Source: a virus | Reading direction: 5' to 3' (one strand) | IMG/VR virus record: IMGVR_UViG_3300042462_000200 | Coordinates: 1-64,000 of that record | DNA length: 64,000 nucleotides | Shown here: positions 1 through 64,000 of the stretch, one piece after another | Layout of the letters: each line of letters starts with the position of its first letter | Numbering within the stretch: position 1 is the stretch's first letter | Position numbers and translations under genes: made by a program | The notes under the pieces: model-generated | Seen by the model: the letters and a program-made list of their open reading frames with translations, nothing else | What the model was told of the DNA's origin: nothing | Databases searched by the model: none

Positions 1-1669
1 ATATTGGATCAATATAATTATCTTGAGTTAACTTCTTAAGCACATCAGTATCTCTTCTTAATTGTGTCTCAAGAGAATCTGATACGTTCATTACATCAAA
101 CTTAATTTGGCCTTGTACTACAGCCTTGAAGTTGCCCCATTGCTCTCCGTTATTACGGAACCTAGTAAATATAATACGAAGGTTATCTGCTACAGCTGCT
201 CTTTCATTAGCACCCATCTTTTCATCAAGGCTGCCAATAAACTTCTCAATAAAGTCTTTATCCTCTTGCTTTAATACAGGACTTTCACGTAATAGCCTTA
301 GGTTATTATTTAGTACTTCAACGTTTGGTTGGTACAATCTGACGTCTTCGTAACGACCTGTAACTGGATTAAAGATCGTTTGTTCTTCTGTTGGCAGATT
401 GTTTAGTACTCGTGATTTGGTAGCTTTCTTGGTATGCAAGAGGCCGCCGCGATAGTTTGTGAGTGATAAGGTGCCATCCAATTCTCCAGCTTGTAATAAA
501 TAATAATCTCTTAATGTATTTACTAATTTTGTATCTTGATAAAAGTCTTCAGGCGTTGTTGCATGTAACTGCATAGCATCTAATTTAGCTTTAGCATTAG
601 CAAACTTTTGAGTATCATTTGGAAGCGTATACGTAGAATCCGTCATACGTCTTAGCTCAGTAATACCAATAGTATTGCCTTCATCATTAGTAAACTTATC
701 TAAAGTTAACTGCTGAGTATTAAACATACTAACTTTTTTATAGTCACCTAAGTGTCTTAGTTGAATATCTTGAGGTTGTCTTAATAACCAGTCGTTATAA
801 GACTCTCTAAGTGGAGTGTTTCCATCGTAAAAAGCCTTTTGTTCATCAGTAAGGCTAGATAGATTACGTTTACGAACTTGTGCAACACCTTCAAGCTTTG
901 ACATATCTTCCCATGATTTAAACACAGGAGTAGTTGTTGAACGACAATGCCAATGAGCTGGAGGAAGATGTACAGTATCAGAAATGTCATAAATATGCCC
1001 ATCGCGACCAGCGCAGACAGGGGTTGTACGAGCATCAAGAACAGAGACATATTGCCACCCTTGTAAGGCTTTACCATTTGCTTTATAGATTGCATGATCA
1101 GCTTGAGAGCATACAGAAGTAACTGCAGTAATAACTAAACCTTTAGCTTGCGTTCTAGTAATCTTATGTACGCTACCAGTACGTACTTCAAGAGCTATTT
1201 GATCCATTGTTTTACCGTCAGCAATACCTTTACGGATTACAGCTTCTAGTCTAATCTTTTCATTATTAGCAATTCCACTCCAACCTTGTTCCATTGTTTG
1301 GTTTTTGTGAAGTGGATTTGCTAGTGCTATTTCTTCTGCAACTCGTTGTTTAGGTCTTTCTGTACGCCAAATATTACCCATTGCTACTTCTACTTTTTGG
1401 TAGGCAAAAGATAATTGATCTGTTGTTAAAGACAATAAGTCTTTATGTACAGTATTATTTACATTCTTATAAGTTTTTGTAAGTTCTTTATCCAATTCTT
1501 TACGAAAAGGGTTCATATTCTCAAAAGCTTTTATTAACTTGTCAAGACGAAGAACATGGCCATCAATGATTACATCTACTTTTCCGGAGACTCTTCTTTC
1601 ATAAAGGCGTGTCATTGCAGCACGATCTAGCGTCTTGTCATAAATTTGTGTGTTAGCATTAACGGCCAT
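1..1669 (-). CDS. SPP1 gp7 / Mu gpF-type head morphogenesis protein (3' end outside window)
   Basis: The reading frame starts with ATG at 1669 and stays open to the window edge, giving about 556 residues. Near residues 200-260 it has the signature of the SPP1 gp7/MuF minor head family: a VLDARTTPVC stretch, then a cysteine, and PPAHWHCRS, a His-x-x-Cys-Arg motif followed by a TTPV turn. In this family the protein binds the portal and is packed in the procapsid, where it helps DNA delivery. It lies directly after the portal gene and a glycine-rich gene, the usual head-gene order. The C-terminal part (residues 300-556) is charged and resembles nothing I recognise; MuF proteins often carry variable C-terminal domains. 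The family call is firm; the C-terminal function is unknown. Confidence 0.85.
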   Translation of the reverse strand, partial: MAVNANTQIYDKTLDRAAMTRLYERRVSGKVDVIIDGHVLRLDKLIKAFENMNPFRKELDKELTKTYKNVNNTVHKDLLSLTTDQLSFAYQKVEVAMGNIWRTERPKQRVAEEIALANPLHKNQTMEQGWSGIANNEKIRLEAVIRKGIADGKTMDQIALEVRTGSVHKITRTQAKGLVITAVTSVCSQADHAIYKANGKALQGWQYVSVLDARTTPVCAGRDGHIYDISDTVHLPPAHWHCRSTTTPVFKSWEDMSKLEGVAQVRKRNLSSLTDEQKAFYDGNTPLRESYNDWLLRQPQDIQLRHLGDYKKVSMFNTQQLTLDKFTNDEGNTIGITELRRMTDSTYTLPNDTQKFANAKAKLDAMQLHATTPEDFYQDTKLVNTLRDYYLLQAGELDGTLSLTNYRGGLLHTKKATKSRVLNNLPTEEQTIFNPVTGRYEDVRLYQPNVEVLNNNLRLLRESPVLKQEDKDFIEKFIGSLDEKMGANERAAVADNLRIIFTRFRNNGEQWGNFKAVVQGQIKFDVMNVSDSLETQLRRDTDVLKKLTQDNYIDPI

Positions 1670-1677
1670 TTTTAAAC

Positions 1678-2241
1678 CTAATAAGCGAGTTTAGTCATCT
1701 TAGTAGCAGATAAGGGTTTACCTGCTTTCATGTGTGCCTGTAGTGCTTTTACATCACGCGCTACATTTTTCTTTTTCTCAGGACTTCCAATAATTGCAGA
1801 ACCAGCACGGGATGCTAAGTAATTAGTACCACCACCAATAATAGCACCTGCAATAGCACCACCTACTCCAGCAACAACCATTCCTTTTGTCATGCCAATG
1901 CCAGAAGCTAGCGCAGCACTAGATAGCATAGAGCCACCTTTAAATCCTGCTAGCATTGTCGCAGGACTGGCAAGCATAGCTGATTTATAACCAATCGATG
2001 CGCCTACAGATGCTGCTCCGATTCCAGTTGATACTTTACGTTGTCTACTAAGAACACGCTGGCCTTGTGCTTTATTAGCAGTACCTAAAGTTTTATTAGC
2101 ATGGTTTTGTGCAACCATACCAGCTACTAGAGAACCAGGTACACCAAATAAGCCACCAATAGTACCTACAGTAGCCCCACCACGTGCACCTTTAGCATTT
2201 TGGTTGCCTTTAAGTGCCATACTTCTTCTTACACTTTTCAT
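1678..2241 (-). CDS. Glycine/alanine-rich membrane-type structural protein
   Basis: This 187-residue protein has a basic N-terminus (KSVRRSMALKGNQNAKGARGG) and then long Gly/Ala-rich stretches with GxxxG spacing, such as GGAIAGAIIGGG at about residues 128-140. These look like glycine-zipper membrane segments. The C-terminus is basic. The start at 2241 has a GGAG site five bases upstream; an internal Met at 2220 is a weaker alternative. It sits between the portal gene and the MuF gene, spaced by two and eight bases, so it is part of the head operon. Such zipper proteins in phage head modules may be ejected internal proteins that enter the host membrane; that is inference from composition and place only. 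Confidence 0.7.
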   Translation of the reverse strand: MKSVRRSMALKGNQNAKGARGGATVGTIGGLFGVPGSLVAGMVAQNHANKTLGTANKAQGQRVLSRQRKVSTGIGAASVGASIGYKSAMLASPATMLAGFKGGSMLSSAALASGIGMTKGMVVAGVGGAIAGAIIGGGTNYLASRAGSAIIGSPEKKKNVARDVKALQAHMKAGKPLSATKMTKLAY

Positions 2242-2243
2242 AA

Positions 2244-3836
2244 TTACTCCTTAGGCGCAGAGGCCTTTCCAGTTGCAGCTGCCTCAGTTTGTAAGGCATA
2301 TTGATCATTGTATTTAGTTGCAGCAGGGATAATTTGCTGATCATTATTAACTTCTGCTAATGCTTCTTCATCGTCATACTCAGCATTCAGAATATCATTG
2401 GCTTTCAACATTTGTAACCAAACAGATCTTGGCAATAAGCCGCCTTGATACCATTGAGTAATTAGGTTTAGCCAATCAGCACCTAATGGGACTGGATCAA
2501 AGTCTGCAGATAGTTCAAATGTAATATCACAAGCTTTACAATCTAAATTATAACGCCAGTTAAGCATCAGACAAATAACTTGCTTCATTGTATTTGATAT
2601 TTTAGTACTTAAAACAGCTAATTGTGCTGTTTGAGAAGCATTACGTATTTCTAATGCAACACCAGATTGTTCATTTTCTGTAGTTAGCATCCTAATGCCA
2701 AGCTTAGCCATTTCATCCATAGTAGATGCAATAGCCGCCTGCATATCTGCTAACGCTGCTGTAGGCGTTTCTAGTACAGTAGCAGTATCGCCCTGTCTTA
2801 ATCTTATCCAAGCACCTAATCCAGAATTTACAATATCCTCAAATTCTTCGTCTGACATATCAGATGCAATAACAGGTGTATACGTAGAAGCACCATATAA
2901 CAAATGATTACGTCTACTAATTTTATTGTACAAGCTAATTTCCTTGTCAACAATAGGTGCTAACAAAGGTGTTACAGGTGTGATATTGCCGTTCAAAGGC
3001 CATGCAGGTATATGGGTTAGCTTTTCACCATTAGATAGAATACTCTCTAAAACAGCTACTAATTGAAAACCACCTGAAGGTAATAGACGATCGCCTCTAC
3101 TGGCAGCATCGCCTGGTTTAATTGTTTGGTCACCATTATCTGCAATTGTACCTGCATATACTCTAATTCTATACTCACCATTCTCATCTAGTTCATGCAC
3201 CCAAACAGCTGGTACACGGGTAGCATGAAATTCATTTACACTATAATCATCCATATAGCCTTTTACAATTACACGATTTAAAACTGTTTTACCAAACATA
3301 TTAGTAGTGGTAGACCAATTAATAATTGTTTCAGCTTTTTGTAAAATAGGATATGGCTTAATTTGATCTTTAACTTCTTTATCTAGTGCATCTGGATTTT
3401 CTATATTAGGATAATCTACAAATACCCATGCTCTAGACGTCTGCACTTCTTCCCATAAAATATCATCTAAGAAAGCTACAAGAGTACAATCATCTCTGCC
3501 AATATTATTAGTAAGCCAGTCTAATGCTTCTTCAGGTGCATTATCAGGTAACTCAATAATAGGTGGTTTTCTCAACATGCCGCCTACTAACATTTTAGCA
3601 AACTGTGCTGTAATGCCTGGCAACTCTGCTTCTGCTTTATAGAACTCGTACTGTCTAACGCTCATGGAAGGGGAGAATGGTAACAATAGATTTGTCATTC
3701 TAATTAAATCTAAAGAGCTATCAATCTCTTTAACTGCACGTTCACCGTTACAAACAGCGCGACTTTTGGCCCAAGAAGATATAAAATGAAGGTACGTCTG
3801 GCAAGGATCTGCTACTGTTTTAACGACGCCTGTCAT
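2244..3836 (-). CDS. Portal protein (DUF4055-like)
   Basis: At 530 residues it matches the length of phage portals of the DUF4055 type. The N-terminal region contains a YEFYKAEAELPG stretch and a KMLVGGMLRKPP turn, followed by a long alpha/beta middle region. The C-terminal half has the helical stem/crown pattern (DKEISLYNKISRRNHLLYG, then EIRNASQTAQLAVLSTKIS). The portal forms the ring at the unique capsid vertex through which terminase drives DNA. The start at 3836 has an AGAGG ribosome site. It is followed by the glycine-rich gene and the MuF head gene, which supports the call. No frameshift is visible. Confidence 0.82.
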   Translation of the reverse strand: MTGVVKTVADPCQTYLHFISSWAKSRAVCNGERAVKEIDSSLDLIRMTNLLLPFSPSMSVRQYEFYKAEAELPGITAQFAKMLVGGMLRKPPIIELPDNAPEEALDWLTNNIGRDDCTLVAFLDDILWEEVQTSRAWVFVDYPNIENPDALDKEVKDQIKPYPILQKAETIINWSTTTNMFGKTVLNRVIVKGYMDDYSVNEFHATRVPAVWVHELDENGEYRIRVYAGTIADNGDQTIKPGDAASRGDRLLPSGGFQLVAVLESILSNGEKLTHIPAWPLNGNITPVTPLLAPIVDKEISLYNKISRRNHLLYGASTYTPVIASDMSDEEFEDIVNSGLGAWIRLRQGDTATVLETPTAALADMQAAIASTMDEMAKLGIRMLTTENEQSGVALEIRNASQTAQLAVLSTKISNTMKQVICLMLNWRYNLDCKACDITFELSADFDPVPLGADWLNLITQWYQGGLLPRSVWLQMLKANDILNAEYDDEEALAEVNNDQQIIPAATKYNDQYALQTEAAATGKASAPKE

Positions 3837-3837
3837 A

Positions 3838-4023
3838 TCAGCCTCTTATAGCTTTATTAAAGTTTTCCATTGTACCTTCAAATCTTTCGCCAGATACAGG
3901 GTTGTAGCCAACAATAGTGTCGTCTTTAGCACTTAATTCCCAATTAGATGGTACTTGGTTAAAGAATGGTGTAAACTCAACTTTAGCAACTGCTACTGCT
4001 TTTGGTTCAATTAATTCGCTCAT
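3838..4023 (-). CDS. Small hypothetical head-module protein (61 aa)
   Basis: The start overlaps the endolysin stop as ATGA, and the stop lies two bases before the portal start, so it is translationally coupled on both sides. The sequence has no membrane segment. It contains NWELSAKDDTIVGYNPVSGERFEG, in effect a short beta-type module similar in flavour to small proteins placed near portals. I do not recognise the family. Confidence 0.7.
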   Translation of the reverse strand: MSELIEPKAVAVAKVEFTPFFNQVPSNWELSAKDDTIVGYNPVSGERFEGTMENFNKAIRG

Positions 4024-4475
4024 TTGGTAAGTCCTAAAAATTTATTTGATTCACGTTTACGTCTATTGGTTAAGCCTTCAACTACTTTGCCTTCGTCTCT
4101 ATTCCATCTGAGGAATTGGGCAGCAACCTGTTCTTTTGGTGCACCAGCATTTAAAAGACGTAGTAGAGTAGATTTCTTAAAAGCAGGGCCACCAATATTA
4201 TAGGTTAATTCGACTAATGCATCGAATTCGTTTTGGGTTAAAGGTACAGTAACAGACTTGTCTACTGCGCTTACGTATTGCTTAAGGGTAACTTTGAAAA
4301 GTTGTAACGCTCGTTCCTTAGTAATGGGAGCGTCCTTCATAGTAACTTTGGTACCATTTTCATAGAAAGTACTACCAAAGCCAATAGTAGGGACGCCCTC
4401 ACCATCTGGATACGGTTGCGATCTAAACCCTTCAGAACCTTTTAAGTCTTCTGCGCCTTTATCGCTAAGTTCCAT
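4020..4475 (-). CDS. Endolysin, GH24 muramidase (T4 lysozyme family)
   Basis: This 151-residue protein has the GH24 catalytic signature near its N-terminus: GSEGFR with the catalytic Glu at about residue 15, PYPDGEG, then PTIGFGST. That is the Glu-8aa-Asp/Cys-5aa-Thr arrangement of T4 and P22 lysozymes. The later conserved stretch ALVELTYNIGG matches the family's helical domain. It cleaves the MurNAc-GlcNAc bond of peptidoglycan at lysis. There is no signal peptide or signal-anchor, so it should need a holin to reach the wall. It lies after two very small hydrophobic/amphipathic genes (4478-4764) and before the portal, an unusual spot for a lysis gene. Confidence 0.92.
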   Translation of the reverse strand: MELSDKGAEDLKGSEGFRSQPYPDGEGVPTIGFGSTFYENGTKVTMKDAPITKERALQLFKVTLKQYVSAVDKSVTVPLTQNEFDALVELTYNIGGPAFKKSTLLRLLNAGAPKEQVAAQFLRWNRDEGKVVEGLTNRRKRESNKFLGLTK

Positions 4476-4477
4476 AA

Positions 4478-4636
4478 CTATACCGCTGCAACAATAACGC
4501 CAATAGCAACTTCTTTTGCTACTTCTTGTACATCAGGATTAGTCACAACTTTTTCTGCAACGTCTGCTGCTTCGTGTACAGTGTGATTAATAGCTTTTCC
4601 TGCATCTTTAAATGCTTTATCTAAAGTATTCTTCAT
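4478..4636 (-). CDS. Small amphipathic/hydrophobic protein (52 aa), possible lysis partner
   Basis: The ORF runs from ATG at 4636 to TAG at 4478, two bases before the endolysin start. The first 30 residues form a charged helix (DKAFKDAGKAINH), and the end is hydrophobic (EVAIGVIVAAV). The size and the C-terminal hydrophobic segment are compatible with a very small membrane-active protein, and the place beside the endolysin suggests a lysis role, but no holin family can be named. It overlaps the preceding small gene by four bases. Confidence 0.6.
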   Translation of the reverse strand: MKNTLDKAFKDAGKAINHTVHEAADVAEKVVTNPDVQEVAKEVAIGVIVAAV

Positions 4637-4764
4637 GATACAGCATCCGCGATAGTGTCGATTGTTACATCAACAACTGTTTCTACGATATCGTGAGGTG
4701 CTAAAGGTACAGCTACCTCTACTACTGTTTCTACTGCATCTTTTAAATCGTCTAAAAATGACAT
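4633..4764 (-). CDS. Small acidic amphipathic protein (43 aa)
   Basis: The start is taken at the ATG at 4764, preceded by a short GGGG stretch; a longer frame reaching 4839 would cross the hairpin region upstream and is less likely. The protein is rich in Val, Asp and Ala, with alternating DAVETVVEVAV and ETVVDVTIDTIADAV runs. It shares its layout with the next small gene (4478-4636): DDLKDAV here against DKAFKDAG there. The two may be diverged copies. Function is unknown. Confidence 0.5.
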   Translation of the reverse strand: MSFLDDLKDAVETVVEVAVPLAPHDIVETVVDVTIDTIADAVS

Positions 4765-4765
4765 A

Positions 4766-4850
4766 TTAAACCCCGGGGTTTTGTTAGGTAGAAACCGCCC
4801 AACTCGGTTCGTGAGGGAAGACCCCTCAATTCTGTGCAATATAATTGCGT
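4766..4850 (-). other. Intergenic hairpin cluster
   Basis: This gap holds several inverted repeats: AAACCCCGGGGTTT, a perfect 14-bp palindrome at 4770-4783; a CGGTT/AACCG pair; GAGGG-loop-CCCTC at about 4813-4827; and GCAAT-TAT-ATTGC near 4840-4852. None has a clear U-tract in the direction of the genes, so a classical terminator is not proven. They may be a regulator of the endolysin group or RNA-processing structures. Confidence 0.4.
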
Positions 4851-4856
4851 TATTAT

Positions 4857-4946
4857 TTATTCAAAATCGGTTACTAATTTCCATGAAATAGTTTCTTCAT
4901 CCCAGACATACTGATTGCTATCTATTGGGTACGCTCTGGAAGGCAT
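4857..4946 (-). CDS. Very small protein with tryptophan-rich tail motif (29 aa)
   Basis: ATG at 4946 follows a GAGG site; TAA is at 4857. The protein contains QYVWDEETISWKLV, a short motif often seen in small proteins next to fibre genes of phages, where a YxWDExxxxW pattern recurs. It begins three bases after the previous small gene and probably belongs to the fibre group. Family recognition rests only on that motif. Confidence 0.5.
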   Translation of the reverse strand: MPSRAYPIDSNQYVWDEETISWKLVTDFE

Positions 4947-4948
4947 AG

Positions 4949-5095
4949 CTAATCCTCTTTCTTTTCTTCAGTTTGACTATCAGTTTGCTGTTTTAAATCA
5001 ACAAGCAGGGGGTATGCACCGGACGAAGTTGGAAGTTGACCTAACGTACCTAATATTGCATTTGCTGATTCTTCAGATAAATTCCAAGTAATCAT
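4949..5095 (-). CDS. Small hypothetical protein (48 aa)
   Basis: The start ATG overlaps the stop of the preceding gene (TAATG), which is good evidence for coupling. The N-terminal half is helical (NLSEESANAILGTLGQLP) and the C-terminus is highly charged (QTEEKKED). The pattern of a helical NLSEESANxIL motif resembles short proteins found near phage tail appendage genes. No function is recognised. Confidence 0.6.
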   Translation of the reverse strand: MITWNLSEESANAILGTLGQLPTSSGAYPLLVDLKQQTDSQTEEKKED

Positions 5096-5400
5096 TAGTT
5101 GCTCCAAGGTGTGCCGTTAGATAGTACGATTTGTTTGTTTTCAATATGAGCCGCTAATTCCGAATCTGCTAACGCTTCAGACTGTGTACCCACTAACTTT
5201 TTAATCCATGCAATAACATCTGCTTTTGATAGTTTATCGTAATCAATGACTGTGCCTTTAGGTGCAGGTAAGCCTGTGATCGAGTTAACCGTTACGCTGT
5301 CTGTGCCGTTTGATGCTGTGATTGTAAATTGCACTTGGTTCACAATACCGTTTTGGTCGCGTTGCAAGTTAGTTGGTTCGTATGTGTATGTTGTTGTCAT
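5095..5400 (-). CDS. Conserved phage beta-rich small protein (DUF7936-like)
   Basis: The start is set at ATG 5400 (MTTTYTYEP), preceded by an AAGGA site; an upstream frame to 5436 would overlap the fibre gene. The protein of 101 residues has an N-terminal beta stretch (VNQVQFTITASNGTDSVTV) and a C-terminal helical part ending in PWSN. This layout, with the MTTTY opening, matches a family of small proteins common next to phage tail-fibre genes. Their role is unknown; they may be fibre accessory proteins. Confidence 0.65.
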   Translation of the reverse strand: MTTTYTYEPTNLQRDQNGIVNQVQFTITASNGTDSVTVNSITGLPAPKGTVIDYDKLSKADVIAWIKKLVGTQSEALADSELAAHIENKQIVLSNGTPWSN

Positions 5401-5410
5401 GAGTATTTCC

Positions 5411-6739
5411 TTAAGTGATTGTTTGCCATGCCGCACCAGAGTACACGCAAAGTTTACTTAATGTTGTATCAAAAACCATCAACCCTGCCGCTGGAGAGGA
5501 TATAGCGTTTTTCTGCGTAGTTGTCATATTAGGCATTCTCACGCCTTTTGTCGTTGATTGCACATCAAGAATCGCTGAGAGATTTGGTGAGGTTGTACCA
5601 ATTCCAATATTGCCAGACGATTCAATACGCATACACTCTACAGCTGCTTGCCCGTTCGCATTTGATGCAAAGACCAAGTTGTTTCCGTTTTGCCCAACCC
5701 CTGTAGTTACTGCACCGATATATGAGTATCTATTGTCTTCGGTATCATTTGCGCTATTTATAAATGCCAGCACGCTGCCAGTATTTGCTCCGCTAACTCT
5801 ATTTTGAAACTGACCGAGTATTGTCAAAGCGTTCGCATCGCTACGAACATGTAACTTTGAGCTGGCTAGACTTGTACCAATCCCCAAATTCCCAGCCAAA
5901 TAGTTACCTGCCGTTCCTGCCATATAGAGATTGTATCTACCTGTACCAAACGGTATATTACCAACAAAACCCCAATTGTTGCTTGTCGCACCTATGAGTG
6001 TTTCATTTACTTGAAAACCATATTGGCTAGTAATTGACGAACCTGCACCAATAACACCTTGTGCTGCCACGAAGTTAATCGCATTAGCTAGAGTAAACGC
6101 ACTAGCCGCAGTCGTAGTTGTACCGCGAAATATGTTATAATCACCTGTGACATCTGCCGCTACCACAGGAGCGGAAAGAACACTAAAGCCATTTACTGCT
6201 CCGGTAATAAGCCCTGTCCCAGCTATAGTCAATCCACGCCCAGCAGACGGAATTACGTTTACCCCAATTCGCCCTGCACTATCAATCCTCATGCGCTCAG
6301 TTGCGCTAGTTAAAAAAGTAATTGACGCTGTATTAGCAGATTGTAATTGAAGTTCTCCTGTTCCAGTGTTTATTATTTGGAAAGCTCCGTTAGCACCAGT
6401 ACCTCTAATAATTCGGGTTTCATAATCTGCGCCAGAAGTTGAATGGACGTCAATATATGACGTTCCATCTCCAGTTCTATTGCCACCCAATTCTATACCT
6501 GCTGCCCCTGTAGTAACGCCAATTCCTGTAGATATTAATGCTCCTACAGTAAGGTCGCCAGCCAAATAGTTATCAGCCGTTCCCGAAGCATAAATATTAT
6601 AGCCACTGTTTGCAGTAAGGTTAATTGCACCCGTCATTGTGCCGCCAGTGGCAGGTAAAACATAATTAGCATCTAAATAAGCCAACTCACCTAAATCCGC
6701 ATTGGTGGGTACTTGATCAGGATCTGTACCGATTAACAT
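5411..6739 (-). CDS. Tail fibre/appendage protein with fibre-type C-terminal domain
   Basis: The start ATG at 6739 overlaps the upstream stop as TGATG. The N-terminal 20 residues (GTDPDQVPTNADLGELAY) are nearly the same as those of the protein at 7059-9146, so both probably dock at the same site. The middle is a fibre-like repetitive region with GIGT, LTVGA and AGNYLAGNLGIG repeats typical of trimeric beta-helical appendages. The C-terminus (DVQSTTKGVRMPNMTTTQKN, then SPAAGLMVFDT and AWQTI) is a domain widely seen at the end of phage and bacterial fibre-type proteins. It probably recognises the host surface. Confidence 0.8.
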   Translation of the reverse strand: MLIGTDPDQVPTNADLGELAYLDANYVLPATGGTMTGAINLTANSGYNIYASGTADNYLAGDLTVGALISTGIGVTTGAAGIELGGNRTGDGTSYIDVHSTSGADYETRIIRGTGANGAFQIINTGTGELQLQSANTASITFLTSATERMRIDSAGRIGVNVIPSAGRGLTIAGTGLITGAVNGFSVLSAPVVAADVTGDYNIFRGTTTTAASAFTLANAINFVAAQGVIGAGSSITSQYGFQVNETLIGATSNNWGFVGNIPFGTGRYNLYMAGTAGNYLAGNLGIGTSLASSKLHVRSDANALTILGQFQNRVSGANTGSVLAFINSANDTEDNRYSYIGAVTTGVGQNGNNLVFASNANGQAAVECMRIESSGNIGIGTTSPNLSAILDVQSTTKGVRMPNMTTTQKNAISSPAAGLMVFDTTLSKLCVYSGAAWQTIT

Positions 6740-7062
6740 CACTCACCTGCCCATATTCTATAAGGGGTTGTCGGTGCTGTAATTAACGGCAATGCAGATT
6801 CTTGTTCAGATGTTAAATCAGCTTTAATATTAACATGCCATCCGTCAATGGGCAGCATTTCAGGATATTGCAGGTTATCTTCAGTACGTAATACTTGACC
6901 TGTTGGTTTATAGATTAAGCCAATTACGTCTGTAGTAATTTTTGTAATAAATTGGGTATCACTTTCTGTACCCCAAACTGGTTCAATAGTTGCTAAGCCT
7001 AATTCTAAGAACTTAGCTGTGAACTCAGCTTCATTTGTGAATTTTAAAAAATAGTTTTTCAT
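6739..7062 (-). CDS. Fibre-associated small protein (107 aa), possible fibre assembly factor
   Basis: The gene overlaps the fibre genes on both sides by one to four bases, so it is coupled to them. The sequence starts MKNYFLKFTNEAEF and contains IGLIYKPTGQVL and DGWHVNIKADL, a beta-rich fold often found in small proteins next to fibre genes. It ends TPYRIWAGE. A chaperone or fibre-cap role is likely by position only. Confidence 0.65.
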   Translation of the reverse strand: MKNYFLKFTNEAEFTAKFLELGLATIEPVWGTESDTQFITKITTDVIGLIYKPTGQVLRTEDNLQYPEMLPIDGWHVNIKADLTSEQESALPLITAPTTPYRIWAGE

Positions 7063-9146
7063 GTTGTTGTGAGTCCTTGAAGTTCAGTGTTGCTGAGACG
7101 TTTCGGGTAATAGGCTAGTTTGGCGATGTGACCGTTTAAATACAAATTACTGAACCATGAGCCAAGCGAAGCTTGATTGGTTTGCGGAACAGTTCCACTT
7201 GAGTCAGATAAAACAGAAGAACCGCTATAAGAAACACTAAAGTCATTAACTTTATATCCCCCAGCAAAATCAAATGTAGGCGATGACGTTACATTTAAAT
7301 TAGCTTGATTTATAGAGTTAGTATTTATTTCAAATTGAGAAAGATTGTTATTCACGTAAATGTTAATAGAGTTGGTATTAGTACCATTATTCATACTAGC
7401 AATGAAATTCGCTCCTTTAAATAAAGAATCGGCTTTAGCAAACACCGTCCCCTCGTCTTGTCTATACCAACTTGAAAAGTTAGTCCCAGTAATAACAGCA
7501 TTATCCGCTGGACGAGTTGCCGCTGATGAGCTAGATACATCTGCAGATCTTGTTCCTTGTGCTGAGGTTGTTGGAATGTAACTAGTGGCTGTATTTCCGG
7601 TTTCTAGTTGTGCGCCCCATATATAAGATGTACCATTTTCAGTACCAACTCCAAATCCTATTGAGCCATCACCTTGGTTTCTGACGTCTAGGGTTGCAAA
7701 AACATTTCCTGTAGAATTATTAGCAACTGTTACAGAGAATCTATACCAGCCATTGCCAACAGGAATAATTGAGGAACCCAAAACGGAGGCTCTGTTGCCT
7801 ATAGCCAAATCAGACCACCGTACCGCAGCCATCCCAGTATATACCGGCGTAGATCCTAAAACAAAGGCTATACTAATACTAGTATAGGGCGCTGTGCCTT
7901 GTTTTACGTATATACTAAAGGTATATATTGAAGAATTATTTGCAATTGCGACATCTTGTCTACGAGGACTATCTGATGTATTTGTATGGGCAAGCGTATC
8001 TGCTGTCATTGTACCGTCTGGCGAGATAGCTGTATTATTTGTGACTGTAAGACCGCCAACAGGCGAATACCAAACATTTGATTGATCTTCACTATAAGTC
8101 AGCAAATTAGTCGAAGCAGGCTCTAATAATAACTTAGGTGATAACGCTAAATTTAATGGGTTGTAATTATATCTAGCTACATTAGTCGCAGCAGATTGAA
8201 TTAAACCGTTTGAACCAATGAACGTACCGGTTGACGCACGGGAAGTAAAGGTATCGGCGGAAGGGATATAGCTTGTAGCAAATGCGCCTTGTTCTAGTTG
8301 TGCGCCCCAGATGTATAAGCCGGACACTCCATCGCCTGTATAGACATTAGTAGTTCCGTTAAATAATTGAACACTAAGCTGTGCGTTACCGGTTCCGGTT
8401 GCAGTTGCTGTAACAAAACAGCGATACCATCCGTTCCCGACAGATATCATTGAAATAGTTGGAGAGCCTAGATATGCGGCAGCTGCCTTAGTGGTAAGGT
8501 TGTATTTAGCATATTGATATCCAGAAAATCCAGTAGTAATGTCAAACCCTATAAGTGCTTCAGCCTTTTCGCCGCCTTTCATATAAAATGAAGCAGTATA
8601 TGCATTTCCGCTAACTGCATTAAAAGGATAAACAAGATAGTGCGCTCCGTTACTCGTATCTTCTACATGCTTATCAGCCGTCATCGTCCCATCTGGTGCA
8701 ATAGCAGCATTTGCAGTTATTGTAGAATTACCTTTAATCCAAGTCGCATTGTCAAAATTCTCACTATAACTCAGCAAATTAGTGCGTTGTTCTTCAATCA
8801 ACAAGCCTAGCGATTCACCCGTAAGCGGATTATGATCAAAGCGAGCTTCATTACTGGCAGCACTTTTAATTAATCCATCGTAACCAGTATAAGTTCCAAT
8901 GCCACCACGTGTAAATGTGATACGTGGATCTAAAGTTTTACTATTAGCGAAATCTAATAATAGACTAGGTCTGATAGTTGCTCTACCTGATCTAGCTAAT
9001 GCTGAATTCTTAATATCACCTGTTGTAACAGTACCAAGTGTATCGATCTCTGTATTACCCCTGAAGTAATCAGCGTCTTCATATGCCATTGTACCTAAGT
9101 CGGCATTTGTGGGGGTTTGGTTTGGTTTATTTCCTATTAATCCCAT
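7059..9146 (-). CDS. Tail/head fibre-like protein with duplicated lectin-type domain
   Basis: At 695 residues it opens with a docking sequence (NKPNQTPTNADLGTMAYEDA) shared with the fibre at 5411-6739. Two copies of a beta-sandwich module follow. The first starts RPSLLLDFANSKTLDPRITF and runs to a GAQLEQGAFATSYIPS motif near residue 295; the second starts at about residue 300 and ends GAQLETGNTATSYIPT. The pattern RTNLL-YSENFDNATW-APDGTMTADK is typical of jelly-roll carbohydrate-binding modules in phage appendages. The C-terminal part (LSNTELQGLT) also resembles concanavalin-like domains. The start has a GGAGG site. Carbohydrate binding is inferred from fold type; no catalytic residues are evident. 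Confidence 0.78.
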   Translation of the reverse strand: MGLIGNKPNQTPTNADLGTMAYEDADYFRGNTEIDTLGTVTTGDIKNSALARSGRATIRPSLLLDFANSKTLDPRITFTRGGIGTYTGYDGLIKSAASNEARFDHNPLTGESLGLLIEEQRTNLLSYSENFDNATWIKGNSTITANAAIAPDGTMTADKHVEDTSNGAHYLVYPFNAVSGNAYTASFYMKGGEKAEALIGFDITTGFSGYQYAKYNLTTKAAAAYLGSPTISMISVGNGWYRCFVTATATGTGNAQLSVQLFNGTTNVYTGDGVSGLYIWGAQLEQGAFATSYIPSADTFTSRASTGTFIGSNGLIQSAATNVARYNYNPLNLALSPKLLLEPASTNLLTYSEDQSNVWYSPVGGLTVTNNTAISPDGTMTADTLAHTNTSDSPRRQDVAIANNSSIYTFSIYVKQGTAPYTSISIAFVLGSTPVYTGMAAVRWSDLAIGNRASVLGSSIIPVGNGWYRFSVTVANNSTGNVFATLDVRNQGDGSIGFGVGTENGTSYIWGAQLETGNTATSYIPTTSAQGTRSADVSSSSAATRPADNAVITGTNFSSWYRQDEGTVFAKADSLFKGANFIASMNNGTNTNSINIYVNNNLSQFEINTNSINQANLNVTSSPTFDFAGGYKVNDFSVSYSGSSVLSDSSGTVPQTNQASLGSWFSNLYLNGHIAKLAYYPKRLSNTELQGLTTT

Positions 9147-11210
9147 TTAGCCTCCTGTAAGTGATTGTAGTTCTGCATTTGACAGACGTTTAGGGTAATA
9201 TGCTAGTTTGAGTATGTGTAAGTTTTGAGTAGGCCCAATTAACATTCTACTCATACCTTGTCCAACTGCAGCAGACGTATCAGTTTCAGTTGTGCTACCA
9301 GAAACTGAAAGTGCAATGTCATTAGTTGCGTATGCAAGTGCGCATGATATTACAGTTTGTGATGTAACAGCAGCTCCATTTAAATCCCATTGAGAAACAC
9401 TGTTATTAAATCCGTACGAATCAATAAATGCGCTGCCACTACCGCTCACATATCTTAATGAAATAAATGCACCGCCTGCAGCCGTATCTACCCATGCTAT
9501 AGTCGAAACCGATACTGCAGTAGTAGTTGACATTAATCTTGAAGTTGCATGCAATGTGCCTTGATCTTGTCTGTACCAATTTAAATCTGTCATCACAGCA
9601 TTATCAGCCAATCGCGTATATTGCCCCGATGAACTCACATCGGCACTACGAGTAACTTGGCTAGAAGTTGTTGGGATATAACTAGTGGCTGTAGTTCCTA
9701 CTTCTAGTTGTGCGCCCCATACATAATAGTTACCAACACCAACTCCGCCCAATCCCCAATATTCTGACTGTATTCTGCAATTTAATAAATAAGCACCTGC
9801 AAGTGTGTTTTTAAGGGTCACTGATATTCTATACCAATTGTTTGGATATGGTGTAATAGAATAAGTCCCATCTCCCCAATACGCTACACTTCCATCTGTA
9901 TTTAATGTCGCACCTGATGAAGGCCAAGATGTACCGTTATAATATCCCATCCATACAACAGGCTTTGTAGCTGTCCCGGCTTTAACAAAACATGAAAAAG
10001 TTCTAGTTATTCCATCATTGGCCGTTATACTAAGATTTACTGCAATATGCCCCTCAACTGTTGCACTAGTGTCTGTAATCATATCAGCTGTCATTGTACC
10101 ATCTGGTGCAATAGCAGCATTAGGTGTTACAGACACATTTGATGCCTGCCAGCTGGATGCATTATCAAACTGTTCACTATATACCAATAAATTAGTCGCA
10201 GCAGGCTCAAGTAACAACTTAGGCGCCAATTTCAAATTCATTGGATTATAATCATATCGCGCAGTATCAATAGCTGCAGTTTTAACTAATCCATCAGATC
10301 CAGTATATGTAGCGGTAGATGCGCGTGACGTGAATGTATCACTTGAAGGGATATAACTAGTTGCAAATGCGCCTTCTTCTAATTGAGCACCCCAAATATA
10401 AACACCAGATTTACCATCGCCTGCATAAACAGCTTGGGGGGTTGCTCCTGTGGCTAATTGTAGTCTAAATAAACCTGTTCGAGTAAGTGTTCCTGTATAT
10501 GACGCAGAAATTCTATACCACCCATTTCCTACAGGTATTACACTTGGATTAATTAAGTATGATTGAGTTCCTGCCGCCAAAGCACCTGTTTCAAGATCTA
10601 CAATATAATCTAAATCTGGATTTGAAAGAGCTGTTCTAAGTCTAATAAATTTAGCTCCGGCATTTTTAGCGTAAACACTCATTGTGTATGTTGTGCCACT
10701 AATAATGGACGGTACTATATAATCAACATAATGTTCACTATTTGTAGTTGTTTCTGCTAATAATTTAGCCGAATATGTGCCATCTGGCGCAATAGCAATA
10801 TTTTGTGAAATAAATGCGTTCCATAGCAGCCAACTAGCGCTATCAAACTGCTCACTAGATGGCAATAAATTAGTACGTTGCTCTTCAATCAATAATCCCA
10901 AAGACTCTTTAGTAACCGGATCATGGTCGAAACGTGGTTTACCCGCCTCAACTCTCTCGAGCAATCCATCAGCATTATATCTAGTACCGATGGACGCTCG
11001 TGTAAATGTAATTCTCTTATCTAATCTCTTAAGATTAGAAAAATCTAACAACAGACTAGGTCTAATGCTACTTTTAGTATTCTCAATATTAACGGTTACA
11101 TTATCGACTGCATCTTTGAGGTTAATGAAGTTAGTGTCTAACTCTGTATTTGTTAATGTTGAATTCTTAGCATACGACCCTGTCTGACGAGTGACAATAT
11201 TGACGGCCAT
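9147..11210 (-). CDS. Fibre-like protein, paralogue of the 7059-9146 gene
   Basis: It has 687 residues. It lacks the PTNADLG docking sequence and instead begins MAVNIVTRQTGSYAKNSTLT with a short coiled-coil segment. From residue 50 it aligns along its length with its neighbour: RPSLLLDFSNLKRLDKRITF, LGLLIEEQRTNLL, two GAQLExGxxATSYIPx motifs, and a closing KLAYYPKRLSNAELQSLT. The two genes are thus a tandem duplication with different N-termini and diverged binding modules. Probable role: an appendage that binds surface glycans. Confidence 0.78.
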   Translation of the reverse strand: MAVNIVTRQTGSYAKNSTLTNTELDTNFINLKDAVDNVTVNIENTKSSIRPSLLLDFSNLKRLDKRITFTRASIGTRYNADGLLERVEAGKPRFDHDPVTKESLGLLIEEQRTNLLPSSEQFDSASWLLWNAFISQNIAIAPDGTYSAKLLAETTTNSEHYVDYIVPSIISGTTYTMSVYAKNAGAKFIRLRTALSNPDLDYIVDLETGALAAGTQSYLINPSVIPVGNGWYRISASYTGTLTRTGLFRLQLATGATPQAVYAGDGKSGVYIWGAQLEEGAFATSYIPSSDTFTSRASTATYTGSDGLVKTAAIDTARYDYNPMNLKLAPKLLLEPAATNLLVYSEQFDNASSWQASNVSVTPNAAIAPDGTMTADMITDTSATVEGHIAVNLSITANDGITRTFSCFVKAGTATKPVVWMGYYNGTSWPSSGATLNTDGSVAYWGDGTYSITPYPNNWYRISVTLKNTLAGAYLLNCRIQSEYWGLGGVGVGNYYVWGAQLEVGTTATSYIPTTSSQVTRSADVSSSGQYTRLADNAVMTDLNWYRQDQGTLHATSRLMSTTTAVSVSTIAWVDTAAGGAFISLRYVSGSGSAFIDSYGFNNSVSQWDLNGAAVTSQTVISCALAYATNDIALSVSGSTTETDTSAAVGQGMSRMLIGPTQNLHILKLAYYPKRLSNAELQSLTGG

Positions 11211-11211
11211 A

Positions 11212-11676
11212 TTAGAGTACCTGTAGTTTCCATGTCACTGTTAAAGTATCTGCAGCGCCTTTGTTAATAACACTAAATACGGTACGTGCAATCATATCAT
11301 TTGCTGTAGTTGTAGCGGCATTAAATAAACCTGCTTCAGTAATAGCGCCTGTAGCGACTCCTGCCCCAAATGTGGTAGCTACTGAAACAGTATCATTGGT
11401 AAGGATTGTGGTAGACGCAGCAGGAGCACTAGAAGCGACACGTGCGCCTAGGGCTGCAACTAAGGCTGTATCTGTAGCTGTAACAGCTGTTGCTCCTGTG
11501 CCTACACCAACCCAACCAATAGCTGATGGTGCGCCAGTAGCTAATAATCTTTGGGCGATATAGCCTTTACCGATATTTACAATCGTATTACTTGTGCCAC
11601 TTTGTTTAACATTACCATTTTCATCTCTAAGCTCGAACTCTACGTAGCCTTTAGCTTGAATTTGTTCTGAAATCAT
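11212..11676 (-). CDS. Structural protein, small beta-sandwich type (154 aa)
   Basis: The sequence opens with FELRDENGNVKQSGTSNTIV, then GKGYIAQRLL and a GWVGVGTGAT turn, and ends with TVFSVINKGAADTLTVTWKLQVL. This arrangement is shared by a family of small phage structural proteins often encoded beside fibre genes. The start at 11676 has an AAGGA site. It lies one base before the 687-residue gene. Whether it decorates the capsid or joins the appendage cannot be told. Confidence 0.65.
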   Translation of the reverse strand: MISEQIQAKGYVEFELRDENGNVKQSGTSNTIVNIGKGYIAQRLLATGAPSAIGWVGVGTGATAVTATDTALVAALGARVASSAPAASTTILTNDTVSVATTFGAGVATGAITEAGLFNAATTTANDMIARTVFSVINKGAADTLTVTWKLQVL

Positions 11677-11687
11677 TTTGTCTTCCT

Positions 11688-13007
11688 TTAGTATAAAGTT
11701 CCTACATACATAGGCGTAACGTAGTCATTTGCTACATAATTATTAAAGTACATTGAAATCGAATCGGAGCATCCAATTGTTTCAATAGTTATTTTGTTTG
11801 GATTTAATAATATAGAATCCGAGTTGGATGATGTATCTGCGAATGGACGCGAAAGATTTAATAATATATTGTCATTACTTGATAGGGTTTCTATAATATT
11901 CTTATTAACATCATACTTAATTACATCAGTACCAGCTAAGGTATCAGCAATAATTCTGCTTGCGGAAAATTGTATCGAAATATTATCGATAGTAGTACTT
12001 GTGTCACTTTTTGATGTACTAATATTACTACTAACGCTATCAGATGTGCTGGTCGAATCATTTATGAATTTGCCAATATCATTTTTAACTGTATCCGCAG
12101 TAGAAAGGGTATCTGAAAATACTTTTCCTAATACAAATGAAATTAAATCACTAGAATTTAATGTATCAATAAAACCTCTAATGAATGATAATAATGTAAT
12201 TACACTATCTCCAATACTTGCAGTATCTGCAATATTTTTACTTACATTATAATTAATTGCATCAGTATTTGAAATATTATCTTGAATATTTTTACCAATA
12301 GCATTTACAGAGTTATCGCTTGCGCTACATGTTTCATTAAAGTTTTTACCAACGCCTGTCACCACCTGATCTAGTACTGGAGATAGGGTATCCGTAAATA
12401 CTTTACCTACGTTATTAGAAATAATATCTGATAAATTAAAATCATCGTTATCATTCGCATAGACTATTTCCATTAACGCGTCGCTGAATGAAAATTGATC
12501 AACAATAATTTTACTAAATGCTTTAGAAATAGTATCAGTTGGTGCAAATGTTTCGATAGGAATAGCTTTAGATATACCTAAATCAACAGTATCTTTAGTA
12601 AGAAAATCAGCTAGATAAGGGTCTTCTGCGTAACCGGATTCAAAGTAATCGAAGTTACCATGTTCCTCTTTAACTATGTTAATATCTTTAGCAATTATTT
12701 CACTGACACTAACAGTGTCTAATGTAATTTTACCTATAGCTAATACGCTAAGATCACTAGCAGTGAAATTATCAACAGGGATAGACCGTGTTACATCTAA
12801 AGATACTATTTCACCAATATTGATATTTTCTTCAAGAGCCTCATAATACCCGCCATATCTGACAGGATCATTAATATCATAAATAAAATCAGCAGATGTG
12901 AAAGCTGATTCTGTTATCGCAGTCGCTACTGTATAGTTAGTGGCTAAGGATTTCTGTGTTACGTTAGTTGTTAGCTTACCATAAATTAAATTAGTTTTTA
13001 ATTTCAT
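11688..13007 (-). CDS. Structural protein built of about 17 short tandem repeats
   Basis: The 439-residue protein is made largely of a unit of 17-22 residues with the pattern IGK-hydrophobic-x-DTLS-x-SD-x-hydrophobic, for example GKVFSDTLSTADTV and NKNIIETLSSNDNI. I count about 17 units between residues 70 and 430, with a spacer near 112-130 holding a FESGYAEDPY motif. Repeats of this kind occur in phage proteins thought to form fibres or decorate virions. It overlaps its upstream neighbour by four bases as ATGA. Low-complexity composition (Ser, Thr, Asp, Asn) is strong. Confidence 0.7.
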   Translation of the reverse strand: MKLKTNLIYGKLTTNVTQKSLATNYTVATAITESAFTSADFIYDINDPVRYGGYYEALEENINIGEIVSLDVTRSIPVDNFTASDLSVLAIGKITLDTVSVSEIIAKDINIVKEEHGNFDYFESGYAEDPYLADFLTKDTVDLGISKAIPIETFAPTDTISKAFSKIIVDQFSFSDALMEIVYANDNDDFNLSDIISNNVGKVFTDTLSPVLDQVVTGVGKNFNETCSASDNSVNAIGKNIQDNISNTDAINYNVSKNIADTASIGDSVITLLSFIRGFIDTLNSSDLISFVLGKVFSDTLSTADTVKNDIGKFINDSTSTSDSVSSNISTSKSDTSTTIDNISIQFSASRIIADTLAGTDVIKYDVNKNIIETLSSNDNILLNLSRPFADTSSNSDSILLNPNKITIETIGCSDSISMYFNNYVANDYVTPMYVGTLY

Positions 13008-13594
13008 ACGTCAGGTACAAGGTCAGTAAGGCTATATAAAAGCTCTACTGTACCTCTTACTGGTTTCCATGTTCTAACAAAATTAGATGGATTAGCCGGT
13101 TCTGTAACTCTTAATTCAAAGAATCCATATACAGGGCTATCTACTGTTGGACTCTTTTCCCATCCTGTAGATATTGTACTAGGGAATCTGATGCTAATAT
13201 CATTTAAATTAATATTTAACCATTTAGTAGATATTGCACTTGGAGTTTCATTGCCTGAAAGTAGTAAGAATTTATAATAGAGGCCGTTGTATAAAACTAC
13301 ATCATCGTAATTATATGTATTTGTCGATACCCAATTAGTTGGTGTACGAGGCCTGACAACAGTTAGTGGTGTTTGAACACCATTTAACTTGATAGTCAAT
13401 GGTGCTTCTGTTTGCCCATCTACATTTAAGGCTTCTAATAAAACAGCTTCAAATGTATAAGCAAGAGATGCATCAGTAATAAAATTAAGTGTAATAGGAA
13501 ATTCGAGTTGTTCACCTTTAACGAATGACCATAAAACACCACCACCATCTGTAATTAGATCATCTGTTGCACTATTAAATTTGGATCTAGCCAT
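13004..13594 (-). CDS. Virion-associated protein with carbohydrate-binding-like segment (196 aa)
   Basis: The start at 13594 has a strong GGAGGGG site. The first third is beta-rich (GGVLWSFVKGEQLEFPITL). Residues 85-125 (WVSTNTYNYDDVVLYNGLYY ending with ISTKW) have the aromatic spacing of CBM5/12-type modules, where a W-x-Y-x(n)-V-x-Y-G-x-x-Y-x(n)-P-x(n)-W pattern binds chitin-like sugars. The end is a beta domain with TWKPVRGTVELLYSL. It overlaps both neighbours and belongs to the appendage group. Confidence 0.65.
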   Translation of the reverse strand: MARSKFNSATDDLITDGGGVLWSFVKGEQLEFPITLNFITDASLAYTFEAVLLEALNVDGQTEAPLTIKLNGVQTPLTVVRPRTPTNWVSTNTYNYDDVVLYNGLYYKFLLLSGNETPSAISTKWLNINLNDISIRFPSTISTGWEKSPTVDSPVYGFFELRVTEPANPSNFVRTWKPVRGTVELLYSLTDLVPDV

Positions 13595-13955
13595 TGCCCC
13601 TCCAATCTGTCTTATCAGCTTTTCTTTCTAGTTTATCGAGTATTTGATCTAATTTCTTTCCCAGGCTTTCACCTAGGGTTTTAAGATCTTCTTTACGAGC
13701 ATATTGCGTAGCCATTTGAGTTTCTAAATCTTCTAACTTATCTAACTTTTTAGAGATATCTTGTAGCTGTTGATTAAGTTCGACTTTCTTCACATAATCG
13801 TTAGCAATAAGGATTTTAACATCACTAATAGCCTTTGCAACAGAATCGTTATCTGCTTCTAACTTATTAAACTTAGACATAAGTAGCCCCAATGCGGCTG
13901 TGGCAATCGTGCCTCCAGCACTCAATACGACATTTACCCAATCTTGTGCTTCCAT
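13587..13955 (-). CDS. Membrane-anchored coiled-coil protein (122 aa)
   Basis: The start is placed at ATG 13955 (MEAQDWVNVV), with an AAGGA site; upstream codons in this frame belong to the terminase end. Residues 6-26 form one hydrophobic segment (VVLSAGGTIATAALGLLM), followed by about 85 residues of heptad-like coiled coil rich in Lys, Asp, Glu and Leu. This layout occurs in phage holin-like or spanin-like proteins and in some attachment proteins. It begins right after terminase. Which of those it is cannot be decided from sequence alone. Confidence 0.6.
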   Translation of the reverse strand: MEAQDWVNVVLSAGGTIATAALGLLMSKFNKLEADNDSVAKAISDVKILIANDYVKKVELNQQLQDISKKLDKLEDLETQMATQYARKEDLKTLGESLGKKLDQILDKLERKADKTDWRGNG

Positions 13956-13965
13956 TTTATTATCC

Positions 13966-14937
13966 TTAAAAGTTGAAACCACGAGAAACCCGTTTCCCGC
14001 CCGTTTGTATTGGATAGAGGTATTCTGTGGCATATCTAATACCATCAGAAAAATGCTCTATACCTTCCGACTTATCAATAGTCGCTATATCTAGATTACG
14101 GTCAGTCCATTTTGTTCTCTCTAATGATAAAATGGTACCGCTACATTTTGGATGCACATACAGGTCTATTTTACCTGATGCGGTTTGTAACTTACGATTA
14201 ACAGCTGCAACACTATCAACAATAGGAGGAGCTGCTCTATGCGCTTTACAAATAATCCCATTGGATTCTAGTATACTGAAATCCGTTCGTCCCACCGGCG
14301 CAGAAGTCTTTCGAGATCTTCCTGATGGATCTGGGTATGCATAGATTTTGTGCCCTTCAAATTTGGTCTTAAGAGCGATAGCGAGGGCTTCAGTGTCTGG
14401 GTGTCCTTGCATCTCATCGATAAACTGCATCTGATGACCTCTGAGTGCGAATACACTAGAACATTGTCGCATGACGTTAAAGTCGATACAGACATGTACA
14501 TCTTCTCCTGGTTCAAAGTATTTTAAATGCCCATCTACATGTTTCTTTCTATCGAAACAATAAAAGACACTATTACCAGATTCTGCAAATGAAGCCATAT
14601 ACTCTGATGCCCATGTTACAGGATCTAACTTATCCCTCAGTTTTTCAATTTCAACAGGATCTAAGAAAGGTGACTGTAAATAATCATATTGCCAGAATCC
14701 CCAATCAGGATCAGACTCATGATACATACACATCTCATGAAAGAAGTTGTATCCTTTCGGTGTACTAATAAGTAAAGCTCTTCCAGGTGATTTAGCACCA
14801 ACAGCTAATGCCCTTCTATTGCTCCAACGAGTTGCAATAGTAGGCTGTATTACGGACTGCCATGCCTCCTCAGCACTAATGCCTTTAGTACAAGAAGAGA
14901 CTTCGTCCCAGACAACGAAGTATGCCATTGTGTTCAA
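13966..14937 (-). CDS. terL: Terminase large subunit, exon 2 (C-terminal ATPase part and nuclease)
   Basis: Exon 2 begins at 14937 and reads in frame with exon 1 after removal of the intron, giving a 446-residue protein. The junction reads ERMRGKG-LNTMAYFVVWDE, so the Walker B (FVVWDE) comes directly after the exon boundary. The coupling motif STPKG follows at about residue 175 of the spliced protein. The nuclease domain has HVCIDFNVM (first acidic residue) and a late IEHFSDGIRYATEY with Asp. Terminase large subunit powers DNA packaging and cuts the concatemer. Exon 2 also has its own ATG at 14925, but a free C-terminal product would lack the Walker A. Confidence 0.9.
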   Translation of the reverse strand: MNTMAYFVVWDEVSSCTKGISAEEAWQSVIQPTIATRWSNRRALAVGAKSPGRALLISTPKGYNFFHEMCMYHESDPDWGFWQYDYLQSPFLDPVEIEKLRDKLDPVTWASEYMASFAESGNSVFYCFDRKKHVDGHLKYFEPGEDVHVCIDFNVMRQCSSVFALRGHQMQFIDEMQGHPDTEALAIALKTKFEGHKIYAYPDPSGRSRKTSAPVGRTDFSILESNGIICKAHRAAPPIVDSVAAVNRKLQTASGKIDLYVHPKCSGTILSLERTKWTDRNLDIATIDKSEGIEHFSDGIRYATEYLYPIQTGGKRVSRGFNF

Positions 14938-15873
14938 CAAAGGTCGTTAATCTCTGCCAGTTTTCTTTGCCGATTTGTTAGTAGTTAATCCAAGTTTTAC
15001 CTTGGCGTATTTGGTTTATTGTGCCTCTTGCAACATTAAAATGACGTCCTATTTCCGCATCATTTTTACTATCCTTAAACATTTGTCGAATAGTAGGAAT
15101 GTCCGTTGGTGATAATTTCTTAACAGGATTAGCGGATAATAAAGGCAATGGATATGTAGCTATATGTTTCCATATCTTACCTAAACGGATACTGCTTATA
15201 GTACCTGAAGAAATATTATATTCATTGGCTAAAATATAATCAAGTTCACCATTTATCATCCTAGCTCTAATTGTAATAACATCATCTTCTGATAATCTGC
15301 GATTAGGTCTTAATAATCCTGTATCATATGCATGTTTAATATTCTCTGAGCCTGTCACCCACTCTAAGTTAGTTACATAATTATTTTGTTTATTACCATC
15401 AATATGATTAACTTGTGGCTTACCCTCTGGATTATCAATAAACAATGCTGCAACTAATCTGTGGACTCTGTGTCTTTCTCTAATACCATCATAAAATAGA
15501 TCTACACATAAATAGCTTCTATTATTAGGAAATGGTTTTAATAATTCGTTATTTGAATTATAAATATTACCAAAATTGCTTATAGTATATTGTGTATCTT
15601 TAAATCTTTTAAATTCTTCTTTCATTGTAAATTTCACATGTACTCGGCAAAGTACTTCTATATATTACTATATAGATCAGACTATATCTTAACATAATAA
15701 ATTATGTCTTCCGCTTTTCGAGATCACTTGACCTCTATGAATTTCATCATCTGTTCTAGATGGTATATTCTAGTCGTTGAACCTTCAAAGTCTTCCCAGA
15801 CTAGGCTTGGCTGCTGATTGTCCTTAAAGAGGAGTTTCCAGCAATTAACGGAATTTTACAAGGGCACTTGTTT
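14938..15873 (-). ncRNA. Group I intron in the terminase large subunit gene
   Basis: On the minus strand the conserved core is present in order. P is AATTGCTGGAAACTCC (15831-15846), Q is AATCAGCAGCCAAGCC (15804-15819), R is GGTTCAACGACTAGAA (15768-15783) and S is AAGATATAGTC (within 15677-15690). The exon 1 end AAGGGT pairs with GCCCTT in the first bases of the intron, leaving the U.G wobble that marks group I 5' splice sites. The 3' end is set at a G at 14938; exon 2 TTG can then pair with CAA in the guide (P10). Splicing joins the two terminase exons in frame. The HNH gene lies downstream of S, in the P9 region. Confidence 0.92.
14978..15625 (-). CDS. HNH homing endonuclease encoded in the group I intron
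   Basis: The protein is about 215 residues from the ATG at 15625; a GTG four codons upstream (15637) is an alternative start. It opens with a NUMOD4-like segment (YTISNFGNIYNSNNELLKP). The HNH core follows: VHRLVAALF, then QVNHIDGNKQNNYVTNLEWV, as in I-HmuI-type enzymes. The C-terminal part has two DNA-binding helix-turn-helix-like units (EYNISSGTISSIRLGKIWKH and FNVARGTINQIRQGKTW) that probably read the target. It would cut intron-less terminase alleles and so spread the intron. No good ribosome site is visible, as is common for intron ORFs. Confidence 0.92.
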   Translation of the reverse strand: MKEEFKRFKDTQYTISNFGNIYNSNNELLKPFPNNRSYLCVDLFYDGIRERHRVHRLVAALFIDNPEGKPQVNHIDGNKQNNYVTNLEWVTGSENIKHAYDTGLLRPNRRLSEDDVITIRARMINGELDYILANEYNISSGTISSIRLGKIWKHIATYPLPLLSANPVKKLSPTDIPTIRQMFKDSKNDAEIGRHFNVARGTINQIRQGKTWINY

Positions 15874-16242
15874 ACCCTTACCACGCATACGTTCAACCGA
15901 TTCGTACGAGAGTAGTATTAACTCTACATTACTAGGAAATAAGAACCGTCCTGTATCGCGAGATGCTTTAATTGCATAATGCTCCATCCCAAGATCATAA
16001 TGGATTAGCGGATAATAAATATCTTTTACCTGATCAAAGGTAGGAGCAATAATATATACCTTTTTATTAGGCACATTAGCTGGTAATTCGAGTAGTTCGA
16101 ACACAGCAGATATAGCAGCTACAGCAGCCTTATAGGACTTGCCCCAGCCACGAGCACAACACACAGTGGCATATCTAACACTACGCTCAATAAATAAAGC
16201 ACGATAAATTTCTGATTGTGCTGGATGTAATTCAATGGCCAT
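15874..16242 (-). CDS. terL: Terminase large subunit, exon 1 (N-terminal ATPase part)
   Basis: Exon 1 encodes 123 residues from ATG 16242, preceded by a GGAG site. It has the Walker A-like CCARGWGKSY at residues 28-37, the VYIIAPTFDQVKD helix, and ESVERMRGKG just before the splice site at a codon boundary. Without splicing the frame would read six more codons (KQVPL and stop) into the intron and lose Walker B. Fusion with exon 2 (14937-13966) restores a terminase of normal length. Confidence 0.9.
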
Positions 16243-16414
16243 GAATAATCTCCAAGGCATCCGCTAATAATCTTAATAACGTAATGGCCATTACTAGTAC
16301 TATCCAGCTGGATGTACTGAGCCATATACTTGATAGTACAATAATTATATTGAGGAACATACTTGGTACCATATATAAAGAAAAGAATTTAAGACGCAAA
16401 TAGAGAGCATCCAT
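16232..16414 (-). CDS. Small two-segment membrane protein (60 aa), tentative
   Basis: The frame encodes two hydrophobic stretches (residues 8-28 and 36-54) with LYMVPSMFLNIIIVLSSIWL and IVLVMAITLLRLLADAL. It ends ten bases inside the terminase start, so it could be coupled to terminase. No good ribosome site precedes the start, and a second ORF (16345-16470) overlaps it in another frame. A membrane protein is plausible; a shadow of composition is not excluded. Confidence 0.4.
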   Translation of the reverse strand: MDALYLRLKFFSLYMVPSMFLNIIIVLSSIWLSTSSWIVLVMAITLLRLLADALEIIHGH

Positions 16415-16470
16415 TTAAGGGCACGATCAGTTACTTCAGGCACATAAAGAGAATAAGCAATAAAAGACAT
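16345..16470 (-). CDS. Short overlapping membrane ORF (41 aa), tentative
   Basis: The ORF lies just after the terminase small subunit and overlaps the 60-residue ORF in a different frame. It has one hydrophobic stretch near its C-terminus (MLSICVLNSFLYIWYQVC). No ribosome site is clear. Only one of this pair may be real, or the two may be nested lysis-type genes; listed so that the gap is accounted for. Confidence 0.3.
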   Translation of the reverse strand: MSFIAYSLYVPEVTDRALKWMLSICVLNSFLYIWYQVCSSI

Positions 16471-16480
16471 ATAGTACAAA

Positions 16481-16876
16481 CTAATCGCTATCAGTAGATA
16501 TGTCATGTGTCTCTCCTATGACGTATTGATCGCCTTCTTTGTTTAAATTAATAATTAATGGTACACGTTCTTGTGTTGTGTCATCATGTAGTTCAGGCAC
16601 TCTACCGTACCCGTATCGAAGGAGCTTTTCACCGATTGTAGTTAACTTATCGTAGAGATTCATATGAACCTGCTGGTCATATGTACGTACTTTGCCAGTA
16701 GATGTCAAAGGTACAATAATATTGGCTCTCCAATCATTATAGAATTCTATTTGTTGCTCTATCTCACGATATTTAGTAACTAATTCCACGATCGGATCGA
16801 ATCTCAACTCATTAAGTTTGTGTACAGCCGCATGACCTCCCTTCTTTATTTGATGGATTCTTGTCATTGCATTCAT
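16481..16876 (-). CDS. Probable terminase small subunit
   Basis: This 131-residue protein starts with an AGAGG ribosome site. It is mainly helical and charged: HQIKKGGHAAVHKLNELRFDPIVELV, then YREIEQQIEFYNDW, with a C-terminal acidic tail (GETHDISTDSD). The phrase beginning LNELRFDPI, a helix with E-x-x-I, is seen in small terminase-type proteins of T7-related and siphophages. It is placed directly upstream of terminase large subunit. It would recognise viral DNA for packaging. No strong motif proves it, so the call leans on position and general fold. Confidence 0.65.
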   Translation of the reverse strand: MNAMTRIHQIKKGGHAAVHKLNELRFDPIVELVTKYREIEQQIEFYNDWRANIIVPLTSTGKVRTYDQQVHMNLYDKLTTIGEKLLRYGYGRVPELHDDTTQERVPLIINLNKEGDQYVIGETHDISTDSD

Positions 16877-16940
16877 ACAAACCTCTAGTTTTTCAGTAAG
16901 ATAGCACTTTTCGTAGTACTATTCTTTATTTTTAAAATAA

Positions 16941-16956
16941 GGGTTAATTTAACGGG
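16941..16956 (-). promoter_or_regulatory. Five-copy motif GGGTTAATTTAACGGG, copy 1
   Basis: The 16-bp word (plus strand) lies 65 bases before the terminase small subunit start. Read on the minus strand it is CCCGTTAAATTAACCC, followed by an AT-rich stretch. Its core GTTAANTTAAC is a dyad. The location just upstream of a gene group suggests a promoter for the phage RNA polymerase or an operator; neither is proven. Confidence 0.6.
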
Positions 16957-16994
16957 TTCCATTAAAGGTACCTTTTAAGTATATTATTATAATA

Positions 16995-17037
16995 AGAATT
17001 ATAATTCAGGGGGGACGTAAAGGGTTAATTTAACGGG
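16995..17037 (-). promoter_or_regulatory. Five-copy motif, copy 2, with extended conserved leader
   Basis: GGGTTAATTTAACGGG at 17022-17037 is followed, in the direction of the genes, by a conserved block (plus strand AGAATTATAAT, then TCAGGGGGGACG, 16995-17017). The same block recurs with one mismatch at 40703-40725. The stop codon of the 17040-17267 gene adjoins the motif (CTAGACCCCGTT), exactly as at copy 4. The two copies at 16941 and 17022 stand 81 bases apart ahead of the terminase genes. Confidence 0.6.
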
Positions 17038-17039
17038 GT

Positions 17040-17267
17040 CTAGTCATCGTACGGAATCAATTCCCATTTATGATCCGTTCTAGCCTCAAACTCTTTACGC
17101 GCTTTGTATGCTTTATGTGGGCACTCAAAAGAGCCAATATATTTCTTTTCAATTCTAAACTTTTGTACTATTCTAGTATCTGCTATCCACTTGCATCTTT
17201 TAGTATGCCAAAAGACTCCCTTATAAGGAGACGTAATATCACCATCTTTACTGTGTTCTGAGACCAT
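17040..17267 (-). CDS. AP2/ERF-type DNA-binding domain protein (75 aa)
   Basis: Residues 13-62 match the AP2 fold: SPYKGVFWHTKRCKWIADTR for the first strands, then KKYIGSFECPHKAYKARKEF for the last strand and helix. In phages this domain is usually fused to HNH homing endonucleases or found alone near them. Here no nuclease is fused, but an HNH enzyme lies 1.5 kb downstream. It may bind DNA at a regulatory site or be a leftover of a homing element. It overlaps its upstream neighbour by 20 bases. Confidence 0.75.
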   Translation of the reverse strand: MVSEHSKDGDITSPYKGVFWHTKRCKWIADTRIVQKFRIEKKYIGSFECPHKAYKARKEFEARTDHKWELIPYDD

Positions 17268-17403
17268 TGTTAAAGAATTCTCCGTATAGCGATTCTACCC
17301 AGGCCAAATGAGCTTCATATTCATTATCAAACTTACCGATATAATAAGTTTTATTATGGTACCTTATTTGGGCTATCCAAATTTTGCGTGTTTTATGGCT
17401 CAT
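17248..17403 (-). CDS. Small AP2-like protein (51 aa)
   Basis: The ORF runs from ATG 17403 to TAA 17248. Residues 6-38 (KIWIAQIRYHNKTYYIGKFD, then EYEAHLAWVE) repeat the strand and helix pattern of the AP2 domain seen in the next gene, with the same WIA and YIG elements. It is a half-size relative of its neighbour, so the pair looks like a duplicated small DNA-binding module. The ATG has no strong ribosome site. A poly-A/T terminator precedes it. Confidence 0.6.
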   Translation of the reverse strand: MSHKTRKIWIAQIRYHNKTYYIGKFDNEYEAHLAWVESLYGEFFNNGLRTQ

Positions 17404-17420
17404 ATAATATCCTTAAAGCG

Positions 17421-17504
17421 AAAAAAAAAATAAGGGGGAATCCCTCCCTACCCTCCCAAATGAACACCCGAAGGCATCCAAATGAGAGAGTAGAGAGGAG
17501 TTAA
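17421..17504 (-). terminator. Rho-independent terminator
   Basis: On the minus strand a long imperfect stem closes on a TTCG loop (GATGCC-TTCG-GGTGTT, near 17470-17485), extended by pyrimidine/purine arms (CTCTCTACTCTCTC with GGGAGGGTAGGGAGGG). It ends in a run of ten T at 17421-17430. It directly follows the stop of the 17505-17870 gene. Confidence 0.85.
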
Positions 17505-17870
17505 TTAATTAGGAATTAGATTGCGCGAATCATCGCCTGATACGTCAGCATAGATATGACCTTCAATTGTAAAGCTTTCACAATGCGCATTATTTTTATT
17601 AATATTACGCACAGCTAAAATAGGGTATCTAACGTTACCTTCACAAATACTAACAATTGTATATTTAGTACCTATACCATCTTTAACGGTCTCACCTAAG
17701 CTAAACTTAGGGACTAGCCTTAATTCTCTAAGAGAGTACCATGCAGCAGAAGAAGATGAATCTTCTTCTTTAAACACACACAAATAAGTTGAAAAATCAG
17801 GCGTTTTGTCAATATACGCAATTACGCCTTTCTCATCTTCTTTATTTAAAATTACGTCGCCAACTCTCAT
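17505..17870 (-). CDS. Two-repeat small beta protein (121 aa), repeat-family member
   Basis: Two repeats of about 55 residues are visible. Each opens with a G-x-x-x-x-x-x-x-x-x-G turn and a hydrophobic strand (KGVIAYIDKTP, TKYTIVSICEG), then a strand of the type YxxVF or YPILAV, and a short W/F-containing segment. The same module builds the genes at 17867, 19660 and 20522. The fold is probably SH3- or tudor-like. Function is unknown. It overlaps the upstream gene by four bases. Confidence 0.7.
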   Translation of the reverse strand: MRVGDVILNKEDEKGVIAYIDKTPDFSTYLCVFKEEDSSSSAAWYSLRELRLVPKFSLGETVKDGIGTKYTIVSICEGNVRYPILAVRNINKNNAHCESFTIEGHIYADVSGDDSRNLIPN

Positions 17871-18241
17871 AGTACTTCCTCAATTAAATCAAAAGATGCA
17901 AAACTACAATCGTGATGATAATGGCCTGTAATACTGTACCAACTGGCACATTCTTTTTTATCCTCTCTAAACACACCTAAACAAGGCATCTGGTCATTCT
18001 CATCAGAAGCAATATAAACAATTCTAACAATTCTGCCTGCACGATCTTTATAGAGATGATTAGGTTCTAATCTTACTGGCATTAAGATATCAGCACCTGC
18101 AACACTCTTACCATTGAGTCGATACCAATGTAGGTCTCCATTAAATAGGTTAACACCTACCAGTCTATCATCCTGTTCATGCACAGTTTTAATACGATGA
18201 TTGTTAGAATCATAATAAACTTTATCTAATTGTAGCATCAT
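17867..18241 (-). CDS. Two-repeat small beta protein (124 aa), repeat-family member
   Basis: The first repeat starts LDKVYYDSNNHRIKTVHEQ and the second LEPNHLYKDRAGRIVRIVYIA, each followed by a G-x-F strand and a WYxxxG ending (HWYRLNGK, SWYSITGHY). That ending is shared with the 17505 and 19660 genes. It overlaps both neighbours by four bases and is therefore co-translated with its paralogue. No catalytic signature is present. Confidence 0.7.
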   Translation of the reverse strand: MMLQLDKVYYDSNNHRIKTVHEQDDRLVGVNLFNGDLHWYRLNGKSVAGADILMPVRLEPNHLYKDRAGRIVRIVYIASDENDQMPCLGVFREDKKECASWYSITGHYHHDCSFASFDLIEEVL

Positions 18242-18432
18242 CTTAGTCCCATTGCAATTTCAATTTTAGCTAGATCTTCATCATTTAACAAATAGGTTGA
18301 CCAAGCATTAACCTCATCATATGAAATCCTTACAGAGAAATTCTTTCCACATTTTGAAATACATACTTCTGATATTCTATCAAGGTTAATCAATACATTA
18401 GTCCCTTGATCTGTGACTTTTATAAAGTTCAT
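18238..18432 (-). CDS. Small hypothetical protein (64 aa)
   Basis: The start is placed at ATG 18432 (MNFIKVTDQG), with a GGGGAG site; a longer frame would overlap the HIRAN gene. The sequence is beta-rich at first (VLINLDRISEVCISKCGKNF) and then helical (LNDEDLAKIEIAMGL). It resembles small PH-like proteins that open with a residue-rich strand and a variable loop, but no family is certain. Confidence 0.6.
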   Translation of the reverse strand: MNFIKVTDQGTNVLINLDRISEVCISKCGKNFSVRISYDEVNAWSTYLLNDEDLAKIEIAMGLR

Positions 18433-18433
18433 T

Positions 18434-18745
18434 TTATTTTCTCCCCGCATCAATAATTTCCATATAAGGATTGTATTCACTCTCTGCAATAATCTCAAAC
18501 TTACGATTATCTAGAAATTTAATTGTGGCAAATGTATTACTAAATACCTTGGACATACCTTTCGGCAAATATCCAATAAACACAAATTTATCTACTTCAT
18601 GATCCAATGCTAATACCTTAACAGCATTTGGATCAAACTCATTCTTAGGCTCTCTTTGGAGTAATCCTAAATTACCAGCTTGTATTCTATAATAAAACTG
18701 TTGAACACCTTCTGGCCTAAATGTGATACCTACTACCGAGTACAT
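18434..18745 (-). CDS. Stand-alone HIRAN-domain protein
   Basis: The 103 residues form one HIRAN domain: VVGITFR at residues 4-10, then LQREPKNEFDPNAVKVLAL with the conserved E-P-x-N-x-x-D-x-x-A-V signature, and FIGYLPKG at about 57-64. HIRAN domains in HLTF/Rad5 and in bacterial proteins bind free 3' DNA ends or damaged DNA. Here it stands alone, close to the repair genes (ligase, polynucleotide kinase). The start has a GGGA site. The family call is strong; the target is inferred. Confidence 0.85.
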   Translation of the reverse strand: MYSVVGITFRPEGVQQFYYRIQAGNLGLLQREPKNEFDPNAVKVLALDHEVDKFVFIGYLPKGMSKVFSNTFATIKFLDNRKFEIIAESEYNPYMEIIDAGRK

Positions 18746-18930
18746 AATAATTTCCCAAATCTATGTGTTGTTGCAAGTCCACCGAGAATATCATGTCGCT
18801 TCTCAGTAATTAATTGTACTTTACACTTACCTTTGCCTATCCACTTGACATCAGCATGTGCTGTTGTAATACATAAAATAAATAGTAATAGTAGTTTGAT
18901 AATATTCTCCGTTAAAAACCCCTCAACCAT
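18733..18930 (-). CDS. Small exported protein with signal peptide; start uncertain
   Basis: The frame encodes a signal peptide (IIKLLLLFILCITTAHA, cleaved before DVKW) and a short basic mature part of about 37 residues with one Cys pair. The ATG at 18930 lies inside the terminator hairpin and has no ribosome site. A GGAG stands in front of an ATT codon at 18903, which could be the true start. It overlaps the HIRAN start. Export to the periplasm is likely; the role is unknown. Confidence 0.55.
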   Translation of the reverse strand: MVEGFLTENIIKLLLLFILCITTAHADVKWIGKGKCKVQLITEKRHDILGGLATTHRFGKLLCTR

Positions 18931-18944
18931 AAAGGTCAAGGGGT
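18912..18944 (-). terminator. Rho-independent terminator
   Basis: On the minus strand CCCCTTGACC, loop TTTAT, GGTTGAGGGG is followed by TTTTT. It lies directly after the stop of the 18957-19532 gene and overlaps the start region of the small exported protein. Confidence 0.88.
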
Positions 18945-18956
18945 CTTATTAATTTA

Positions 18957-19532
18957 TTATTGTGCAGCGCGTTTTGCTAATAATGCTTCTACAGCATCTG
19001 GGCCTTCTGCAGTTGCAGCTTCCATTTCAGCTTTTTCAGCACGCCATTTAGCTAAACCAGCAACAGCTTTTTCTGATACTTCACGTTTCTCAACGCCAGC
19101 TTTATAGCCTTCTAATACTGCTTTTTGGTTTTCTACTACCCAACCAGCTAATTCAGCATTTTCAGAAGCTTTAAAGATAATGCTAGTAGCTTCAGTAGTC
19201 TTTTCTTCTGGTGACATACGTTTAACGGTAGGCCATCTGAATGATTCACGAACAGCTTCTAAGTTATCGAACAAGAAGCCTGATGTTAACTCAGCCAATG
19301 CCTTATCTAATTTAGCATAGTCAGATTTAGTTACACGTCTAATTGTACCGGTTTCGAATGCGGCTTCAACCACTTCCTGATTTTCAACTAACCAACCGGA
19401 TAACTCTTGATTGTTATTTGTTAAGTCTAGGAATGCTTTCAAGATCAAAGGACGACGAATGAACGCTTGTGCTTCTGCTTTACTTGCAAAGATTTTTCCA
19501 TCAATAACGAAAGCTTGTTGAATTTGTGACAT
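18957..19532 (-). CDS. Hypothetical protein with internal duplication (191 aa)
   Basis: It has the strong leader GGAGTATTATC used by several likely highly expressed genes here, a motif copy 60 bases upstream and its own terminator, so it is a single-gene unit. Two segments repeat: ELSGWLVENQEVVEAAFETG with RRVTK (residues 43-70) and ELAGWVVENQKAVLEGYKAG with KREVSE (125-152). The pattern W-V-x-E-N-Q-x-x-x-x-x-x-x-x-G also occurs in other phage proteins of unknown role. It is helical, soluble and abundant-looking in codon choice. Function is unknown. Confidence 0.75.
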   Translation of the reverse strand: MSQIQQAFVIDGKIFASKAEAQAFIRRPLILKAFLDLTNNNQELSGWLVENQEVVEAAFETGTIRRVTKSDYAKLDKALAELTSGFLFDNLEAVRESFRWPTVKRMSPEEKTTEATSIIFKASENAELAGWVVENQKAVLEGYKAGVEKREVSEKAVAGLAKWRAEKAEMEAATAEGPDAVEALLAKRAAQ

Positions 19533-19594
19533 GATAATACTCCAATAATAAAATAATTAAATATGTGTGTTTTCTATCTTCGTTTTTGAAAATA

Positions 19595-19610
19595 GGGTTA
19601 ATTTAACGGG
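19595..19610 (-). promoter_or_regulatory. Five-copy motif, copy 3
   Basis: GGGTTAATTTAACGGG lies 63 bases before the start of the 191-residue gene, with a GC-rich island immediately on its upstream side. Confidence 0.6.
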
Positions 19611-19639
19611 GTTGGACACACGCGTTAAAACCAACACCC

Positions 19640-19790
19640 GTCAAAGGGTACAAAATTTGCTACAGAGTGACGCGCTCTGCGCCGACTGCCGCAGGGTCTG
19701 GCTGGTGTAATGCCCTGCCCACGGTTGCCACGCCTGCCCCTGCCTGCGCGGGAAATTCGATGCCTGCCGTCCAGTTTTGAAGCGGTGTGA
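19640..19790. other. GC-rich island B
   Basis: About 150 bases, rich in CTGCC, GCCTGCC and TGCCC words, interrupt AT-rich surroundings. It forms the last 40-45 codons of the 19660-20331 gene. It is close in composition to island A at 40765-40995, which also stands on the upstream side of a copy of the five-copy motif. Origin and role are unknown. Confidence 0.6.
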
Positions 19791-20331
19791 AATCGATGTC
19801 TAGGCACGACTGTTCATTTCCGACTTGATAAAAGCCGCCTTCAACACTCCATGTAGATGACTTCCATTCACCATCTGAAAGGTATGCGCCATGTATTTCA
19901 TTAGGGTACCTTTCGTATATCTTAATAGGAGTACCATTACGTGCACGCAAATGATCAGTAGATACTTTTACAAGATCTAAATTACCCTCACAGCATATAT
20001 CATAAATCCCCTCTTCTGTCCAGCAACGTAAATCCCAAGTATCATTTCTTTGGGAAAGGCCGACAATCGGGTAATCCCTACTAGGAGCCCTAGCAATAAT
20101 TACTACTTTAGTTCCGCCTTTTGTTAAATAAGTTGCATTCAAATCAAACATATAAATCTCCTCAACTAAGTCGTTAACATGATTAGGGTGGTTTCTCAGG
20201 TATATACCTTCAGGTGTATATGAGCAGTCTTGGCTATCAATAAAAGGATATATCTCTCCCCCAAGCTCTTCTACAATCTCAATTATAGAGCCTTTACGAT
20301 TTTTGTATTTACCGCCTACTTTTAATTTCAT
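19660..20331 (-). CDS. Three-repeat small beta protein with foreign-looking C-terminus (223 aa)
   Basis: Three repeats of about 50-60 residues share KGxxxxI-strand, YPIVGL or YPFIDS or HGAYL strand, and a W/YTxEGIY ending: YTPEGIY, WTEEGIY, WSVEGGFY. After about residue 180 the sequence turns into an Ala/Gly/Val-rich tail (EFPAQAGAGVATVG and onward) coded by GC-rich DNA. The tail does not fit the repeat pattern and looks added. The gene overlaps its upstream neighbour by four bases. Confidence 0.65.
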   Translation of the reverse strand: MKLKVGGKYKNRKGSIIEIVEELGGEIYPFIDSQDCSYTPEGIYLRNHPNHVNDLVEEIYMFDLNATYLTKGGTKVVIIARAPSRDYPIVGLSQRNDTWDLRCWTEEGIYDICCEGNLDLVKVSTDHLRARNGTPIKIYERYPNEIHGAYLSDGEWKSSTWSVEGGFYQVGNEQSCLDIDFTPLQNWTAGIEFPAQAGAGVATVGRALHQPDPAAVGAERVTL

Positions 20332-20525
20332 TTTCTTACCACCCCTTGCGCTGGATCAGATAACTCTACTAATTCGTAGATGTGCTTTCCATCGATGATT
20401 ACACCACCGATGTTTGTTTGGTGTACTAAGCGATAGCCATCATAGCTAAAGCTAGTAACAATCATTGATATTGCAACAGCTATCATAACCCCTATTGCAA
20501 ATGCCATTACTTCTCTGTTTGTCAT
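20328..20525 (-). CDS. Small membrane protein (65 aa)
   Basis: Residues 6-26 form one hydrophobic helix (VMAFAIGVMIAVAISMIVTS), followed by a short soluble part with a YDGYRLVHQT and an IDGKHIYELVELSDP stretch. It overlaps both neighbours by four bases. Such N-in single-span proteins are common in early regions of phages; the role is unknown. Confidence 0.7.
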   Translation of the reverse strand: MTNREVMAFAIGVMIAVAISMIVTSFSYDGYRLVHQTNIGGVIIDGKHIYELVELSDPAQGVVRK

Positions 20526-20734
20526 ACCCGCTCCACTAAGTCTAAATCATTGTCAACTACTTCTTCATCGCAAACACCGTTAAGTCTCCAACGCTCATCA
20601 ATCCACTCTTGGTAGTCTGTATCAAAGTACCTACCTAACACTGGATAATCAGTCTTAACTGATGTGATGATTTGATTTATTTCAACTTTGAAGCCACATC
20701 GCGTTTTGTACTTCTTTTGTATTTCGATTTTCAT
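20522..20734 (-). CDS. One-repeat small beta protein (70 aa), repeat-family member
   Basis: A single repeat: KKYKTRCGFKVEINQII, TDYPVLGRYFD, then WIDERWRLNG and a closing DNDLDLVERV. YPVLG and the final D-L-V match the three-repeat protein and the two-repeat pair. It overlaps the next gene by four bases. Confidence 0.7.
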   Translation of the reverse strand: MKIEIQKKYKTRCGFKVEINQIITSVKTDYPVLGRYFDTDYQEWIDERWRLNGVCDEEVVDNDLDLVERV

Positions 20735-20737
20735 AAC

Positions 20738-20893
20738 CTACCCCGGTGGATTACATTGATAGCATTGACATCTCTTATCATAGCTGTGTGGCCCTGTGAT
20801 ACAATCACCATCCTCTTCCCAATTCTGTTCTTCTGGTTCGGGTGAATAGTCTAGTTCTTGAGCTTCAGTTAGTCTGCCTCTATAAAATGTCAT
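20738..20893 (-). CDS. Small Cys-containing acidic protein (51 aa)
   Basis: ATG 20893 to TAG 20738. The N-terminal half is acidic (LTEAQELDYSPEPEEQ) and the end has four Cys, with a CQCYQC pattern that could bind a metal. It lies ten bases after the stop of the 20904-21194 gene and three bases before the next start. Confidence 0.55.
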   Translation of the reverse strand: MTFYRGRLTEAQELDYSPEPEEQNWEEDGDCITGPHSYDKRCQCYQCNPPG

Positions 20894-20903
20894 ATCTTAT
20901 CTC

Positions 20904-21194
20904 TCAGTAAATTTCTGTGTTAAGAAGATTTGTTAAGTGATCACTTTCTACGGCACCGTGCAGGGTGCCATAAGATGGAAAGTAGCCTGTCAGGCTACAA
21001 GTCCCTCCACCTTCAAAGTAGATGCTTTCATTAGAGAAATTGAAGCCAATTATCGTCTTCGGCCCTCTTCTCGCGGTTCCCCATGTCTGGCCTATTGCGA
21101 ATTCAGTCCCGTTTACACGAATGCGTTTCTTTGACTTATGAATCTCCAATTCACCACCAAGACGATGGTAACGTTGCCACTCTTGATCACTCAT
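20904..21194 (-). CDS. Hypothetical beta-rich protein (96 aa)
   Basis: After a short helix (DQEWQRYHRLGGELE) the protein has a repeat-like part: RIRVNGTEFAIGQTWGTARR, then KTIIGFNF and a G-rich stretch with GYFPSYGT. It may be a distant member of the local repeat family. It overlaps the upstream small gene by eight bases. Confidence 0.6.
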   Translation of the reverse strand: MSDQEWQRYHRLGGELEIHKSKKRIRVNGTEFAIGQTWGTARRGPKTIIGFNFSNESIYFEGGGTCSLTGYFPSYGTLHGAVESDHLTNLLNTEIY

Positions 21195-21339
21195 GTCTCA
21201 TCTCTCCACTCTGGTCTTTCAAATCAGCAACTGCATGTTCTAATTGTCTGATGTACACGTACACATCGTACGGTACTTTGAAATGCGCAAGTTTACGCGT
21301 CTTTAAATCGGGGATTGCTACATAGTATGAACCTGTCAC
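21187..21339 (-). CDS. Small protein with GTG start (50 aa)
   Basis: A very strong ribosome site (GAGGAGG, spaced four bases) precedes GTG at 21339; the only alternative ATG in frame would remove most of the protein. The product has a basic N-terminal strand region and a short helix at the end (YIRQLEHAVADLKDQ). The upstream gene's stop overlaps its start by four bases. Confidence 0.6.
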   Translation of the reverse strand: MTGSYYVAIPDLKTRKLAHFKVPYDVYVYIRQLEHAVADLKDQSGEMRHE

Positions 21340-21512
21340 ATGTCCTCCTCGTCATCCCATTCATCTTCATCATCGTCAATCCAATCTTCATCATCATCGA
21401 ATCTTAATGGTACATAATTTTCCTGTTCGTCTAGTAAGCCTTCCCATTCTTCTAGCCAGGCTTCATAATGTTCTTGTTCTTTATCTCTTTTTTCTTGTTC
21501 AGTTAGTTTCAT
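21336..21512 (-). CDS. Strongly acidic small protein (58 aa), possible DNA mimic
   Basis: By direct count 28 of 58 residues are Asp or Glu against 5 Lys/Arg. The C-terminal 20 residues are almost all acidic with Trp (DWIDDDEDEWDDEED). The start overlaps the upstream stop as ATGA, and the stop overlaps the following GTG, so it is a coupled real gene. Acidic proteins of this size in phages may mimic DNA to block host nucleases or transcription factors; that is inference from charge alone. Confidence 0.65.
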   Translation of the reverse strand: MKLTEQEKRDKEQEHYEAWLEEWEGLLDEQENYVPLRFDDDEDWIDDDEDEWDDEEDM

Positions 21513-21706
21513 TTTAATGCCCCTCCTACTAAGGCCTTTTTACGAAGTTCAACATAACGTTGTCTTTGGTGTTTAAGCTCTGCATTAAGCTCTTTAATTG
21601 CATACCTAGCATCAAGTATCTCTAGAGCTGCATGCCCTAATATATTGTCTAAGTCAGCAGGCTGGTCAAAGCCTAATAAGTCTACTAATTCATCAAAATT
21701 ACTCAT
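21509..21706 (-). CDS. Small helical protein (65 aa)
   Basis: The protein is acidic at first (NFDELVDLLGFDQPADLDNI) and then a basic coiled coil (YAIKELNAELKHQRQRYVELRKK). It overlaps its neighbours by four bases on each side. It could be a partner of the kinase encoded upstream, but nothing proves that. Confidence 0.65.
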   Translation of the reverse strand: MSNFDELVDLLGFDQPADLDNILGHAALEILDARYAIKELNAELKHQRQRYVELRKKALVGGALK

Positions 21707-22335
21707 GGTCTCACATCCATTAGTGCTAGTTCTCTAATATCATCTCTTAGGTCTTGTACTACATTTTCAGCTAAGACATGCCCAATATAAACACCGTTTA
21801 CAGATACCTCATCAATATCTCCTGTCATACAGTCTAAAATTACATCAAAAGGTACACCGTTGTAATCAAGCCGTATAGGTGCGCCTCTGAATGCGTTATA
21901 AGCTGTGTACTGATTTTGTAATAAATGTTCAGGTACAACATCACGTCTATTTACATTTCTGTACTTAGCATCTTCTAGCGTTGTTGGAAAGAATTTAAAC
22001 TCAACGCTATAGTCTGCTCTGATCAACCGTTGCATTAAAGGCTGCAGTTTGTTATAGTTAAGGTTTGTATCTGCAAAGATTATATTACTACCCTCATATA
22101 ATGCAGCTTCAATAAGCTCTTCTCTACGTCGATTGCATGTGTTCTCCATTGTTTCGAAATCCCAATGCTCCCACATATTATCCTCTGCAGGGTCGTATTC
22201 CTTAACATTGAGGATGAGATGCGTACGTCTAATAACATCTCTATCGATTACACGCCACGCGTCTTGATGAGACCATGCCCAAGTTGACTTGCCTGAACCA
22301 CTAATACCTACTGTAAATATTGCTTGTTTACTCAT
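21703..22335 (-). CDS. Polynucleotide 5'-kinase (T4 Pnk kinase-domain type)
   Basis: The P-loop GISGSGKST is at residues 9-17, followed by a W-x-x-x-x-x-x-x-W-R-V-I-x-R-D pattern (DRDVIRRTH) that matches the T4 Pnk acceptor Asp/Arg region. FADTNLN corresponds to T4 SDTNLN, and KYRNVNRRDVVPEHLL to the lid with two Arg. The T4 phosphatase domain is absent or reduced to a remnant (PFDVILDCMTGDI). With the ligase one gene away, it should prepare nicked or broken ends for sealing. Confidence 0.85.
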   Translation of the reverse strand: MSKQAIFTVGISGSGKSTWAWSHQDAWRVIDRDVIRRTHLILNVKEYDPAEDNMWEHWDFETMENTCNRRREELIEAALYEGSNIIFADTNLNYNKLQPLMQRLIRADYSVEFKFFPTTLEDAKYRNVNRRDVVPEHLLQNQYTAYNAFRGAPIRLDYNGVPFDVILDCMTGDIDEVSVNGVYIGHVLAENVVQDLRDDIRELALMDVRP

Positions 22336-22463
22336 TTCATTAAATCCTGATATAAGTGTTTAATAGAATATACTGCAAACCCAACTGAAATTACTGATAA
22401 TGCTACTACACCAACTGTCATTGCAAGCTCCAGAATAAATTGTAATACTTCACTTTTCATCAT
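22332..22463 (-). CDS. Small single-span membrane protein (43 aa)
   Basis: ATG 22463 to TGA 22332, with an AAGGAAC site. Residues 12-33 form one transmembrane helix (AMTVGVVALSVISVGFAVY). It overlaps the ligase stop (ATGA) and the kinase start (ATGA), tightly linking the three genes. The role is unknown. Confidence 0.65.
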   Translation of the reverse strand: MMKSEVLQFILELAMTVGVVALSVISVGFAVYSIKHLYQDLMK

Positions 22464-23773
22464 ACAAGTTCCTTTAATGTTTCTAAAGTGTCTGCAGTGT
22501 CTTTATCATATCGACGTTCTACAAACTTAGGTTCAAACAAACTATACTCACCCTTCTCATTAGTGATCACGGATGAATACGTTACTTCAATGATAGCATA
22601 CATCCAGCCATCATAATTTTGGTGGATTTCCCACGTTAATTCATTGGTAAGATTACCTACGTTAACTATAAGTTGTCCATCTTCTGTACTACATTTAAGA
22701 GAGCCAAATGTATCAGCATTCTCTCCTGTGCCTGGATTAAAATCAATTACTCTCAATTCACAATGTAACTCTTTTTTAAACTTAACAATCTCTTTACTAA
22801 CACCATTCTTCCAAACAGCTCTGTAAGACTTTAATACAGTACCTTCCTTACCTTGCTTAGCTAGCTCTACAAAGTGATCTTCAGCTTCTTGTAGTGTTGT
22901 AACTAACTTAGATGGAATTGCCTTAACATACTTCCGATCATAGTTATTAATAGATTGATACCTATCTATATACAGGGTATGGTCTATATTCTTTCTGATA
23001 GATGTAATTGGTACAATATCCCAATAATAAAATACGGGATATTCTCCATTTTTAAATTCTCCGCCTAGGTTGACACGTCTTAAAACACCATTACTAGTTT
23101 TACGTTCTAGCGGTACACCATTGACCTCTACAATCAACTCACCATGTGTTTGGTATCCTTCCTTGATTACACCAAGCCCTTCTGCTTGTATTAGGAGTTC
23201 TCTATAAGAATCAAAAGGCATCTCTTGGTACTTACGGCTTAGCATTGTAATGGCTGAACCCTCTATAGTAATGTTTACAAATAGGCCATCAGCCTTTTCC
23301 TGACTAAATGCAGGGAAATGAAACTCATCCATTTTAACATGTTTAGGTAAGCTACATCTCATATAAGCTGCTACAGGTATTAGGCCAGGAACAGCTTTGT
23401 TAATAGTCTTAGCATCAAAGCCTGCCCTGAGATCTTTTTCTAAAATACCCCTTAACACTGCCTCAGAGCCGTTATACAGCTTTCCCATTGTAGCTAATAA
23501 GGTTTCAATTGCAAGCTTACCTGTTACATATCTTTGGCTTAGCAAGTCGAGCAGACCCCATGTATCATAATCAAATGACTTCAGTAAGCCAACCTTATGT
23601 GAGACACTGGGCACTTTACGTATACCAAATGTAATAAATGGGTTGTACGCATATACAATTACTTTCTCAAATTCATCATCTTGTAAGTAAAATTCCAACA
23701 TTTCTATCTTAGCATTCTTAGAAGGCTCTGCTGCAATACCCTGTAAGCATTCGTATATTTCATCTGTGTTCAT
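22460..23773 (-). CDS. ATP-dependent DNA ligase
   Basis: The start is set at ATG 23773 (MNTDEIYE), with a GGAG site; 28 extra codons upstream would cross the terminator hairpin. This gives 437 residues. Motif I is EKADGLF, with the lysine that forms the AMP adduct at about residue 160. Motif III lies in THGELIV and motif IV in KEGTVLKS; motif V is EIVKFKKE. The size and adenylation motifs match T4-type phage ligases. It seals nicks in replication and repair. Confidence 0.93.
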   Translation of the reverse strand: MNTDEIYECLQGIAAEPSKNAKIEMLEFYLQDDEFEKVIVYAYNPFITFGIRKVPSVSHKVGLLKSFDYDTWGLLDLLSQRYVTGKLAIETLLATMGKLYNGSEAVLRGILEKDLRAGFDAKTINKAVPGLIPVAAYMRCSLPKHVKMDEFHFPAFSQEKADGLFVNITIEGSAITMLSRKYQEMPFDSYRELLIQAEGLGVIKEGYQTHGELIVEVNGVPLERKTSNGVLRRVNLGGEFKNGEYPVFYYWDIVPITSIRKNIDHTLYIDRYQSINNYDRKYVKAIPSKLVTTLQEAEDHFVELAKQGKEGTVLKSYRAVWKNGVSKEIVKFKKELHCELRVIDFNPGTGENADTFGSLKCSTEDGQLIVNVGNLTNELTWEIHQNYDGWMYAIIEVTYSSVITNEKGEYSLFEPKFVERRYDKDTADTLETLKELV

Positions 23774-23787
23774 AATACTCTCCGTTA

Positions 23788-23813
23788 AAAAGGGAAGACC
23801 GAAGTCCTCCCTA
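23788..23813 (-). terminator. Rho-independent terminator
   Basis: On the minus strand GGGAGGAC-TTCG-GTCTTCCC is followed by TTTTT, four bases after the stop of the 53-residue gene. It closes the reductase unit and stands immediately before the ligase leader. Confidence 0.92.
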
Positions 23814-23816
23814 TGA

Positions 23817-23978
23817 TTAATTCCAACAAATATATGTGTTCTTAAACCAGTAACCAAAAGAGAACTTCATTTGTACATACCTATACGTACGATACAATTC
23901 TCTTAACTGCTTACGTCTTTGTTGGCTATCACCTTTTAATGTTACTTGTACTTCACCCGTGGCATGAGAGACACTCAT
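23817..23978 (-). CDS. Small basic protein (53 aa)
   Basis: The start at ATG 23978 (MSVSHATGEV) lies inside the 3' end of the reductase gene, with an AAGGA site nine bases upstream. The protein is basic (QQRRKQLRELYRTYRY) and ends in an aromatic, hydrophobic stretch (FGYWFKNTYICW). No family is known; it ends just before a terminator. Confidence 0.55.
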   Translation of the reverse strand: MSVSHATGEVQVTLKGDSQQRRKQLRELYRTYRYVQMKFSFGYWFKNTYICWN

Positions 23979-25662
23979 CTTTATTAGTCCTTGCACCATT
24001 AGTAGTGCGAATATAATACAATGATTTAATACCTTCTAGCTCAAATGCTTCTTGATGTATTTCAGAGATATACTCTTCAGTTTCATCAGCATCAAAGAAG
24101 AGATTAATAGATTGACCTTGATCAATATAAGGCTGTCTAGCTGCTGCTAGTTTCAAGATACTCTTTTGGTTAATTTCAAATGCAGTTTTAAATACATCTT
24201 TTTCATGGTCACTGAGCCAATCAACATGCTGGACAGAGCCATTATTTCTGATGATATCCTTAAGAGTTTTTTGCACATCAAGACCAGCTTCTACAATTAA
24301 GTGCATCAATGCAGGTGATGATCTTCTCATCTTACCGCCTGCAGTGTTTTGTACAAATGCATTCTTATAAATAGGTTCAATACCTTGAGATGTACCGCCA
24401 GCTATTAAAGAGCTAGATAAGTTTGGTGCAATAGCCATTCGATGTGTATTACGAATGCCAAGCCCTAAGCACCATTCAGGTTCACCCCATACGCTAGCCA
24501 TCCATTTAGATGCCATTAGAGATTGAGTATTAAGGTATTTGAACATTTCTTGGCTAACCAAGTGAGCATCAAAGCTTTCAAATGCAATGCTGTGTTCTTG
24601 TAAGTAGCTATGAAAGCCTAATAAGCCTAAACCTAATGCTCTAGACTTTTCAGCAAACCTTACAATACGCTCCATGCCTGGTTTTTCTTTACCAATACGA
24701 ATTTGATCTTCATTAACACAATCAAGAAACACAGTGGCATTAAAGACCGCGTCTGGTACAGCTTTCCACTCATCATACTTAGCAGCATTCATTGACGATA
24801 ATACACAAGAGAATGTATACTCTTCGTTTTCATGGATACCACTAAACAGGGCAATCTCAGTACATAGATTAGAAGCTTTAACTTCTAGGTCTCTACGTCT
24901 ATATGAATGTGGCAAAGCTCTCTTTACTTTGTCTGCAAAGAAGAAATAGCCTTTACCAAGCATTCTTAGCTTCATTGCCTTCTGGTAACGCCTTGTAGCA
25001 TCTTTGTCCCCTGCGTTAAGTCTGCGTACAAAATCATCTGAAATGCACCAGCCAACATTAGCATCATCAGGGAAATTAAGTATATGTGTAGCCAGTTCAT
25101 CAAAGTCTCCATGTTCAATATCTAAATAACCTGCCCAAGCACCTCTACGTTGAGAGCCTTGACTAATGTCTTGTGCTACTTTAACAAATCCTTTAAATAC
25201 TGGTAACACACCTGAAGCAGATCCGGCCACACCAGAAATAGCGGCACCACGTTTACGAATATTACCAAGATAATTACTAGTACCATATCCCTGCTGCGAG
25301 AGGACTGCGGCTTCTTGTTGCTTGGCATAGAAGTCAAATACTGAATCCTGGACTGTACTTCCGGAACATGAAACCGGACATCCGTTACCCGTGCCCATAT
25401 TGGCACAAACAGGCGTAGAAGGTATAAGCCAGCCTTTCCAGAGAAGTTCGAAGAATTTTTCTTCCCAAGCTGATTGATTATCTGTGTAAGAAGCCGCGTG
25501 CTTAGCAATACGACGATAGATCGACAGTAGATCTGGATATTGTTCAGATACATATTTTTCCTTTAGTAGCTGCCAGCTATTGGTAATAATCCACTCAGGA
25601 AGTTTTCCTTCTTTTTGTAGACGTTTTCTTTCAATACTTAACTCACGATAAATACTGGTCAT
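23953..25662 (-). CDS. nrdA: Ribonucleotide reductase, class I, alpha subunit
   Basis: The protein has 569 residues, shorter than E. coli NrdA (761), because the N-terminal ATP-cone is missing. The catalytic core is complete: the first redox Cys in GCPVSCSGST, NLCTEIAL with Asn, the radical Cys and Glu at about 288-295, and the second redox Cys in FSCVLSSMN. The radical-transfer Tyr pair is in SLYYIRT, and a C-terminal CLSC pair is present. It reduces nucleotides to deoxynucleotides for phage DNA synthesis. It overlaps nrdB by 20 bases. Confidence 0.95.
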   Translation of the reverse strand: MTSIYRELSIERKRLQKEGKLPEWIITNSWQLLKEKYVSEQYPDLLSIYRRIAKHAASYTDNQSAWEEKFFELLWKGWLIPSTPVCANMGTGNGCPVSCSGSTVQDSVFDFYAKQQEAAVLSQQGYGTSNYLGNIRKRGAAISGVAGSASGVLPVFKGFVKVAQDISQGSQRRGAWAGYLDIEHGDFDELATHILNFPDDANVGWCISDDFVRRLNAGDKDATRRYQKAMKLRMLGKGYFFFADKVKRALPHSYRRRDLEVKASNLCTEIALFSGIHENEEYTFSCVLSSMNAAKYDEWKAVPDAVFNATVFLDCVNEDQIRIGKEKPGMERIVRFAEKSRALGLGLLGFHSYLQEHSIAFESFDAHLVSQEMFKYLNTQSLMASKWMASVWGEPEWCLGLGIRNTHRMAIAPNLSSSLIAGGTSQGIEPIYKNAFVQNTAGGKMRRSSPALMHLIVEAGLDVQKTLKDIIRNNGSVQHVDWLSDHEKDVFKTAFEINQKSILKLAAARQPYIDQGQSINLFFDADETEEYISEIHQEAFELEGIKSLYYIRTTNGARTNKDECLSCHG

Positions 25663-26659
25663 TTTTCACCTTCCATGTAAATTTAGTTTCAGTCCAATTA
25701 CGCTTATAGTCGTTGCCCATTGCAATGAATGTATCATGCAAAGTACTACTTTCAATATCGTCATAGAACCAATCAGCGATTGGGTTATACTTTGGATCAA
25801 ATAAAACCTTAGCGCCTAGCCTTGTTAAACATAGATCAAGTCTACTTTGTACAAAGTTTTCTAACATTAAAGATGTAATACCTTCAATCGGTCCAAACTC
25901 AAACATCTTCTTGATAATATCTCTTTCATTCTCTGCAATAATCCATGCAGTTACTTCTAGATCGTTGTATAAAACTTCCAAATTAATGTACTCTTCAGGA
26001 TCATTAAGGGCTTCATGCAGTGTTGTATTAAAGATCCAGGCACCCGTTCTAGCATGAATGTCCTCATCAATAGCACTAAAATTAATCCCAGCATTGATAT
26101 TCTGGAATTTGTTTTTACCGTCTGAATTAAAATGTTTCAAGAAAGCAAATGATGAATATAAGACTGCGCCTTCAATCATACTGAAGATTGCTACTGATGT
26201 TAACTTATCCATTGTAGTTTCATGTTTAGAGACTACACGTTCCATCCACTCTAGCCTTTCAGCAAGAATTACGTCTTCTTGATAGGAATTCATAAACTCA
26301 TCGGTATTTAAACCTAATAGTTCATTTATTTTGAAATAAAATGGAGCATGGATATTCAATTCAGTCATTGCATGCACAGATGCAACTCTTTGTACGTCTG
26401 GTCTTGGAAAGAACTTAGGAATATAATCTCGCCAATAATTGTTACCGACATGGATTTCATAGTGTACAAAGATCTTTAATGTATTGACAATCCCATAGTA
26501 CTCTGCCTCTGTGCAATTAGTTCTTAACTCATGGATATCTTTTTCAACTTCTATCTCGTGCGCAAACCATGCAATTTCCGCTTGCCTGATTGCAAACTCT
26601 ACTGCAGCTGGATAGTCTACACCATAGGATTCTCTAGGTGTTAATATTTGTGCTGTCAT
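25643..26659 (-). CDS. nrdB: Ribonucleotide reductase, class I, beta subunit
   Basis: The 338-residue ferritin-like protein has iron-ligand regions: EIHVGNNYW in the first helix, ELNIHAPFY for the second, with His and the probable radical Tyr four residues later, and IDEDIHARTGAW in the second half. The Glu and His in ELNIH are four apart, against three in E. coli EXXH. The start at 26659 has an AAGGA site. It makes the radical used by NrdA. Confidence 0.93.
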   Translation of the reverse strand: MTAQILTPRESYGVDYPAAVEFAIRQAEIAWFAHEIEVEKDIHELRTNCTEAEYYGIVNTLKIFVHYEIHVGNNYWRDYIPKFFPRPDVQRVASVHAMTELNIHAPFYFKINELLGLNTDEFMNSYQEDVILAERLEWMERVVSKHETTMDKLTSVAIFSMIEGAVLYSSFAFLKHFNSDGKNKFQNINAGINFSAIDEDIHARTGAWIFNTTLHEALNDPEEYINLEVLYNDLEVTAWIIAENERDIIKKMFEFGPIEGITSLMLENFVQSRLDLCLTRLGAKVLFDPKYNPIADWFYDDIESSTLHDTFIAMGNDYKRNWTETKFTWKVKNDQYLS

Positions 26660-26668
26660 TTATATTCC

Positions 26669-28291
26669 TTATACTAATGTAATAAAATCGTCTAGGCCAA
26701 AGTCACTAGCTCTTAATCTTCCTGTTTCATGTACGTAATCAACGCCAGGTATTGAACCAGTCAGTCCCGTGAATCTACTTTTTAAAACTCGCATATTAAT
26801 ATGATTTCGAACTGATTCATCATCATTTGACATGTCTCTTGAAAAAGCTACAATCTCCATTGATACTTGCTTAATAGAGCCTGAGCCTTTAATATCATCT
26901 AGAGAAGGTAATTGACCCTCTTCAAACGATTTCTTACCTGTTGGTGTTTTTCTTAAGTGTGATATTAAGCATAGCCAGACAGGATACTTATTTACTAACC
27001 TCAATAAGTCATTCATCGTTCTATCAATAGCTTCATTACCTTGTAAGCCATCAACACCTTCAGATACTAGAATTGTTATGTGATCTAGGATGATATAACG
27101 GCATCCCGATAAGCACATATATTCTAATTTATCCATTAATGACGTATCATCCATAGAGCCTTGATGATCAAGCACCATGATTCTGTCATCTCCAAATACA
27201 CTATCAAAACCGCATTTCAAATCATCTACAGACAGCTCTTCATTGGCTGGATTTCTACTAATAGCCATCCCTGCTAATTTACGTGCTGTCTCTGCTGGTG
27301 GTTCTTCTAATGCTACAATACCAACCATTGTATCTTGCGTAGACACTAGATGTAATGCAATTTCTCTGGTGATTGTAGACTTACCAGAGCCTGTACCTGA
27401 AGTGAATAGAGTTATTGTGTGCTCTCTCATACCTTTCAGTTTAGTATTTAAGCCACTTAAACAATTTGGATACGGCACAACAGGAATTGAATTGTATTCA
27501 ACCATTGCCTGCCATAACTCATCTCTACGCATAATACCAGAAGGTACATACTTAGCAGCTTCAAAGATACACATCATCAATGCATTACCACCCTTTTCAA
27601 GTAGTAATTGATTGGGGTCTTTAACAGGCAGCTTTGTTAGACGTACCTTATCAACACCAATAATCTTAGTAGCCTTTTCTGTAGCTTCCTTACCTGCATC
27701 ATCATTATCAAAGCATAAAACAACTTCATTAAATGATCTAATCCACTCTCTATTTTCTAGAAGAGCTTTTGTACCTGTTGCAGATGACATTGAAACTACT
27801 GGATAGACCTTACCGTACTTTTCAAATGCTGCTTGTGCAACTGACATTGCATCAATTTCACCTTCAGTAATGATTAATCGCTTTCCATCTCCATTGAATT
27901 TTTCTTGACCAAATAGTTTATTTGTATTTGGACCAACCCAAGTAAATGTCTTAGGCAATGCTCTCATTTTATAAGAGTCACCGTATGGATAGAAATGTCC
28001 ATCGACTTCTCCATCCTCACCAAAGCGCATTTTAACACCAAAGAATTCTGTTATATCCTTAGATATCTTTCTTTCTTTGATTGCAGTAGACCTCAATGTA
28101 CTAATGTCTACATGAGCTACTTTACTCGTAACCGCTGGAACTGTACCTTTAAAGTCTGTTACCATTGCTGTATCCGGTTTAAATGATGTACCACAAGAAA
28201 AACAATGACTCTTGCCATCTGAATAAAGTGCTCTTGCATCTGAAGAGTTACACTTTGGGCAAGATGTTTTACCAATCTCTCTGCTCGTCAT
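26669..28291 (-). CDS. Primase-helicase (T7 gp4 type)
   Basis: The 540-residue protein has the three parts of T7 gp4. A zinc-binding domain is at residues 10-36 (CPKCNSSDARALYSDGKSHC, FSCG). A TOPRIM primase core follows, with ITEGEIDAMS at about 145 and CFDNDDAGKEA near 190. The RecA-type helicase has the Walker A TSGTGSGKST at about 298-308 and the Walker B region ILDHITIL near 405. It unwinds the fork and makes primers for the T7-type polymerase. It ends before nrdB by nine bases. Confidence 0.95.
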   Translation of the reverse strand: MTSREIGKTSCPKCNSSDARALYSDGKSHCFSCGTSFKPDTAMVTDFKGTVPAVTSKVAHVDISTLRSTAIKERKISKDITEFFGVKMRFGEDGEVDGHFYPYGDSYKMRALPKTFTWVGPNTNKLFGQEKFNGDGKRLIITEGEIDAMSVAQAAFEKYGKVYPVVSMSSATGTKALLENREWIRSFNEVVLCFDNDDAGKEATEKATKIIGVDKVRLTKLPVKDPNQLLLEKGGNALMMCIFEAAKYVPSGIMRRDELWQAMVEYNSIPVVPYPNCLSGLNTKLKGMREHTITLFTSGTGSGKSTITREIALHLVSTQDTMVGIVALEEPPAETARKLAGMAISRNPANEELSVDDLKCGFDSVFGDDRIMVLDHQGSMDDTSLMDKLEYMCLSGCRYIILDHITILVSEGVDGLQGNEAIDRTMNDLLRLVNKYPVWLCLISHLRKTPTGKKSFEEGQLPSLDDIKGSGSIKQVSMEIVAFSRDMSNDDESVRNHINMRVLKSRFTGLTGSIPGVDYVHETGRLRASDFGLDDFITLV

Positions 28292-28769
28292 AAGGAATAT
28301 ACCCGCTTGAAATTAAATTCAGTCTACTTATATGCTCATTCGTAACGTCTTCACTAATCTTCCATGTGATTTCTTCTATCCTTTTATTGTACACTTCTTC
28401 TCTGAGCGGTGCTTTTATACTGACCAGCGACCATGTTTCGGCCCAAGCGAGTCCACTTTTTGTCTTGTATTCGCCCAAGCAGATATACATAAATTCTTCT
28501 GCTGGTCGTTCTTTGAGGTGAGCTGCAATTGTTGAACTACTACTCTTGTATCTCTTCCAATCAGACTCTCGTCCGAAAGTAGCCTTACCAGCACTTCTGT
28601 AATTCTTCTTCCCGATGTAAAATCGTTTAAGAACTTTATCATAGATAGCATATATAAATCCCACATACGCTGTACCCTCACTCATTTGTTTAAAATATCT
28701 CCAGTGTCCATTAGAGAATTTACTAATAGAAACTGGAGCCGCTGCAGGAACGACTCCTTCAAATTTCAT
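28269..28769 (-). CDS. GIY-YIG-type nuclease
   Basis: The GIY-YIG core is seen at residues 37-56 (FIYAIYDKVLKRFYIGKKNY), where the two tyrosine-containing strands read FIYAI and FYIGK. The conserved Arg/Glu helix (RESDWKRYKSSS) follows, and the catalytic Glu is in LAWAETWSL at about residue 114. Free-standing proteins of this shape in phages are homing nucleases or resolvase-like enzymes. Its place between the FEN exonuclease and primase-helicase suggests a role in recombination or genome processing, where T7 has endonuclease gp3. The final role is open. Confidence 0.78.
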   Translation of the reverse strand: MKFEGVVPAAAPVSISKFSNGHWRYFKQMSEGTAYVGFIYAIYDKVLKRFYIGKKNYRSAGKATFGRESDWKRYKSSSSTIAAHLKERPAEEFMYICLGEYKTKSGLAWAETWSLVSIKAPLREEVYNKRIEEITWKISEDVTNEHISRLNLISSGYIPYDEQRDW

Positions 28770-29551
28770 GTACCTAACATTTCCTTAGCCAATGGCCATT
28801 CATCCAAGCTGAAGTAGTCTTCAGGCCAACGCCATAGATGAATAAGTTTTCCTGTAAGTGTAAGCTCTTCATGCCATTTGTCACCATACGCTTTAATATA
28901 TTCATCAATTACTACTTCTTGAAAGGACTCGAGTGTTGTGCAATCCTTTAAAGCCTTTGCAGACTTTACAGGTCCCATTTTCCAGATACCTGGTATACTA
29001 TCTACAGCATCACCCATTAGTAATTGTTGATGATAAGACATTAATGCTTCATGCTCAGTAACAGTACTAATTTGTTTAGTCTTTAAATGATAGTGCTTAC
29101 CAGAGATCATCTTTAAATCTTTGTCTGTTGTACATACAATAAAATCTTTACCTTCTGCACGTAATTCTTCTGCCCACATTCGAATATAGTCATCAGCTTC
29201 ACAGCCAGTAGAGGGTACAGCCATTTCTAAACTTAGTGCTACGTCTTTAATGCCATCTGCATAGTATTTAACACCACCTGAATTACGTTTGGATTTATAG
29301 AATGGATCTACTTCATGTCTAAAGTTACCTTTACCCCGTAATACAATTCTAGCCTCTTCTGCAAATACGTTTTCGCTAACTTCTCTAAGATCTCTACAAA
29401 AATTTTTAAAAATCTCTGCTTTGTACTGAGCTTCCTCTTCAGCTGTATAACTTGTATTACCGTCATCATCGAGGTTAACAATTGCACTCTGCTTCTCTCT
29501 ATTGAAACAAACAGAATAAGTTAAACCATCCGCATCGATTAGTGCTATCAT
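28766..29551 (-). CDS. 5'-3' exonuclease (FEN family, T7 gp6/T5 D15 type)
   Basis: The 261-residue protein has the FEN metal-binding residues: IDADG at the N-terminus, then GCEADDYI at about residues 119-126 and TTDKDLKMI at 142-150. The helix-two-turn-helix (GDAVDSIPGIWKMGPVKSAK at 180-200) holds DNA. It removes RNA primers and trims strands in replication and recombination. It overlaps the GIY-YIG and MazG-like genes by four bases each. Confidence 0.92.
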   Translation of the reverse strand: MIALIDADGLTYSVCFNREKQSAIVNLDDDGNTSYTAEEEAQYKAEIFKNFCRDLREVSENVFAEEARIVLRGKGNFRHEVDPFYKSKRNSGGVKYYADGIKDVALSLEMAVPSTGCEADDYIRMWAEELRAEGKDFIVCTTDKDLKMISGKHYHLKTKQISTVTEHEALMSYHQQLLMGDAVDSIPGIWKMGPVKSAKALKDCTTLESFQEVVIDEYIKAYGDKWHEELTLTGKLIHLWRWPEDYFSLDEWPLAKEMLGT

Positions 29552-29841
29552 TTTCCTAAAACTCCCATATCTTGTGACAAAATCATACGCATTTCTGTTT
29601 TGGCTATCTTATCTCTTATGTGAGATTTCATATCGCAATTTAGTCTAATATTACACTCACTAGCCAGCATAATAAGAATAGCTTGTACATCAGCTAATTC
29701 ATTCTTTAGCTTTTGCTTGTTACTATGTTCGTATTCTTCACACTGATGATCCAGTGTGAATCTAATACACTTAGAAGCTTCTTGTGCAGCTTCTGATAAC
29801 TCTTCCATAAGGCATACTAATAAATATTGTTCTGAATTCAT
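29548..29841 (-). CDS. MazG-like nucleotide pyrophosphohydrolase
   Basis: The start is placed at ATG 29841, overlapping the polymerase stop as TGATG. The all-alpha NTP-PPase signature is present: MEELSEAAQEASK with E-x-x-E spacing, then KNELADVQAILIML with a E-x-x-D pair. Such enzymes hydrolyse NTPs or alarmones; in phages they may lower ppGpp and keep host transcription on. The protein is 97 residues, a single-domain type. Confidence 0.75.
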   Translation of the reverse strand: MNSEQYLLVCLMEELSEAAQEASKCIRFTLDHQCEEYEHSNKQKLKNELADVQAILIMLASECNIRLNCDMKSHIRDKIAKTEMRMILSQDMGVLGK

Positions 29842-31790
29842 CAATGTGTCTCCAACCAATTATCTCCAAAGGAACCAGAGCCATCCATAATACTGACTCC
29901 AAATAATTTAGGGCCTTCTTGGAAAGCCTTAATGCCAAGCTCTACTGCACGTTCTGCATACTCTTCTGGTACCATTAATTGGAATTCATCATGGTACATA
30001 ATTAAAGGTTGATACGGAATTTTCTCTTCTTTAAGATACTGTTGTACTAGCATGCAAGCTGCACCACAAGTAATCTTCTCTGCGGATTGCAAGAGATACA
30101 CTAATAGTTTATGAAAGGAATCTACATATACTCTATTATGTGCTAGGCTAGGGATATACCCAAGTCCTCTTTGTTTCGTTTTACCAAAGATAGCTTCAAG
30201 TTTGTCTAAGAGTGCCTTGAATCCTGGCACAGCTTTAATAAACTCTTTTTTAACTTTAGCACCCTTTGTATCATTCATTTCACCATTAAACATGTAGCTC
30301 CAAAGCTTACCACCTGACGCGCCAAACAAGAAAGCGTATAATACACGCTTAGCACAATTTCTTCTTCTTAATGCTAAATTCTCTTCTAGCGTATGTTTAT
30401 CATCTGCTGTCACGCCTTGTTTAGTCCAGTAATCATTCCAATCTATATTAATTGTTTCTTTCAGAATACGATTGAGAGTGTCTGCATTAAAAGTATGGAT
30501 ATCACCATTAAGTAGAATATCTGTAAAGCCTTCATCTTCTAGGAAATGTGCTAGACCTCTAGCTTGATTACCAGCGCTATCGCAGCCTACTACTTTCCAA
30601 CCAGGAATACACTTAAACAATGCTCTCATTTGTTTCCCGTATGGAGCATCAGGGCTAGGAATGTTAACAATAATACTATGACGTGAACGCATACTAGGGG
30701 TTCCGATAACCATACAGTCCCCATGAAGTCTACCATTGTCATCTACATTCTCCAACCACGTTTTAACGATTGAGTGTCTTGCCTTTTCAGTTAAGTAATT
30801 ACTATACAGCTTACCATCACCACCTAAAAATTCTAAACTATCTTCAGTAATCTTAGGTGTTGTTCTTTCACGCTTTAAATCTTCAGTTAACTTGTAGTTC
30901 CAATCTGTTGGTTTCCAACCATGTCTATACAAGAATACTTTTACATCAGTTACAGAATTAAGGCTAAGAGGTTCAATAGTAATACGGCAGTACTCGCCAT
31001 CAACAATTCTATCTTCAGGTTCAAAGCCACTCCAAGGATTGACATCAAACCATCTAGCTGTATGCGCATCATAGCTACCATCCTTTTTGTACTTAGGCTT
31101 TTTGGCTTCTACTATGCCAAACTTCTTATCAACAGCAACCACCTTAAGGCCTAGTTTCTTATTCAGAATCTCATAAGTACTATTCATCTTGGCTTCGAGT
31201 TCATTATAAAGCTCATAAGCTTTATTTGTATCAAAAGGCCATCCATGAAGACTAGCTTCAGCACACCACTTAGCTACAGCGTGTTCTACCTTAATATATT
31301 GTGTCAAGAGTTTAAATTGTTCTGGATACTTCTCTTCACCTTTCTTAAGTTCATCTCGTAAATCTTTTAGGATTCTGAAGTTAACCTCTACGTCATTTTC
31401 GCAATACTCAGCCATAGTTTCTGAATACTGTGTCCAATCCTCAAATTCTTGTTTAGGATAACCTAGATGTTCACCCCATACTTTTAATGAGTGTCCTTTC
31501 TCTCCAAAACGTTTGTAGTCTAATACTTGAGAAAGAATTAATGTATCAACTATTTTAGTCTTCTCAGGTACTTTGTATCCAAACAATTTCTCTAGCACAC
31601 AAATATCATAACCAATTATATTGTGTCCAATCAGTTGGTTAGCATTATTAAATAGAGTTTTCCAACCGAAGTCTCCTTCTAAATAGCGTGTTTTCTTTCC
31701 TGTACTTAGATCCTTAACGACCATAATCCACATACGTGTTACATTAGGTAAGAGACCATCTGTCTCTACATCGAATATATAATTCATCAT
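29841..31790 (-). CDS. DNA polymerase, family A (T7 type)
   Basis: The 649-residue protein has a proofreading exonuclease (FDVETDGLL at 5-13, GHNIIGYD near 54-61, YCENDVEVN near 130) and the polymerase palm. Motif A is GCDSAGNQARGLAHF at about 401-415; motif B is RRRNCAKRVLYAFLFGASGG at about 474-493; motif C is YHDEFQ at about 600. The ddNTP-selectivity residue is Tyr as in T7, but the following Tyr (T7 530) is Phe. It replicates the phage genome. T7 enzyme needs thioredoxin; the equivalent loop is not clear here. Confidence 0.95.
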   Translation of the reverse strand: MMNYIFDVETDGLLPNVTRMWIMVVKDLSTGKKTRYLEGDFGWKTLFNNANQLIGHNIIGYDICVLEKLFGYKVPEKTKIVDTLILSQVLDYKRFGEKGHSLKVWGEHLGYPKQEFEDWTQYSETMAEYCENDVEVNFRILKDLRDELKKGEEKYPEQFKLLTQYIKVEHAVAKWCAEASLHGWPFDTNKAYELYNELEAKMNSTYEILNKKLGLKVVAVDKKFGIVEAKKPKYKKDGSYDAHTARWFDVNPWSGFEPEDRIVDGEYCRITIEPLSLNSVTDVKVFLYRHGWKPTDWNYKLTEDLKRERTTPKITEDSLEFLGGDGKLYSNYLTEKARHSIVKTWLENVDDNGRLHGDCMVIGTPSMRSRHSIIVNIPSPDAPYGKQMRALFKCIPGWKVVGCDSAGNQARGLAHFLEDEGFTDILLNGDIHTFNADTLNRILKETINIDWNDYWTKQGVTADDKHTLEENLALRRRNCAKRVLYAFLFGASGGKLWSYMFNGEMNDTKGAKVKKEFIKAVPGFKALLDKLEAIFGKTKQRGLGYIPSLAHNRVYVDSFHKLLVYLLQSAEKITCGAACMLVQQYLKEEKIPYQPLIMYHDEFQLMVPEEYAERAVELGIKAFQEGPKLFGVSIMDGSGSFGDNWLETH

Positions 31791-31802
31791 AGCCTCGAAT
31801 AA

Positions 31803-31838
31803 AAGGCGCTCCGTATTAAACGAAACGCCCTTTTGTTG
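31803..31838 (-). terminator. Probable rho-independent terminator
   Basis: On the minus strand AAAAGGGCG and CGCCTTTT pair with one bulge across a loop of about 15 bases, followed by ATT. It starts right after the stop of the 31839-32339 gene and separates the SSB unit from the polymerase. Confidence 0.7.
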
Positions 31839-32339
31839 TTAAATTGAAGATATAATATCTTCGACCTCATCTACCATGATTGGTCTGCCTGAAACCTTAT
31901 ACGCAATCAAGTAGTTTAAATACCATCGTGCTTTAAGTAACTCTTGTACTTCATCATCCTTTTGACCATTGCGATCAAGGTATTTTCTAATTTGCATTTC
32001 TACAGCACCAGAAAATATTTTAGGATCTTTTAGCGTAGGGATACGGCTCATAGTATCAATCCACTGGAATTCCTCTACGTAGCCTTTATAATGTTTTGGA
32101 TCTACAGCTTGTACAATTTCAGACTTTGGAAGCCAATGACAGCGATTAAGCATTTCGCGCCAAGCTTCATAATCCTCTCTGATTACTAAAGCACCTGCCA
32201 TAGTATCGTCTTCACTGCGAGTAGCTCTTATATGTCCAAAATCACCCATAATAGCGTTAATAGGTATTAGATTGAAATCAGAATACTGAGAGCCTTCACT
32301 GCCATCTTCATTAATAACTGTATAGAGATAGCGTGACAT
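31839..32339 (-). CDS. DUF3310-like nucleotide-kinase-type protein
   Basis: The C-terminal half (residues 77-160) fits the DUF3310 pattern: DPKHYKGYVEEFQWIDT, QIRKYLDRNGQKDDEVQ, then LKARWYLNYLI. In T7 the matching domain sits in gp1.7, a nucleotide kinase. The N-terminal half (TRSEDDTMAGALVI) has no clear P-loop. It overlaps the SSB gene by one base, between replication genes. A role in nucleotide use is likely but unproven. Confidence 0.65.
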   Translation of the reverse strand: MSRYLYTVINEDGSEGSQYSDFNLIPINAIMGDFGHIRATRSEDDTMAGALVIREDYEAWREMLNRCHWLPKSEIVQAVDPKHYKGYVEEFQWIDTMSRIPTLKDPKIFSGAVEMQIRKYLDRNGQKDDEVQELLKARWYLNYLIAYKVSGRPIMVDEVEDIISSI

Positions 32340-32809
32340 TAGAATACATCCCCATCTTCATACTCAATAGCAGCCGGAGGGAAATCACCAGACTTTTTAG
32401 GTGTATACTCAATTAACTTGACAATTTGTATCGCCATTAATAGATAACTTATTGCAGGCTTACCAGCTTTATTTACGTATTCCCGTTCAAATAATCTGAC
32501 ATTTACGATACTACCATTACCAATATTATCTTTTGGCAATGGATTATCGTCCATATCTACAACACTAATAGGTGTGCTAGGCTCTCCCGTAAACTTTGTT
32601 ACATTCTTGCCTACGTTAAATTTCCAAGCTATCTGACCTTCATTAGTTGTAAATGGAGTAACTTTAATCCCCATATTTGCAATTTCTTTTGCTTGTGTCT
32701 CTTTTTTAGTCACTAGCATAGCAGACCATTTAGGTTTACTTGGATCATAATTATTTTTACCTTTTACAAGGTTTGGGTGGTGTATTTCCAAATTATATAA
32801 ATTTGCCAT
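32339..32809 (-). CDS. Single-stranded DNA-binding protein
   Basis: The 156-residue protein ends in an acidic tail with a final Phe (EYEDGDVF), the hallmark of T7 gp2.5-type SSB that contacts polymerase and helicase. The body has the OB-fold strands IGNGSIVNVRLFEREYVN and SYLLMAIQIVKLIEY. It has its own promoter-like motif 31 bases upstream. It coats single strands in replication and helps annealing. Confidence 0.8.
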   Translation of the reverse strand: MANLYNLEIHHPNLVKGKNNYDPSKPKWSAMLVTKKETQAKEIANMGIKVTPFTTNEGQIAWKFNVGKNVTKFTGEPSTPISVVDMDDNPLPKDNIGNGSIVNVRLFEREYVNKAGKPAISYLLMAIQIVKLIEYTPKKSGDFPPAAIEYEDGDVF

Positions 32810-32839
32810 TTTTAAATCTCATGTATAAATGTTTAGAAG

Positions 32840-32855
32840 GGGTTAATTTAACGGG
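32840..32855 (-). promoter_or_regulatory. Five-copy motif, copy 4
   Basis: GGGTTAATTTAACGGG lies between the 32858-33229 gene, whose stop adjoins it as CTAGACCCCGTT, and the SSB start 31 bases downstream. The same stop-plus-motif junction occurs at 17022-17042. Confidence 0.6.
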
Positions 32856-32857
32856 GT

Positions 32858-33229
32858 CTAGCAATTCGAAAGATCAATACTTTCGGACACATGATCGTTA
32901 AGGTCTGCAATTGCAGGTGGTATATAATAAATAGCACCTCCTAAATCAGAAGTAACATTCATGACTTTTACCCAGTCACCTGCAAATCTCTCAGCCATGT
33001 CAAATGAACCTGGCATAGTAAGTAATGTACCATTTCCATGATCTAAGTCATATACTTCGATACTTTCTAATTCTGCTTCTTCTTCAAGGATGTATACGTT
33101 ACCACCTAGTTCATCCATCAGCTCATGGTGACTTGCTAGGTCACTGATAAAAGGTTTTAGATCATCAAGTACATCTTTATAACTTCCGGGTAATATACGC
33201 ACATCATAAACGGTTTTCAAGACTAGCAT
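32858..33229 (-). CDS. Hypothetical protein (123 aa)
   Basis: A strong AAGGAG site precedes ATG 33229. The protein is acidic, with an alpha/beta mix: LKPFISDLASHHELMDELGG, VYILEEEAELESIEVYDL and GAIYYIPPAIADL. No family is recognised. It overlaps the preceding small gene. Confidence 0.7.
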   Translation of the reverse strand: MLVLKTVYDVRILPGSYKDVLDDLKPFISDLASHHELMDELGGNVYILEEEAELESIEVYDLDHGNGTLLTMPGSFDMAERFAGDWVKVMNVTSDLGGAIYYIPPAIADLNDHVSESIDLSNC

Positions 33230-33374
33230 GTAGCTTCTCCTTAAATTGGATAATTTTAATTGCAGTTAACTTATAATTATCTGCTTCATGATCTTCAGGC
33301 ATTCCTATTATAGCCCCAAGTAAAGTTAATAAGTGTAATAGCTCAAGGCTTTCATCGTTAGTGAAGGCTGTCAT
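33204..33374 (-). CDS. Small helical protein (56 aa)
   Basis: ATG 33374 to TGA 33204, overlapping genes on both sides. The protein is helical (LELLHLLTLLGAIIGMPED, then KLTAIKIIQFKEKL) with a hydrophobic first half, possibly a membrane-associated helix. No family is known. Confidence 0.5.
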   Translation of the reverse strand: MTAFTNDESLELLHLLTLLGAIIGMPEDHEADNYKLTAIKIIQFKEKLHASLENRL

Positions 33375-33522
33375 CAGATCTTTTACCTAGTGTTGTTAAA
33401 ATTAATCGTGCTTCTAACTCAGCACAATGTTCTTTGTATCGCATAAGCTCTTGTAGAACTTTGCCTAATCGATACGTAGCTAGTACAGCGTAGGCAATTA
33501 TGATATAGTCCCACGCACTCAT
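33358..33522 (-). CDS. Small protein with N-terminal hydrophobic segment (54 aa)
   Basis: ATG 33522 overlaps the upstream stop as ATGA. Residues 4-18 (WDYIIIAYAVLATYRLG) may be a short membrane anchor; the rest is a charged helix (VLQELMRYKEHCAELEARL). TAA is at 33358. Confidence 0.55.
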   Translation of the reverse strand: MSAWDYIIIAYAVLATYRLGKVLQELMRYKEHCAELEARLILTTLGKRSDDSLH

Positions 33523-33788
33523 AGCGCTAATGCCATGACTTGATCTACTGTTAAATACAAAGGCTTTGCTACTCTATCAGCTTCTACCATTTTATCAAGC
33601 TCCCTTCTGGCTTTTATTGCTGTAGCATACGGATGATCTACATCAGGGTCTCGGAGAGCCCTATCGAACATGTCGCCATTAGCCAATGTGAAATCTTCTG
33701 TACCCCACGTAGCATCCATGTATTCTTCAAAATCATTCCCTTCTGAATATAGTACATATTGTACTGTTGCATATAAATCTTCGTACAT
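33519..33788 (-). CDS. Hypothetical acidic protein (89 aa)
   Basis: The protein is acidic and mostly helical: EDLYATVQYVLYSEGNDFEEYM, then DVDHPYATAIKARRELDKMV, ending with a LTVDQVMALAL helix. The start has a weak site. It overlaps the next gene by four bases. Confidence 0.65.
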   Translation of the reverse strand: MYEDLYATVQYVLYSEGNDFEEYMDATWGTEDFTLANGDMFDRALRDPDVDHPYATAIKARRELDKMVEADRVAKPLYLTVDQVMALAL

Positions 33789-33796
33789 AAAATATC

Positions 33797-34171
33797 CTAA
33801 TAGAAAACTAAGTCATCAATTCTAACCAACGGTACATTAGTTTTGAATCGCCTGCCTAATTGCCAGTTATTAAAATGCTTATACTTACCTCGTAATAAAG
33901 GTGTTCTAAGCTGTTTGAAAAGCATTTTTCGCGCCAGCTTCTGCTGATGCTCAAAAACTTCAACGTCCGCCGGACTCTTAGGATTTGGTATCTTAACACC
34001 TTTCCTAGCCCAAGAGAACAGCCCTTTCTTTTTCAATGTGTCATACATAGTTTTGCCATTCTCTGTATTCTCCATCAATACTTGACCGACACCTAGCATG
34101 GCATCGGACGTTTGGTTTCTAGCCTCGAAGTACATTGCAGCAACGAGACATAGTGTTGGTGTCATTAACAT
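33797..34171 (-). CDS. Cell wall hydrolase, SleB-like
   Basis: A strong AGGAGG site precedes ATG 34171. The 124 residues match the SleB/hydrolase-2 catalytic domain: AAMYFEARNQ with the catalytic Glu at about residue 16, VGQVLMENT, then FSWARKG and the closing KHFNNWQLGRRF and LVRIDDLVFY. SleB-type enzymes are lytic transglycosylases or amidases. It lacks a signal peptide. It stands in the early region, away from the GH24 endolysin (4020-4475), so the two may act at different times. Confidence 0.82.
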   Translation of the reverse strand: MLMTPTLCLVAAMYFEARNQTSDAMLGVGQVLMENTENGKTMYDTLKKKGLFSWARKGVKIPNPKSPADVEVFEHQQKLARKMLFKQLRTPLLRGKYKHFNNWQLGRRFKTNVPLVRIDDLVFY

Positions 34172-34228
34172 GACGACCTCCTTCTGTCAGTTGTGGGTAG
34201 TTAAGAAGCATACCCAGGCTTTTAAAGA

Positions 34229-34699
34229 TTAATATTGTGAAATGTAAGCAAGCCAATTACTATCTTCAACGCTATCAATGCGCCATGTTGTTGTAGTGCC
34301 ATTTGGTAGCACAACACGATAATGTAAATAGAAATCTCTAATTGTATTATCATCTTGCAGTATTTGCACTTCAGCACTAAGTCCTGTCCCTTTACCTACT
34401 ACAGTAGAGTACGACACATCAAACACAAAGCCTACATCATTTGTAGCTAGGTGATGTTTATAACAAGTACCATTAGCTAAGATTTCTCTTAGGTACATAT
34501 TAATCACATTATTAACATATGCTAAGACTTCTGTAGAGAACTTTTCTGTTGCTGGCTCTCTTGTGTATGTCATAGCCTTATTAATAATCTCAACTACAGT
34601 TTCTTCTGGTCCCGAAGCAGCTGCATTTAAGAAAGCTGGATTAGCCACTCCCGTTGAACCTGATTCAATTTTGTGTAAAGGTGTTCTTAAGATCTTCAT
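34229..34699 (-). CDS. Hypothetical protein (156 aa)
   Basis: A GGAG site precedes ATG 34699. The first third is helical (VVEIINKAMTYTREPATEKF) and the rest is beta-rich (VGFVFDVSYSTVVGKGTG, FYLHYRVVLPNGTTTTWRID). No family is known. The gap of about 57 bases before the SleB-like gene holds nothing recognisable. Confidence 0.7.
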   Translation of the reverse strand: MKILRTPLHKIESGSTGVANPAFLNAAASGPEETVVEIINKAMTYTREPATEKFSTEVLAYVNNVINMYLREILANGTCYKHHLATNDVGFVFDVSYSTVVGKGTGLSAEVQILQDDNTIRDFYLHYRVVLPNGTTTTWRIDSVEDSNWLAYISQY

Positions 34700-34902
34700 G
34701 ACAATTCTCCTCTGGTTAATAAATAATGTGCTTCTCCTGGCAGGTTTGCAAAACCAGTAAGAGAAATAATTTCAGCTACCCTCCATCCGGCTTTTAGCAT
34801 TTCATTGAGTTGCTCTATATGCTCTGGATTACCCTGTACGACAAGAAGTATTCTATCTTGTGGCTCTTTATTAATACCGCCTGTAAACATTGTTAAAGCC
34901 AT
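34696..34902 (-). CDS. Small hypothetical protein (68 aa)
   Basis: A GAGGA site precedes ATG 34902. The sequence has an alpha/beta pattern (RILLVVQGNPEHIEQLNEML, then WRVAEIISLTG) of the kind that recurs in small phage proteins with an E-Q-L-N-x-x-L helix followed by a GWxV strand. It overlaps neighbours on both sides. Confidence 0.65.
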   Translation of the reverse strand: MALTMFTGGINKEPQDRILLVVQGNPEHIEQLNEMLKAGWRVAEIISLTGFANLPGEAHYLLTRGELS

Positions 34903-35195
34903 TTTAATTCCTCACTTCTATAGCCATACCAGCGATGTATGGGCGTTAAGGGAACACTAAGAAAACGAATTATATCTGTTTGCAAAACTGTAGGCTGTGG
35001 CTTACGCGGCAGTCTTCTCTTGTAGTTACCAGCAGCCTGTAGATCAGATAGCTTAAATAAACCTGCAAAATTCTTACCAACCTTTTTAAACTGATAAGGT
35101 CTGACACCTATCAAGGTTAACCTGTGACTCAATGTTTGATAGCATACTTCAAACTCGATACTCTCTAAATACTCACGAATTGTCATTAGCTGCAT
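34893..35195 (-). CDS. Small basic hypothetical protein (100 aa)
   Basis: The start is placed at ATG 35195, preceded by AGAGG; a longer frame would overlap the RNA polymerase. The protein is basic (YKRRLPRKPQP) with a helix-turn-helix-like start (TIREYLESIEFEVCYQTLSH). It may bind nucleic acid, by charge only. It follows the RNA polymerase by ten bases. Confidence 0.6.
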   Translation of the reverse strand: MQLMTIREYLESIEFEVCYQTLSHRLTLIGVRPYQFKKVGKNFAGLFKLSDLQAAGNYKRRLPRKPQPTVLQTDIIRFLSVPLTPIHRWYGYRSEELKWL

Positions 35196-35205
35196 TCTTA
35201 AACCT

Positions 35206-37425
35206 CTATGCGAAAGCATATTCACTTTCTAAAATTAAATTAACATCCAGTTCGCCCATATCTAAATAACTTAGATCACCATTGATATTATCGATTAGGG
35301 GGAACAAAGGATTTTCTTGGTAAAGCTCGACAAAAGTATCACGCACACATTTATATAGCTTAGGCATATCTGCAAGCAGGCATCCATAAGAATCATGTAT
35401 AGTCGTAATGGGAAAATCACACTTAACTGTTGTCATTGCTAAGTGCGCTGCATCCAATGAATGGATTACATTTGGTGCTGCTCCTTGAGACTGCTTTCCT
35501 TTTGAGGGTACTTGATCCTCAATAAAACATATATGTAATTGTAGATCATTTCCAAAGTATCCCGTGGTTTCGCTTCTAGTACCAATTCTAGGGCCCCATT
35601 GGATATGTATCTTTTTAGTACGACCTTCTGTGTAATTTTGTACTACAGGGAAATTTGTAACAGGTACTGTCCATTCTAAGAATTTACCTTTCTTCTCAGC
35701 AGCTGCTCCAGCTTTCTCAAATACTTCTAATAGCATCATAGGCCTTTGCAAAGATTCTTTAGCATCTTCAAATACTAACCTCCCCATCCATGATGCCCAT
35801 TTATGTTCCATATTCATTAACAACTCTATACCATGCTTCTTAGAGTCATCAATTTGTTGCTCTGACAAGCCATAACCTGAACCTCCATACGGTAACGTCA
35901 TTACATTTCTTTTAACAATTTTTCTACGTTGCTTGCTATCTTTAATTCTATGCCAAAATACTGGAGAAGCCTTTTCACCGACATCTGTCCATTTTGTTTT
36001 GTATGCTCTTATCTGTGACACTAATTGACTACGTAACTCTGATTTAGGTTCAGCAGCGACAATCTTTCTTTTTAACGCTATTAATCCATCAATAAACTCT
36101 TCGCACTCTAGTACTAAACTTGGTGACATTGCATTTACAATAGTCGAGATTTTACTCCATACATGATTAGCTACGTATGCATATAGATCTCCAGGCATCT
36201 CTAGTGGTACTAAATTAACATACGGTGCTGTAATTTCGTCTCTAGTAAGAGCACTTAGATGCTGTGAGCCATTAGTAGAACCGTCAATGAAACACTCCAC
36301 GTGAGACTCATACTGAAGATAACTAGAGCCCATACTTAACGCGTTCTTAAGCTCAATACAGGCAGCTAGGAATTGCCAAGGCTTATCAGCTTCCATCCAG
36401 CCTTGATTTAATTTAGGTGAGAGTGCATACGCTGTTAATATTTCTTCATTGTCTAGTACCCATTGATATCTATCTTTTAGTGGTATTTTATCTGTCTTAG
36501 CACCATCTTCTCTGCCTGAACTACCTGCCCAATTACTAGCAATTGATACACATAACCAAAAGAACCCATCTTGTCCAATAGCTTTCTTATCTTGACGCAT
36601 TAAGAGACCCTTTGCAATATCAGAAGATTGTTCATGTAGATACGCTGTAGTTGGGTATTTACGACCTCTGAAGTCTAAATAGTACAAATGATAGAAAGGA
36701 ATATCAGTAAACTTGTCTGCAATACTAAGAATAGCTTTAGTCTCTCTTAGTTTAGTTGTACGTGCCTGTGGATTATGCTGTTCCCAAATATCGCTGAATG
36801 CTTCTGTTTTATTACTCAAGGCCCATTTAGCCACATTATAGACTTCTTTGTTAATTAACCAACCTACTCTTTGACTTCTATTAATAGATTCAAATACAAT
36901 TGGATGTGTTTCAGGTGTTAAGCTTTCTGCTACAACTCTTGATTGTGTCTTAACTAATACGGCACCTGCCTCGTGTCTAAAGCTTGTCCAATTTGCATAT
37001 GGTGTTGCTGAGGGTAGTTTGCCTTTACCGCCTTGTCTTGATACTGTTTCCCATAGCTCCTGCATACTCTTTTCATCTACGACTTTAACTACGTATGTAC
37101 CATGCCCATTAGCTGCACTAGTCATTACTATCTCTGTAAGGCCTAATTCTGCAAATGAGTATAAAATAAAAGCACCACATCTAGCTGCTGTAGCTGAATC
37201 CTTCTTTTCGCCTTTTCGCATATTGTGACCAATGGCACAAATTACTTCTGACATTATAATTTCCTTGTCAGAACCCTTTTTGGGTCTTGTGTACAAATAT
37301 GTATTTGCAATAATCTCATCTAGATGCTCTTCTATCTCAAGCTTCTTTAAAAACTTTATTGGAGATTGGGGTGCAATTTCTACAGCAATTCTTGTACGTA
37401 AAGACTTTAATAACTTATTCCGCAT
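35206..37425 (-). CDS. DNA-dependent RNA polymerase, single subunit (T7 type)
   Basis: The 739-residue protein has the three polymerase motifs of T7 RNA polymerase. Motif A is FIDGSTNGSQHLSALTRDE at about 375 (T7 Asp537). Motif B is VKRNVMTLPYGGSGYG at about 505 (T7 Lys631, Arg632, Tyr639). Motif C is IHDSYG at about 675 (T7 Asp812). The C-terminal foot ends in EYAFA, as in T7 (DFAFA). It is shorter than T7 (883), mostly at the N-terminus that in T7 melts promoters. It would transcribe the phage genome from specific promoters. Confidence 0.95.
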   Translation of the reverse strand: MRNKLLKSLRTRIAVEIAPQSPIKFLKKLEIEEHLDEIIANTYLYTRPKKGSDKEIIMSEVICAIGHNMRKGEKKDSATAARCGAFILYSFAELGLTEIVMTSAANGHGTYVVKVVDEKSMQELWETVSRQGGKGKLPSATPYANWTSFRHEAGAVLVKTQSRVVAESLTPETHPIVFESINRSQRVGWLINKEVYNVAKWALSNKTEAFSDIWEQHNPQARTTKLRETKAILSIADKFTDIPFYHLYYLDFRGRKYPTTAYLHEQSSDIAKGLLMRQDKKAIGQDGFFWLCVSIASNWAGSSGREDGAKTDKIPLKDRYQWVLDNEEILTAYALSPKLNQGWMEADKPWQFLAACIELKNALSMGSSYLQYESHVECFIDGSTNGSQHLSALTRDEITAPYVNLVPLEMPGDLYAYVANHVWSKISTIVNAMSPSLVLECEEFIDGLIALKRKIVAAEPKSELRSQLVSQIRAYKTKWTDVGEKASPVFWHRIKDSKQRRKIVKRNVMTLPYGGSGYGLSEQQIDDSKKHGIELLMNMEHKWASWMGRLVFEDAKESLQRPMMLLEVFEKAGAAAEKKGKFLEWTVPVTNFPVVQNYTEGRTKKIHIQWGPRIGTRSETTGYFGNDLQLHICFIEDQVPSKGKQSQGAAPNVIHSLDAAHLAMTTVKCDFPITTIHDSYGCLLADMPKLYKCVRDTFVELYQENPLFPLIDNINGDLSYLDMGELDVNLILESEYAFA

Positions 37426-37543
37426 TATGATTCCTAGGTAGTATTAAGGTTAAAAGGATAAACATCGTAAATGTTTCAATACGAATGCCATTAAATAAAA
37501 TTAAAGCACATAACAGAATCGAATCCTGTAGAATATTCTTCAT
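37415..37543 (-). CDS. Small membrane peptide (42 aa)
   Basis: ATG 37543 with an AGGA site, TAA 37415; it overlaps the RNA polymerase start by ten bases. Two hydrophobic stretches (SILLCALILFNG and TMFILLTLILP) could form one or two short membrane helices. Such leader-like peptides may set translation of the polymerase; this is inference. Confidence 0.5.
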   Translation of the reverse strand: MKNILQDSILLCALILFNGIRIETFTMFILLTLILPRNHNAE

Positions 37544-37570
37544 AGCTGTCCTAGTAGGCTACAAAGATTC

Positions 37571-37586
37571 GATGCCCGAAGGCATC
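37571..37586 (-). other. Small hairpin GATGCC-TTCG-GGCATC
   Basis: A perfect six-base-pair stem with a TTCG loop lies 28 bases upstream of the small membrane ORF, between the poly-T terminator and the RNA polymerase leader. There is no U-tract, so it is probably a processing or stability hairpin. Confidence 0.55.
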
Positions 37587-37624
37587 AGTTATGAGCTAAG
37601 GTTACAAAGTTTGCAGTTTGAAAG

Positions 37625-37681
37625 AAAAAAAAAAATAAGAGAGAAAGCCCTCCCCAGCTCCCGAAGGAGCCAGAGAGGGTT
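37625..37681 (-). terminator. Rho-independent terminator
   Basis: On the minus strand CCCTCTCTGGCTCC-TTCG-GGAGCTGGGGAGGG is followed by CTTTCTCTCTTA and a run of ten T. It lies directly after the stop of the 37686-38003 gene, upstream of the RNA polymerase unit. Confidence 0.9.
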
Positions 37682-37685
37682 TGTT

Positions 37686-38003
37686 TTACACAGTTTCTAT
37701 AAATCTTGGTTTGTACCTATTAACCAAGGTTAAAAGCCTTGGAATTTTTTCCTTTAACACATAAAATGGTATTGGAATTGTTCCTGTTAAATCTGCTACA
37801 GCTACTACATCTGCGAAGTCCCATCCGAAACCACACATGAATTTTTCTACATCTTCCATTACAACCAATTGACTTGCGTCAACTTCACGCACCGTTTGTC
37901 TATATACTAATGGAGATAAGAATAGATCACCAGGAGCTTCTTCATTTAAAACCTTTTCAGTTGCAACTGGATAGAAACCTTGAAGTCTTATATTAGCTAC
38001 CAT
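37686..38003 (-). CDS. Hypothetical protein (105 aa)
   Basis: A GGAG site precedes ATG 38003. The sequence is alpha/beta with a FMCGFGWDFADVVAVADLTG segment and a basic end (LVNRYKPRFIETV). No family is recognised. It overlaps the upstream small membrane gene and ends at a strong terminator. Confidence 0.65.
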   Translation of the reverse strand: MVANIRLQGFYPVATEKVLNEEAPGDLFLSPLVYRQTVREVDASQLVVMEDVEKFMCGFGWDFADVVAVADLTGTIPIPFYVLKEKIPRLLTLVNRYKPRFIETV

Positions 38004-38163
38004 TTGTAAATCTCCGTGTCAATTCAGATACTTGGTACCCTATGATTAGCAATAATACAGCGATTAATAATAACGCTACTTTGTAAAGAAGCGCACCTAC
38101 ATACAACATTGTAATTGCTACTAAAATAGTTAGCAATGTATAGAAAGCAAATTTTAATTTCAT
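37993..38163 (-). CDS. Small membrane protein (56 aa)
   Basis: ATG 38163, TAA 37993. Almost the whole first 43 residues are hydrophobic (FAFYTLLTILVAITMLYVG and ALLLIAVLLLIIGY), giving two transmembrane helices and a short basic end. It overlaps the next gene by eleven bases. The role is unknown. Confidence 0.6.
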   Translation of the reverse strand: MKLKFAFYTLLTILVAITMLYVGALLYKVALLLIAVLLLIIGYQVSELTRRFTNGS

Positions 38164-38166
38164 AAA

Positions 38167-38424
38167 TCACCAAAAAACTGAAGGATGCATGATTGCATAT
38201 ACTAAGTTACAACCAGAAGTTATAACAATTGATACCCAGAAGATCAATTCCCACAAGTTGATAACAACAATGTGCGCATGATTCTTTCTGGCTTGACGTA
38301 CTTTGAAGTAACCAACAATGGTTAATGCAAACGTTACAATCATAATTAAACCCATAGGGCTTAACAGTGTTTCCATAAAGATTTCAAATGGAGACATGAA
38401 CAAGTGTGAAATAAAAGTAAACAT
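38167..38424 (-). CDS. Membrane protein (85 aa)
   Basis: A GAGGA site precedes ATG 38424. Two hydrophobic helices are seen (GLIMIVTFALTIVGYF at 26-41 and ELIFWVSIVITSGCNLVY at 58-76), separated by a basic loop (KVRQARKNHAH). It could be an early membrane protein acting on the host envelope. Confidence 0.65.
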   Translation of the reverse strand: MFTFISHLFMSPFEIFMETLLSPMGLIMIVTFALTIVGYFKVRQARKNHAHIVVINLWELIFWVSIVITSGCNLVYAIMHPSVFW

Positions 38425-38435
38425 AATAATATCCT

Positions 38436-38756
38436 CTATGCGAAATCTTCGCCATTAAATTTTCGTTGTAGTTTTTCGATCTGCTCTTCAAGATCTTTAG
38501 CTTTTTGATTAGCTTCTTCTGTTGGGATTTCAAACGTAGGCTTTCCGCCAATGTTGATTGTAAAGACAGGCGTTTGAAGCACATTAACCATCTCATTAAG
38601 AACTTTGAGCAGTCTTTGTACATTGGCTTTGTCTCCAGCCTTCTCGCTCTCTTCTAACTGTCTTTCCATCTCTTTGACAGCTTCATAGCTCATATCCGAA
38701 ATATTAAGCCAAGCTATAATTGCATCGTCAACCTTTTTCAGCAGTTTATTAAGCAT
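38436..38756 (-). CDS. Coiled-coil protein (106 aa)
   Basis: Two charged helices (MSYEAVKEMERQLEESEKAG, and AKDLEEQIEKLQRKF at the end) flank a short beta stretch (VFTINIGGKPTFEI). It overlaps the next gene by eight bases. No function is known. Confidence 0.65.
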   Translation of the reverse strand: MLNKLLKKVDDAIIAWLNISDMSYEAVKEMERQLEESEKAGDKANVQRLLKVLNEMVNVLQTPVFTINIGGKPTFEIPTEEANQKAKDLEEQIEKLQRKFNGEDFA

Positions 38757-38925
38757 GACGTTCTCTCGCTAATCTTTCAAGTTTCATTACTAAAGCTTTC
38801 GCTTCAAGCTTAGCTACTAGCTCATCAGCAGCCTGTTGATCTTCTCTCCAAGCATTTAAAAGCTCTCTAGCTTCATCAGTTGTTTTTCTGTCAGTTAAGA
38901 AATAATCTTTAATTTTACTAAACAT
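38749..38925 (-). CDS. Small helical protein (58 aa)
   Basis: The start at ATG 38925 has a GGAGTATTACC leader like others in this region. The whole protein is helical and charged (TTDEARELLNAWREDQQAAD, then ELVAKLEAKALVMKLERLA). No family is known. Confidence 0.6.
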   Translation of the reverse strand: MFSKIKDYFLTDRKTTDEARELLNAWREDQQAADELVAKLEAKALVMKLERLARERHA

Positions 38926-39009
38926 GGTAATACTCCAAATAATTAAGTGTTTCGGTTCTTTTGAACCATCATCAGTATGGGATACACATCCCTTAGACAC
39001 TAAGCAGTT

Positions 39010-39031
39010 TAAAGACCTGCTCAGGTCTTTT
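39010..39031 (-). terminator. Probable terminator hairpin
   Basis: AAGACCTG-AG-CAGGTCTT lies right after the stop of the 48-residue gene. The U-tract in the gene direction is short (TTTAAAC), so strength is uncertain. Confidence 0.6.
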
Positions 39032-39032
39032 G

Positions 39033-39179
39033 TTAGCATTTAAGCTTAGCTTGCATTTCAGCTAGCATTTTAGCAAACTCTTTATCACCATCCAATGCTT
39101 TGATTCTAGCATCGTGTTCAATTTTCATTGCTAATAATTTTGCATCAACAGATGCTTGTGCTGCTTGTACTGGGTTCAT
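39033..39179 (-). CDS. Small helical protein (48 aa)
   Basis: ATG 39179 with the GGAGTATTATC leader, TAA 39033. The protein is a single charged helix (AAQASVDAKLLAMKIEHDAR, then KALDGDKEFAKMLAEMQAK). The strong, repeated leader suggests high expression early in infection. Confidence 0.6.
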   Translation of the reverse strand: MNPVQAAQASVDAKLLAMKIEHDARIKALDGDKEFAKMLAEMQAKLKC

Positions 39180-39212
39180 GATAATACTCCAAAGTTAGTT
39201 GTTGGTACTATA

Positions 39213-39449
39213 TTATACATTGACATACAGTTGAACATACTCGCCCAACTCACGTTCTTCTAGGCTCACGATGTAGACAGACTCTTCTCTGCCTTCTATA
39301 AGACGCGCGATAGTTGCTGCCGCACCAGTGAGAAATGCAATCCCATTCAGTACGTGCCCTTTTACTTGTTCATTTTCGAATACTACGGTGCCAGCCTCTG
39401 TAGTTCTAGTTATTGAAAATGTGTTATTGAATAATTTAATTGTGTTCAT
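39213..39449 (-). CDS. Hypothetical beta-rich protein (78 aa)
   Basis: The GGAGTATTACC leader precedes ATG 39449. The sequence has a first beta hairpin (NNTFSITRTTEAGTVVFENE), a hydrophobic helix (HVLNGIAFLTGAAATIARLI) and a final beta strand (EYVQLYVNV). No family is recognised. Confidence 0.65.
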   Translation of the reverse strand: MNTIKLFNNTFSITRTTEAGTVVFENEQVKGHVLNGIAFLTGAAATIARLIEGREESVYIVSLEERELGEYVQLYVNV

Positions 39450-39478
39450 GGTAATACTCCAAATAGTTAGTTGATTGA

Positions 39479-39519
39479 GGTACCTTATTGTACTTCATAT
39501 AAGATACCATTATTCCCGC
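39479..39519 (-). promoter_or_regulatory. 41-bp promoter-like repeat, copy 1
   Basis: On the minus strand GCGGGAATAATGGTATC, then TTATATGAAGTACAATAAGG and TACC. It lies 30 bases before the 78-residue gene. Two close copies stand at 39748 and 40658, also just before genes. The last part (GTACAATAAGG) has the shape of a promoter melting and start region; the polymerase that reads it is not known. Confidence 0.6.
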
Positions 39520-39522
39520 GTT

Positions 39523-39720
39523 TTACAAAGACTCCCCATGCAGATGGGGCTGATACTCCCGGTGACCTGCACGTCCTCCGCATCCATCGCAGGACACATA
39601 GACTTCTGATAGAGTACCATTACGGTACACATTTAAAGAACAGTCTTCTACATCTAAGACTGCCGTCATAGGACTGCCACAATCGTAGCACTCACCATAG
39701 GGTTGTGATAGAATAATCAT
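39523..39720 (-). CDS. Zinc-ribbon-like small protein (65 aa)
   Basis: An AGAGGA site precedes ATG 39720. Two CxxC pairs (CYDCG at 11-15 and CDGCG at 44-48) frame a beta stretch (TAVLDVEDCSLNVYRNG), a typical zinc ribbon. It ends RAGHREYQPHLHG. Such small ribbons in early phage regions may bind nucleic acid or a host protein. Confidence 0.68.
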   Translation of the reverse strand: MIILSQPYGECYDCGSPMTAVLDVEDCSLNVYRNGTLSEVYVSCDGCGGRAGHREYQPHLHGESL

Positions 39721-39747
39721 TTTAAATTCCTCTTTAAAGTTAGTTGG

Positions 39748-39788
39748 GGTACCTTATTGTACTTCATATAAGATACCCCCTTTTCCGC
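39748..39788 (-). promoter_or_regulatory. 41-bp promoter-like repeat, copy 2
   Basis: Same repeat as at 39479 (minus strand GCGGAAAAGGGGGTATC, TTATATGAAGTACAATAAGG, TACC), 28 bases before the zinc-ribbon gene. Confidence 0.6.
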
Positions 39789-39792
39789 GTTT

Positions 39793-39951
39793 TTATTTAT
39801 AAGATTTTGTCAATCTTGTGCGATCCCACTTACGCACTCGTGTATACAATCTGTATTGCTCGCAGTCATCTGCAAACACATTATACAAAACATATACACA
39901 AAAGAACCCTACAGCTAGCATAGCTTCTATAAAAGGAATCCAATCGTTCAT
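39793..39951 (-). CDS. Small membrane protein (52 aa)
   Basis: The start is placed at ATG 39951 (MNDWIPF), which overlaps the upstream stop as ATGA; a longer frame would overlap it fully. Residues 7-23 form one membrane helix (IEAMLAVGFFCVYVLYNVF). The rest is basic (YTRVRKWDRTRLTKSYK), so the tail is probably cytoplasmic. Confidence 0.6.
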   Translation of the reverse strand: MNDWIPFIEAMLAVGFFCVYVLYNVFADDCEQYRLYTRVRKWDRTRLTKSYK

Positions 39952-40247
39952 AATACTAATAATCCTTGTTGATAGAGGTGTCCCTCTGTTAATACATTTA
40001 ATTTGTAAACATCTATTTCCAGCAGCTCTAATAATGCTGTGAACGACTCTAGCCGTTGGCCATCCCAATGTACATGATTCCAGCTATACTGGTAATTAGC
40101 GCCAATTTTAAGACGTGCCTCAGCACTATCTAGTAGTGAGATACATTCATTATAACATTCTGACTCAAATATTTCATACTCGAAAACACTGTGTGCTCTT
40201 ACTCTTACATCCGTTACCATGTCAACTATAAACATTACTGTACTCAT
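39948..40247 (-). CDS. Hypothetical protein (99 aa)
   Basis: The start ATG overlaps the preceding stop (TAATG). The protein is acidic and alpha/beta (SVFEYEIFESECYNECISLL, then FTALLELLEIDVYKLNVL). No family is recognised. It is coupled with both neighbours. Confidence 0.65.
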   Translation of the reverse strand: MSTVMFIVDMVTDVRVRAHSVFEYEIFESECYNECISLLDSAEARLKIGANYQYSWNHVHWDGQRLESFTALLELLEIDVYKLNVLTEGHLYQQGLLVL

Positions 40248-40642
40248 TATTTAATCCCCTGTTCTTTAAGCCATTTCTTAATAGCTTTCTTATCTTCAAA
40301 GTTAGCAACGACGCCCGTCAAGTCTTCATATACAGTATACAAAGTATAAGTACAATCAATATTCTGTATAAACCTGCTGTAAGCTTCATGTCCGTTGTGT
40401 CTAATAGTCATTGTAGCTGGCACATAATAATGATCAGCCCAGGGTCTCCATTGAAACAACGAATCATTTTCCTCTAAAGATTTCCAAAGGAATTCTTCTA
40501 AAGACTTGTATTCTAAGGTTGTATACATATTAAACCACTTGTGTGATCTCCACACAGGTAAAAACTCAGCCATGTCTGCAACGATATTGCCATAAACAAC
40601 AGCAACTGTTTTACGATCTTTTGTAGCAATTAATCTTAACAT
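40247..40642 (-). CDS. Hypothetical protein (131 aa)
   Basis: The start at ATG 40642 (MLRLIATKDR) has a GGAG site; a longer frame to 40675 would run into the upstream promoter repeat. The protein is aromatic-rich (FLPVWRSHKWFNMYTTLEYK, WRPWADHYYVPATM) and ends in a helical basic part (KKAIKKWLKEQGIK). No family is known. Confidence 0.65.
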   Translation of the reverse strand: MLRLIATKDRKTVAVVYGNIVADMAEFLPVWRSHKWFNMYTTLEYKSLEEFLWKSLEENDSLFQWRPWADHYYVPATMTIRHNGHEAYSRFIQNIDCTYTLYTVYEDLTGVVANFEDKKAIKKWLKEQGIK

Positions 40643-40657
40643 AATGTATCTCCAAAG

Positions 40658-40696
40658 GTTATTATAGTACTTCATATAAGATACTATTATTTCCGC
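40658..40696 (-). promoter_or_regulatory. 41-bp promoter-like repeat, copy 3
   Basis: Minus strand GCGGAAATAATAGTATC, TTATATGAAGTACTATAATAAC. It is slightly diverged at its 3' end but keeps the spacing, 16 bases before the 131-residue gene. It lies next to the five-copy motif at 40731. Confidence 0.55.
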
Positions 40697-40702
40697 ATTA
40701 TT

Positions 40703-40746
40703 AGAATTATAATACAGGGGGGACGGAGAAGGGTTAATTTAACGGG
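40703..40746 (-). promoter_or_regulatory. Five-copy motif, copy 5, with extended conserved leader
   Basis: GGGTTAATTTAACGGG at 40731-40746 with the block AGAATTATAAT, then ACAGGGGGGACG at 40703-40725, as at 16995-17017. GC-rich island A lies just on its upstream side. Confidence 0.6.
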
Positions 40747-40764
40747 TTTGTTGTGCGTAAAAAA

Positions 40765-40995
40765 CGGGTAGCAACCAGCCACAGAACTACCCATTCTGCA
40801 ACCAGAAACCACCCGTCTTGCCCCGCAACTGCCGCCCCGATCCCTCAGCCATGCCCCACGCCACGCGTGCCACAGGCGACCAGTTTGCAAATCTGCCCCT
40901 CTCTGCCCCGTTTTCACTGCCCCATGCCTTCCGTGATGGTCTGAGGCCGGACGGCACGTCTGCCCCCGCTACTGGCCAAATAATGGGGGGTTTTG
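40765..40995. other. GC-rich island A with six TGCCCC words
   Basis: About 230 bases of GC-rich DNA break the AT-rich background. Plus-strand TGCCCC occurs six times (40819, 40852, 40894, 40904, 40918 and 40961), read as GGGGCA in the gene direction. The island contains the last 20-25 codons of the GNAT-like gene and then about 150 non-coding bases up to the five-copy motif. No convincing gene is seen on either strand in its non-coding part. Confidence 0.65.
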
Positions 40996-41432
40996 CGTAG
41001 CATCAGTGTACCGCGTTCTAGCCAGCCTTCTTGCGCTAAGATTCGATTAAAAGCACTCTTACTCGTAAGTATGGAATTTGTCACAACCAACTCAATTCCA
41101 CGAGATGCCGCATAATCATACAAATCTTCATGTATATCCAATAACGCAGTAATAGCAGACTTACCCTTAAGTACACATTGGTAACTAAGTACAGATAAGC
41201 ACTGTCGTGAATTATATAAATATACATTATTCAGCCCTGCAGCCATCCAACCAACTGCTTTACCATCTTTTTCTATTACCCTAAAATACTCTTCTTTAGT
41301 TAAATTGGAGATTGCAGTTAATACATGCTCCTCATCTAAGCTAAATTCTGGTATCTTGCTTTGTAATGAACACTCTAAGCCAATTTTATAATATTGTCTA
41401 AGTTCACTGTATTTTAATTTACGTATTATCAT
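40914..41432 (-). CDS. GNAT-type acetyltransferase-like protein (172 aa)
   Basis: The start is placed at ATG 41432 (MIIRKLKYSELRQYY), just after a terminator; a longer frame enters the hairpin. The fold pattern fits GNAT: YFRVIEKDGKAVGWMAAGL for strands 2-4, then a strand, helix and the late segment SAFNRILAQEGWLERGTL. The acetyl-CoA pyrophosphate loop (R/Q-x-x-G-x-G/A) is not evident, so activity is uncertain. The last residues (SSGGRRAVRPQTITEGMGQ) come from the GC-rich island and look grafted. Confidence 0.68.
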   Translation of the reverse strand: MIIRKLKYSELRQYYKIGLECSLQSKIPEFSLDEEHVLTAISNLTKEEYFRVIEKDGKAVGWMAAGLNNVYLYNSRQCLSVLSYQCVLKGKSAITALLDIHEDLYDYAASRGIELVVTNSILTSKSAFNRILAQEGWLERGTLMLRKTPHYLASSGGRRAVRPQTITEGMGQ

Positions 41433-41463
41433 GTATAAAAAGGCCCCAACCGAAGTCAGGGCC
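41430..41463 (-). terminator. Rho-independent terminator
   Basis: On the minus strand GGCCCTGAC-TTCG-GTTGGGGCC is followed by TTTTTATAC, right after the phoH stop. The U-tract ends at the start codon of the GNAT-like gene. Confidence 0.9.
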
Positions 41464-41473
41464 AATCTCCTTT

Positions 41474-42142
41474 TTATAAGTAAGCTTTCACAATATCTTT
41501 ACAGATACCACTGCGTACAATATCATCCACATCAAAGGTAACAATACCAACCTTATTGATACCTTGTAGCCTAACAATAGCATCAGCTAATCCTGAGTTA
41601 CCTTTAATATCTTTCTGTTGTATATCACCATCAATAACAACCTTGGTATTTTCACCAATACGTGTTAAGAACATCTTCATTTGAGCAGGCGTACAATTCT
41701 GAGCTTCATCTAATAGTATGAATGAATTCTCAAATGTACTACCTCTAATAAATGCTAATGGTCTTGCTTCAATTATTTTACGTTTAAACAGGTAGTCTGT
41801 AAACGAATGACCTAGTCTTTTATTCAATATATCTTTTATTGGATCAATGTAGGGAGCATACTTTTCTTCTAGCTCTCCAGGTAAGAATCCAAACGATTCA
41901 CCAGCTTCTACTGCAGGTCTTGTCACAATTATTTTTGATATTCGTTTACTTTGTAGTAATTGTGCAGCATACGATAATGCTACATATGACTTTCCAGTAC
42001 CGGCAACTCCAACACCAAATGTTATTATATTTGATTTGATGGAATTTAAATATCGTTTTTGTGCATCTGTTAAAAGCTCTAAGGCTTTTTCACCAGTAGG
42101 TTCAATAGTGTTTTCTTGAGTACGTCTAGGTTTTTTCGCCAT
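41474..42142 (-). CDS. PhoH-like ATPase
   Basis: The 222-residue protein has the PhoH P-loop GVGVAGTGKSYVALSYA at about 44-60, IIVTRPAVEAGESFGFLPG, FIRGSTFENSFILLDEAQN (Walker B) and the motif TKVVIDGDIQQKD. PhoH is common in lytic phages and is linked with RNA metabolism or phosphate stress, but its role in phages is unsettled. It sits between holin-like and GNAT-like genes and ends in a terminator. Confidence 0.93.
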   Translation of the reverse strand: MAKKPRRTQENTIEPTGEKALELLTDAQKRYLNSIKSNIITFGVGVAGTGKSYVALSYAAQLLQSKRISKIIVTRPAVEAGESFGFLPGELEEKYAPYIDPIKDILNKRLGHSFTDYLFKRKIIEARPLAFIRGSTFENSFILLDEAQNCTPAQMKMFLTRIGENTKVVIDGDIQQKDIKGNSGLADAIVRLQGINKVGIVTFDVDDIVRSGICKDIVKAYL

Positions 42143-42143
42143 A

Positions 42144-42326
42144 TTATTCAGGATCCTTTGAAGTTACGTGTCCACCGCCTAAAATGGCAACAGATAACGC
42201 TAATATACCGTCCATTTGTTCTGGTGATAACTCTACTATTTTAAAAGCGCTTAATGATGCTAAAGTAGAGGATATAATACCGAACCAAGTAGATGGTTCT
42301 TTTAGTCTAGCTATTAGATAATTCAT
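42144..42326 (-). CDS. Small holin-like membrane protein (60 aa)
   Basis: The start is set at ATG 42326 (MNYLIARL); two upstream Met (42338, 42368) are possible but lie within the previous gene. There are two hydrophobic parts (WFGIISSTLASLSAFKIV and GILALSVAILGGG) with a short loop (ELSPEQMD). A KEPSTWFG opening is typical for a class of small phage holins. The tail is charged. It lies after tail-fibre genes, a common place for holins. Confidence 0.65.
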   Translation of the reverse strand: MNYLIARLKEPSTWFGIISSTLASLSAFKIVELSPEQMDGILALSVAILGGGHVTSKDPE

Positions 42327-42837
42327 AAAATGACTCATAAGTTGGTAATCCATTAATAAAATCTTCATTAGAAGGTGCTGTGTTATTAGCTAAAGCTATT
42401 TTTAATTCTTCTACTGAAATTCCCCACAACGTATCTCGCCATGCATTAAAAGCAATACTTTCAGCTTTCCATGCAGGTACAGCACTATTTGCATAAGAAC
42501 AAGCATCGACTATATTATCATAATCATATTCTTTAGCCTTATCTTGTAATAAATGCTCTATAGCTGGAATAAAATCAGATAATTCGGGTTCTTTTATTTT
42601 ACTTTCTGCAAATACATTTCCATTTAATTTAAATACAGGAATTCCTGTATCTAAAAATATTTGATGTATATCTAATTCTACACTAATATCAATTCCAGTT
42701 ATTTGATCTTCAAGACCACTACAAGGCCCCCAATCAATATCTGTTGTAATAACAGGCGCATCGCCATAAATTATATGAAGATATTTTATCAAATCTTCAA
42801 CATGTATTTTATCATTTGGATAAACTAAATATATCAT
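42307..42837 (-). CDS. Tail-fibre partner, possible assembly factor (176 aa)
   Basis: It directly follows a fibre gene, where assembly factors usually sit. The C-terminal part (DACSYANSAVPAWKAESIAF, then AWRDTLWGISVEELK) resembles the helical end of phage fibre-assembly proteins with a W-R-D-x-x-W pattern. The first half is alpha/beta with an acidic surface. The role is by position and pattern only. Confidence 0.6.
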   Translation of the reverse strand: MIYLVYPNDKIHVEDLIKYLHIIYGDAPVITTDIDWGPCSGLEDQITGIDISVELDIHQIFLDTGIPVFKLNGNVFAESKIKEPELSDFIPAIEHLLQDKAKEYDYDNIVDACSYANSAVPAWKAESIAFNAWRDTLWGISVEELKIALANNTAPSNEDFINGLPTYESFYELSNS

Positions 42838-42840
42838 AAA

Positions 42841-44580
42841 TTAACCATAACTATTATTAAAACAAGGATAAAAGCCATCGTCCATGCCCCATATTATATA
42901 CCTATAATAAGTATTTGCACCAGCGCCCTGATTTGCTCTTGATAGTAACTTAAGAGTTAAACTACCATCAATTAGTAACAATTGTATTCTACTACCTGCA
43001 GCGAAATTAGTACCATCTGTAGTATCAGTGCTGATGTATGTAGTTGACATATATGCAGGTAAACCGCCTTTATTCTTAAATAAAACTTCTCCTGCCATAA
43101 ATGCCGAATTAGCTGAAGAAGTTGTGTAAGTGGCATTTTCATAATATCCTACAACTTGAGCAAATACTCTAAAAGCTCCTGCAGAATATGCGCCTATATT
43201 TATCTCAGTTGTGATAGTACCTGCAATAGCCTGCGTTTGTCTTAACTTCCCTTCTAACAAACATGGAAAATTATATGATGTTCCAAACTTATTAAGTACT
43301 GCATTTCTAGGATAAGTTACGAGGCCATTATCATCTAATGTAAACGTTTCAACACTACTTGAATTAAATCCTTTAATACCGTAGGTAAAGCCTAAATTAC
43401 CCATTTTGATACGTTCAACACCCGCTGAATATGTACTTATTTTAGGTACACTTGGATTTATTAAAATACCACTGGAATTACTATCTGGATTTTTATTTGC
43501 ATCAAGAGTGAGACTACCGACTTTAACTACATCAGTGACAACTAATGCGCCTGTATTAGTTGTAAATGCCGCTAATGTATCTACCTTTAAATAGCTTAAA
43601 TATGCATCACCCCATGTAGTTACTCCTGCAGCAGTAGTAATACCATCACATTGCCATTGTATTTTAATTGTTGTACCGTTTACCGTAACAGGCATTTGGT
43701 ACCAAGTATCGACAGCTGTACCCGAATTTGTAATTGCACTATAATTTACAGTTGGTTTACCAGGTTGAGTACTTGTTAAAGTACCGCGATATACACGTAC
43801 TGCTGAATCACCAGGATCTCCTTTAATGCCTACTCCTAGATCTCCTTTTTCACCTTTTATTAAAGCTGCTGCACTCCAATTACCATATGTCGTAACAACA
43901 TTAGTGGTGGCATTCAATATATTTACTTGAATACTCATCCATCTAGCAGTTGCCGTTCCATTTAATTTCCAATCTGTTGTGTCTGCTGTAATATTATTGG
44001 CAGGTAATGCAGGAGCCGTTGCACCTGTAGCTGCGCTAAAAATATATCTTATATTACTTCCAGCGCCTGTAGCACCTTTCGAAGACAGTAATGTCCACCA
44101 TGTATTTGAAGCAGTTGCAGAGGTTGCAGGCGGTGCATTATTTTCAGTGGCTACAATACATGCCCATGAATCGCCATTAGCTGTTGATACAATATCGCCC
44201 ACTACATAATCTTCTCCAGCTGAGTAAGGGCCTTTAGGCATGTTACGTGTTGCCCCTGCCTGTACACCGATATCAGAAGCTTGCGTTATAAGACTTGATA
44301 AAGAAGTCCATTGTGGGCTTAAATACTTGTGAAAGATTTTAACAATAGGAGGTGCACTTGAAGTATCTATCCATTGCTGGCCTTCTATCGGATTAGAGGG
44401 CGCTGTTGTGCCTGAGGCTGTAGGTCTATCGGATATAATCCAAACATCACCTGCCCATGTAGCAGTAGCCCCCGCAGGTATTATCTGCGGAGAGCTTGCC
44501 AACAAAGGATTAGTATCTGTAACTGGACTACCACTTGTATTTACCCACGAATCTCCGACCATTATATAGTCAGTTGTCAT
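42841..44580 (-). CDS. Tail fibre protein with short collagen-like segment
   Basis: The 579-residue protein has a first part with PIEGQQWIDTSSAPP and WTLLSSKGATGAGSN, then a short Gly-x-y run (KGEKGDLGVGIKGDPGDSA) as in collagen-like trimer seeds. A beta-rich body with GSLTLDANKNPDS and IKMGNLGFTYGIKG follows. It ends with a probable binding domain (RYIIWGMDDGFYPCFNNSYG). It follows the J-like gene and should be a side fibre attached near the tail tip. Confidence 0.8.
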   Translation of the reverse strand: MTTDYIMVGDSWVNTSGSPVTDTNPLLASSPQIIPAGATATWAGDVWIISDRPTASGTTAPSNPIEGQQWIDTSSAPPIVKIFHKYLSPQWTSLSSLITQASDIGVQAGATRNMPKGPYSAGEDYVVGDIVSTANGDSWACIVATENNAPPATSATASNTWWTLLSSKGATGAGSNIRYIFSAATGATAPALPANNITADTTDWKLNGTATARWMSIQVNILNATTNVVTTYGNWSAAALIKGEKGDLGVGIKGDPGDSAVRVYRGTLTSTQPGKPTVNYSAITNSGTAVDTWYQMPVTVNGTTIKIQWQCDGITTAAGVTTWGDAYLSYLKVDTLAAFTTNTGALVVTDVVKVGSLTLDANKNPDSNSSGILINPSVPKISTYSAGVERIKMGNLGFTYGIKGFNSSSVETFTLDDNGLVTYPRNAVLNKFGTSYNFPCLLEGKLRQTQAIAGTITTEINIGAYSAGAFRVFAQVVGYYENATYTTSSANSAFMAGEVLFKNKGGLPAYMSTTYISTDTTDGTNFAAGSRIQLLLIDGSLTLKLLSRANQGAGANTYYRYIIWGMDDGFYPCFNNSYG

Positions 44581-44582
44581 AA

Positions 44583-47500
44583 TTATACTCTAGTTGGAAT
44601 TGTCGTTGATTTAATTAATTTTTTATCGTATGGACTAGCTGTTTGCCATTTCTCTGTTGTAGCGTATCTGTAAGAATATACAGGTAAATTTTGAGGTGAC
44701 ACTGTCTTGGCTTTAGCTAGTTTCAAATAATATAATTCAGTACTTGGCGCAGTGTTACTGGTACTGACTGCATTTGTATTAAACACTTTAAACGGAACCC
44801 ATCCGCCATTTTTAGCAAGATACAATTTATATCCACCATCAATTATATCTGATGTTAAATACAAGTTACCCTCTAATACACTAGCAGGCTTAGCATTATC
44901 AGGCCCTATCTGTAATTTTTCAGCTACTGTAGCTGATGTCCATATGCCTAAGTTGTCATCAAAGGTTACAGTATCTCCAGCTTTAACACCAGAGATATCT
45001 TCTCCAGCTGTATTCTTCCAATAGAAGCCAGAATGGTTTGGAACAGGCTCTACTGCACTAATTACTGTTTGCGTAATACCCTTAGTCTTTGCCTCGTCAG
45101 CTGTTATAGCTTCCCAGTTAGTACCGTTAAAGACTGCAGTCACAAAGCCTTCAATGCCTGAGATAGTAGCAGTATTAGTATTTAACCAATAATCGCCAAT
45201 AACAGGAGTAGCAGGTGCTGATGTACCTTGAGTATCGCGTCTAGAATATTTTTGGCCACTTGTAATGGCCAATGTATAAGTATCATTAAACACAATAGGA
45301 GTATTAGCAATCATAGTAATACGATTCTTAATCACACTAGTCTTGTAATTAGTTTGATAAACACTTGGCGATATAATATGATAAGGGATAACACAAAAGT
45401 TATAGAAATTCTTTAAGTCTTGAGCACTAAGTCTAAAACTTCTTTCACTAGGTTTTACGCTAAAGAATCCGTTGGTGGCCAATTTATCTACAGCAGGCTT
45501 TGCTATATTAGCTTTACCCCCTGTTTGAAAGTCTACTAAGAACCCATCAAGTAATGCCTCATTCCCTGTATACGTCCAAGATACAATAACATCAACATTT
45601 GTACTGTTACCCTCAAATGTTATTGGAGTTGCACTAAAAGTTACACCAGTTAGCGGATCTATCTTACTCATATTATCTTGGTTTGATAATACAAAATCAG
45701 CCACAACATTAGAAAAACTAATATTTTGGTTGTTGTAAGCTATAGAACCATACATCACAGGCGTTGTCATTGCTTGATATAAAGCCGCATTTGCATGACT
45801 TCTCAACGGAGCTGCTTCAGCTGTTGTTAAGAAATACCTGAGATTTGCTTTCTTACCTGTTGTAAATTTCTTTCTTGGTGCTAAATACAAATCGTAAAAC
45901 TGTTTAGTACTTACTTCTCTATATGGAAAAATAAATACAGTGCGATACATATCTGCAGCAACACTAGGAAATACCACTGAGTGCGAAGTAAGAACAGTGG
46001 GCAATGCATTACCATCCAGCTCAATAAACTTGGCTAGTGGATTTATCATCATATCCGCGTACTTAGGTACGGCAATAGTACCATTTGTTTTACTCTCAGC
46101 CATTAGCAAACAAAAGCCATCAATAGAAGCAGCTTCAGGAATCCCTGTATAATCATAGTTAAAAGTAAATACAACATCAACATTACCATTTGCATACGTT
46201 TTATTTGTATCGTAATACAAAGACATTGTAGCAGGCAAAACTGTAATAGGCACTATTGAGTTTGCATTTTTAGCATTAAAATCAGCTACACTTTCATATA
46301 GTGATGTTGTAGAAACAGTGTTTCCATTGTCTAACAAAATACTATTTGCAGCAATTGTAATAGCATCTGTATAATTGCTAAGTGATAGATTCTCATGTGT
46401 TCTATAAACGCTTGACACAACATACGTATTAAGTTTCTTACTTGTATTATACACAACATTTGCAGCTGTTACATTTTTCTTAGTAACAACTCCACTAGAA
46501 ACTTCTCTGAACCCAACTATAAACATTGTACGGTGAGTTCTAGCTTTTGCGTCACTTACTCTGACATAGTAATTCTTAACTTGGTAAGAATCTACAACAA
46601 AGCTTTTAGCATCAATTATAATTTTATATGGATCATCATAGATTTGCTGCGCTGTAGGTGCTACTATAGGCAGTGATGCTTCTGCAACCTCACGTTGTAC
46701 TAGCCAAAACCCATCAATAGAGTTATCAAGGCTAGCTGCTTGGTTAGTCGTTGGATTTGGGTTCTGATCCTTAAAGTGTACTATGTAATCAATATTACCA
46801 TTTTTATTTAATGTACTATCATATGTAATTACAGGAACATTTGCGCCCGGGTTATAAGGAGCCAAAGGTACATTAACACTGCGATCATTAACTGTTTGAA
46901 AGTTAATAGATACATCATAAATATCTGAAGTGGTAATAGTATTTGTACCCACTTTAAACTGGTCACCGGCTAATGTTATGAATTCTTTCCATCTCTCAAG
47001 TGTAGCTGTTGTGTTTAATTTAACAATATCAGTAGCAAAGAAATATGTTGTACTTAAACCTTTCTTTATAAACTTCTTGAAGTTAACTTTGTTAGCTCCA
47101 ACACCATAAGCAGGTGCCTTATCATAAGTTGCCTTATCAACAACCCTATACGCAAATAAGTAAATATTACGATACTTGGTTGCCTTGCGCTCATCAAAAC
47201 TAGCACTATAGTTTCTAACGGCAGATACATCAACATTAGTATGGCTGTTGACATCAATAAATATAGTTCCTAGGTCTGTTGCCATTACATCAGGCGCTAA
47301 CGCTTTGATACTACTGCTTAATGCAGAATCCGAAACAAGCTCTAACATTGCAAATCCATCTATATCTTCGACAGGCTTTGCTGCGTCATTTGTAGGAATA
47401 CTAAAATTTACTACAAAATCTACGTTACCAGACGAAGAAGAAGTATCGTCATAGACAATTCCTGGCGTTGCAAACGTAGGCACTAATAAACTTTTTACAG

Positions 47501-50500
47501 AAGTATTATTCTTACTATTAAAGTCTTGTATATTGGCAGACATATCTGATAAAGCAAACAATGTACCGTCAGCAGATGCTATCTTAGCATTAAGTATAAT
47601 AGAATCTGTATATCTAGATAAGTTAGTAGGACTGTGACTAGCCGCTACATTTGAAATTAACCAACCTTGTGTACCATTCTTAAGCACATTATTAGGAGCT
47701 GTAATCAGTGCTGCATTATATGTGTTTATACCAATATTTCTATAGGCAAATACAAAAGCACATACATACCGATTTGTACCTAGGTTTGTAATAAGAAGTG
47801 ACGTAGTACCTTTTGGTAGTATTTTCTTTGTGCTAGATTGTAAGATCTCTTGTGCTGTTAAGGCATTTTGAGAATTAGCACGGGTTTCTGTATAGCATAC
47901 CACATAGCCATCGTAATCTACGAATCCAGCCTGAATAGACCATACAATAGTCCCTTCTGTTGTGCCATCATCATTTTGGTCAGCGACATATACTATTGGA
48001 GAGGCTGCAAATACAGGACTAGGAATTGAACTAGTATTAGAGCTATTATCATTCTTATCATTGTCAATCGCCTTTTTCAAATCATCATACATTTCTGTAG
48101 ATAACTGCGTATATAGTTTTTGGATCTTAGCTGGAGTATTTGTTATAATATTTCCATTAAAATCTTTTACTACAACTGAAAATGTTACTGTAGCAACCTT
48201 TGTCTTATCCGAAACACCAAGGTAATCTGCAAATGAAACTTGACCTGTATTACTTACAATAGGTGCAAGAGTTGTATTAGTAAGATTACTAGGCACTGCT
48301 GATAAGTTATAAGTACCATTTGCGCCTACACTGGTTGTAAGAGTTGTAGCTGTATACGTAAGCTCTTTATTACCTAACAATACTTTTAAAGTAGTGCCAC
48401 TACCTGTCATTACAATAGTACCATCAGTAGCACTTGGTAAGATTTGAAATGAATTCCCAATATCTAATTGTACAGTTGGATTATTCTCTTGTACACCTAA
48501 GATTGTAACTGTATCTGCTGCAATTAGTTTATTAAGCTCTTTAACTTCTACCTTTAGTGTTTGTGGCATATTTTTAAAAGCCACATCAGGGGTATATTGG
48601 AATGTATTGTTAACACCTGTTTTCTCAACGCTATTTACATAATACTTAAATGTATATGGAGTGAGATCAGTAACACTAAGTGTAGTAGTAAAAGCAATTC
48701 CGTTAGCATCGCTCGAGGCAATGGCACCTTCTGCTGTATAGTTAATATAATACTTATCACTATTACTTGATAGCTTTGCAGTAATTACATCTGCGCCTGC
48801 TACAACTATAATTTTAACCTTAGCAGTTAATGTACCATAAGTTACTATAGCATATATGTTTGAAGATGTAGTGCTTATAGCTGTAATCGAAATACCCGTA
48901 GTTGTTATAGTGGCAGTACAATCAGTTCCAACAACTGTGTATGCACCTGTAATTGGCTTAGCAATACCAGCTTCATAGTATGTTAATACTAATGGGATGC
49001 TATAGGAATCTGTAATGACTGATTTATTTAAAATTACATTATCATCACTTAATAAAATTCTTGGCGGAGAGTTAATGCCATTGAAGATTGGAATTGTCAA
49101 ATAGTCTGTATAATCATAAGGATCATTCGGCTCATCTATATCCGCTTCAAGGGTTGGCAACATAATATTAACAGCAATCTTTAGTGTATCGCCTGTAAGC
49201 ACTGTTGGCAATGTATACGTAACACTGGCTCCTGTGAGAGCTGTGTTTTGTACGCCATTTATATACCAAGCATAGACTAGACCTGCAGGTGCATCATTAG
49301 CTACTACAGCAGTTAATACTATAGATTTCTTTTGAGTTACATTTTCTCCTGTAAATAGAACACTAGTATCAGAAGCTAATGAAAGAATAGACTTTGTAAG
49401 ACCCAGCGTGTGAGCACCTTCTAGTATACTATAGCTTGGCGCACTCCATTGATCTGTTATTGAATACACTCTAACTCTAAACACTCCATACTTATAAGCT
49501 GTTGGAGGTACTTCGTAAAATGTAAGACTACTACGTGGCGCTAATACCGTAAAGTTTAATTCACCATTTGCATTTAGGTTGGTAGGCTCACCGTCTTCAT
49601 CCAAGGTATCTGAGTAACATGCGGAATACTCGTAGCTAGCTGCTAAGTATCTATTTTCAGCTTGAACATAAAGTGTTCCTGGACTACCTGTTGTTTGATT
49701 CTGTTCAGCTGTGAAGTAAAAATAATTAGTATTAGTAACTACTGTGTTGTAAATTGGAGAAGGTTCGTTATAGTTAAAGTTAGGAAGATTAACGCCTTGC
49801 GTATACAAAGCCGTACTTAAATACGTTGCAGAGATTGAACAAATATTATTATCGTCTAATGCACTAGAAACTACCTTAAGTGGAATAGGACTTGTTGTCC
49901 AATCCAATGTAGCGGACTTTAATGTAAATACATCTCCTGGCTCTAAATACATATTCTTCACTAAGTATTTAAAATTAACTCGATAACTGTATCTACTTTC
50001 TCTAACTAACTCTTCTGCTCTTAACCATGCATGGTAGATAGTACTAACGCCTGGTAGCGTAAAGTCACCTTCGAAAAGCGCACCACCATCTTTAGCCTTA
50101 AGCTCTTCATGTAAAGTATTTGCAGCAAGGAGTGTATCCTTTGCGTAAGCATCTGCTATTACGAAACTTTTATAATATTCACGCCCTGTTTGCCATAATA
50201 CTGTACCGCCTGTACTATAGTCTACAAAGCTAATGCCATACACAACTCCGGAAGATGGGTTATAATTTGCAAATCTACGGTAATTAAATGTATTGATAGC
50301 GCTGTTACGATTTTTCCAGTAGTAACCCGTATCTCTTGTGTAAGTCACTTCTACTCTAAGAAAGTATTCCTGATCCTGAGATAGCGTTAAATTTTGTTGA
50401 GCACCTCCACTATCTACTAATCGCGTTGCACCGCATAATAACGTACTATTAGCATACCCAATATTTACAATACTTGAGCCTGGCTTGATATTATAAGAGC

Positions 50501-52136
50501 CTGGGTGCGCAGGATTAAACATATCTGAGACTCTATTCCAAAACCATGGCGCACGTGCCTTATTACAAACAAATAATAATGTATCTACTCTACCAGGTTC
50601 TTTCGGATATTCTCTATAAACCTTGACATTATTAATACTGGCTGTACACACAGCTTCAATACAATAACTCCCACTTCTGTTTAGCACATGAAATCTGTAG
50701 CTATCTGTATGTGTTCCCGCTGTTTTGTTGAGACCTGCTACACCAAATTGTGTAAACATCTCTGGAAAAGCATATTTGCTAAAGTCTTTACCTGTCTTCT
50801 TGCCGTCTTGCCACTGCGATTCCCATTTATAAAAAGAGGCTACAGGATTAATAGTAATTTCAGATGTTGCAGAAATTGGTATCTGAGCATCTTCATACAG
50901 CACTGGCCACGACACAACATCTTCTTTAAAATTTCTAGCTTCATTTTTGAAATGAACAGTTACTTTATTTAATTTGGTAGAAGCATCTGGCCATATTATT
51001 TCAATATCCTGCGACATAATTAAGTCGTCATCAGTCAATGCAGCAACTGTACTACCATTCTTTGCAATCAAGTTTTGTAGCATTGTACTACTAGTTGCTC
51101 TAACTAGATTCAGGCTGTATACGCCACCAGACCAAACTAGCATTGCCCCTGACATTGTTGTCAGAATAGTTTCAATATTCTCACGCAAAGGTTTTGAAGT
51201 ATCTAATGTTATATTACACTCAAAAGTCTTACGCTGAACTGGAACACCTGCACTTCCATTAATCTTACCACCAATTATAAACTCAGCATTCGTTCCATCA
51301 GCTTTCTTTAGAGGTGTATCACATATTGCTGCAGCTTCTATGAAACTTTTAATATTAAGTTCAAAGTTCTCATCAACACCTTTTCCATAGGTCGTGTTAG
51401 TAAGGTAATCTAATAAACACCATGCAGGATTATTTGAATAAGTCTTAGCACCATCTTTTTGTGGAATGCCATTAGCATTTAAATACCATTTTTGAACCTT
51501 TAAACCCTCAATTAGAAAAGTAACTTCAGGTATATTAGACCATTGAGGAAAATACTCATCTAATTTAAAAGTACAATGAGCATAAGCAAGGCCTGTAAAG
51601 AAGTCAGTAGGCTTCTTAGCATTCGGATGCACCGCAGTTCCCTCAGTACATACATCAATCTGCCAAGAGGCTTCAGGCAATCCGCCAGAAATTTTGGTTG
51701 CTAGTTTGTGTGCAGAGTTGTCATTTCTGTAGGCAACGTTAGGGTTGTCGGAAGGCTGATCATCAATCAAAATATCAATTACTTGGTTGATAGGTGCATG
51801 ACCGATTACGACTTGTGTTGTAAGTACAGAATTCTTAGGAGATACGCCACTAGTTGTTAATAGCGCATTTGCGGCAGCGCCCACAGGGTCCATTCTTTTA
51901 GCAAAGCTAGGAGGTAATGGATAATTTCTATAGTGTGTTGAAATATGGGCATCTGACCTGATACCTACAACCTTGTTACGACCATACGTAATTGGCACAG
52001 GACTTGTAGTACCGGTTGAAGTAATATCAACACCCGGTGTCTGTCTCATCGCTTCTGGAGGAGGTGCTGGAGGCTTAGGTTTATTGACAATTGTATAAAT
52101 CATTATACCTAATTGAAATAAAAATTCAAGTGTCAT
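44583..52136 (-). CDS. Tail tip / host-specificity protein (lambda J-like), 2517 aa
   Basis: The first 700 residues follow the J pattern: a PITYGRNKVVGI start, AWCLLDYLTNTTYGKGVDE, and FECNITLDTSKPLRENIETIL with a MSGAMLVWSGGVYSLNLV ending. The remaining part is twice the usual length and contains five repeated FN3-like units of about 200 residues, each opening with a YD-x(5)-NGN-x-D-x-x-V motif and an IDGF strand. The C-terminus has another WLNTNTA and GDTVTFDD region. It forms the tip of the tail and binds the receptor. The start has a GGGGGAA site. Confidence 0.88.
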   Translation of the reverse strand: MTLEFLFQLGIMIYTIVNKPKPPAPPPEAMRQTPGVDITSTGTTSPVPITYGRNKVVGIRSDAHISTHYRNYPLPPSFAKRMDPVGAAANALLTTSGVSPKNSVLTTQVVIGHAPINQVIDILIDDQPSDNPNVAYRNDNSAHKLATKISGGLPEASWQIDVCTEGTAVHPNAKKPTDFFTGLAYAHCTFKLDEYFPQWSNIPEVTFLIEGLKVQKWYLNANGIPQKDGAKTYSNNPAWCLLDYLTNTTYGKGVDENFELNIKSFIEAAAICDTPLKKADGTNAEFIIGGKINGSAGVPVQRKTFECNITLDTSKPLRENIETILTTMSGAMLVWSGGVYSLNLVRATSSTMLQNLIAKNGSTVAALTDDDLIMSQDIEIIWPDASTKLNKVTVHFKNEARNFKEDVVSWPVLYEDAQIPISATSEITINPVASFYKWESQWQDGKKTGKDFSKYAFPEMFTQFGVAGLNKTAGTHTDSYRFHVLNRSGSYCIEAVCTASINNVKVYREYPKEPGRVDTLLFVCNKARAPWFWNRVSDMFNPAHPGSYNIKPGSSIVNIGYANSTLLCGATRLVDSGGAQQNLTLSQDQEYFLRVEVTYTRDTGYYWKNRNSAINTFNYRRFANYNPSSGVVYGISFVDYSTGGTVLWQTGREYYKSFVIADAYAKDTLLAANTLHEELKAKDGGALFEGDFTLPGVSTIYHAWLRAEELVRESRYSYRVNFKYLVKNMYLEPGDVFTLKSATLDWTTSPIPLKVVSSALDDNNICSISATYLSTALYTQGVNLPNFNYNEPSPIYNTVVTNTNYFYFTAEQNQTTGSPGTLYVQAENRYLAASYEYSACYSDTLDEDGEPTNLNANGELNFTVLAPRSSLTFYEVPPTAYKYGVFRVRVYSITDQWSAPSYSILEGAHTLGLTKSILSLASDTSVLFTGENVTQKKSIVLTAVVANDAPAGLVYAWYINGVQNTALTGASVTYTLPTVLTGDTLKIAVNIMLPTLEADIDEPNDPYDYTDYLTIPIFNGINSPPRILLSDDNVILNKSVITDSYSIPLVLTYYEAGIAKPITGAYTVVGTDCTATITTTGISITAISTTSSNIYAIVTYGTLTAKVKIIVVAGADVITAKLSSNSDKYYINYTAEGAIASSDANGIAFTTTLSVTDLTPYTFKYYVNSVEKTGVNNTFQYTPDVAFKNMPQTLKVEVKELNKLIAADTVTILGVQENNPTVQLDIGNSFQILPSATDGTIVMTGSGTTLKVLLGNKELTYTATTLTTSVGANGTYNLSAVPSNLTNTTLAPIVSNTGQVSFADYLGVSDKTKVATVTFSVVVKDFNGNIITNTPAKIQKLYTQLSTEMYDDLKKAIDNDKNDNSSNTSSIPSPVFAASPIVYVADQNDDGTTEGTIVWSIQAGFVDYDGYVVCYTETRANSQNALTAQEILQSSTKKILPKGTTSLLITNLGTNRYVCAFVFAYRNIGINTYNAALITAPNNVLKNGTQGWLISNVAASHSPTNLSRYTDSIILNAKIASADGTLFALSDMSANIQDFNSKNNTSVKSLLVPTFATPGIVYDDTSSSSGNVDFVVNFSIPTNDAAKPVEDIDGFAMLELVSDSALSSSIKALAPDVMATDLGTIFIDVNSHTNVDVSAVRNYSASFDERKATKYRNIYLFAYRVVDKATYDKAPAYGVGANKVNFKKFIKKGLSTTYFFATDIVKLNTTATLERWKEFITLAGDQFKVGTNTITTSDIYDVSINFQTVNDRSVNVPLAPYNPGANVPVITYDSTLNKNGNIDYIVHFKDQNPNPTTNQAASLDNSIDGFWLVQREVAEASLPIVAPTAQQIYDDPYKIIIDAKSFVVDSYQVKNYYVRVSDAKARTHRTMFIVGFREVSSGVVTKKNVTAANVVYNTSKKLNTYVVSSVYRTHENLSLSNYTDAITIAANSILLDNGNTVSTTSLYESVADFNAKNANSIVPITVLPATMSLYYDTNKTYANGNVDVVFTFNYDYTGIPEAASIDGFCLLMAESKTNGTIAVPKYADMMINPLAKFIELDGNALPTVLTSHSVVFPSVAADMYRTVFIFPYREVSTKQFYDLYLAPRKKFTTGKKANLRYFLTTAEAAPLRSHANAALYQAMTTPVMYGSIAYNNQNISFSNVVADFVLSNQDNMSKIDPLTGVTFSATPITFEGNSTNVDVIVSWTYTGNEALLDGFLVDFQTGGKANIAKPAVDKLATNGFFSVKPSERSFRLSAQDLKNFYNFCVIPYHIISPSVYQTNYKTSVIKNRITMIANTPIVFNDTYTLAITSGQKYSRRDTQGTSAPATPVIGDYWLNTNTATISGIEGFVTAVFNGTNWEAITADEAKTKGITQTVISAVEPVPNHSGFYWKNTAGEDISGVKAGDTVTFDDNLGIWTSATVAEKLQIGPDNAKPASVLEGNLYLTSDIIDGGYKLYLAKNGGWVPFKVFNTNAVSTSNTAPSTELYYLKLAKAKTVSPQNLPVYSYRYATTEKWQTASPYDKKLIKSTTIPTRV

Positions 52137-52768
52137 TATTTCCCCCAGTGAAGTTCAGTACTTCTTGCAGACACATATACATTTTCTGCACATGTATCTT
52201 GGCTATTTCGCTCTTTAATTTTAGGATCAGAAAAGTAAATACCATTCTTTTGGTCTAATCCGTACATAGGAGAGCCTGCTGTTAATTTAATCATAGATTC
52301 ACCAATCTCATCAGTACGTCTGATATTTGTCACTCCGTTAACTCTTCCAGAGTATATTGTTAATATGTTTTCAGGTGAAACATTAATATCACCATTGGCT
52401 GTGAATATAGCAGATACTTTTAAATGGTTACCTACCAATCCCCAATCATGCGCAGCAATAGAAAGTATAACACTATCTGTTAATGTGATGGTATATAGCT
52501 CTCTATCAACAGAGGTAGAAAGCTTAGGTGCTTGAATACCAATCAAAGATCCATCAGCTAAGAATTCAATTTGATTTAGCGGCAATCCAGCTCCATCAGT
52601 TACTGTTGTAATAGGAAATATAGAAGCCTTAGGTAGCGTCATGTTACTGAAATGGGAAGTAGAAGCATATATCAAATTACCTGTAGTGCCTAGTAAGGAC
52701 ACTAGAATAATAGAATAAGCTCCAGGTGTATCTAACATTTGTCTACTGTGTTCTGAAAGGACGATCAT
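52136..52768 (-). CDS. Distal tail protein / hub-type protein (210 aa)
   Basis: The N-terminal half has a TLTDSVILSIAAHDWGLVG beta pattern, and the end has IYSGRVNGVTNIRRTDEIGE and a MYGLDQKNGIYFSDP stretch. These are shared with small phage tail-tip proteins encoded between the tape measure and J. A Cys-containing tail (DTCAENV) is present. It may act like lambda L or a baseplate hub. It overlaps neighbours by one and four bases. Confidence 0.68.
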   Translation of the reverse strand: MIVLSEHSRQMLDTPGAYSIILVSLLGTTGNLIYASTSHFSNMTLPKASIFPITTVTDGAGLPLNQIEFLADGSLIGIQAPKLSTSVDRELYTITLTDSVILSIAAHDWGLVGNHLKVSAIFTANGDINVSPENILTIYSGRVNGVTNIRRTDEIGESMIKLTAGSPMYGLDQKNGIYFSDPKIKERNSQDTCAENVYVSARSTELHWGK

Positions 52769-53406
52769 TGCAATGCCTCTATTAATTTGACTGTACCATT
52801 ATCCATGAGAATACCATCTTGATAAACCATACCTTGTACAGTATCGGTATCGTAATAACATTGCATTTCTACACCTACGTATCTTAATTTAACCCCAGTT
52901 TCAGTAGTTTTACGCAATTCTGGATATAATTTAACTGTAATTGGGTTTATAGAATTTTTAACTGTATTCTCCATTACCATATAAACTTTAAGATCATCAC
53001 TTAATGTTACAAGAGTTCCTTTAGTTAATGATACTGAATTAGCTGCAGAAATAGTTACCTCACCATGGCCGTCTACATTTGCGCGAGATAAAATAAGAGT
53101 TTCCTTAACATTATTAATTGTATGTGTCGCTCTATCTTTTTCTATTACCCCAATATTCTGAGGTACCTTTATTTTAAATTTTGTATGATGCCCTTTCGTT
53201 ACCATATTCACAAAGAGTTCTTCTGCCGTAGCATTAAGAGGTCTCAGGTTGGAAGTTAATTCCCAACGCTGAGCGCCCCGTTTAGTTGTTCTTCGCTGCA
53301 AGGAAAGGGTATCACTTGTGAAGACCGGCTGATTACTAACAAACGTCATTGGCGTGTTGAAGTTAGCAATTACATTTCCGTCATCATTCATGATACCGTA
53401 GTTCAT
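52765..53406 (-). CDS. Distal tail protein (213 aa)
   Basis: It is the first gene after the tape measure. The start of the protein (NTPMTFVSNQPVFTSDTLSL, then RRTTKRGAQRWEL) with TSNLRPLNATAEELFVNMVT is the usual opening of a class of phage distal tail proteins. The rest is beta-rich (GEVTISAANSVSLTKGTLVT). It probably closes the tail tube and holds the tip. It is coupled to the next gene by a four-base overlap. Confidence 0.72.
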   Translation of the reverse strand: MNYGIMNDDGNVIANFNTPMTFVSNQPVFTSDTLSLQRRTTKRGAQRWELTSNLRPLNATAEELFVNMVTKGHHTKFKIKVPQNIGVIEKDRATHTINNVKETLILSRANVDGHGEVTISAANSVSLTKGTLVTLSDDLKVYMVMENTVKNSINPITVKLYPELRKTTETGVKLRYVGVEMQCYYDTDTVQGMVYQDGILMDNGTVKLIEALQ

Positions 53407-53408
53407 AA

Positions 53409-56400
53409 TTATCCTTTATAGTTTTGCTCTTTATTATGAGTGTTAACACCTGATGCAATAGAAGGAATCATTCGATACACTTCATTGCGTGTTTGTCTGG
53501 AAATATCTCCAGTAATGCTTAAATTTACTATGGTGCTTTTACCTGCTTTTGAAGAGGTAGATAGTTGTTTCCCTAATGGTGCTGAAGGCACTGACATAAT
53601 AGCTGCTGATGCGTCACCTACAGAACCCCCTACAGCAAACTTATGGAACTGCTTACCATCGTTAATTGCAGAAATAAGATCCATATGCTTAGAAGCTGCT
53701 TTAGCATTAATTACAAATTCACCATTAGATAGCATTGTGGGAATAGAGTCGGAAGTGCCTGTGCCTGGTCCAGTGATAAAACCACCTGTAGCTGCCACTT
53801 GCCAAGCGGTTCCACCTACACTTGTCCCACTGGTAGGTGAAGCACCTGTAGAGCCACCTGAAGATCCTGCACCACTTTTAAACATCCCTAAGAAAGATGA
53901 GCCTAATCCTGCCCAGTTGATGTCACCACCGCTTGAAAGAGCTTGTAGTGCATTACCAATAGAGCCTAAGAATGTTTGTAATGGTTTAAATATCTCATCC
54001 CATTTGATAGTTTCAAAGCCAGTTTTTACACTATCAGTTACACTAGCAGACATATCAGTAGCTTCTGGCGTAGTAACGGCACCTGCATCAGAAGCTGGTA
54101 CACCCTTACTTTCTCCGGGTTGTGTACCATCTCTTGGGCCACCCATACCAAATAGTCCGCCAAGCTTAGATATACCGCCTTTAGCTAGATTGAATAAGCC
54201 AGTACCGCCTGCTGCTAAAAACTTAGTTGCTGCTCCACCTTTGCCAAAGCCTAAGCCTTGTGAAACACCACTAGTAATAGAGTTCATTGCGTTATCAGCA
54301 ACAGAACTGAACATTTTCTTTTTGAATGTTCCAAATACTCCACCACCTTGTGAACTGTCTCCAGACAATACACCTTTAAATGCATCTCTAAAGCCACCGC
54401 CAATACCACTAGCATTTGCTTGGCCTGCTTCTTCAGCCGCCTTGGCATCTTCAACAATAGCTTCACCCATGTCTTTAAGCGCACTTGTTAATTTCTCAAC
54501 CTTACGTTGTAAATCCGCTGTCGCTTCATTACGCGATTTGGCCATGTTAAGTTCTTTTTCAGCATTTAACAAGTCATCGGTCATTAGCTTAGCTTGATTC
54601 AATTGCATCTCATTAAAGTATGCTGTAACATCTTCGCCTATCTTGCCAAACCTACCTACATACGCTTGTCTGTTACCGCCAGTGCCTTTATTAAATTGTT
54701 CAGCACTAATGACAGGATTAACCTTAAGAGGCGTTTTAGCCGCAACACCTTCTGTGAATGCTTTTAACATCTCAAAGTAGTCAGTGATACTTTGTTGTAG
54801 GTCTGGCGTTGGTGCTGCTTCAAATTGCTGTTGAAGTTCTAATATTTTAGTGTTTAATTCAGTTGCAGACATTATCTGAGTAGCATCCATTTGAGACACT
54901 ACATCTTTACCTAATTTAGCACCATGTTGTGTTAACATTTCTGCAGGTGTATTTAAAGTAGGATTTAACTTATTAATAGCTAAGTCTAGATTATATGCAT
55001 CTAATGGCTTTTGCATATTAAGTTGTTTCAACTTTAATAATGAATCTGCAATGTACTGCTTGCTAAGTTCACCTTGCGGTGCTTGTAGTTGCTCTACAGG
55101 TTTTGATACGGCATCTGCAATAGGCTTGGCTATGCTCTCTCTTACTGCACTTTGAGAAGGTGCTGTAATTGGTGCAGATTTAGGGGCACGTCCAGTTGCT
55201 AATGTAGTCATAAACTCATCAGCTTTATCTTGACCTCCTCCCCGCTTAGCACCTGTTGGGCCAACTGCAAATGCTCTAAATGCATCACGAACAGTACCAA
55301 ACGTTTTCATATTTAAAGATAAATATTGTGCAATGCCTTTTATTGTAGACGCAGGATCTGTCTTATCAATTCCAAGTGTCTTAGCAGTAATATCATTAAA
55401 TTGACCTAAGCCAAATGAAGTTTCTTTATAGCCTGGTTTTGGAGTAATACCTGACTTAATATTTAAGCCACGAGATTCATGCTCAATAGCAGCCTTAACC
55501 ATGTCTACTGTTACGTTTGGAAATTCTTTTACTGCATCTTGTATTAACGAATCCCACCGCTCTACATCAGGTCTGAATTTAGGCTTAGGCGTATTAGCTG
55601 ACCAAGGAATATCCTTAGCCATTTCAGCTAATGAAGTTACACCGCTTCGTGGACCTTTAGCTAATTCAACAGCTTGCTTAGACGCTTCTTTGAAAGGTGT
55701 TGATACTTCAGTCACCTTACCCTTAGCAGCTTCTAGATTCATCTTAGCAGCTTCTAACTGCGTATCAGCAGCTTTTAGTTGAAGATCTACAGGAGATGAA
55801 GTTAATTTTTCATACTGTTTTAACTGATTAGTATCAAAAGATTTTATTAACTCTTCCATCATTTGATCAACTGGCAAACCCTTATTCATGATATTAGTTT
55901 GATTTTCAGTTAATCCATTTAAACCTTGAATAGCTGTTAATGCTGTCAAATCAGATGCTTGCTTAGAGTACTGATTACGAGTACCTTTATCCATCATTTG
56001 AAATTGAGACTGAGTAAATCCAAAATTAGGTGCTATGGATTTGATTTTGTCAAAAGCAGACTTCATGCCATCTGTTAAACTTTCTCTAGCATTCTTTCTA
56101 AAATCAGCAAAGAATTTCAAGTATGTGCCTGTATTTTGAAGACTATCCAATACCTTAATAATACTCTCAGCTCTAACACTTAAGAATCCTTGCTCCATTT
56201 CTTTTGCAAGTTCTGTTTTAAGGCTTTGAGCAACAGTTACTAGAGTACGGGTTAAAGAAGCACCTAGAGACACAAAATCAATATTACTAAAGCTAACACC
56301 AAATGCCTCATTGACAGAACCAATCTTATCTTGGAAACTAGCATACTGATCTCTAACTGAACTTAATGCTTCCTCTGTTTTAGCAATTTCTTTATTAATT

Positions 56401-59400
56401 GCAATAAAGGCTTCAGGAGAAGTTGGCTGTTCTAAATCATGCTTAAGATCTTTAATGTAGTTGCTAAGCTTAATTACATTTTGTACAATTGCAGGCGGTA
56501 ATAGATTTAATTTACTAGCACCACTAAAATTAACATCAGCCAGTGATTGCATCATTCCTGCACCTGTTTTGGATGCAGCATTACGAGATGCTTGATAACG
56601 AGCTTCAGCTTGATCTGCCAGTGCTTTGAAATACTCTGTTAATGTATCTGCGTTAGCATTTGAACCGTCTAAGTCTAATTTAATTTTGGCTAAGTTTAAT
56701 TCAGCCGCTTTTAAATTATCTACATCTGCTTGTGAGATTAATGATAACTGAGCCCCTGTAAGATTAGTTCCGATACGCGCTTGAAGTTCAAAAGAAGGTC
56801 TTCCAAAACTAGCACCTAATGCGGCTCTCTTTCCTGAAATTTGTTCATTTAATTTCTCTTGCAGCTTAGCTTGATAAGTGGCATCACTAATGGTATTCTT
56901 GTTCACCTCAAGATACGTATCAATCTCTTTGATCTTTTTGTAACCAGCTTCTAACGAATCTAAGACCTCTGTACTAATACCAGGAATTAAACTTTGATCA
57001 AGGCCCATTGACTCTGCCATGGCGCCGCGAGATTTAAACTCAGGGATTGTCATGCTAGCTGTCAGTGCAGCTTTACGTTGTTTTAAAGCTGGCAATTTAT
57101 CGTACTGTTGAGTAGCCATAGCACGGTCAATATCAGCAGCAATATCATCAGCTTGTTGTAGTAAACCTGCAGCTACATCGGCACCAAATGTATTATACAA
57201 ATCGCCAATATCGATATTAAGCTTATTAGCAACATCCGCCATTTGTCCTGGTTTTGTTTTAACATTACCCCAAAGCTCTTTACGTAACTGGTCACCAAGA
57301 TCAAAAGACTCAGTGAGATTCTTCATGTACTTATCAAAATACTCAAAATTATCAGCGTTATAAACTGCTAATTTCTGTTTGTATTCAATACGAAGTTTTT
57401 CCATTTTAGCTTGTTGTGCTTTAGCATCTAGCATTGCTAATGCTGGCTTAACAGGCTCTTCCATCTGGATCTTAGTGGCTTCTCTCTTAGCTTGAATTAA
57501 TGCAGCTTGAGTAGAACCTAGCTTATTATTTGCAAATTCTTCTTCAAGTGTTTTAATAACAGTTTCTTGGTTCTTTTTACGGGTCTGCCAGAGGCGCATA
57601 TCACCTTGGTATACCATTGTCTCATGCTTATTTTGTGCAGTTTCTTTTACAAAATCTTGAGGTATTGAATCAGGATTTACAGGTCTAACTGGCTTATTTA
57701 AAAAGTCTTCACGCTGTCTTTTTAATTCAGTCATACGTGCTAATACAGGGCCTGATATATTTTCAGGTAATCCTGCAGCTGCCTTGCCTGCACCTAGTCC
57801 TAGCTCTTCTGCCATCTTAGGTATTACAGGAGATGCATACTTATAAGACTGTACAGAATCTTCTTTAAGTCTTTCTTTTTGCTTAACAACTTCTTCAATA
57901 TTAAGAATAATATCATTCTTAGCTTTTATATCAAATACACCTTCAAGACTTTTAGAAAGTCTTTCAGCAGCTTCACCAAGCTTTTCCATTCGATTAACAG
58001 CAGTGTCACTATTAGCAAATATTTTATTAGTGTCTAATTTACTTTCAACACCTTTCATGTCAAACTTGCTAGCAATAGAACTTATTCTGCCTGCAAAAGA
58101 TTGAGCAGCTTTCATGATAGTACTATAACGCACAATATCTTCTGCAGTTGATTTATACTCTGCACGAAGCATTTTCATTTGTGCAATTAGCTTAGGGTCT
58201 GGAGCAGCATTTTCCCATATTTTACCGTTAGGATGTTCCCAGAACCAATACTTATTTTCATTTATTTGCTTAGTTAAGGCTATAATCTCTCTACCAGTAT
58301 CTTTGAGATGTGCCATCATCTTAGGGCCAACAGGACCAAGATTATCAAAGCCTTTTGTAAGTTGTGCTAATTTAGCTGTTTCAGCATCTAATGGAGAATA
58401 ATTTGCATTATAAGTAGTATCTCTAGAAAGAGAAACTGCATCTCTTTGACTTTTAAGGTCTAGTCTAGCGGCTGATGTTTGGTTCCATGGCATTCTACTA
58501 GCTATAGACAATTGCTTTAGTTTGACTTCAAATTCAGCATCTAAAGCTGCTTGTGCGCCTTGCTTCTGTAACTGCCCCCATAGAGTATCTGGACGATACC
58601 TTTGAGCTTGGGTTAAATTCTTTCCAAAGTCTTTAAATACAAAAGGAGTAGAAGCAGAAGCGGCGTCAACACGAGCTGCAGTAGCTTTTACTTTCTTCTG
58701 TAATAGATCTCTTTGATCCTGAGTTAACCCTGATATATCCCAATCTGCTTTTGCATCTCTAATAGCTTGTGCCAAATCTTCTGTGGCTTTTGTTACAGCT
58801 TCTTTGGAAGAGTCAGAAGCTAATGCAGCACTAATAGGATCAATTTTATAATCAATCTTGATACCCATTGTTGCAGCTGCTTGTAAATCGTCTAGACGTA
58901 ATCCAGTTCTAAAGTCAACAGGATTAGGTTTCATACCAAATAAAGTACGAGTCTTTTCAATTACTTCATCTAAGTCTTGTGATAATGAGCTACTATCACT
59001 GCCAAATAGCCATACATAAATTATACCAGCGGCAGTTAAGGCTAAACCTACCCAACCTAGTGTCATAAGTCTTGTACCAACAGCCAAGAACTCAGTGATA
59101 CCTGTCATAATTGATTCAGTAAACTTAAAGGCTAATAAAGCACCCGCAAGTCCACCTATCATAGCCATGTCATCGCCAAATTGACCACCTGCCCATGCGC
59201 CTGCAAAGGCACCTGCAGCAGCTAATCCTAATGGTGCAAACATTAATAAGATTCTAGCGGATAATACACCAATAGCTTGCATAATCGTACCGCCAGTAAA
59301 TGCTGCAGTAATAGCAGCAGGAATTACCGTCAATCCGTCTAAAATAGGGTAAATAAATGCAGCAATTGCAGTAAAGCCTAACACAGACATTGCTGAGAAA

Positions 59401-62400
59401 TCTGCAAATCCAATAGCCTCTGCAGAAAACGCTCCTAACAATCCAACAGCCATTGTTATGCCCAAGGTTCTCATTGCGCCCGCTAAAGCTGCTGTTGCTT
59501 GAAGTCTCATAATAATTGAGATAATAGTATCTTTAAGTGCAAAGCCCATTGTTAAACCTCTATTGAGGTTTATACCAGCCCACCAGCCTGCTTTGAGCAA
59601 TAGTGCGCCTGCTGCTAAAACTTCTACAGGACTAAACAATGCTGCAATACTAAATAAAGCTTTACCTGAAAATACTAATAAGTCTCCAGCTAATAACATA
59701 AGTGTTTTACGTACATTTGTACTAAACAACATTAAAGCTGCAGTGACTGCTGTTAGAGCAGCATATATAGAAACTTTAAAGTTTACGCCAAGCATTCCTC
59801 CAAAGTCAATTGCATCAAGCTTATCCTTCAATCCTCTAAAATAGCCTATAATATCAATATTAGCAATATTATCAGTTAAGTTTTCAAAGAAACCTTTGTT
59901 ACTTTCTTCTCTAAAGGATTCAGCAGCATCAGCTGATTTGCTAAATAAAGAAGCAATTAGTCCAACAAGTATTAAAATTCCTGGTCCACCTAATAACATC
60001 CTTGTCAATGCAGCGATCCAGCCGCCCATAGCAATACCTGCAGCTCTTGCAGTCATTATAAAGCTTACAGCAGCTGCTTTCATAGCACTAATTGCAGCTA
60101 CAAAAGATTGTGCTAACGGTGCAAAAGAATATGAGGCTGCAGTAATTGGACCAAAGATGCTTAAGTAAAAGTTTCTAAAGAATCTAAGGATATTGCCAGA
60201 AAAGCCTGTAACAGCTATCCATCTACTAAAATATTGTGCCCAACTCGATAATGATGCTGCAAAGAACATTTCGGTCATCGCAGCAACACCTCTAAAGAAG
60301 TTTCTGAAATTACGAATACCAGCCATTAGCATTGGACCAAAAGCACCGCCAGCTGCAATACTAGAAGCCAATCCTGCTGTTGCAGTAAACTCTGATAGTA
60401 TGCCTACAATATTAGCACGAACTAGCATACCTATTTTAGCAAAGCCAGCTAAACCGCCTTTACCAAATATTGCAAAATAGATTAAACCGCCGTTAATAAT
60501 TAAAGCAGTAAGACTAGAATCATTATACAATGCATCAAAAGCACCTGATAGAGATGCTATCAACCCTATTATAGGAAGGAAATGCCAAGCTCTACCTGCT
60601 CCAAATAATAGCCTAGAGACTAAACCACCACCGCCTCCAAAGAAGTTACCAAGAATTGTCATTCTTGCCATAAAAGCCGTTATCGCATCAGTATAAAAGC
60701 CAAATGTTGCCAGGATGCCTAGTATACCTCTGCCAAAGAATATAGCGCCTACAAGACCTAAAGGGCCAGCCATGCCAAAAGCACCGGCTATTCCGAAAAG
60801 AGCTTTAAACGCCCATCCAATGATAGGTAATTGTTTTAAGAATTCTTTTGTAAATTCGCTAATAAAGCCAAGAAACGAGCTGACAAGCAATGGCATATTA
60901 GCAAGGAATGATGCAAAAAGCTTTCCAGCTGCTGCGCCTAAATTATTGCCTAGGCCAGCTAAAAGACTTGCGTCACCTAAGTCTCTGCCAATTGTTTCTG
61001 CAAACATTGTAGCGCTTTGAATCGAAGCTGAAATTAAGGCTGCTTCAAGTAATAATGCAAAATTGCCAGAAGGTAAGAACATTCCTACAAGAATCGCACC
61101 AACACCTGCCGCTATTGCCTTGAATAGTAAAGGGAAATCATCTTTAAATTTATCAAACGTTTTAACAAAGCTATCATACACACCTTCAAACTGTACCTTA
61201 GCATCATCTATATTTATTGGTATTTTAAATGAGACTGATTTAGGCTCTATATTAAGCTTAACCATAGCATCATTAAATGCTGTAGTAACGGTACTGGCAA
61301 TAGTTTTAAATAACGCAATTACACTATCTCTAAAACGTATAAGGCCAGGAGAAGCCTTTTCCCAAAGAGATTTGGAAGTATCTATAATACTATCAATTGT
61401 ATCAGTCCACCACGAGTGGCCGATAACCGCATCCCATATTTTAAAGAAGATATTAATTACTTTATCTTTAAAGCTATTCAAGTACTCGTAAATACTGTCT
61501 AAATCACCTACCTTAAGGGTAACTGAATCTACCAAATTTGCAACGCCATCAGCAAGCGAACTAGTAGCAGAAGCAGCACTACCTAAAGCTTTGGCTACTT
61601 TATTAAAGATTAGTACTAGTTGATCTGGTAACTTGGTCAACTCTCTAATAATAGGCTTAACAAACTCAGCACCAATTTCAAAACCGTCAGCAAGCACTGA
61701 CATTGAGTCTTTTATGACACTCTTGAGGCCATCTAGAGTTGTTAATAACGCTTTTCTAGCTTTAGGGTACAAATCTTTAATCTTATCAATAACAGGCATA
61801 ATAAACTTATCACTAAGTTTTATTCCCTTATCTAACAGATCCCCAATACTTTTTACACTATCTACAATTGCAGTTTCTACTTTTCTAAATAAAATCTTAG
61901 TATCAGTTGCAGGATCTGTGTGTTTAAGCACAAATTTAAATACTGTAAACTTACGTATCAAATCATCTAGAGGTTTTTGGGAACCCTCTGGAATCTTCCA
62001 AGAAGAAAATACTCTATAAAATTCTTGGCCAAGGGCTGTAACAACTTGTGTCAAAGGTTGCATATACGATTTGACACGTATAATTGCTTCTTTTAATTGT
62101 ACATCAAAATCAGCTGCAAATACTCTAATGCCACTGGTTTTTGTGCCTAAGCCAGATGTTAGTTTAGAAACAGCTTTTGCAAGGTCTTGAGAGACGCCTA
62201 ATCCCTTATCTAATTCAAAGGCAAACCGTTTAGCGCCTTCAAAGCCAGCTTCCATTGCATTACCTAGCGTTGGATTAATAGCTTTGAATTTCTCATTAAT
62301 ATAATCGGCTTGTTTTAGTAATGAACTGAAAACTACTGAAGTTGTTAATTTACCTTGTTCAGCAATTCCTTTTAATGCACCTACAGAAACGTGTAAAGAC

Positions 62401-63356
62401 CGCGCAAGTGCGTCTGCAATAGCAGGTGCTTGTTCTAGCACAGAATTAAGCTCTTCGCCGCGTAGTGCCCCAGATGAAAGACCTTGATTCAACTGCATCA
62501 TTGCCGCTTTAAAGCCTTCTGACGAGCCACCAGACAACGCCTGCGATTGCTGTAACACCTTAGTGACTCTGAACAGTTGCTCACTAGTTGCCCCAACGTC
62601 TTTCATAGCACGCCCAACACCGGAGAAAGCATCTGCAGTAGATGCATAAGTGGTGCGTGTTTCTGCAGCAACCTTTAATAGTGCTTGTTGTGCTTCTGAA
62701 AATGCAACAGTACGCCCTGTTACCATTGCAATCTTAGATTCTATTTCAGTAAAAGATGATGTAATATCTGATAATGACTTTACAAACATTCCAATAGTAG
62801 CAATAGAGCCAAAAGCGGCAATTGCAGTGCCAATAGAACCGACAGCACTTGTAATATTGCCTGAGATACCTGTAATACTTTTATTTATATTTAAGAGACT
62901 ACTTTCAGTATCTCTGAGGTCTTTCTTAGAAATACCCTCTGACATTTGTTTAGAAATCTTTTTAGATGTTCTATCAATCTCAGATGAAAAGCTCTTTAAT
63001 GCAGCATCGTTAGGTTTTAACGTAATCTCATTAAAAGCCTTCTCTACTCGCTTACCTGCCATCTCTGCGGATACACCAATATTAACAAATTCTTTTGAAT
63101 ATCGGTTATCTACACTAGAAGAACCTTTAAATAACTTATCAGTGCTGCTTTGCAACTTATCAATTTTAGGTGATAAATTATTTAAAGCTTTCTCTGTCTT
63201 GTCTAGTGGAACTTCCTTTTTGAGTGATAGATTTTCTAAACCCTTATCAACAGCCTTAAGACTTGCTGTGATATTTCGTACTACATCGTTTAATCGTTCT
63301 AATGAAGTCTCTGCTTGGGATACCTTCGCTTCGACTTCGATGACTATACCTGACAT
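53409..63356 (-). CDS. Tape measure protein, 3315 aa, with lytic transglycosylase-like domain
   Basis: The N-terminal 350 residues include the lambda-type tape measure domain (TEIESKIAMVTGRT, then STADAFSGVGRAMKD and ALRGEELNSVLEQAPAIADA). A long region at about 770-1450 has many hydrophobic helices. The middle is helical and coiled-coil. An SLT-type segment lies near 2600-2700: DMVKAAIEHESRGL with the catalytic-type Glu, then SFGLGQFNDITAKTLG and VRDAFRAFAVGP. The end has a FITGPGTGTSDSIPTMLSNG motif. It sets tail length and may cut peptidoglycan in DNA entry. No frameshift is evident. Confidence 0.95.
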   Translation of the reverse strand: MSGIVIEVEAKVSQAETSLERLNDVVRNITASLKAVDKGLENLSLKKEVPLDKTEKALNNLSPKIDKLQSSTDKLFKGSSSVDNRYSKEFVNIGVSAEMAGKRVEKAFNEITLKPNDAALKSFSSEIDRTSKKISKQMSEGISKKDLRDTESSLLNINKSITGISGNITSAVGSIGTAIAAFGSIATIGMFVKSLSDITSSFTEIESKIAMVTGRTVAFSEAQQALLKVAAETRTTYASTADAFSGVGRAMKDVGATSEQLFRVTKVLQQSQALSGGSSEGFKAAMMQLNQGLSSGALRGEELNSVLEQAPAIADALARSLHVSVGALKGIAEQGKLTTSVVFSSLLKQADYINEKFKAINPTLGNAMEAGFEGAKRFAFELDKGLGVSQDLAKAVSKLTSGLGTKTSGIRVFAADFDVQLKEAIIRVKSYMQPLTQVVTALGQEFYRVFSSWKIPEGSQKPLDDLIRKFTVFKFVLKHTDPATDTKILFRKVETAIVDSVKSIGDLLDKGIKLSDKFIMPVIDKIKDLYPKARKALLTTLDGLKSVIKDSMSVLADGFEIGAEFVKPIIRELTKLPDQLVLIFNKVAKALGSAASATSSLADGVANLVDSVTLKVGDLDSIYEYLNSFKDKVINIFFKIWDAVIGHSWWTDTIDSIIDTSKSLWEKASPGLIRFRDSVIALFKTIASTVTTAFNDAMVKLNIEPKSVSFKIPINIDDAKVQFEGVYDSFVKTFDKFKDDFPLLFKAIAAGVGAILVGMFLPSGNFALLLEAALISASIQSATMFAETIGRDLGDASLLAGLGNNLGAAAGKLFASFLANMPLLVSSFLGFISEFTKEFLKQLPIIGWAFKALFGIAGAFGMAGPLGLVGAIFFGRGILGILATFGFYTDAITAFMARMTILGNFFGGGGGLVSRLLFGAGRAWHFLPIIGLIASLSGAFDALYNDSSLTALIINGGLIYFAIFGKGGLAGFAKIGMLVRANIVGILSEFTATAGLASSIAAGGAFGPMLMAGIRNFRNFFRGVAAMTEMFFAASLSSWAQYFSRWIAVTGFSGNILRFFRNFYLSIFGPITAASYSFAPLAQSFVAAISAMKAAAVSFIMTARAAGIAMGGWIAALTRMLLGGPGILILVGLIASLFSKSADAAESFREESNKGFFENLTDNIANIDIIGYFRGLKDKLDAIDFGGMLGVNFKVSIYAALTAVTAALMLFSTNVRKTLMLLAGDLLVFSGKALFSIAALFSPVEVLAAGALLLKAGWWAGINLNRGLTMGFALKDTIISIIMRLQATAALAGAMRTLGITMAVGLLGAFSAEAIGFADFSAMSVLGFTAIAAFIYPILDGLTVIPAAITAAFTGGTIMQAIGVLSARILLMFAPLGLAAAGAFAGAWAGGQFGDDMAMIGGLAGALLAFKFTESIMTGITEFLAVGTRLMTLGWVGLALTAAGIIYVWLFGSDSSSLSQDLDEVIEKTRTLFGMKPNPVDFRTGLRLDDLQAAATMGIKIDYKIDPISAALASDSSKEAVTKATEDLAQAIRDAKADWDISGLTQDQRDLLQKKVKATAARVDAASASTPFVFKDFGKNLTQAQRYRPDTLWGQLQKQGAQAALDAEFEVKLKQLSIASRMPWNQTSAARLDLKSQRDAVSLSRDTTYNANYSPLDAETAKLAQLTKGFDNLGPVGPKMMAHLKDTGREIIALTKQINENKYWFWEHPNGKIWENAAPDPKLIAQMKMLRAEYKSTAEDIVRYSTIMKAAQSFAGRISSIASKFDMKGVESKLDTNKIFANSDTAVNRMEKLGEAAERLSKSLEGVFDIKAKNDIILNIEEVVKQKERLKEDSVQSYKYASPVIPKMAEELGLGAGKAAAGLPENISGPVLARMTELKRQREDFLNKPVRPVNPDSIPQDFVKETAQNKHETMVYQGDMRLWQTRKKNQETVIKTLEEEFANNKLGSTQAALIQAKREATKIQMEEPVKPALAMLDAKAQQAKMEKLRIEYKQKLAVYNADNFEYFDKYMKNLTESFDLGDQLRKELWGNVKTKPGQMADVANKLNIDIGDLYNTFGADVAAGLLQQADDIAADIDRAMATQQYDKLPALKQRKAALTASMTIPEFKSRGAMAESMGLDQSLIPGISTEVLDSLEAGYKKIKEIDTYLEVNKNTISDATYQAKLQEKLNEQISGKRAALGASFGRPSFELQARIGTNLTGAQLSLISQADVDNLKAAELNLAKIKLDLDGSNANADTLTEYFKALADQAEARYQASRNAASKTGAGMMQSLADVNFSGASKLNLLPPAIVQNVIKLSNYIKDLKHDLEQPTSPEAFIAINKEIAKTEEALSSVRDQYASFQDKIGSVNEAFGVSFSNIDFVSLGASLTRTLVTVAQSLKTELAKEMEQGFLSVRAESIIKVLDSLQNTGTYLKFFADFRKNARESLTDGMKSAFDKIKSIAPNFGFTQSQFQMMDKGTRNQYSKQASDLTALTAIQGLNGLTENQTNIMNKGLPVDQMMEELIKSFDTNQLKQYEKLTSSPVDLQLKAADTQLEAAKMNLEAAKGKVTEVSTPFKEASKQAVELAKGPRSGVTSLAEMAKDIPWSANTPKPKFRPDVERWDSLIQDAVKEFPNVTVDMVKAAIEHESRGLNIKSGITPKPGYKETSFGLGQFNDITAKTLGIDKTDPASTIKGIAQYLSLNMKTFGTVRDAFRAFAVGPTGAKRGGGQDKADEFMTTLATGRAPKSAPITAPSQSAVRESIAKPIADAVSKPVEQLQAPQGELSKQYIADSLLKLKQLNMQKPLDAYNLDLAINKLNPTLNTPAEMLTQHGAKLGKDVVSQMDATQIMSATELNTKILELQQQFEAAPTPDLQQSITDYFEMLKAFTEGVAAKTPLKVNPVISAEQFNKGTGGNRQAYVGRFGKIGEDVTAYFNEMQLNQAKLMTDDLLNAEKELNMAKSRNEATADLQRKVEKLTSALKDMGEAIVEDAKAAEEAGQANASGIGGGFRDAFKGVLSGDSSQGGGVFGTFKKKMFSSVADNAMNSITSGVSQGLGFGKGGAATKFLAAGGTGLFNLAKGGISKLGGLFGMGGPRDGTQPGESKGVPASDAGAVTTPEATDMSASVTDSVKTGFETIKWDEIFKPLQTFLGSIGNALQALSSGGDINWAGLGSSFLGMFKSGAGSSGGSTGASPTSGTSVGGTAWQVAATGGFITGPGTGTSDSIPTMLSNGEFVINAKAASKHMDLISAINDGKQFHKFAVGGSVGDASAAIMSVPSAPLGKQLSTSSKAGKSTIVNLSITGDISRQTRNEVYRMIPSIASGVNTHNKEQNYKG

Positions 63357-63373
63357 CCTGTTTCTCCATTAAA

Positions 63374-63411
63374 AACCCCTCCACTAATACCATAAGGTAA
63401 TAATAAAGGGG
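63374..63411 (-). terminator. Rho-independent terminator
   Basis: On the minus strand CCCCTTTATTATTACC, loop TTAT, GGTATTAGTGGAGGGG, then TTTTT. It stands between the gp10-like gene and the tape measure start. It may lower read-through into the tape measure, which is needed in few copies. Confidence 0.88.
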
Positions 63412-63416
63412 TGTTA

Positions 63417-63713
63417 TTAGTTTGTAGGTGTAACAATAACACCATTAGAGTCTACTTGACTGTGTTCTAATAATGTTCGTTCAATGAAGTACGCAGGAGC
63501 TTGTTTACTACTGCCTGAATTCAATTCACTGATATACTCAACATCATTAATTATTTTTCCATTCACATTTTGCCAACCATCTCTAGCGTGACCAGTGTCT
63601 ACAGGAGTGGCAGCTTTTAATGCTTCTACTAAAGTATCTACAGTATCATTTATAACAACTTGTGCTTTTGCCTGTAGAATTTCATTTAGATTTAAAGTAA
63701 CTTTGATACTCAT
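63417..63713 (-). CDS. HK97 gp10-like tail completion-type protein (98 aa)
   Basis: The middle has the family signature TPVDTGHARDGWQNVNGKI, then NDVEYISELNSGSSKQAP and AYFIERTL. In HK97 and SPP1-like phages this protein joins head and tail or finishes the tube. Its usual place is before the tail tube; here it lies between the assembly chaperone and the tape measure. The start overlaps the chaperone stop by four bases. Confidence 0.75.
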   Translation of the reverse strand: MSIKVTLNLNEILQAKAQVVINDTVDTLVEALKAATPVDTGHARDGWQNVNGKIINDVEYISELNSGSSKQAPAYFIERTLLEHSQVDSNGVIVTPTN

Positions 63714-64000
63714 TTTAGTACCTCTCCCCCAGACGCTTTCATTAGTTGCTGGAAGAATCCTGAGCGTTTGAAGTTACTTGAATCAAACTCGCCTTCCTCT
63801 TTATTGCCTTTAGATTTTGGATTGTAAATAGCATCTAATGAAGTAAACAGTTGCCAAGGTTTTTCCTTGACACCCTGTACTTGTATAAGCTTAGCTGCTC
63901 TATCATCTGCACGCCATTCTACAGGTCTCTGTTCCAGATAGTCAAACCAACCTAGTAGTTCTTCATATGTCATCTGTTCATACACCTGATAGACTGGCAT
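63710..64000 (-). CDS. Tail assembly protein, lambda T-like (5' end at or beyond window edge)
   Basis: The visible 96 residues include MTYEELLGWFDYLEQRPVEW and RADDRAAKLI, followed by KPWQLFTSLDAIY. That is the pattern of the T domain of lambda-type tail chaperones, which is normally made as a G-T fusion through a -1 frameshift. The frame starts with an ATG exactly at the edge, but the true product may extend upstream. It lies next to the tape measure unit, as expected. The partner G gene must be outside. Confidence 0.75.
   Translation of the reverse strand: MPVYQVYEQMTYEELLGWFDYLEQRPVEWRADDRAAKLIQVQGVKEKPWQLFTSLDAIYNPKSKGNKEEGEFDSSNFKRSGFFQQLMKASGGEVLK

Follow-up and report, generated by a model that had tools for sequence, protein, structure and literature searches.

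Do fibre genes that sit among head genes serve the head of the virion or its tail, and how have their parts been exchanged? The question is raised by IMG/VR virus record IMGVR_UViG_3300042462_000200, positions 1 to 64,000, the whole of which we call the window. A preliminary description of this DNA placed three fibre-like genes between the terminase and portal genes, and both the ORF list and PHROG matches to the flanking terminase and portal agree with it. The genes, fibC, fibB and fibA (443, 695 and 687 aa), all lie on the minus strand (Table 1). Between fibB and fibC, overlapping each by about 4 nt, sits a further gene that had not been listed, g7062. The start of fibC is probably the ATG at 6739, which overlaps the g7062 stop as ATGA, rather than the GTG at 6742.

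Table 1. Features of the fibre block and its neighbours in the window.
Feature	Position	Strand	Content and basis
g14045	13587..14045	-	opens the block after terminase (L039 comparison)
g13594	13004..13594	-	conserved partner (L039 identity, G002 synteny)
g13007	11688..13007	-	repetitive 439-aa partner (synteny in L039, G002, G018)
g11676	11212..11676	-	proposed fibre adaptor, adjoins fibA on its upstream side (predicted fold)
fibA	9147..11210	-	leader, residues 1-48 (11067-11210); two NF048003 modules; C-terminal lectin-like domain
fibA core 1 (residues 119-275)	10386..10856	-	exchanged carbohydrate-binding core (sequence-based)
fibA core 2 (residues 351-497)	9720..10160	-	exchanged core
fibA C-terminal domain through fibB leader	9069..9585	-	89% identical (nt) stretch in L042/G008
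fibB	7059..9146	-	PTNADLG leader, residues 1-49 (9000-9146); two NF048003 modules; C-terminal CBM40/laminin-G-like domain
fibB core 1 (residues 126-278)	8313..8771	-	exchanged; CBM4/CBM16-like beta sandwich (fold)
fibB core 2 (residues 351-505)	7632..8096	-	exchanged; resembles Pa193/E217 baseplate protein domain
fibB C-terminal domain (residues 564-695)	7062..7457	-	also exchanged
g7062	6739..7062	-	107-aa partner; proposed fibre chaperone or cap
fibC	5411..6742	-	PTNADLG leader (6611-6742); tail-fibre-type body without lectin module
g5397	5095..5397	-	DUF7936 (PF25590) protein within the block (Pfam)

Leaders and lectin modules

The first 49 residues of fibB and the first 44 of fibC are 47% identical (E 2e-4), with an alignment score of 95 that none of 5000 shuffles reached (maximum 55), which bears out the shared PTNADLG segment, a proposed docking sequence, previously ascribed to the proteins at 5411 and 7059. 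This leader is the only part that fibB and fibC have in common, and pairwise comparison with both found it absent from fibA, the leader of which is of the type '..TRxxxGSxLTNxExDxNF..'. In turn, fibA and fibB are 45% identical over 691 columns (E 1e-162). Each contains two stretches of the NCBIfam family NF048003 'GTA_spike_fiber' (290 bits for fibB and 275 for fibA, both above the curated cut-off of 36), corresponding to the two lectin-type modules described earlier for the proteins at 7059 and 9147. The module was not found in fibC, which matches PHROG tail fibre families and had no significant match in a PDB sequence search; the Pfam search yielded no useful family for any of the three proteins.

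Among solved structures, fibB matched the head fibre Rcc01080 of RcGTA (E 7e-40), 8env (E 7e-6) and 9b45 (E 8e-6). In the predicted fold, residues 321-544 resemble the Pa193 and E217 baseplate proteins (Z 23.7 and 19.6), core 1 resembles CBM16/CBM4 (Z about 12) and the C-terminal part CBM40 (Z about 16). Residues 1-57 have a pLDDT below 50; the leader is predicted to be disordered, so that the fibB model displays no docking surface.

Leaders of the PTNADLG type occur on 33 ORFs of 114 to 850 aa, many of them mutual copies and some cut at contig ends; a conserved N-terminal leader on variable bodies is a trait of tail-fibre or receptor-binding cassettes. The exact fibB leader had no match in named phages, and a composite leader gave weak matches only, to Delftia phage PhiW-14 (E 0.2) and S-WAM2, S-CAM4 and ACG-2014j (E 1-3), so that the named relatives of the leader are uncertain. 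In S-CAM4, two genes annotated as tail protein directly precede the match, and the module is in the first of them.

Exchange of cores, bodies and cassettes

The preliminary description proposed that N-termini and binding modules are exchanged independently and that module borders be compared in relatives. Comparison with the relative L039 upholds the proposal. Leaders and frames are 84-97% identical to their L039 counterparts (frames alone 91-97%); the syntenic L039 gene ranks first of 85 in all four frames, and the leaders also rank first. The four lectin cores, by contrast, are 35-39% identical to the syntenic cores, which rank 40 and 10 of 85 for fibA cores 1 and 2 (35 and 38% identity) and 48 and 10 for fibB cores 1 and 2 (38 and 35%); the C-terminal domain of fibB (43%) ranks 5 of 81. 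Third positions, counted at identical residues, are 70-98% identical in the leaders, in the frames (84-91% for those of fibA) and in the C-terminal domain of fibA (98%) vs. 32-57% in cores (46% in fibA core 1), and synonymous-position identity jumps at the module borders. The corresponding values are 97% for g14045/g13594, 94% for g7062 and 56-62% for the backbone genes terminase, portal and MuF; at the amino acid level, g13594 is 98% and g7062 97% identical. Judged by these comparisons, module exchange is finer-grained than was first noted.

Receptor-binding domains evolve fast, and core length and fold type have been kept, as would be expected if the L039 cores had diverged rapidly under diversifying selection instead of being replaced. 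We nevertheless consider this explanation highly improbable, given the low ranks of the syntenic cores and the fall in third-position identity at identical residues, for which amino acid selection is not the explanation. A diversity-generating retroelement was likewise rejected: a reverse transcriptase match (PF00078, RVT_1) was found in none of the six records searched, which may be fragments, vs. 3 of 14 controls.

Exchange extends beyond the cores. The fibC body is replaced by an unrelated short body in L039, L203, L205 and L206, and the fibA/fibB junction is 89% identical at the nucleotide level over 530 columns to a 372-kb T4-like record (L042/G008). In G006, the portal is 98% identical to that of the window and the flanks are 85-95% identical (nt), with homology absent between window positions 13431 and 4841 except for weak pieces of g11676; the alignment indicates that this difference is a whole-cassette replacement. 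Anatomy, mosaic and swaps are thus established at the level of sequence.

Partner genes and a candidate adaptor

A member of the g7062 family lies directly behind (-60 to 300 nt) 47 of the 74 non-redundant evaluable spike-module ORFs, and by these limits 11 of the 79 family ORFs lack a spike ORF before them, in some cases owing to a contig end or a longer overlap; the loci were mostly fetched by fibB similarity, so these counts are not population rates. A fibre with a downstream partner is also known from the morphologically distinct Alteromonas phages A5, V22 and P24, which are reported to have a tail fibre and chaperone module in common (PMC10579305), although their fibre and chaperone proteins are different ones. 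On the other side of the block, g13007 precedes g11676 in L039, G002 and G018.

The predicted fold of g11676 (VIA-align) matched the HFTV1 tail, the phi812 baseplate and A511 gp105 at Z 8.9-10, a modest margin over the customary background of 7-8; a connector protein (9mt4) matched at Z 5.7. It resembles fibre-anchoring baseplate proteins and the N-domains of tail-collar fibres, and BFVD matches bearing a functional name were mostly tail (collar) fibres. A Foldseek search of the PDB returned none at E 0.001 or better, and a PDB sequence search nothing significant, including no match to a GTA base; Rcc01079, the jelly-roll head base, is not among the fold matches listed, the best of which are tail proteins. 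The likeness to the baseplate arm of Listeria A511 (gp105) and Staphylococcus phi812 covers 115-117 residues at Z about 9. In A511, gp105 is the attachment protein for the RBP, but identity to g11676 is 8%, and these are contractile phages of Gram-positive hosts. Behind g11676, 44 leaders counted by regular expressions were of type 3 (22), type 2 (9), type 4 (5) or other (8), although by eye L159, L191 and L120 among the others are of types 3, 3 and 2. From its modelled fold, g11676 is likely a fibre adaptor or anchor.

Head or tail

The preliminary description held that the fibres decorate the head or neck, a view that the genomic evidence does not support. In DSS3_VP1 and DSS3_PM1 (Naomviridae), the tail-tip gene J lies inside the terminase-portal interval, and in five further records (L031, L032, L034, L036, and L037) Dit and J are 1-5 kb upstream of the portal. 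The distant siphovirus G002 has tape measure, minor tail proteins, J (phrog_31, 1e-71) and a tail fibre, followed by g13594, g13007, g11676, a protein with a fibA-type leader, fibres and two DUF7936 homologues of g5397. Its tail slot contains the partner genes and a fibA-type leader, not fibA, fibB and fibC themselves, so the link to tail-tip genes in relatives concerns partner genes (G002) and slot (DSS3_VP1 and DSS3_PM1). Our J search found the gene in 6 of 20 records and missed it in G001-G003, the G002 copy being recovered by its PHROG match. Among the Naomviridae papers listed, virion proteomics was not found.

The RcGTA head fibre is reported to bind the capsule and to be anchored by its N-terminus on capsid pentamers (PMC7296036; PMC10218006). 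Flexible head-vertex spikes of this kind, by which fibA and fibB would grip the capsule before the tail engages, would suit the gene position between terminase and portal, and head neighbourhoods recur: in G008 the gene for the major head protein (84916-86091) is close to where the fibre block stops, and Nonlabens phage P12024S has a module gene between portal and endolysin. Moreover, Rcc01080, a flexible glycan binder that aligns with the frame and core of module 1 over fibB residues 49-305, is the closest solved sequence relative, and its location on the head counts against a tail reading. It is, however, a protein of 325 aa with one matched stretch, and its docking peptide IALGLGLGL, a hydrophobic repeat, is absent from the N-termini of fibA, fibB and fibC. 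The tail-fibre-type predicted fold of g11676 and its place behind J in G002, the presence of J in the slot in relatives, and the frequent position of annotated module carriers next to or within tail-tip genes also make head spikes rather unlikely.

The module family does not decide location, since it occurs both on the RcGTA head and on the baseplates of the Pseudomonas phages E217 and Pa193. E217 gp45 and Pa193 gp46 have the fold of fibB 321-544 at 23% identity; they differ in being baseplate wedge or triplex subunits of contractile phages with other N-terminal parts. For E217, gp45 is reported to be the anchor of the tail fibre (PMC10329688).

Fibres of the neck or whisker kind, fixed close to the portal or connector, appear distinctly unlikely as well. 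The block adjoins the portal, one weak fold match of g11676 is the connector protein mentioned above, and the podovirus-like G018 has the g13007-g11676 pair behind structural genes, with the major head protein on one side and the fibres on the other; the G002 block, however, lies behind J. In podoviruses the connector region is also where the tail fibres are attached, so that G018 is compatible with tail fibres too.

Proposed mechanism and meaning

We consider it probable that the block is a host-recognition (tail-fibre) cassette beside head genes, with g11676 as likely anchor and fibA, fibB and fibC as glycan-binding fibres; tail location, docking partner, the role of g7062 as chaperone and sugar binding are what we infer. 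In such a cassette, g13594, g13007 and above all g11676 would form the attachment base on the tail, and the fibres would dock there via short N-terminal leaders, one type in fibA and the PTNADLG type in fibB and fibC. With two carbohydrate-binding beta-sandwich cores and a lectin-like C-terminal domain each, fibA and fibB would face the glycans of the cell surface, and g7062 would assist the fibres specifically, probably as chaperone or cap. Conserved stretches, namely the leaders, the frames and the small partner genes, could be sites of homologous recombination that swaps cores or C-terminal domains, the body of fibC or the cassette as a whole, and such replacement would change receptor specificity. 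More tentatively, fibA-fibB may be a multi-slot receptor-binding cassette whose repeated, conserved frames serve as recombination joints for replacing single cores from a siphovirus/T4-like jumbo phage pool, with g11676 as a separate adaptor that accepts several interchangeable types of leader.

Domain-shuffled fibres are already known, and the multi-slot layout of frames and cores is a variant of them. It makes the rebuilding of a receptor-binding protein visible at nucleotide resolution, as frames that conserve synonymous positions flank cores no closer than the family background. A domain named for the head spikes of a GTA occurs here in an apparent tail-fibre cassette, a warning that domain name or head-gene neighbourhood is a poor guide to virion location. 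The exchange borders are now defined and usable for binding tests, and g11676 emerges as a candidate general fibre adaptor family, present in siphovirus- and podovirus-like records.

Results

The window covers part of a virus record of 65,873 bases, and every gene discussed in it lies on the minus strand. Tape measure, distal tail protein and J (tail-tip) genes are present and the phage is therefore probably a siphovirus; these genes lie at the opposite end of the window from the fibre block.

Features of the window; transcription order from the terminase to the MuF-type head protein, all genes on the minus strand
Feature	Coordinates	Remark
Terminase	16260-13966	first in transcription order; split at 14926-15873
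Group I intron	15658-15915	within terminase
HNH gene	14978-15637	within terminase
g14045		
g13594		
g13007	11688-13007	many similar Asp/Ser-rich repeats (by eye)
g11676		
fibA	11210-9147	fibre-like
fibB	9146-7059	fibre-like
g7062		
fibC	6742-5411	fibre-like
g5397		
Lysozyme		
g4023		
Portal	3836-2244	
MuF-type head protein	2-1669	
Tape measure	63356-53409	by length and position
Distal tail protein	53406-52765	
J	52136-44583	
Single-subunit RNA polymerase look-alike ORF	35206-37425	by eye
Family A DNA polymerase look-alike ORF	29841-31790	by eye
Ribonucleotide reductase subunit look-alikes	23953-26659	by eye

Neither G006 nor G007 has the intron and HNH insert, and in both records the terminase pieces on its two sides are joined; the terminase of L039 carries a different HNH gene. 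Residues 1-556 of the MuF-type head protein are 86-100% identical among close relatives despite lengths of 1083 (L004), 1771 (L005), 1541 (L006) and 1644 aa (L008), which suggests that its C-terminal parts are exchangeable. Relatives of g13007 in L131 and L135 reach ~980 aa.

The N-terminal PTNADLG leader that the preliminary description had attributed to both fibB and fibC was recovered (47% identity over 49 columns, a score reached by 0 of 5000 shuffles), and beyond it the two proteins have no significant similarity. The remaining body of fibB is held in common with fibA (45%, E 1e-162), and the two modules claimed for each of these proteins correspond to two stretches of the NCBIfam domain NF048003 ('GTA_spike_fiber') per protein. 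A gene absent from that description, g7062, overlaps fibB and fibC by ~4 bases, one at each end.

By sequence, the nearest solved protein is Rcc01080, the head spike fibre of the gene transfer agent RcGTA (E 7e-40), followed by two Pseudomonas phage baseplate proteins (8env, 7e-6; 9b45, 8e-6). The predicted model of fibB (mean pLDDT 74.5, pTM 0.44, leader below 50) contains both cores as well-predicted beta sandwiches. Structural comparison pairs residues 321-544 with baseplate proteins of Pa193 (Z 23.7) and E217 (Z 19.6), and core 1 with modules of the CBM16/CBM4 type (Z ~12). For the C-terminal domain the matches are to CBM40 (Z ~16) and laminin-G domains (Z 11.5), and these folds justify the earlier label 'lectin-type'. 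Many of the CBM40/laminin-G matches run from residues 56-66 to about residue 695, suggesting that in the model the C-terminal domain may be completed by a strand preceding module 1.

Exchange of modules was most evident against L039, a 77.5-kb record (portal 73%) with the same gene order as the window; most of the fine-scale evidence rests on this one relative, and the close relatives are metagenomic records. With core borders set by motifs, the frames flanking the cores are 91-97% identical and rank 1 of 85, and the four lectin cores are 35-38% identical, ranking 40, 10, 48 and 10 of 85; borders set by residue numbers gave 84-96% and 35-39%. The C-terminal domain of fibA is 93% identical (second in rank, after an incomplete copy of the window's own gene) and that of fibB 43% (rank 5 of 81). 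In fibC the leader is kept (84% over 25 residues) but the product in L039 is a different one, 114 aa long, which also occurs in L203, L205 and L206. Third-position identity, scored at identical residues, was 62% in terminase, 61% in portal and 56% in the MuF-type gene as backbone, 73% in lysozyme, 68% in g11676, 64% in g13007, 97% in g14045 and g13594, and 94% in g7062. Within fibA it was 91% (leader-frame 1), 84% (frame 2), 89% (frame 3) and 98% (C-terminal domain), within fibB 79, 72 and 70% (leader-frame 1, frames 2 and 3), and in the lectin cores 32-57%. Since selection at the protein level would not yield such jumps, they indicate patchwise recombination, and their place at the module borders supports the proposal that leaders and binding modules are exchanged independently.

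Whole cassettes differ as well. In G006 (portal 98% identical) everything from ~13431 to 4841 is replaced except two tandem g11676 relatives. These relatives (L005 223-1146), with 48 and 43% identity to the g11676 of the window, stand ahead of the fibre block in this nearest relative. In L006-L012 (portals ~86% identical), several of which are incomplete loci, fibC has a weak match (24%) in L010 and L012 and no fibA or fibB homologues were found; among 34 portal loci, such homologues occur only in L004 (same phage) and L013 (a fragment). Over 530 columns, the stretch from the fibA C-terminus through the fibB leader (9585-9069) has 89% identity with L042, which belongs to a 372-kb record with T4-type portal, T4-type major head protein and baseplate hub, where gene order is the same and g7062 and a PTNADLG protein follow the matching stretch. 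The fibre block of this T4-like record (G008, 57-82 kb) is very large, with proteins up to 2158 aa, and has leaders, lectin domains and g7062 in common with the probable siphovirus.

A g7062-family ORF lies directly behind a spike-module ORF in 47 of 74 non-redundant evaluable cases, and 68 of 79 family ORFs occupy that position; the loci were mostly fetched by fibB similarity, so that these counts are biased and are not population rates. Relatives of g11676 numbered 115 among pattern-matched viral contigs, of which 80 were kept. The ORF after g11676 begins with one of three kinds of leader in 36 of 44 non-redundant members (assigned by pattern, a few more by eye), and with the fibA type in 7 of 44 by strict pattern; carriers of the latter are fibA, its L039 counterpart and single proteins in G006 (L005), L124, L125, L132 and L135. 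By VIA-align, the predicted g11676 model (pLDDT 79.9) matches an HFTV1 tail protein (Z 10.0), phi812 baseplate proteins and A511 gp105 (Z 8.9-9.3), a connector protein (Z 5.7) and a chain of a GP4 fibre and fibre-tail-adaptor entry (Z 5.5). Foldseek alone gave no match at E 0.001 or better; against BFVD there were 44 matches at E 0.001, and among the 50 listed eight are named tail (collar) fibre, none head, and most are unnamed.

Discussion

Gene context suggests that the fibre block probably serves the tail. A head or neck location had been argued from position between terminase and portal, an argument that comparison does not support: in DSS3_VP1 and DSS3_PM1, J and a tail chaperone occupy that interval. 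In EBPR siphovirus 1 the same interval contains gp37, which is related to g11676, and gp38, which by eye is a leader protein of the fibA type, along with two large proteins, one of them named as a glycosyl hydrolase. Dit, the distal tail protein gene, and J precede the portal by 1-5 kb in L031, L032, L034, L036 and L037, with identical gene positions shown for L031 and L034. G002, whose portal type differs from the window's, has the order portal, head protein, major tail protein, tape measure, minor tail proteins, J and tail fibre, followed by g13594, g13007, g11676, a 77-aa fibA-type leader protein, fibres and two DUF7936-like proteins. Among seven annotated regions opened for named phages, the module lies inside J (RHph_TM16), two genes behind a J-like gene (RcapMu), and directly behind the tape measure (RHph_X2_25). 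It adjoins a tail fibre gene in Azospirillum phage Cd and is part of a gene with the annotation tail protein in S-CAM4; in Klebsiella phage RAH2 it falls between fibre-like genes and the holin gene, and in P12024S between the portal and endolysin genes.

Counting against the tail, the fibre block of G008 lies near the major head protein. Residues 2-10 of Rcc01080 anchor it on capsid pentamers and the fibre binds capsule (PMC7296036, PMC10218006), and in E217 the tail fibre is anchored by gp45, a subunit of the baseplate triplex (PMC10329688); members of the module family are thus found both on heads and on tails. We consider attachment to the head unlikely and a place on the neck somewhat more doubtful still. 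g7062 is a putative chaperone or cap, by analogy with the fibre-chaperone pairs common to unrelated Alteromonas phages (PMC10579305).

Between two cassettes that are close in other respects, at least six slots differ, each on its own: the four cores, the C-terminal domain of fibB and the body of fibC. The less usual feature here is the layout, with repeated frames in two adjacent genes, and these frames may be conserved simply as structural parts, as opposed to having been selected as recombination joints.
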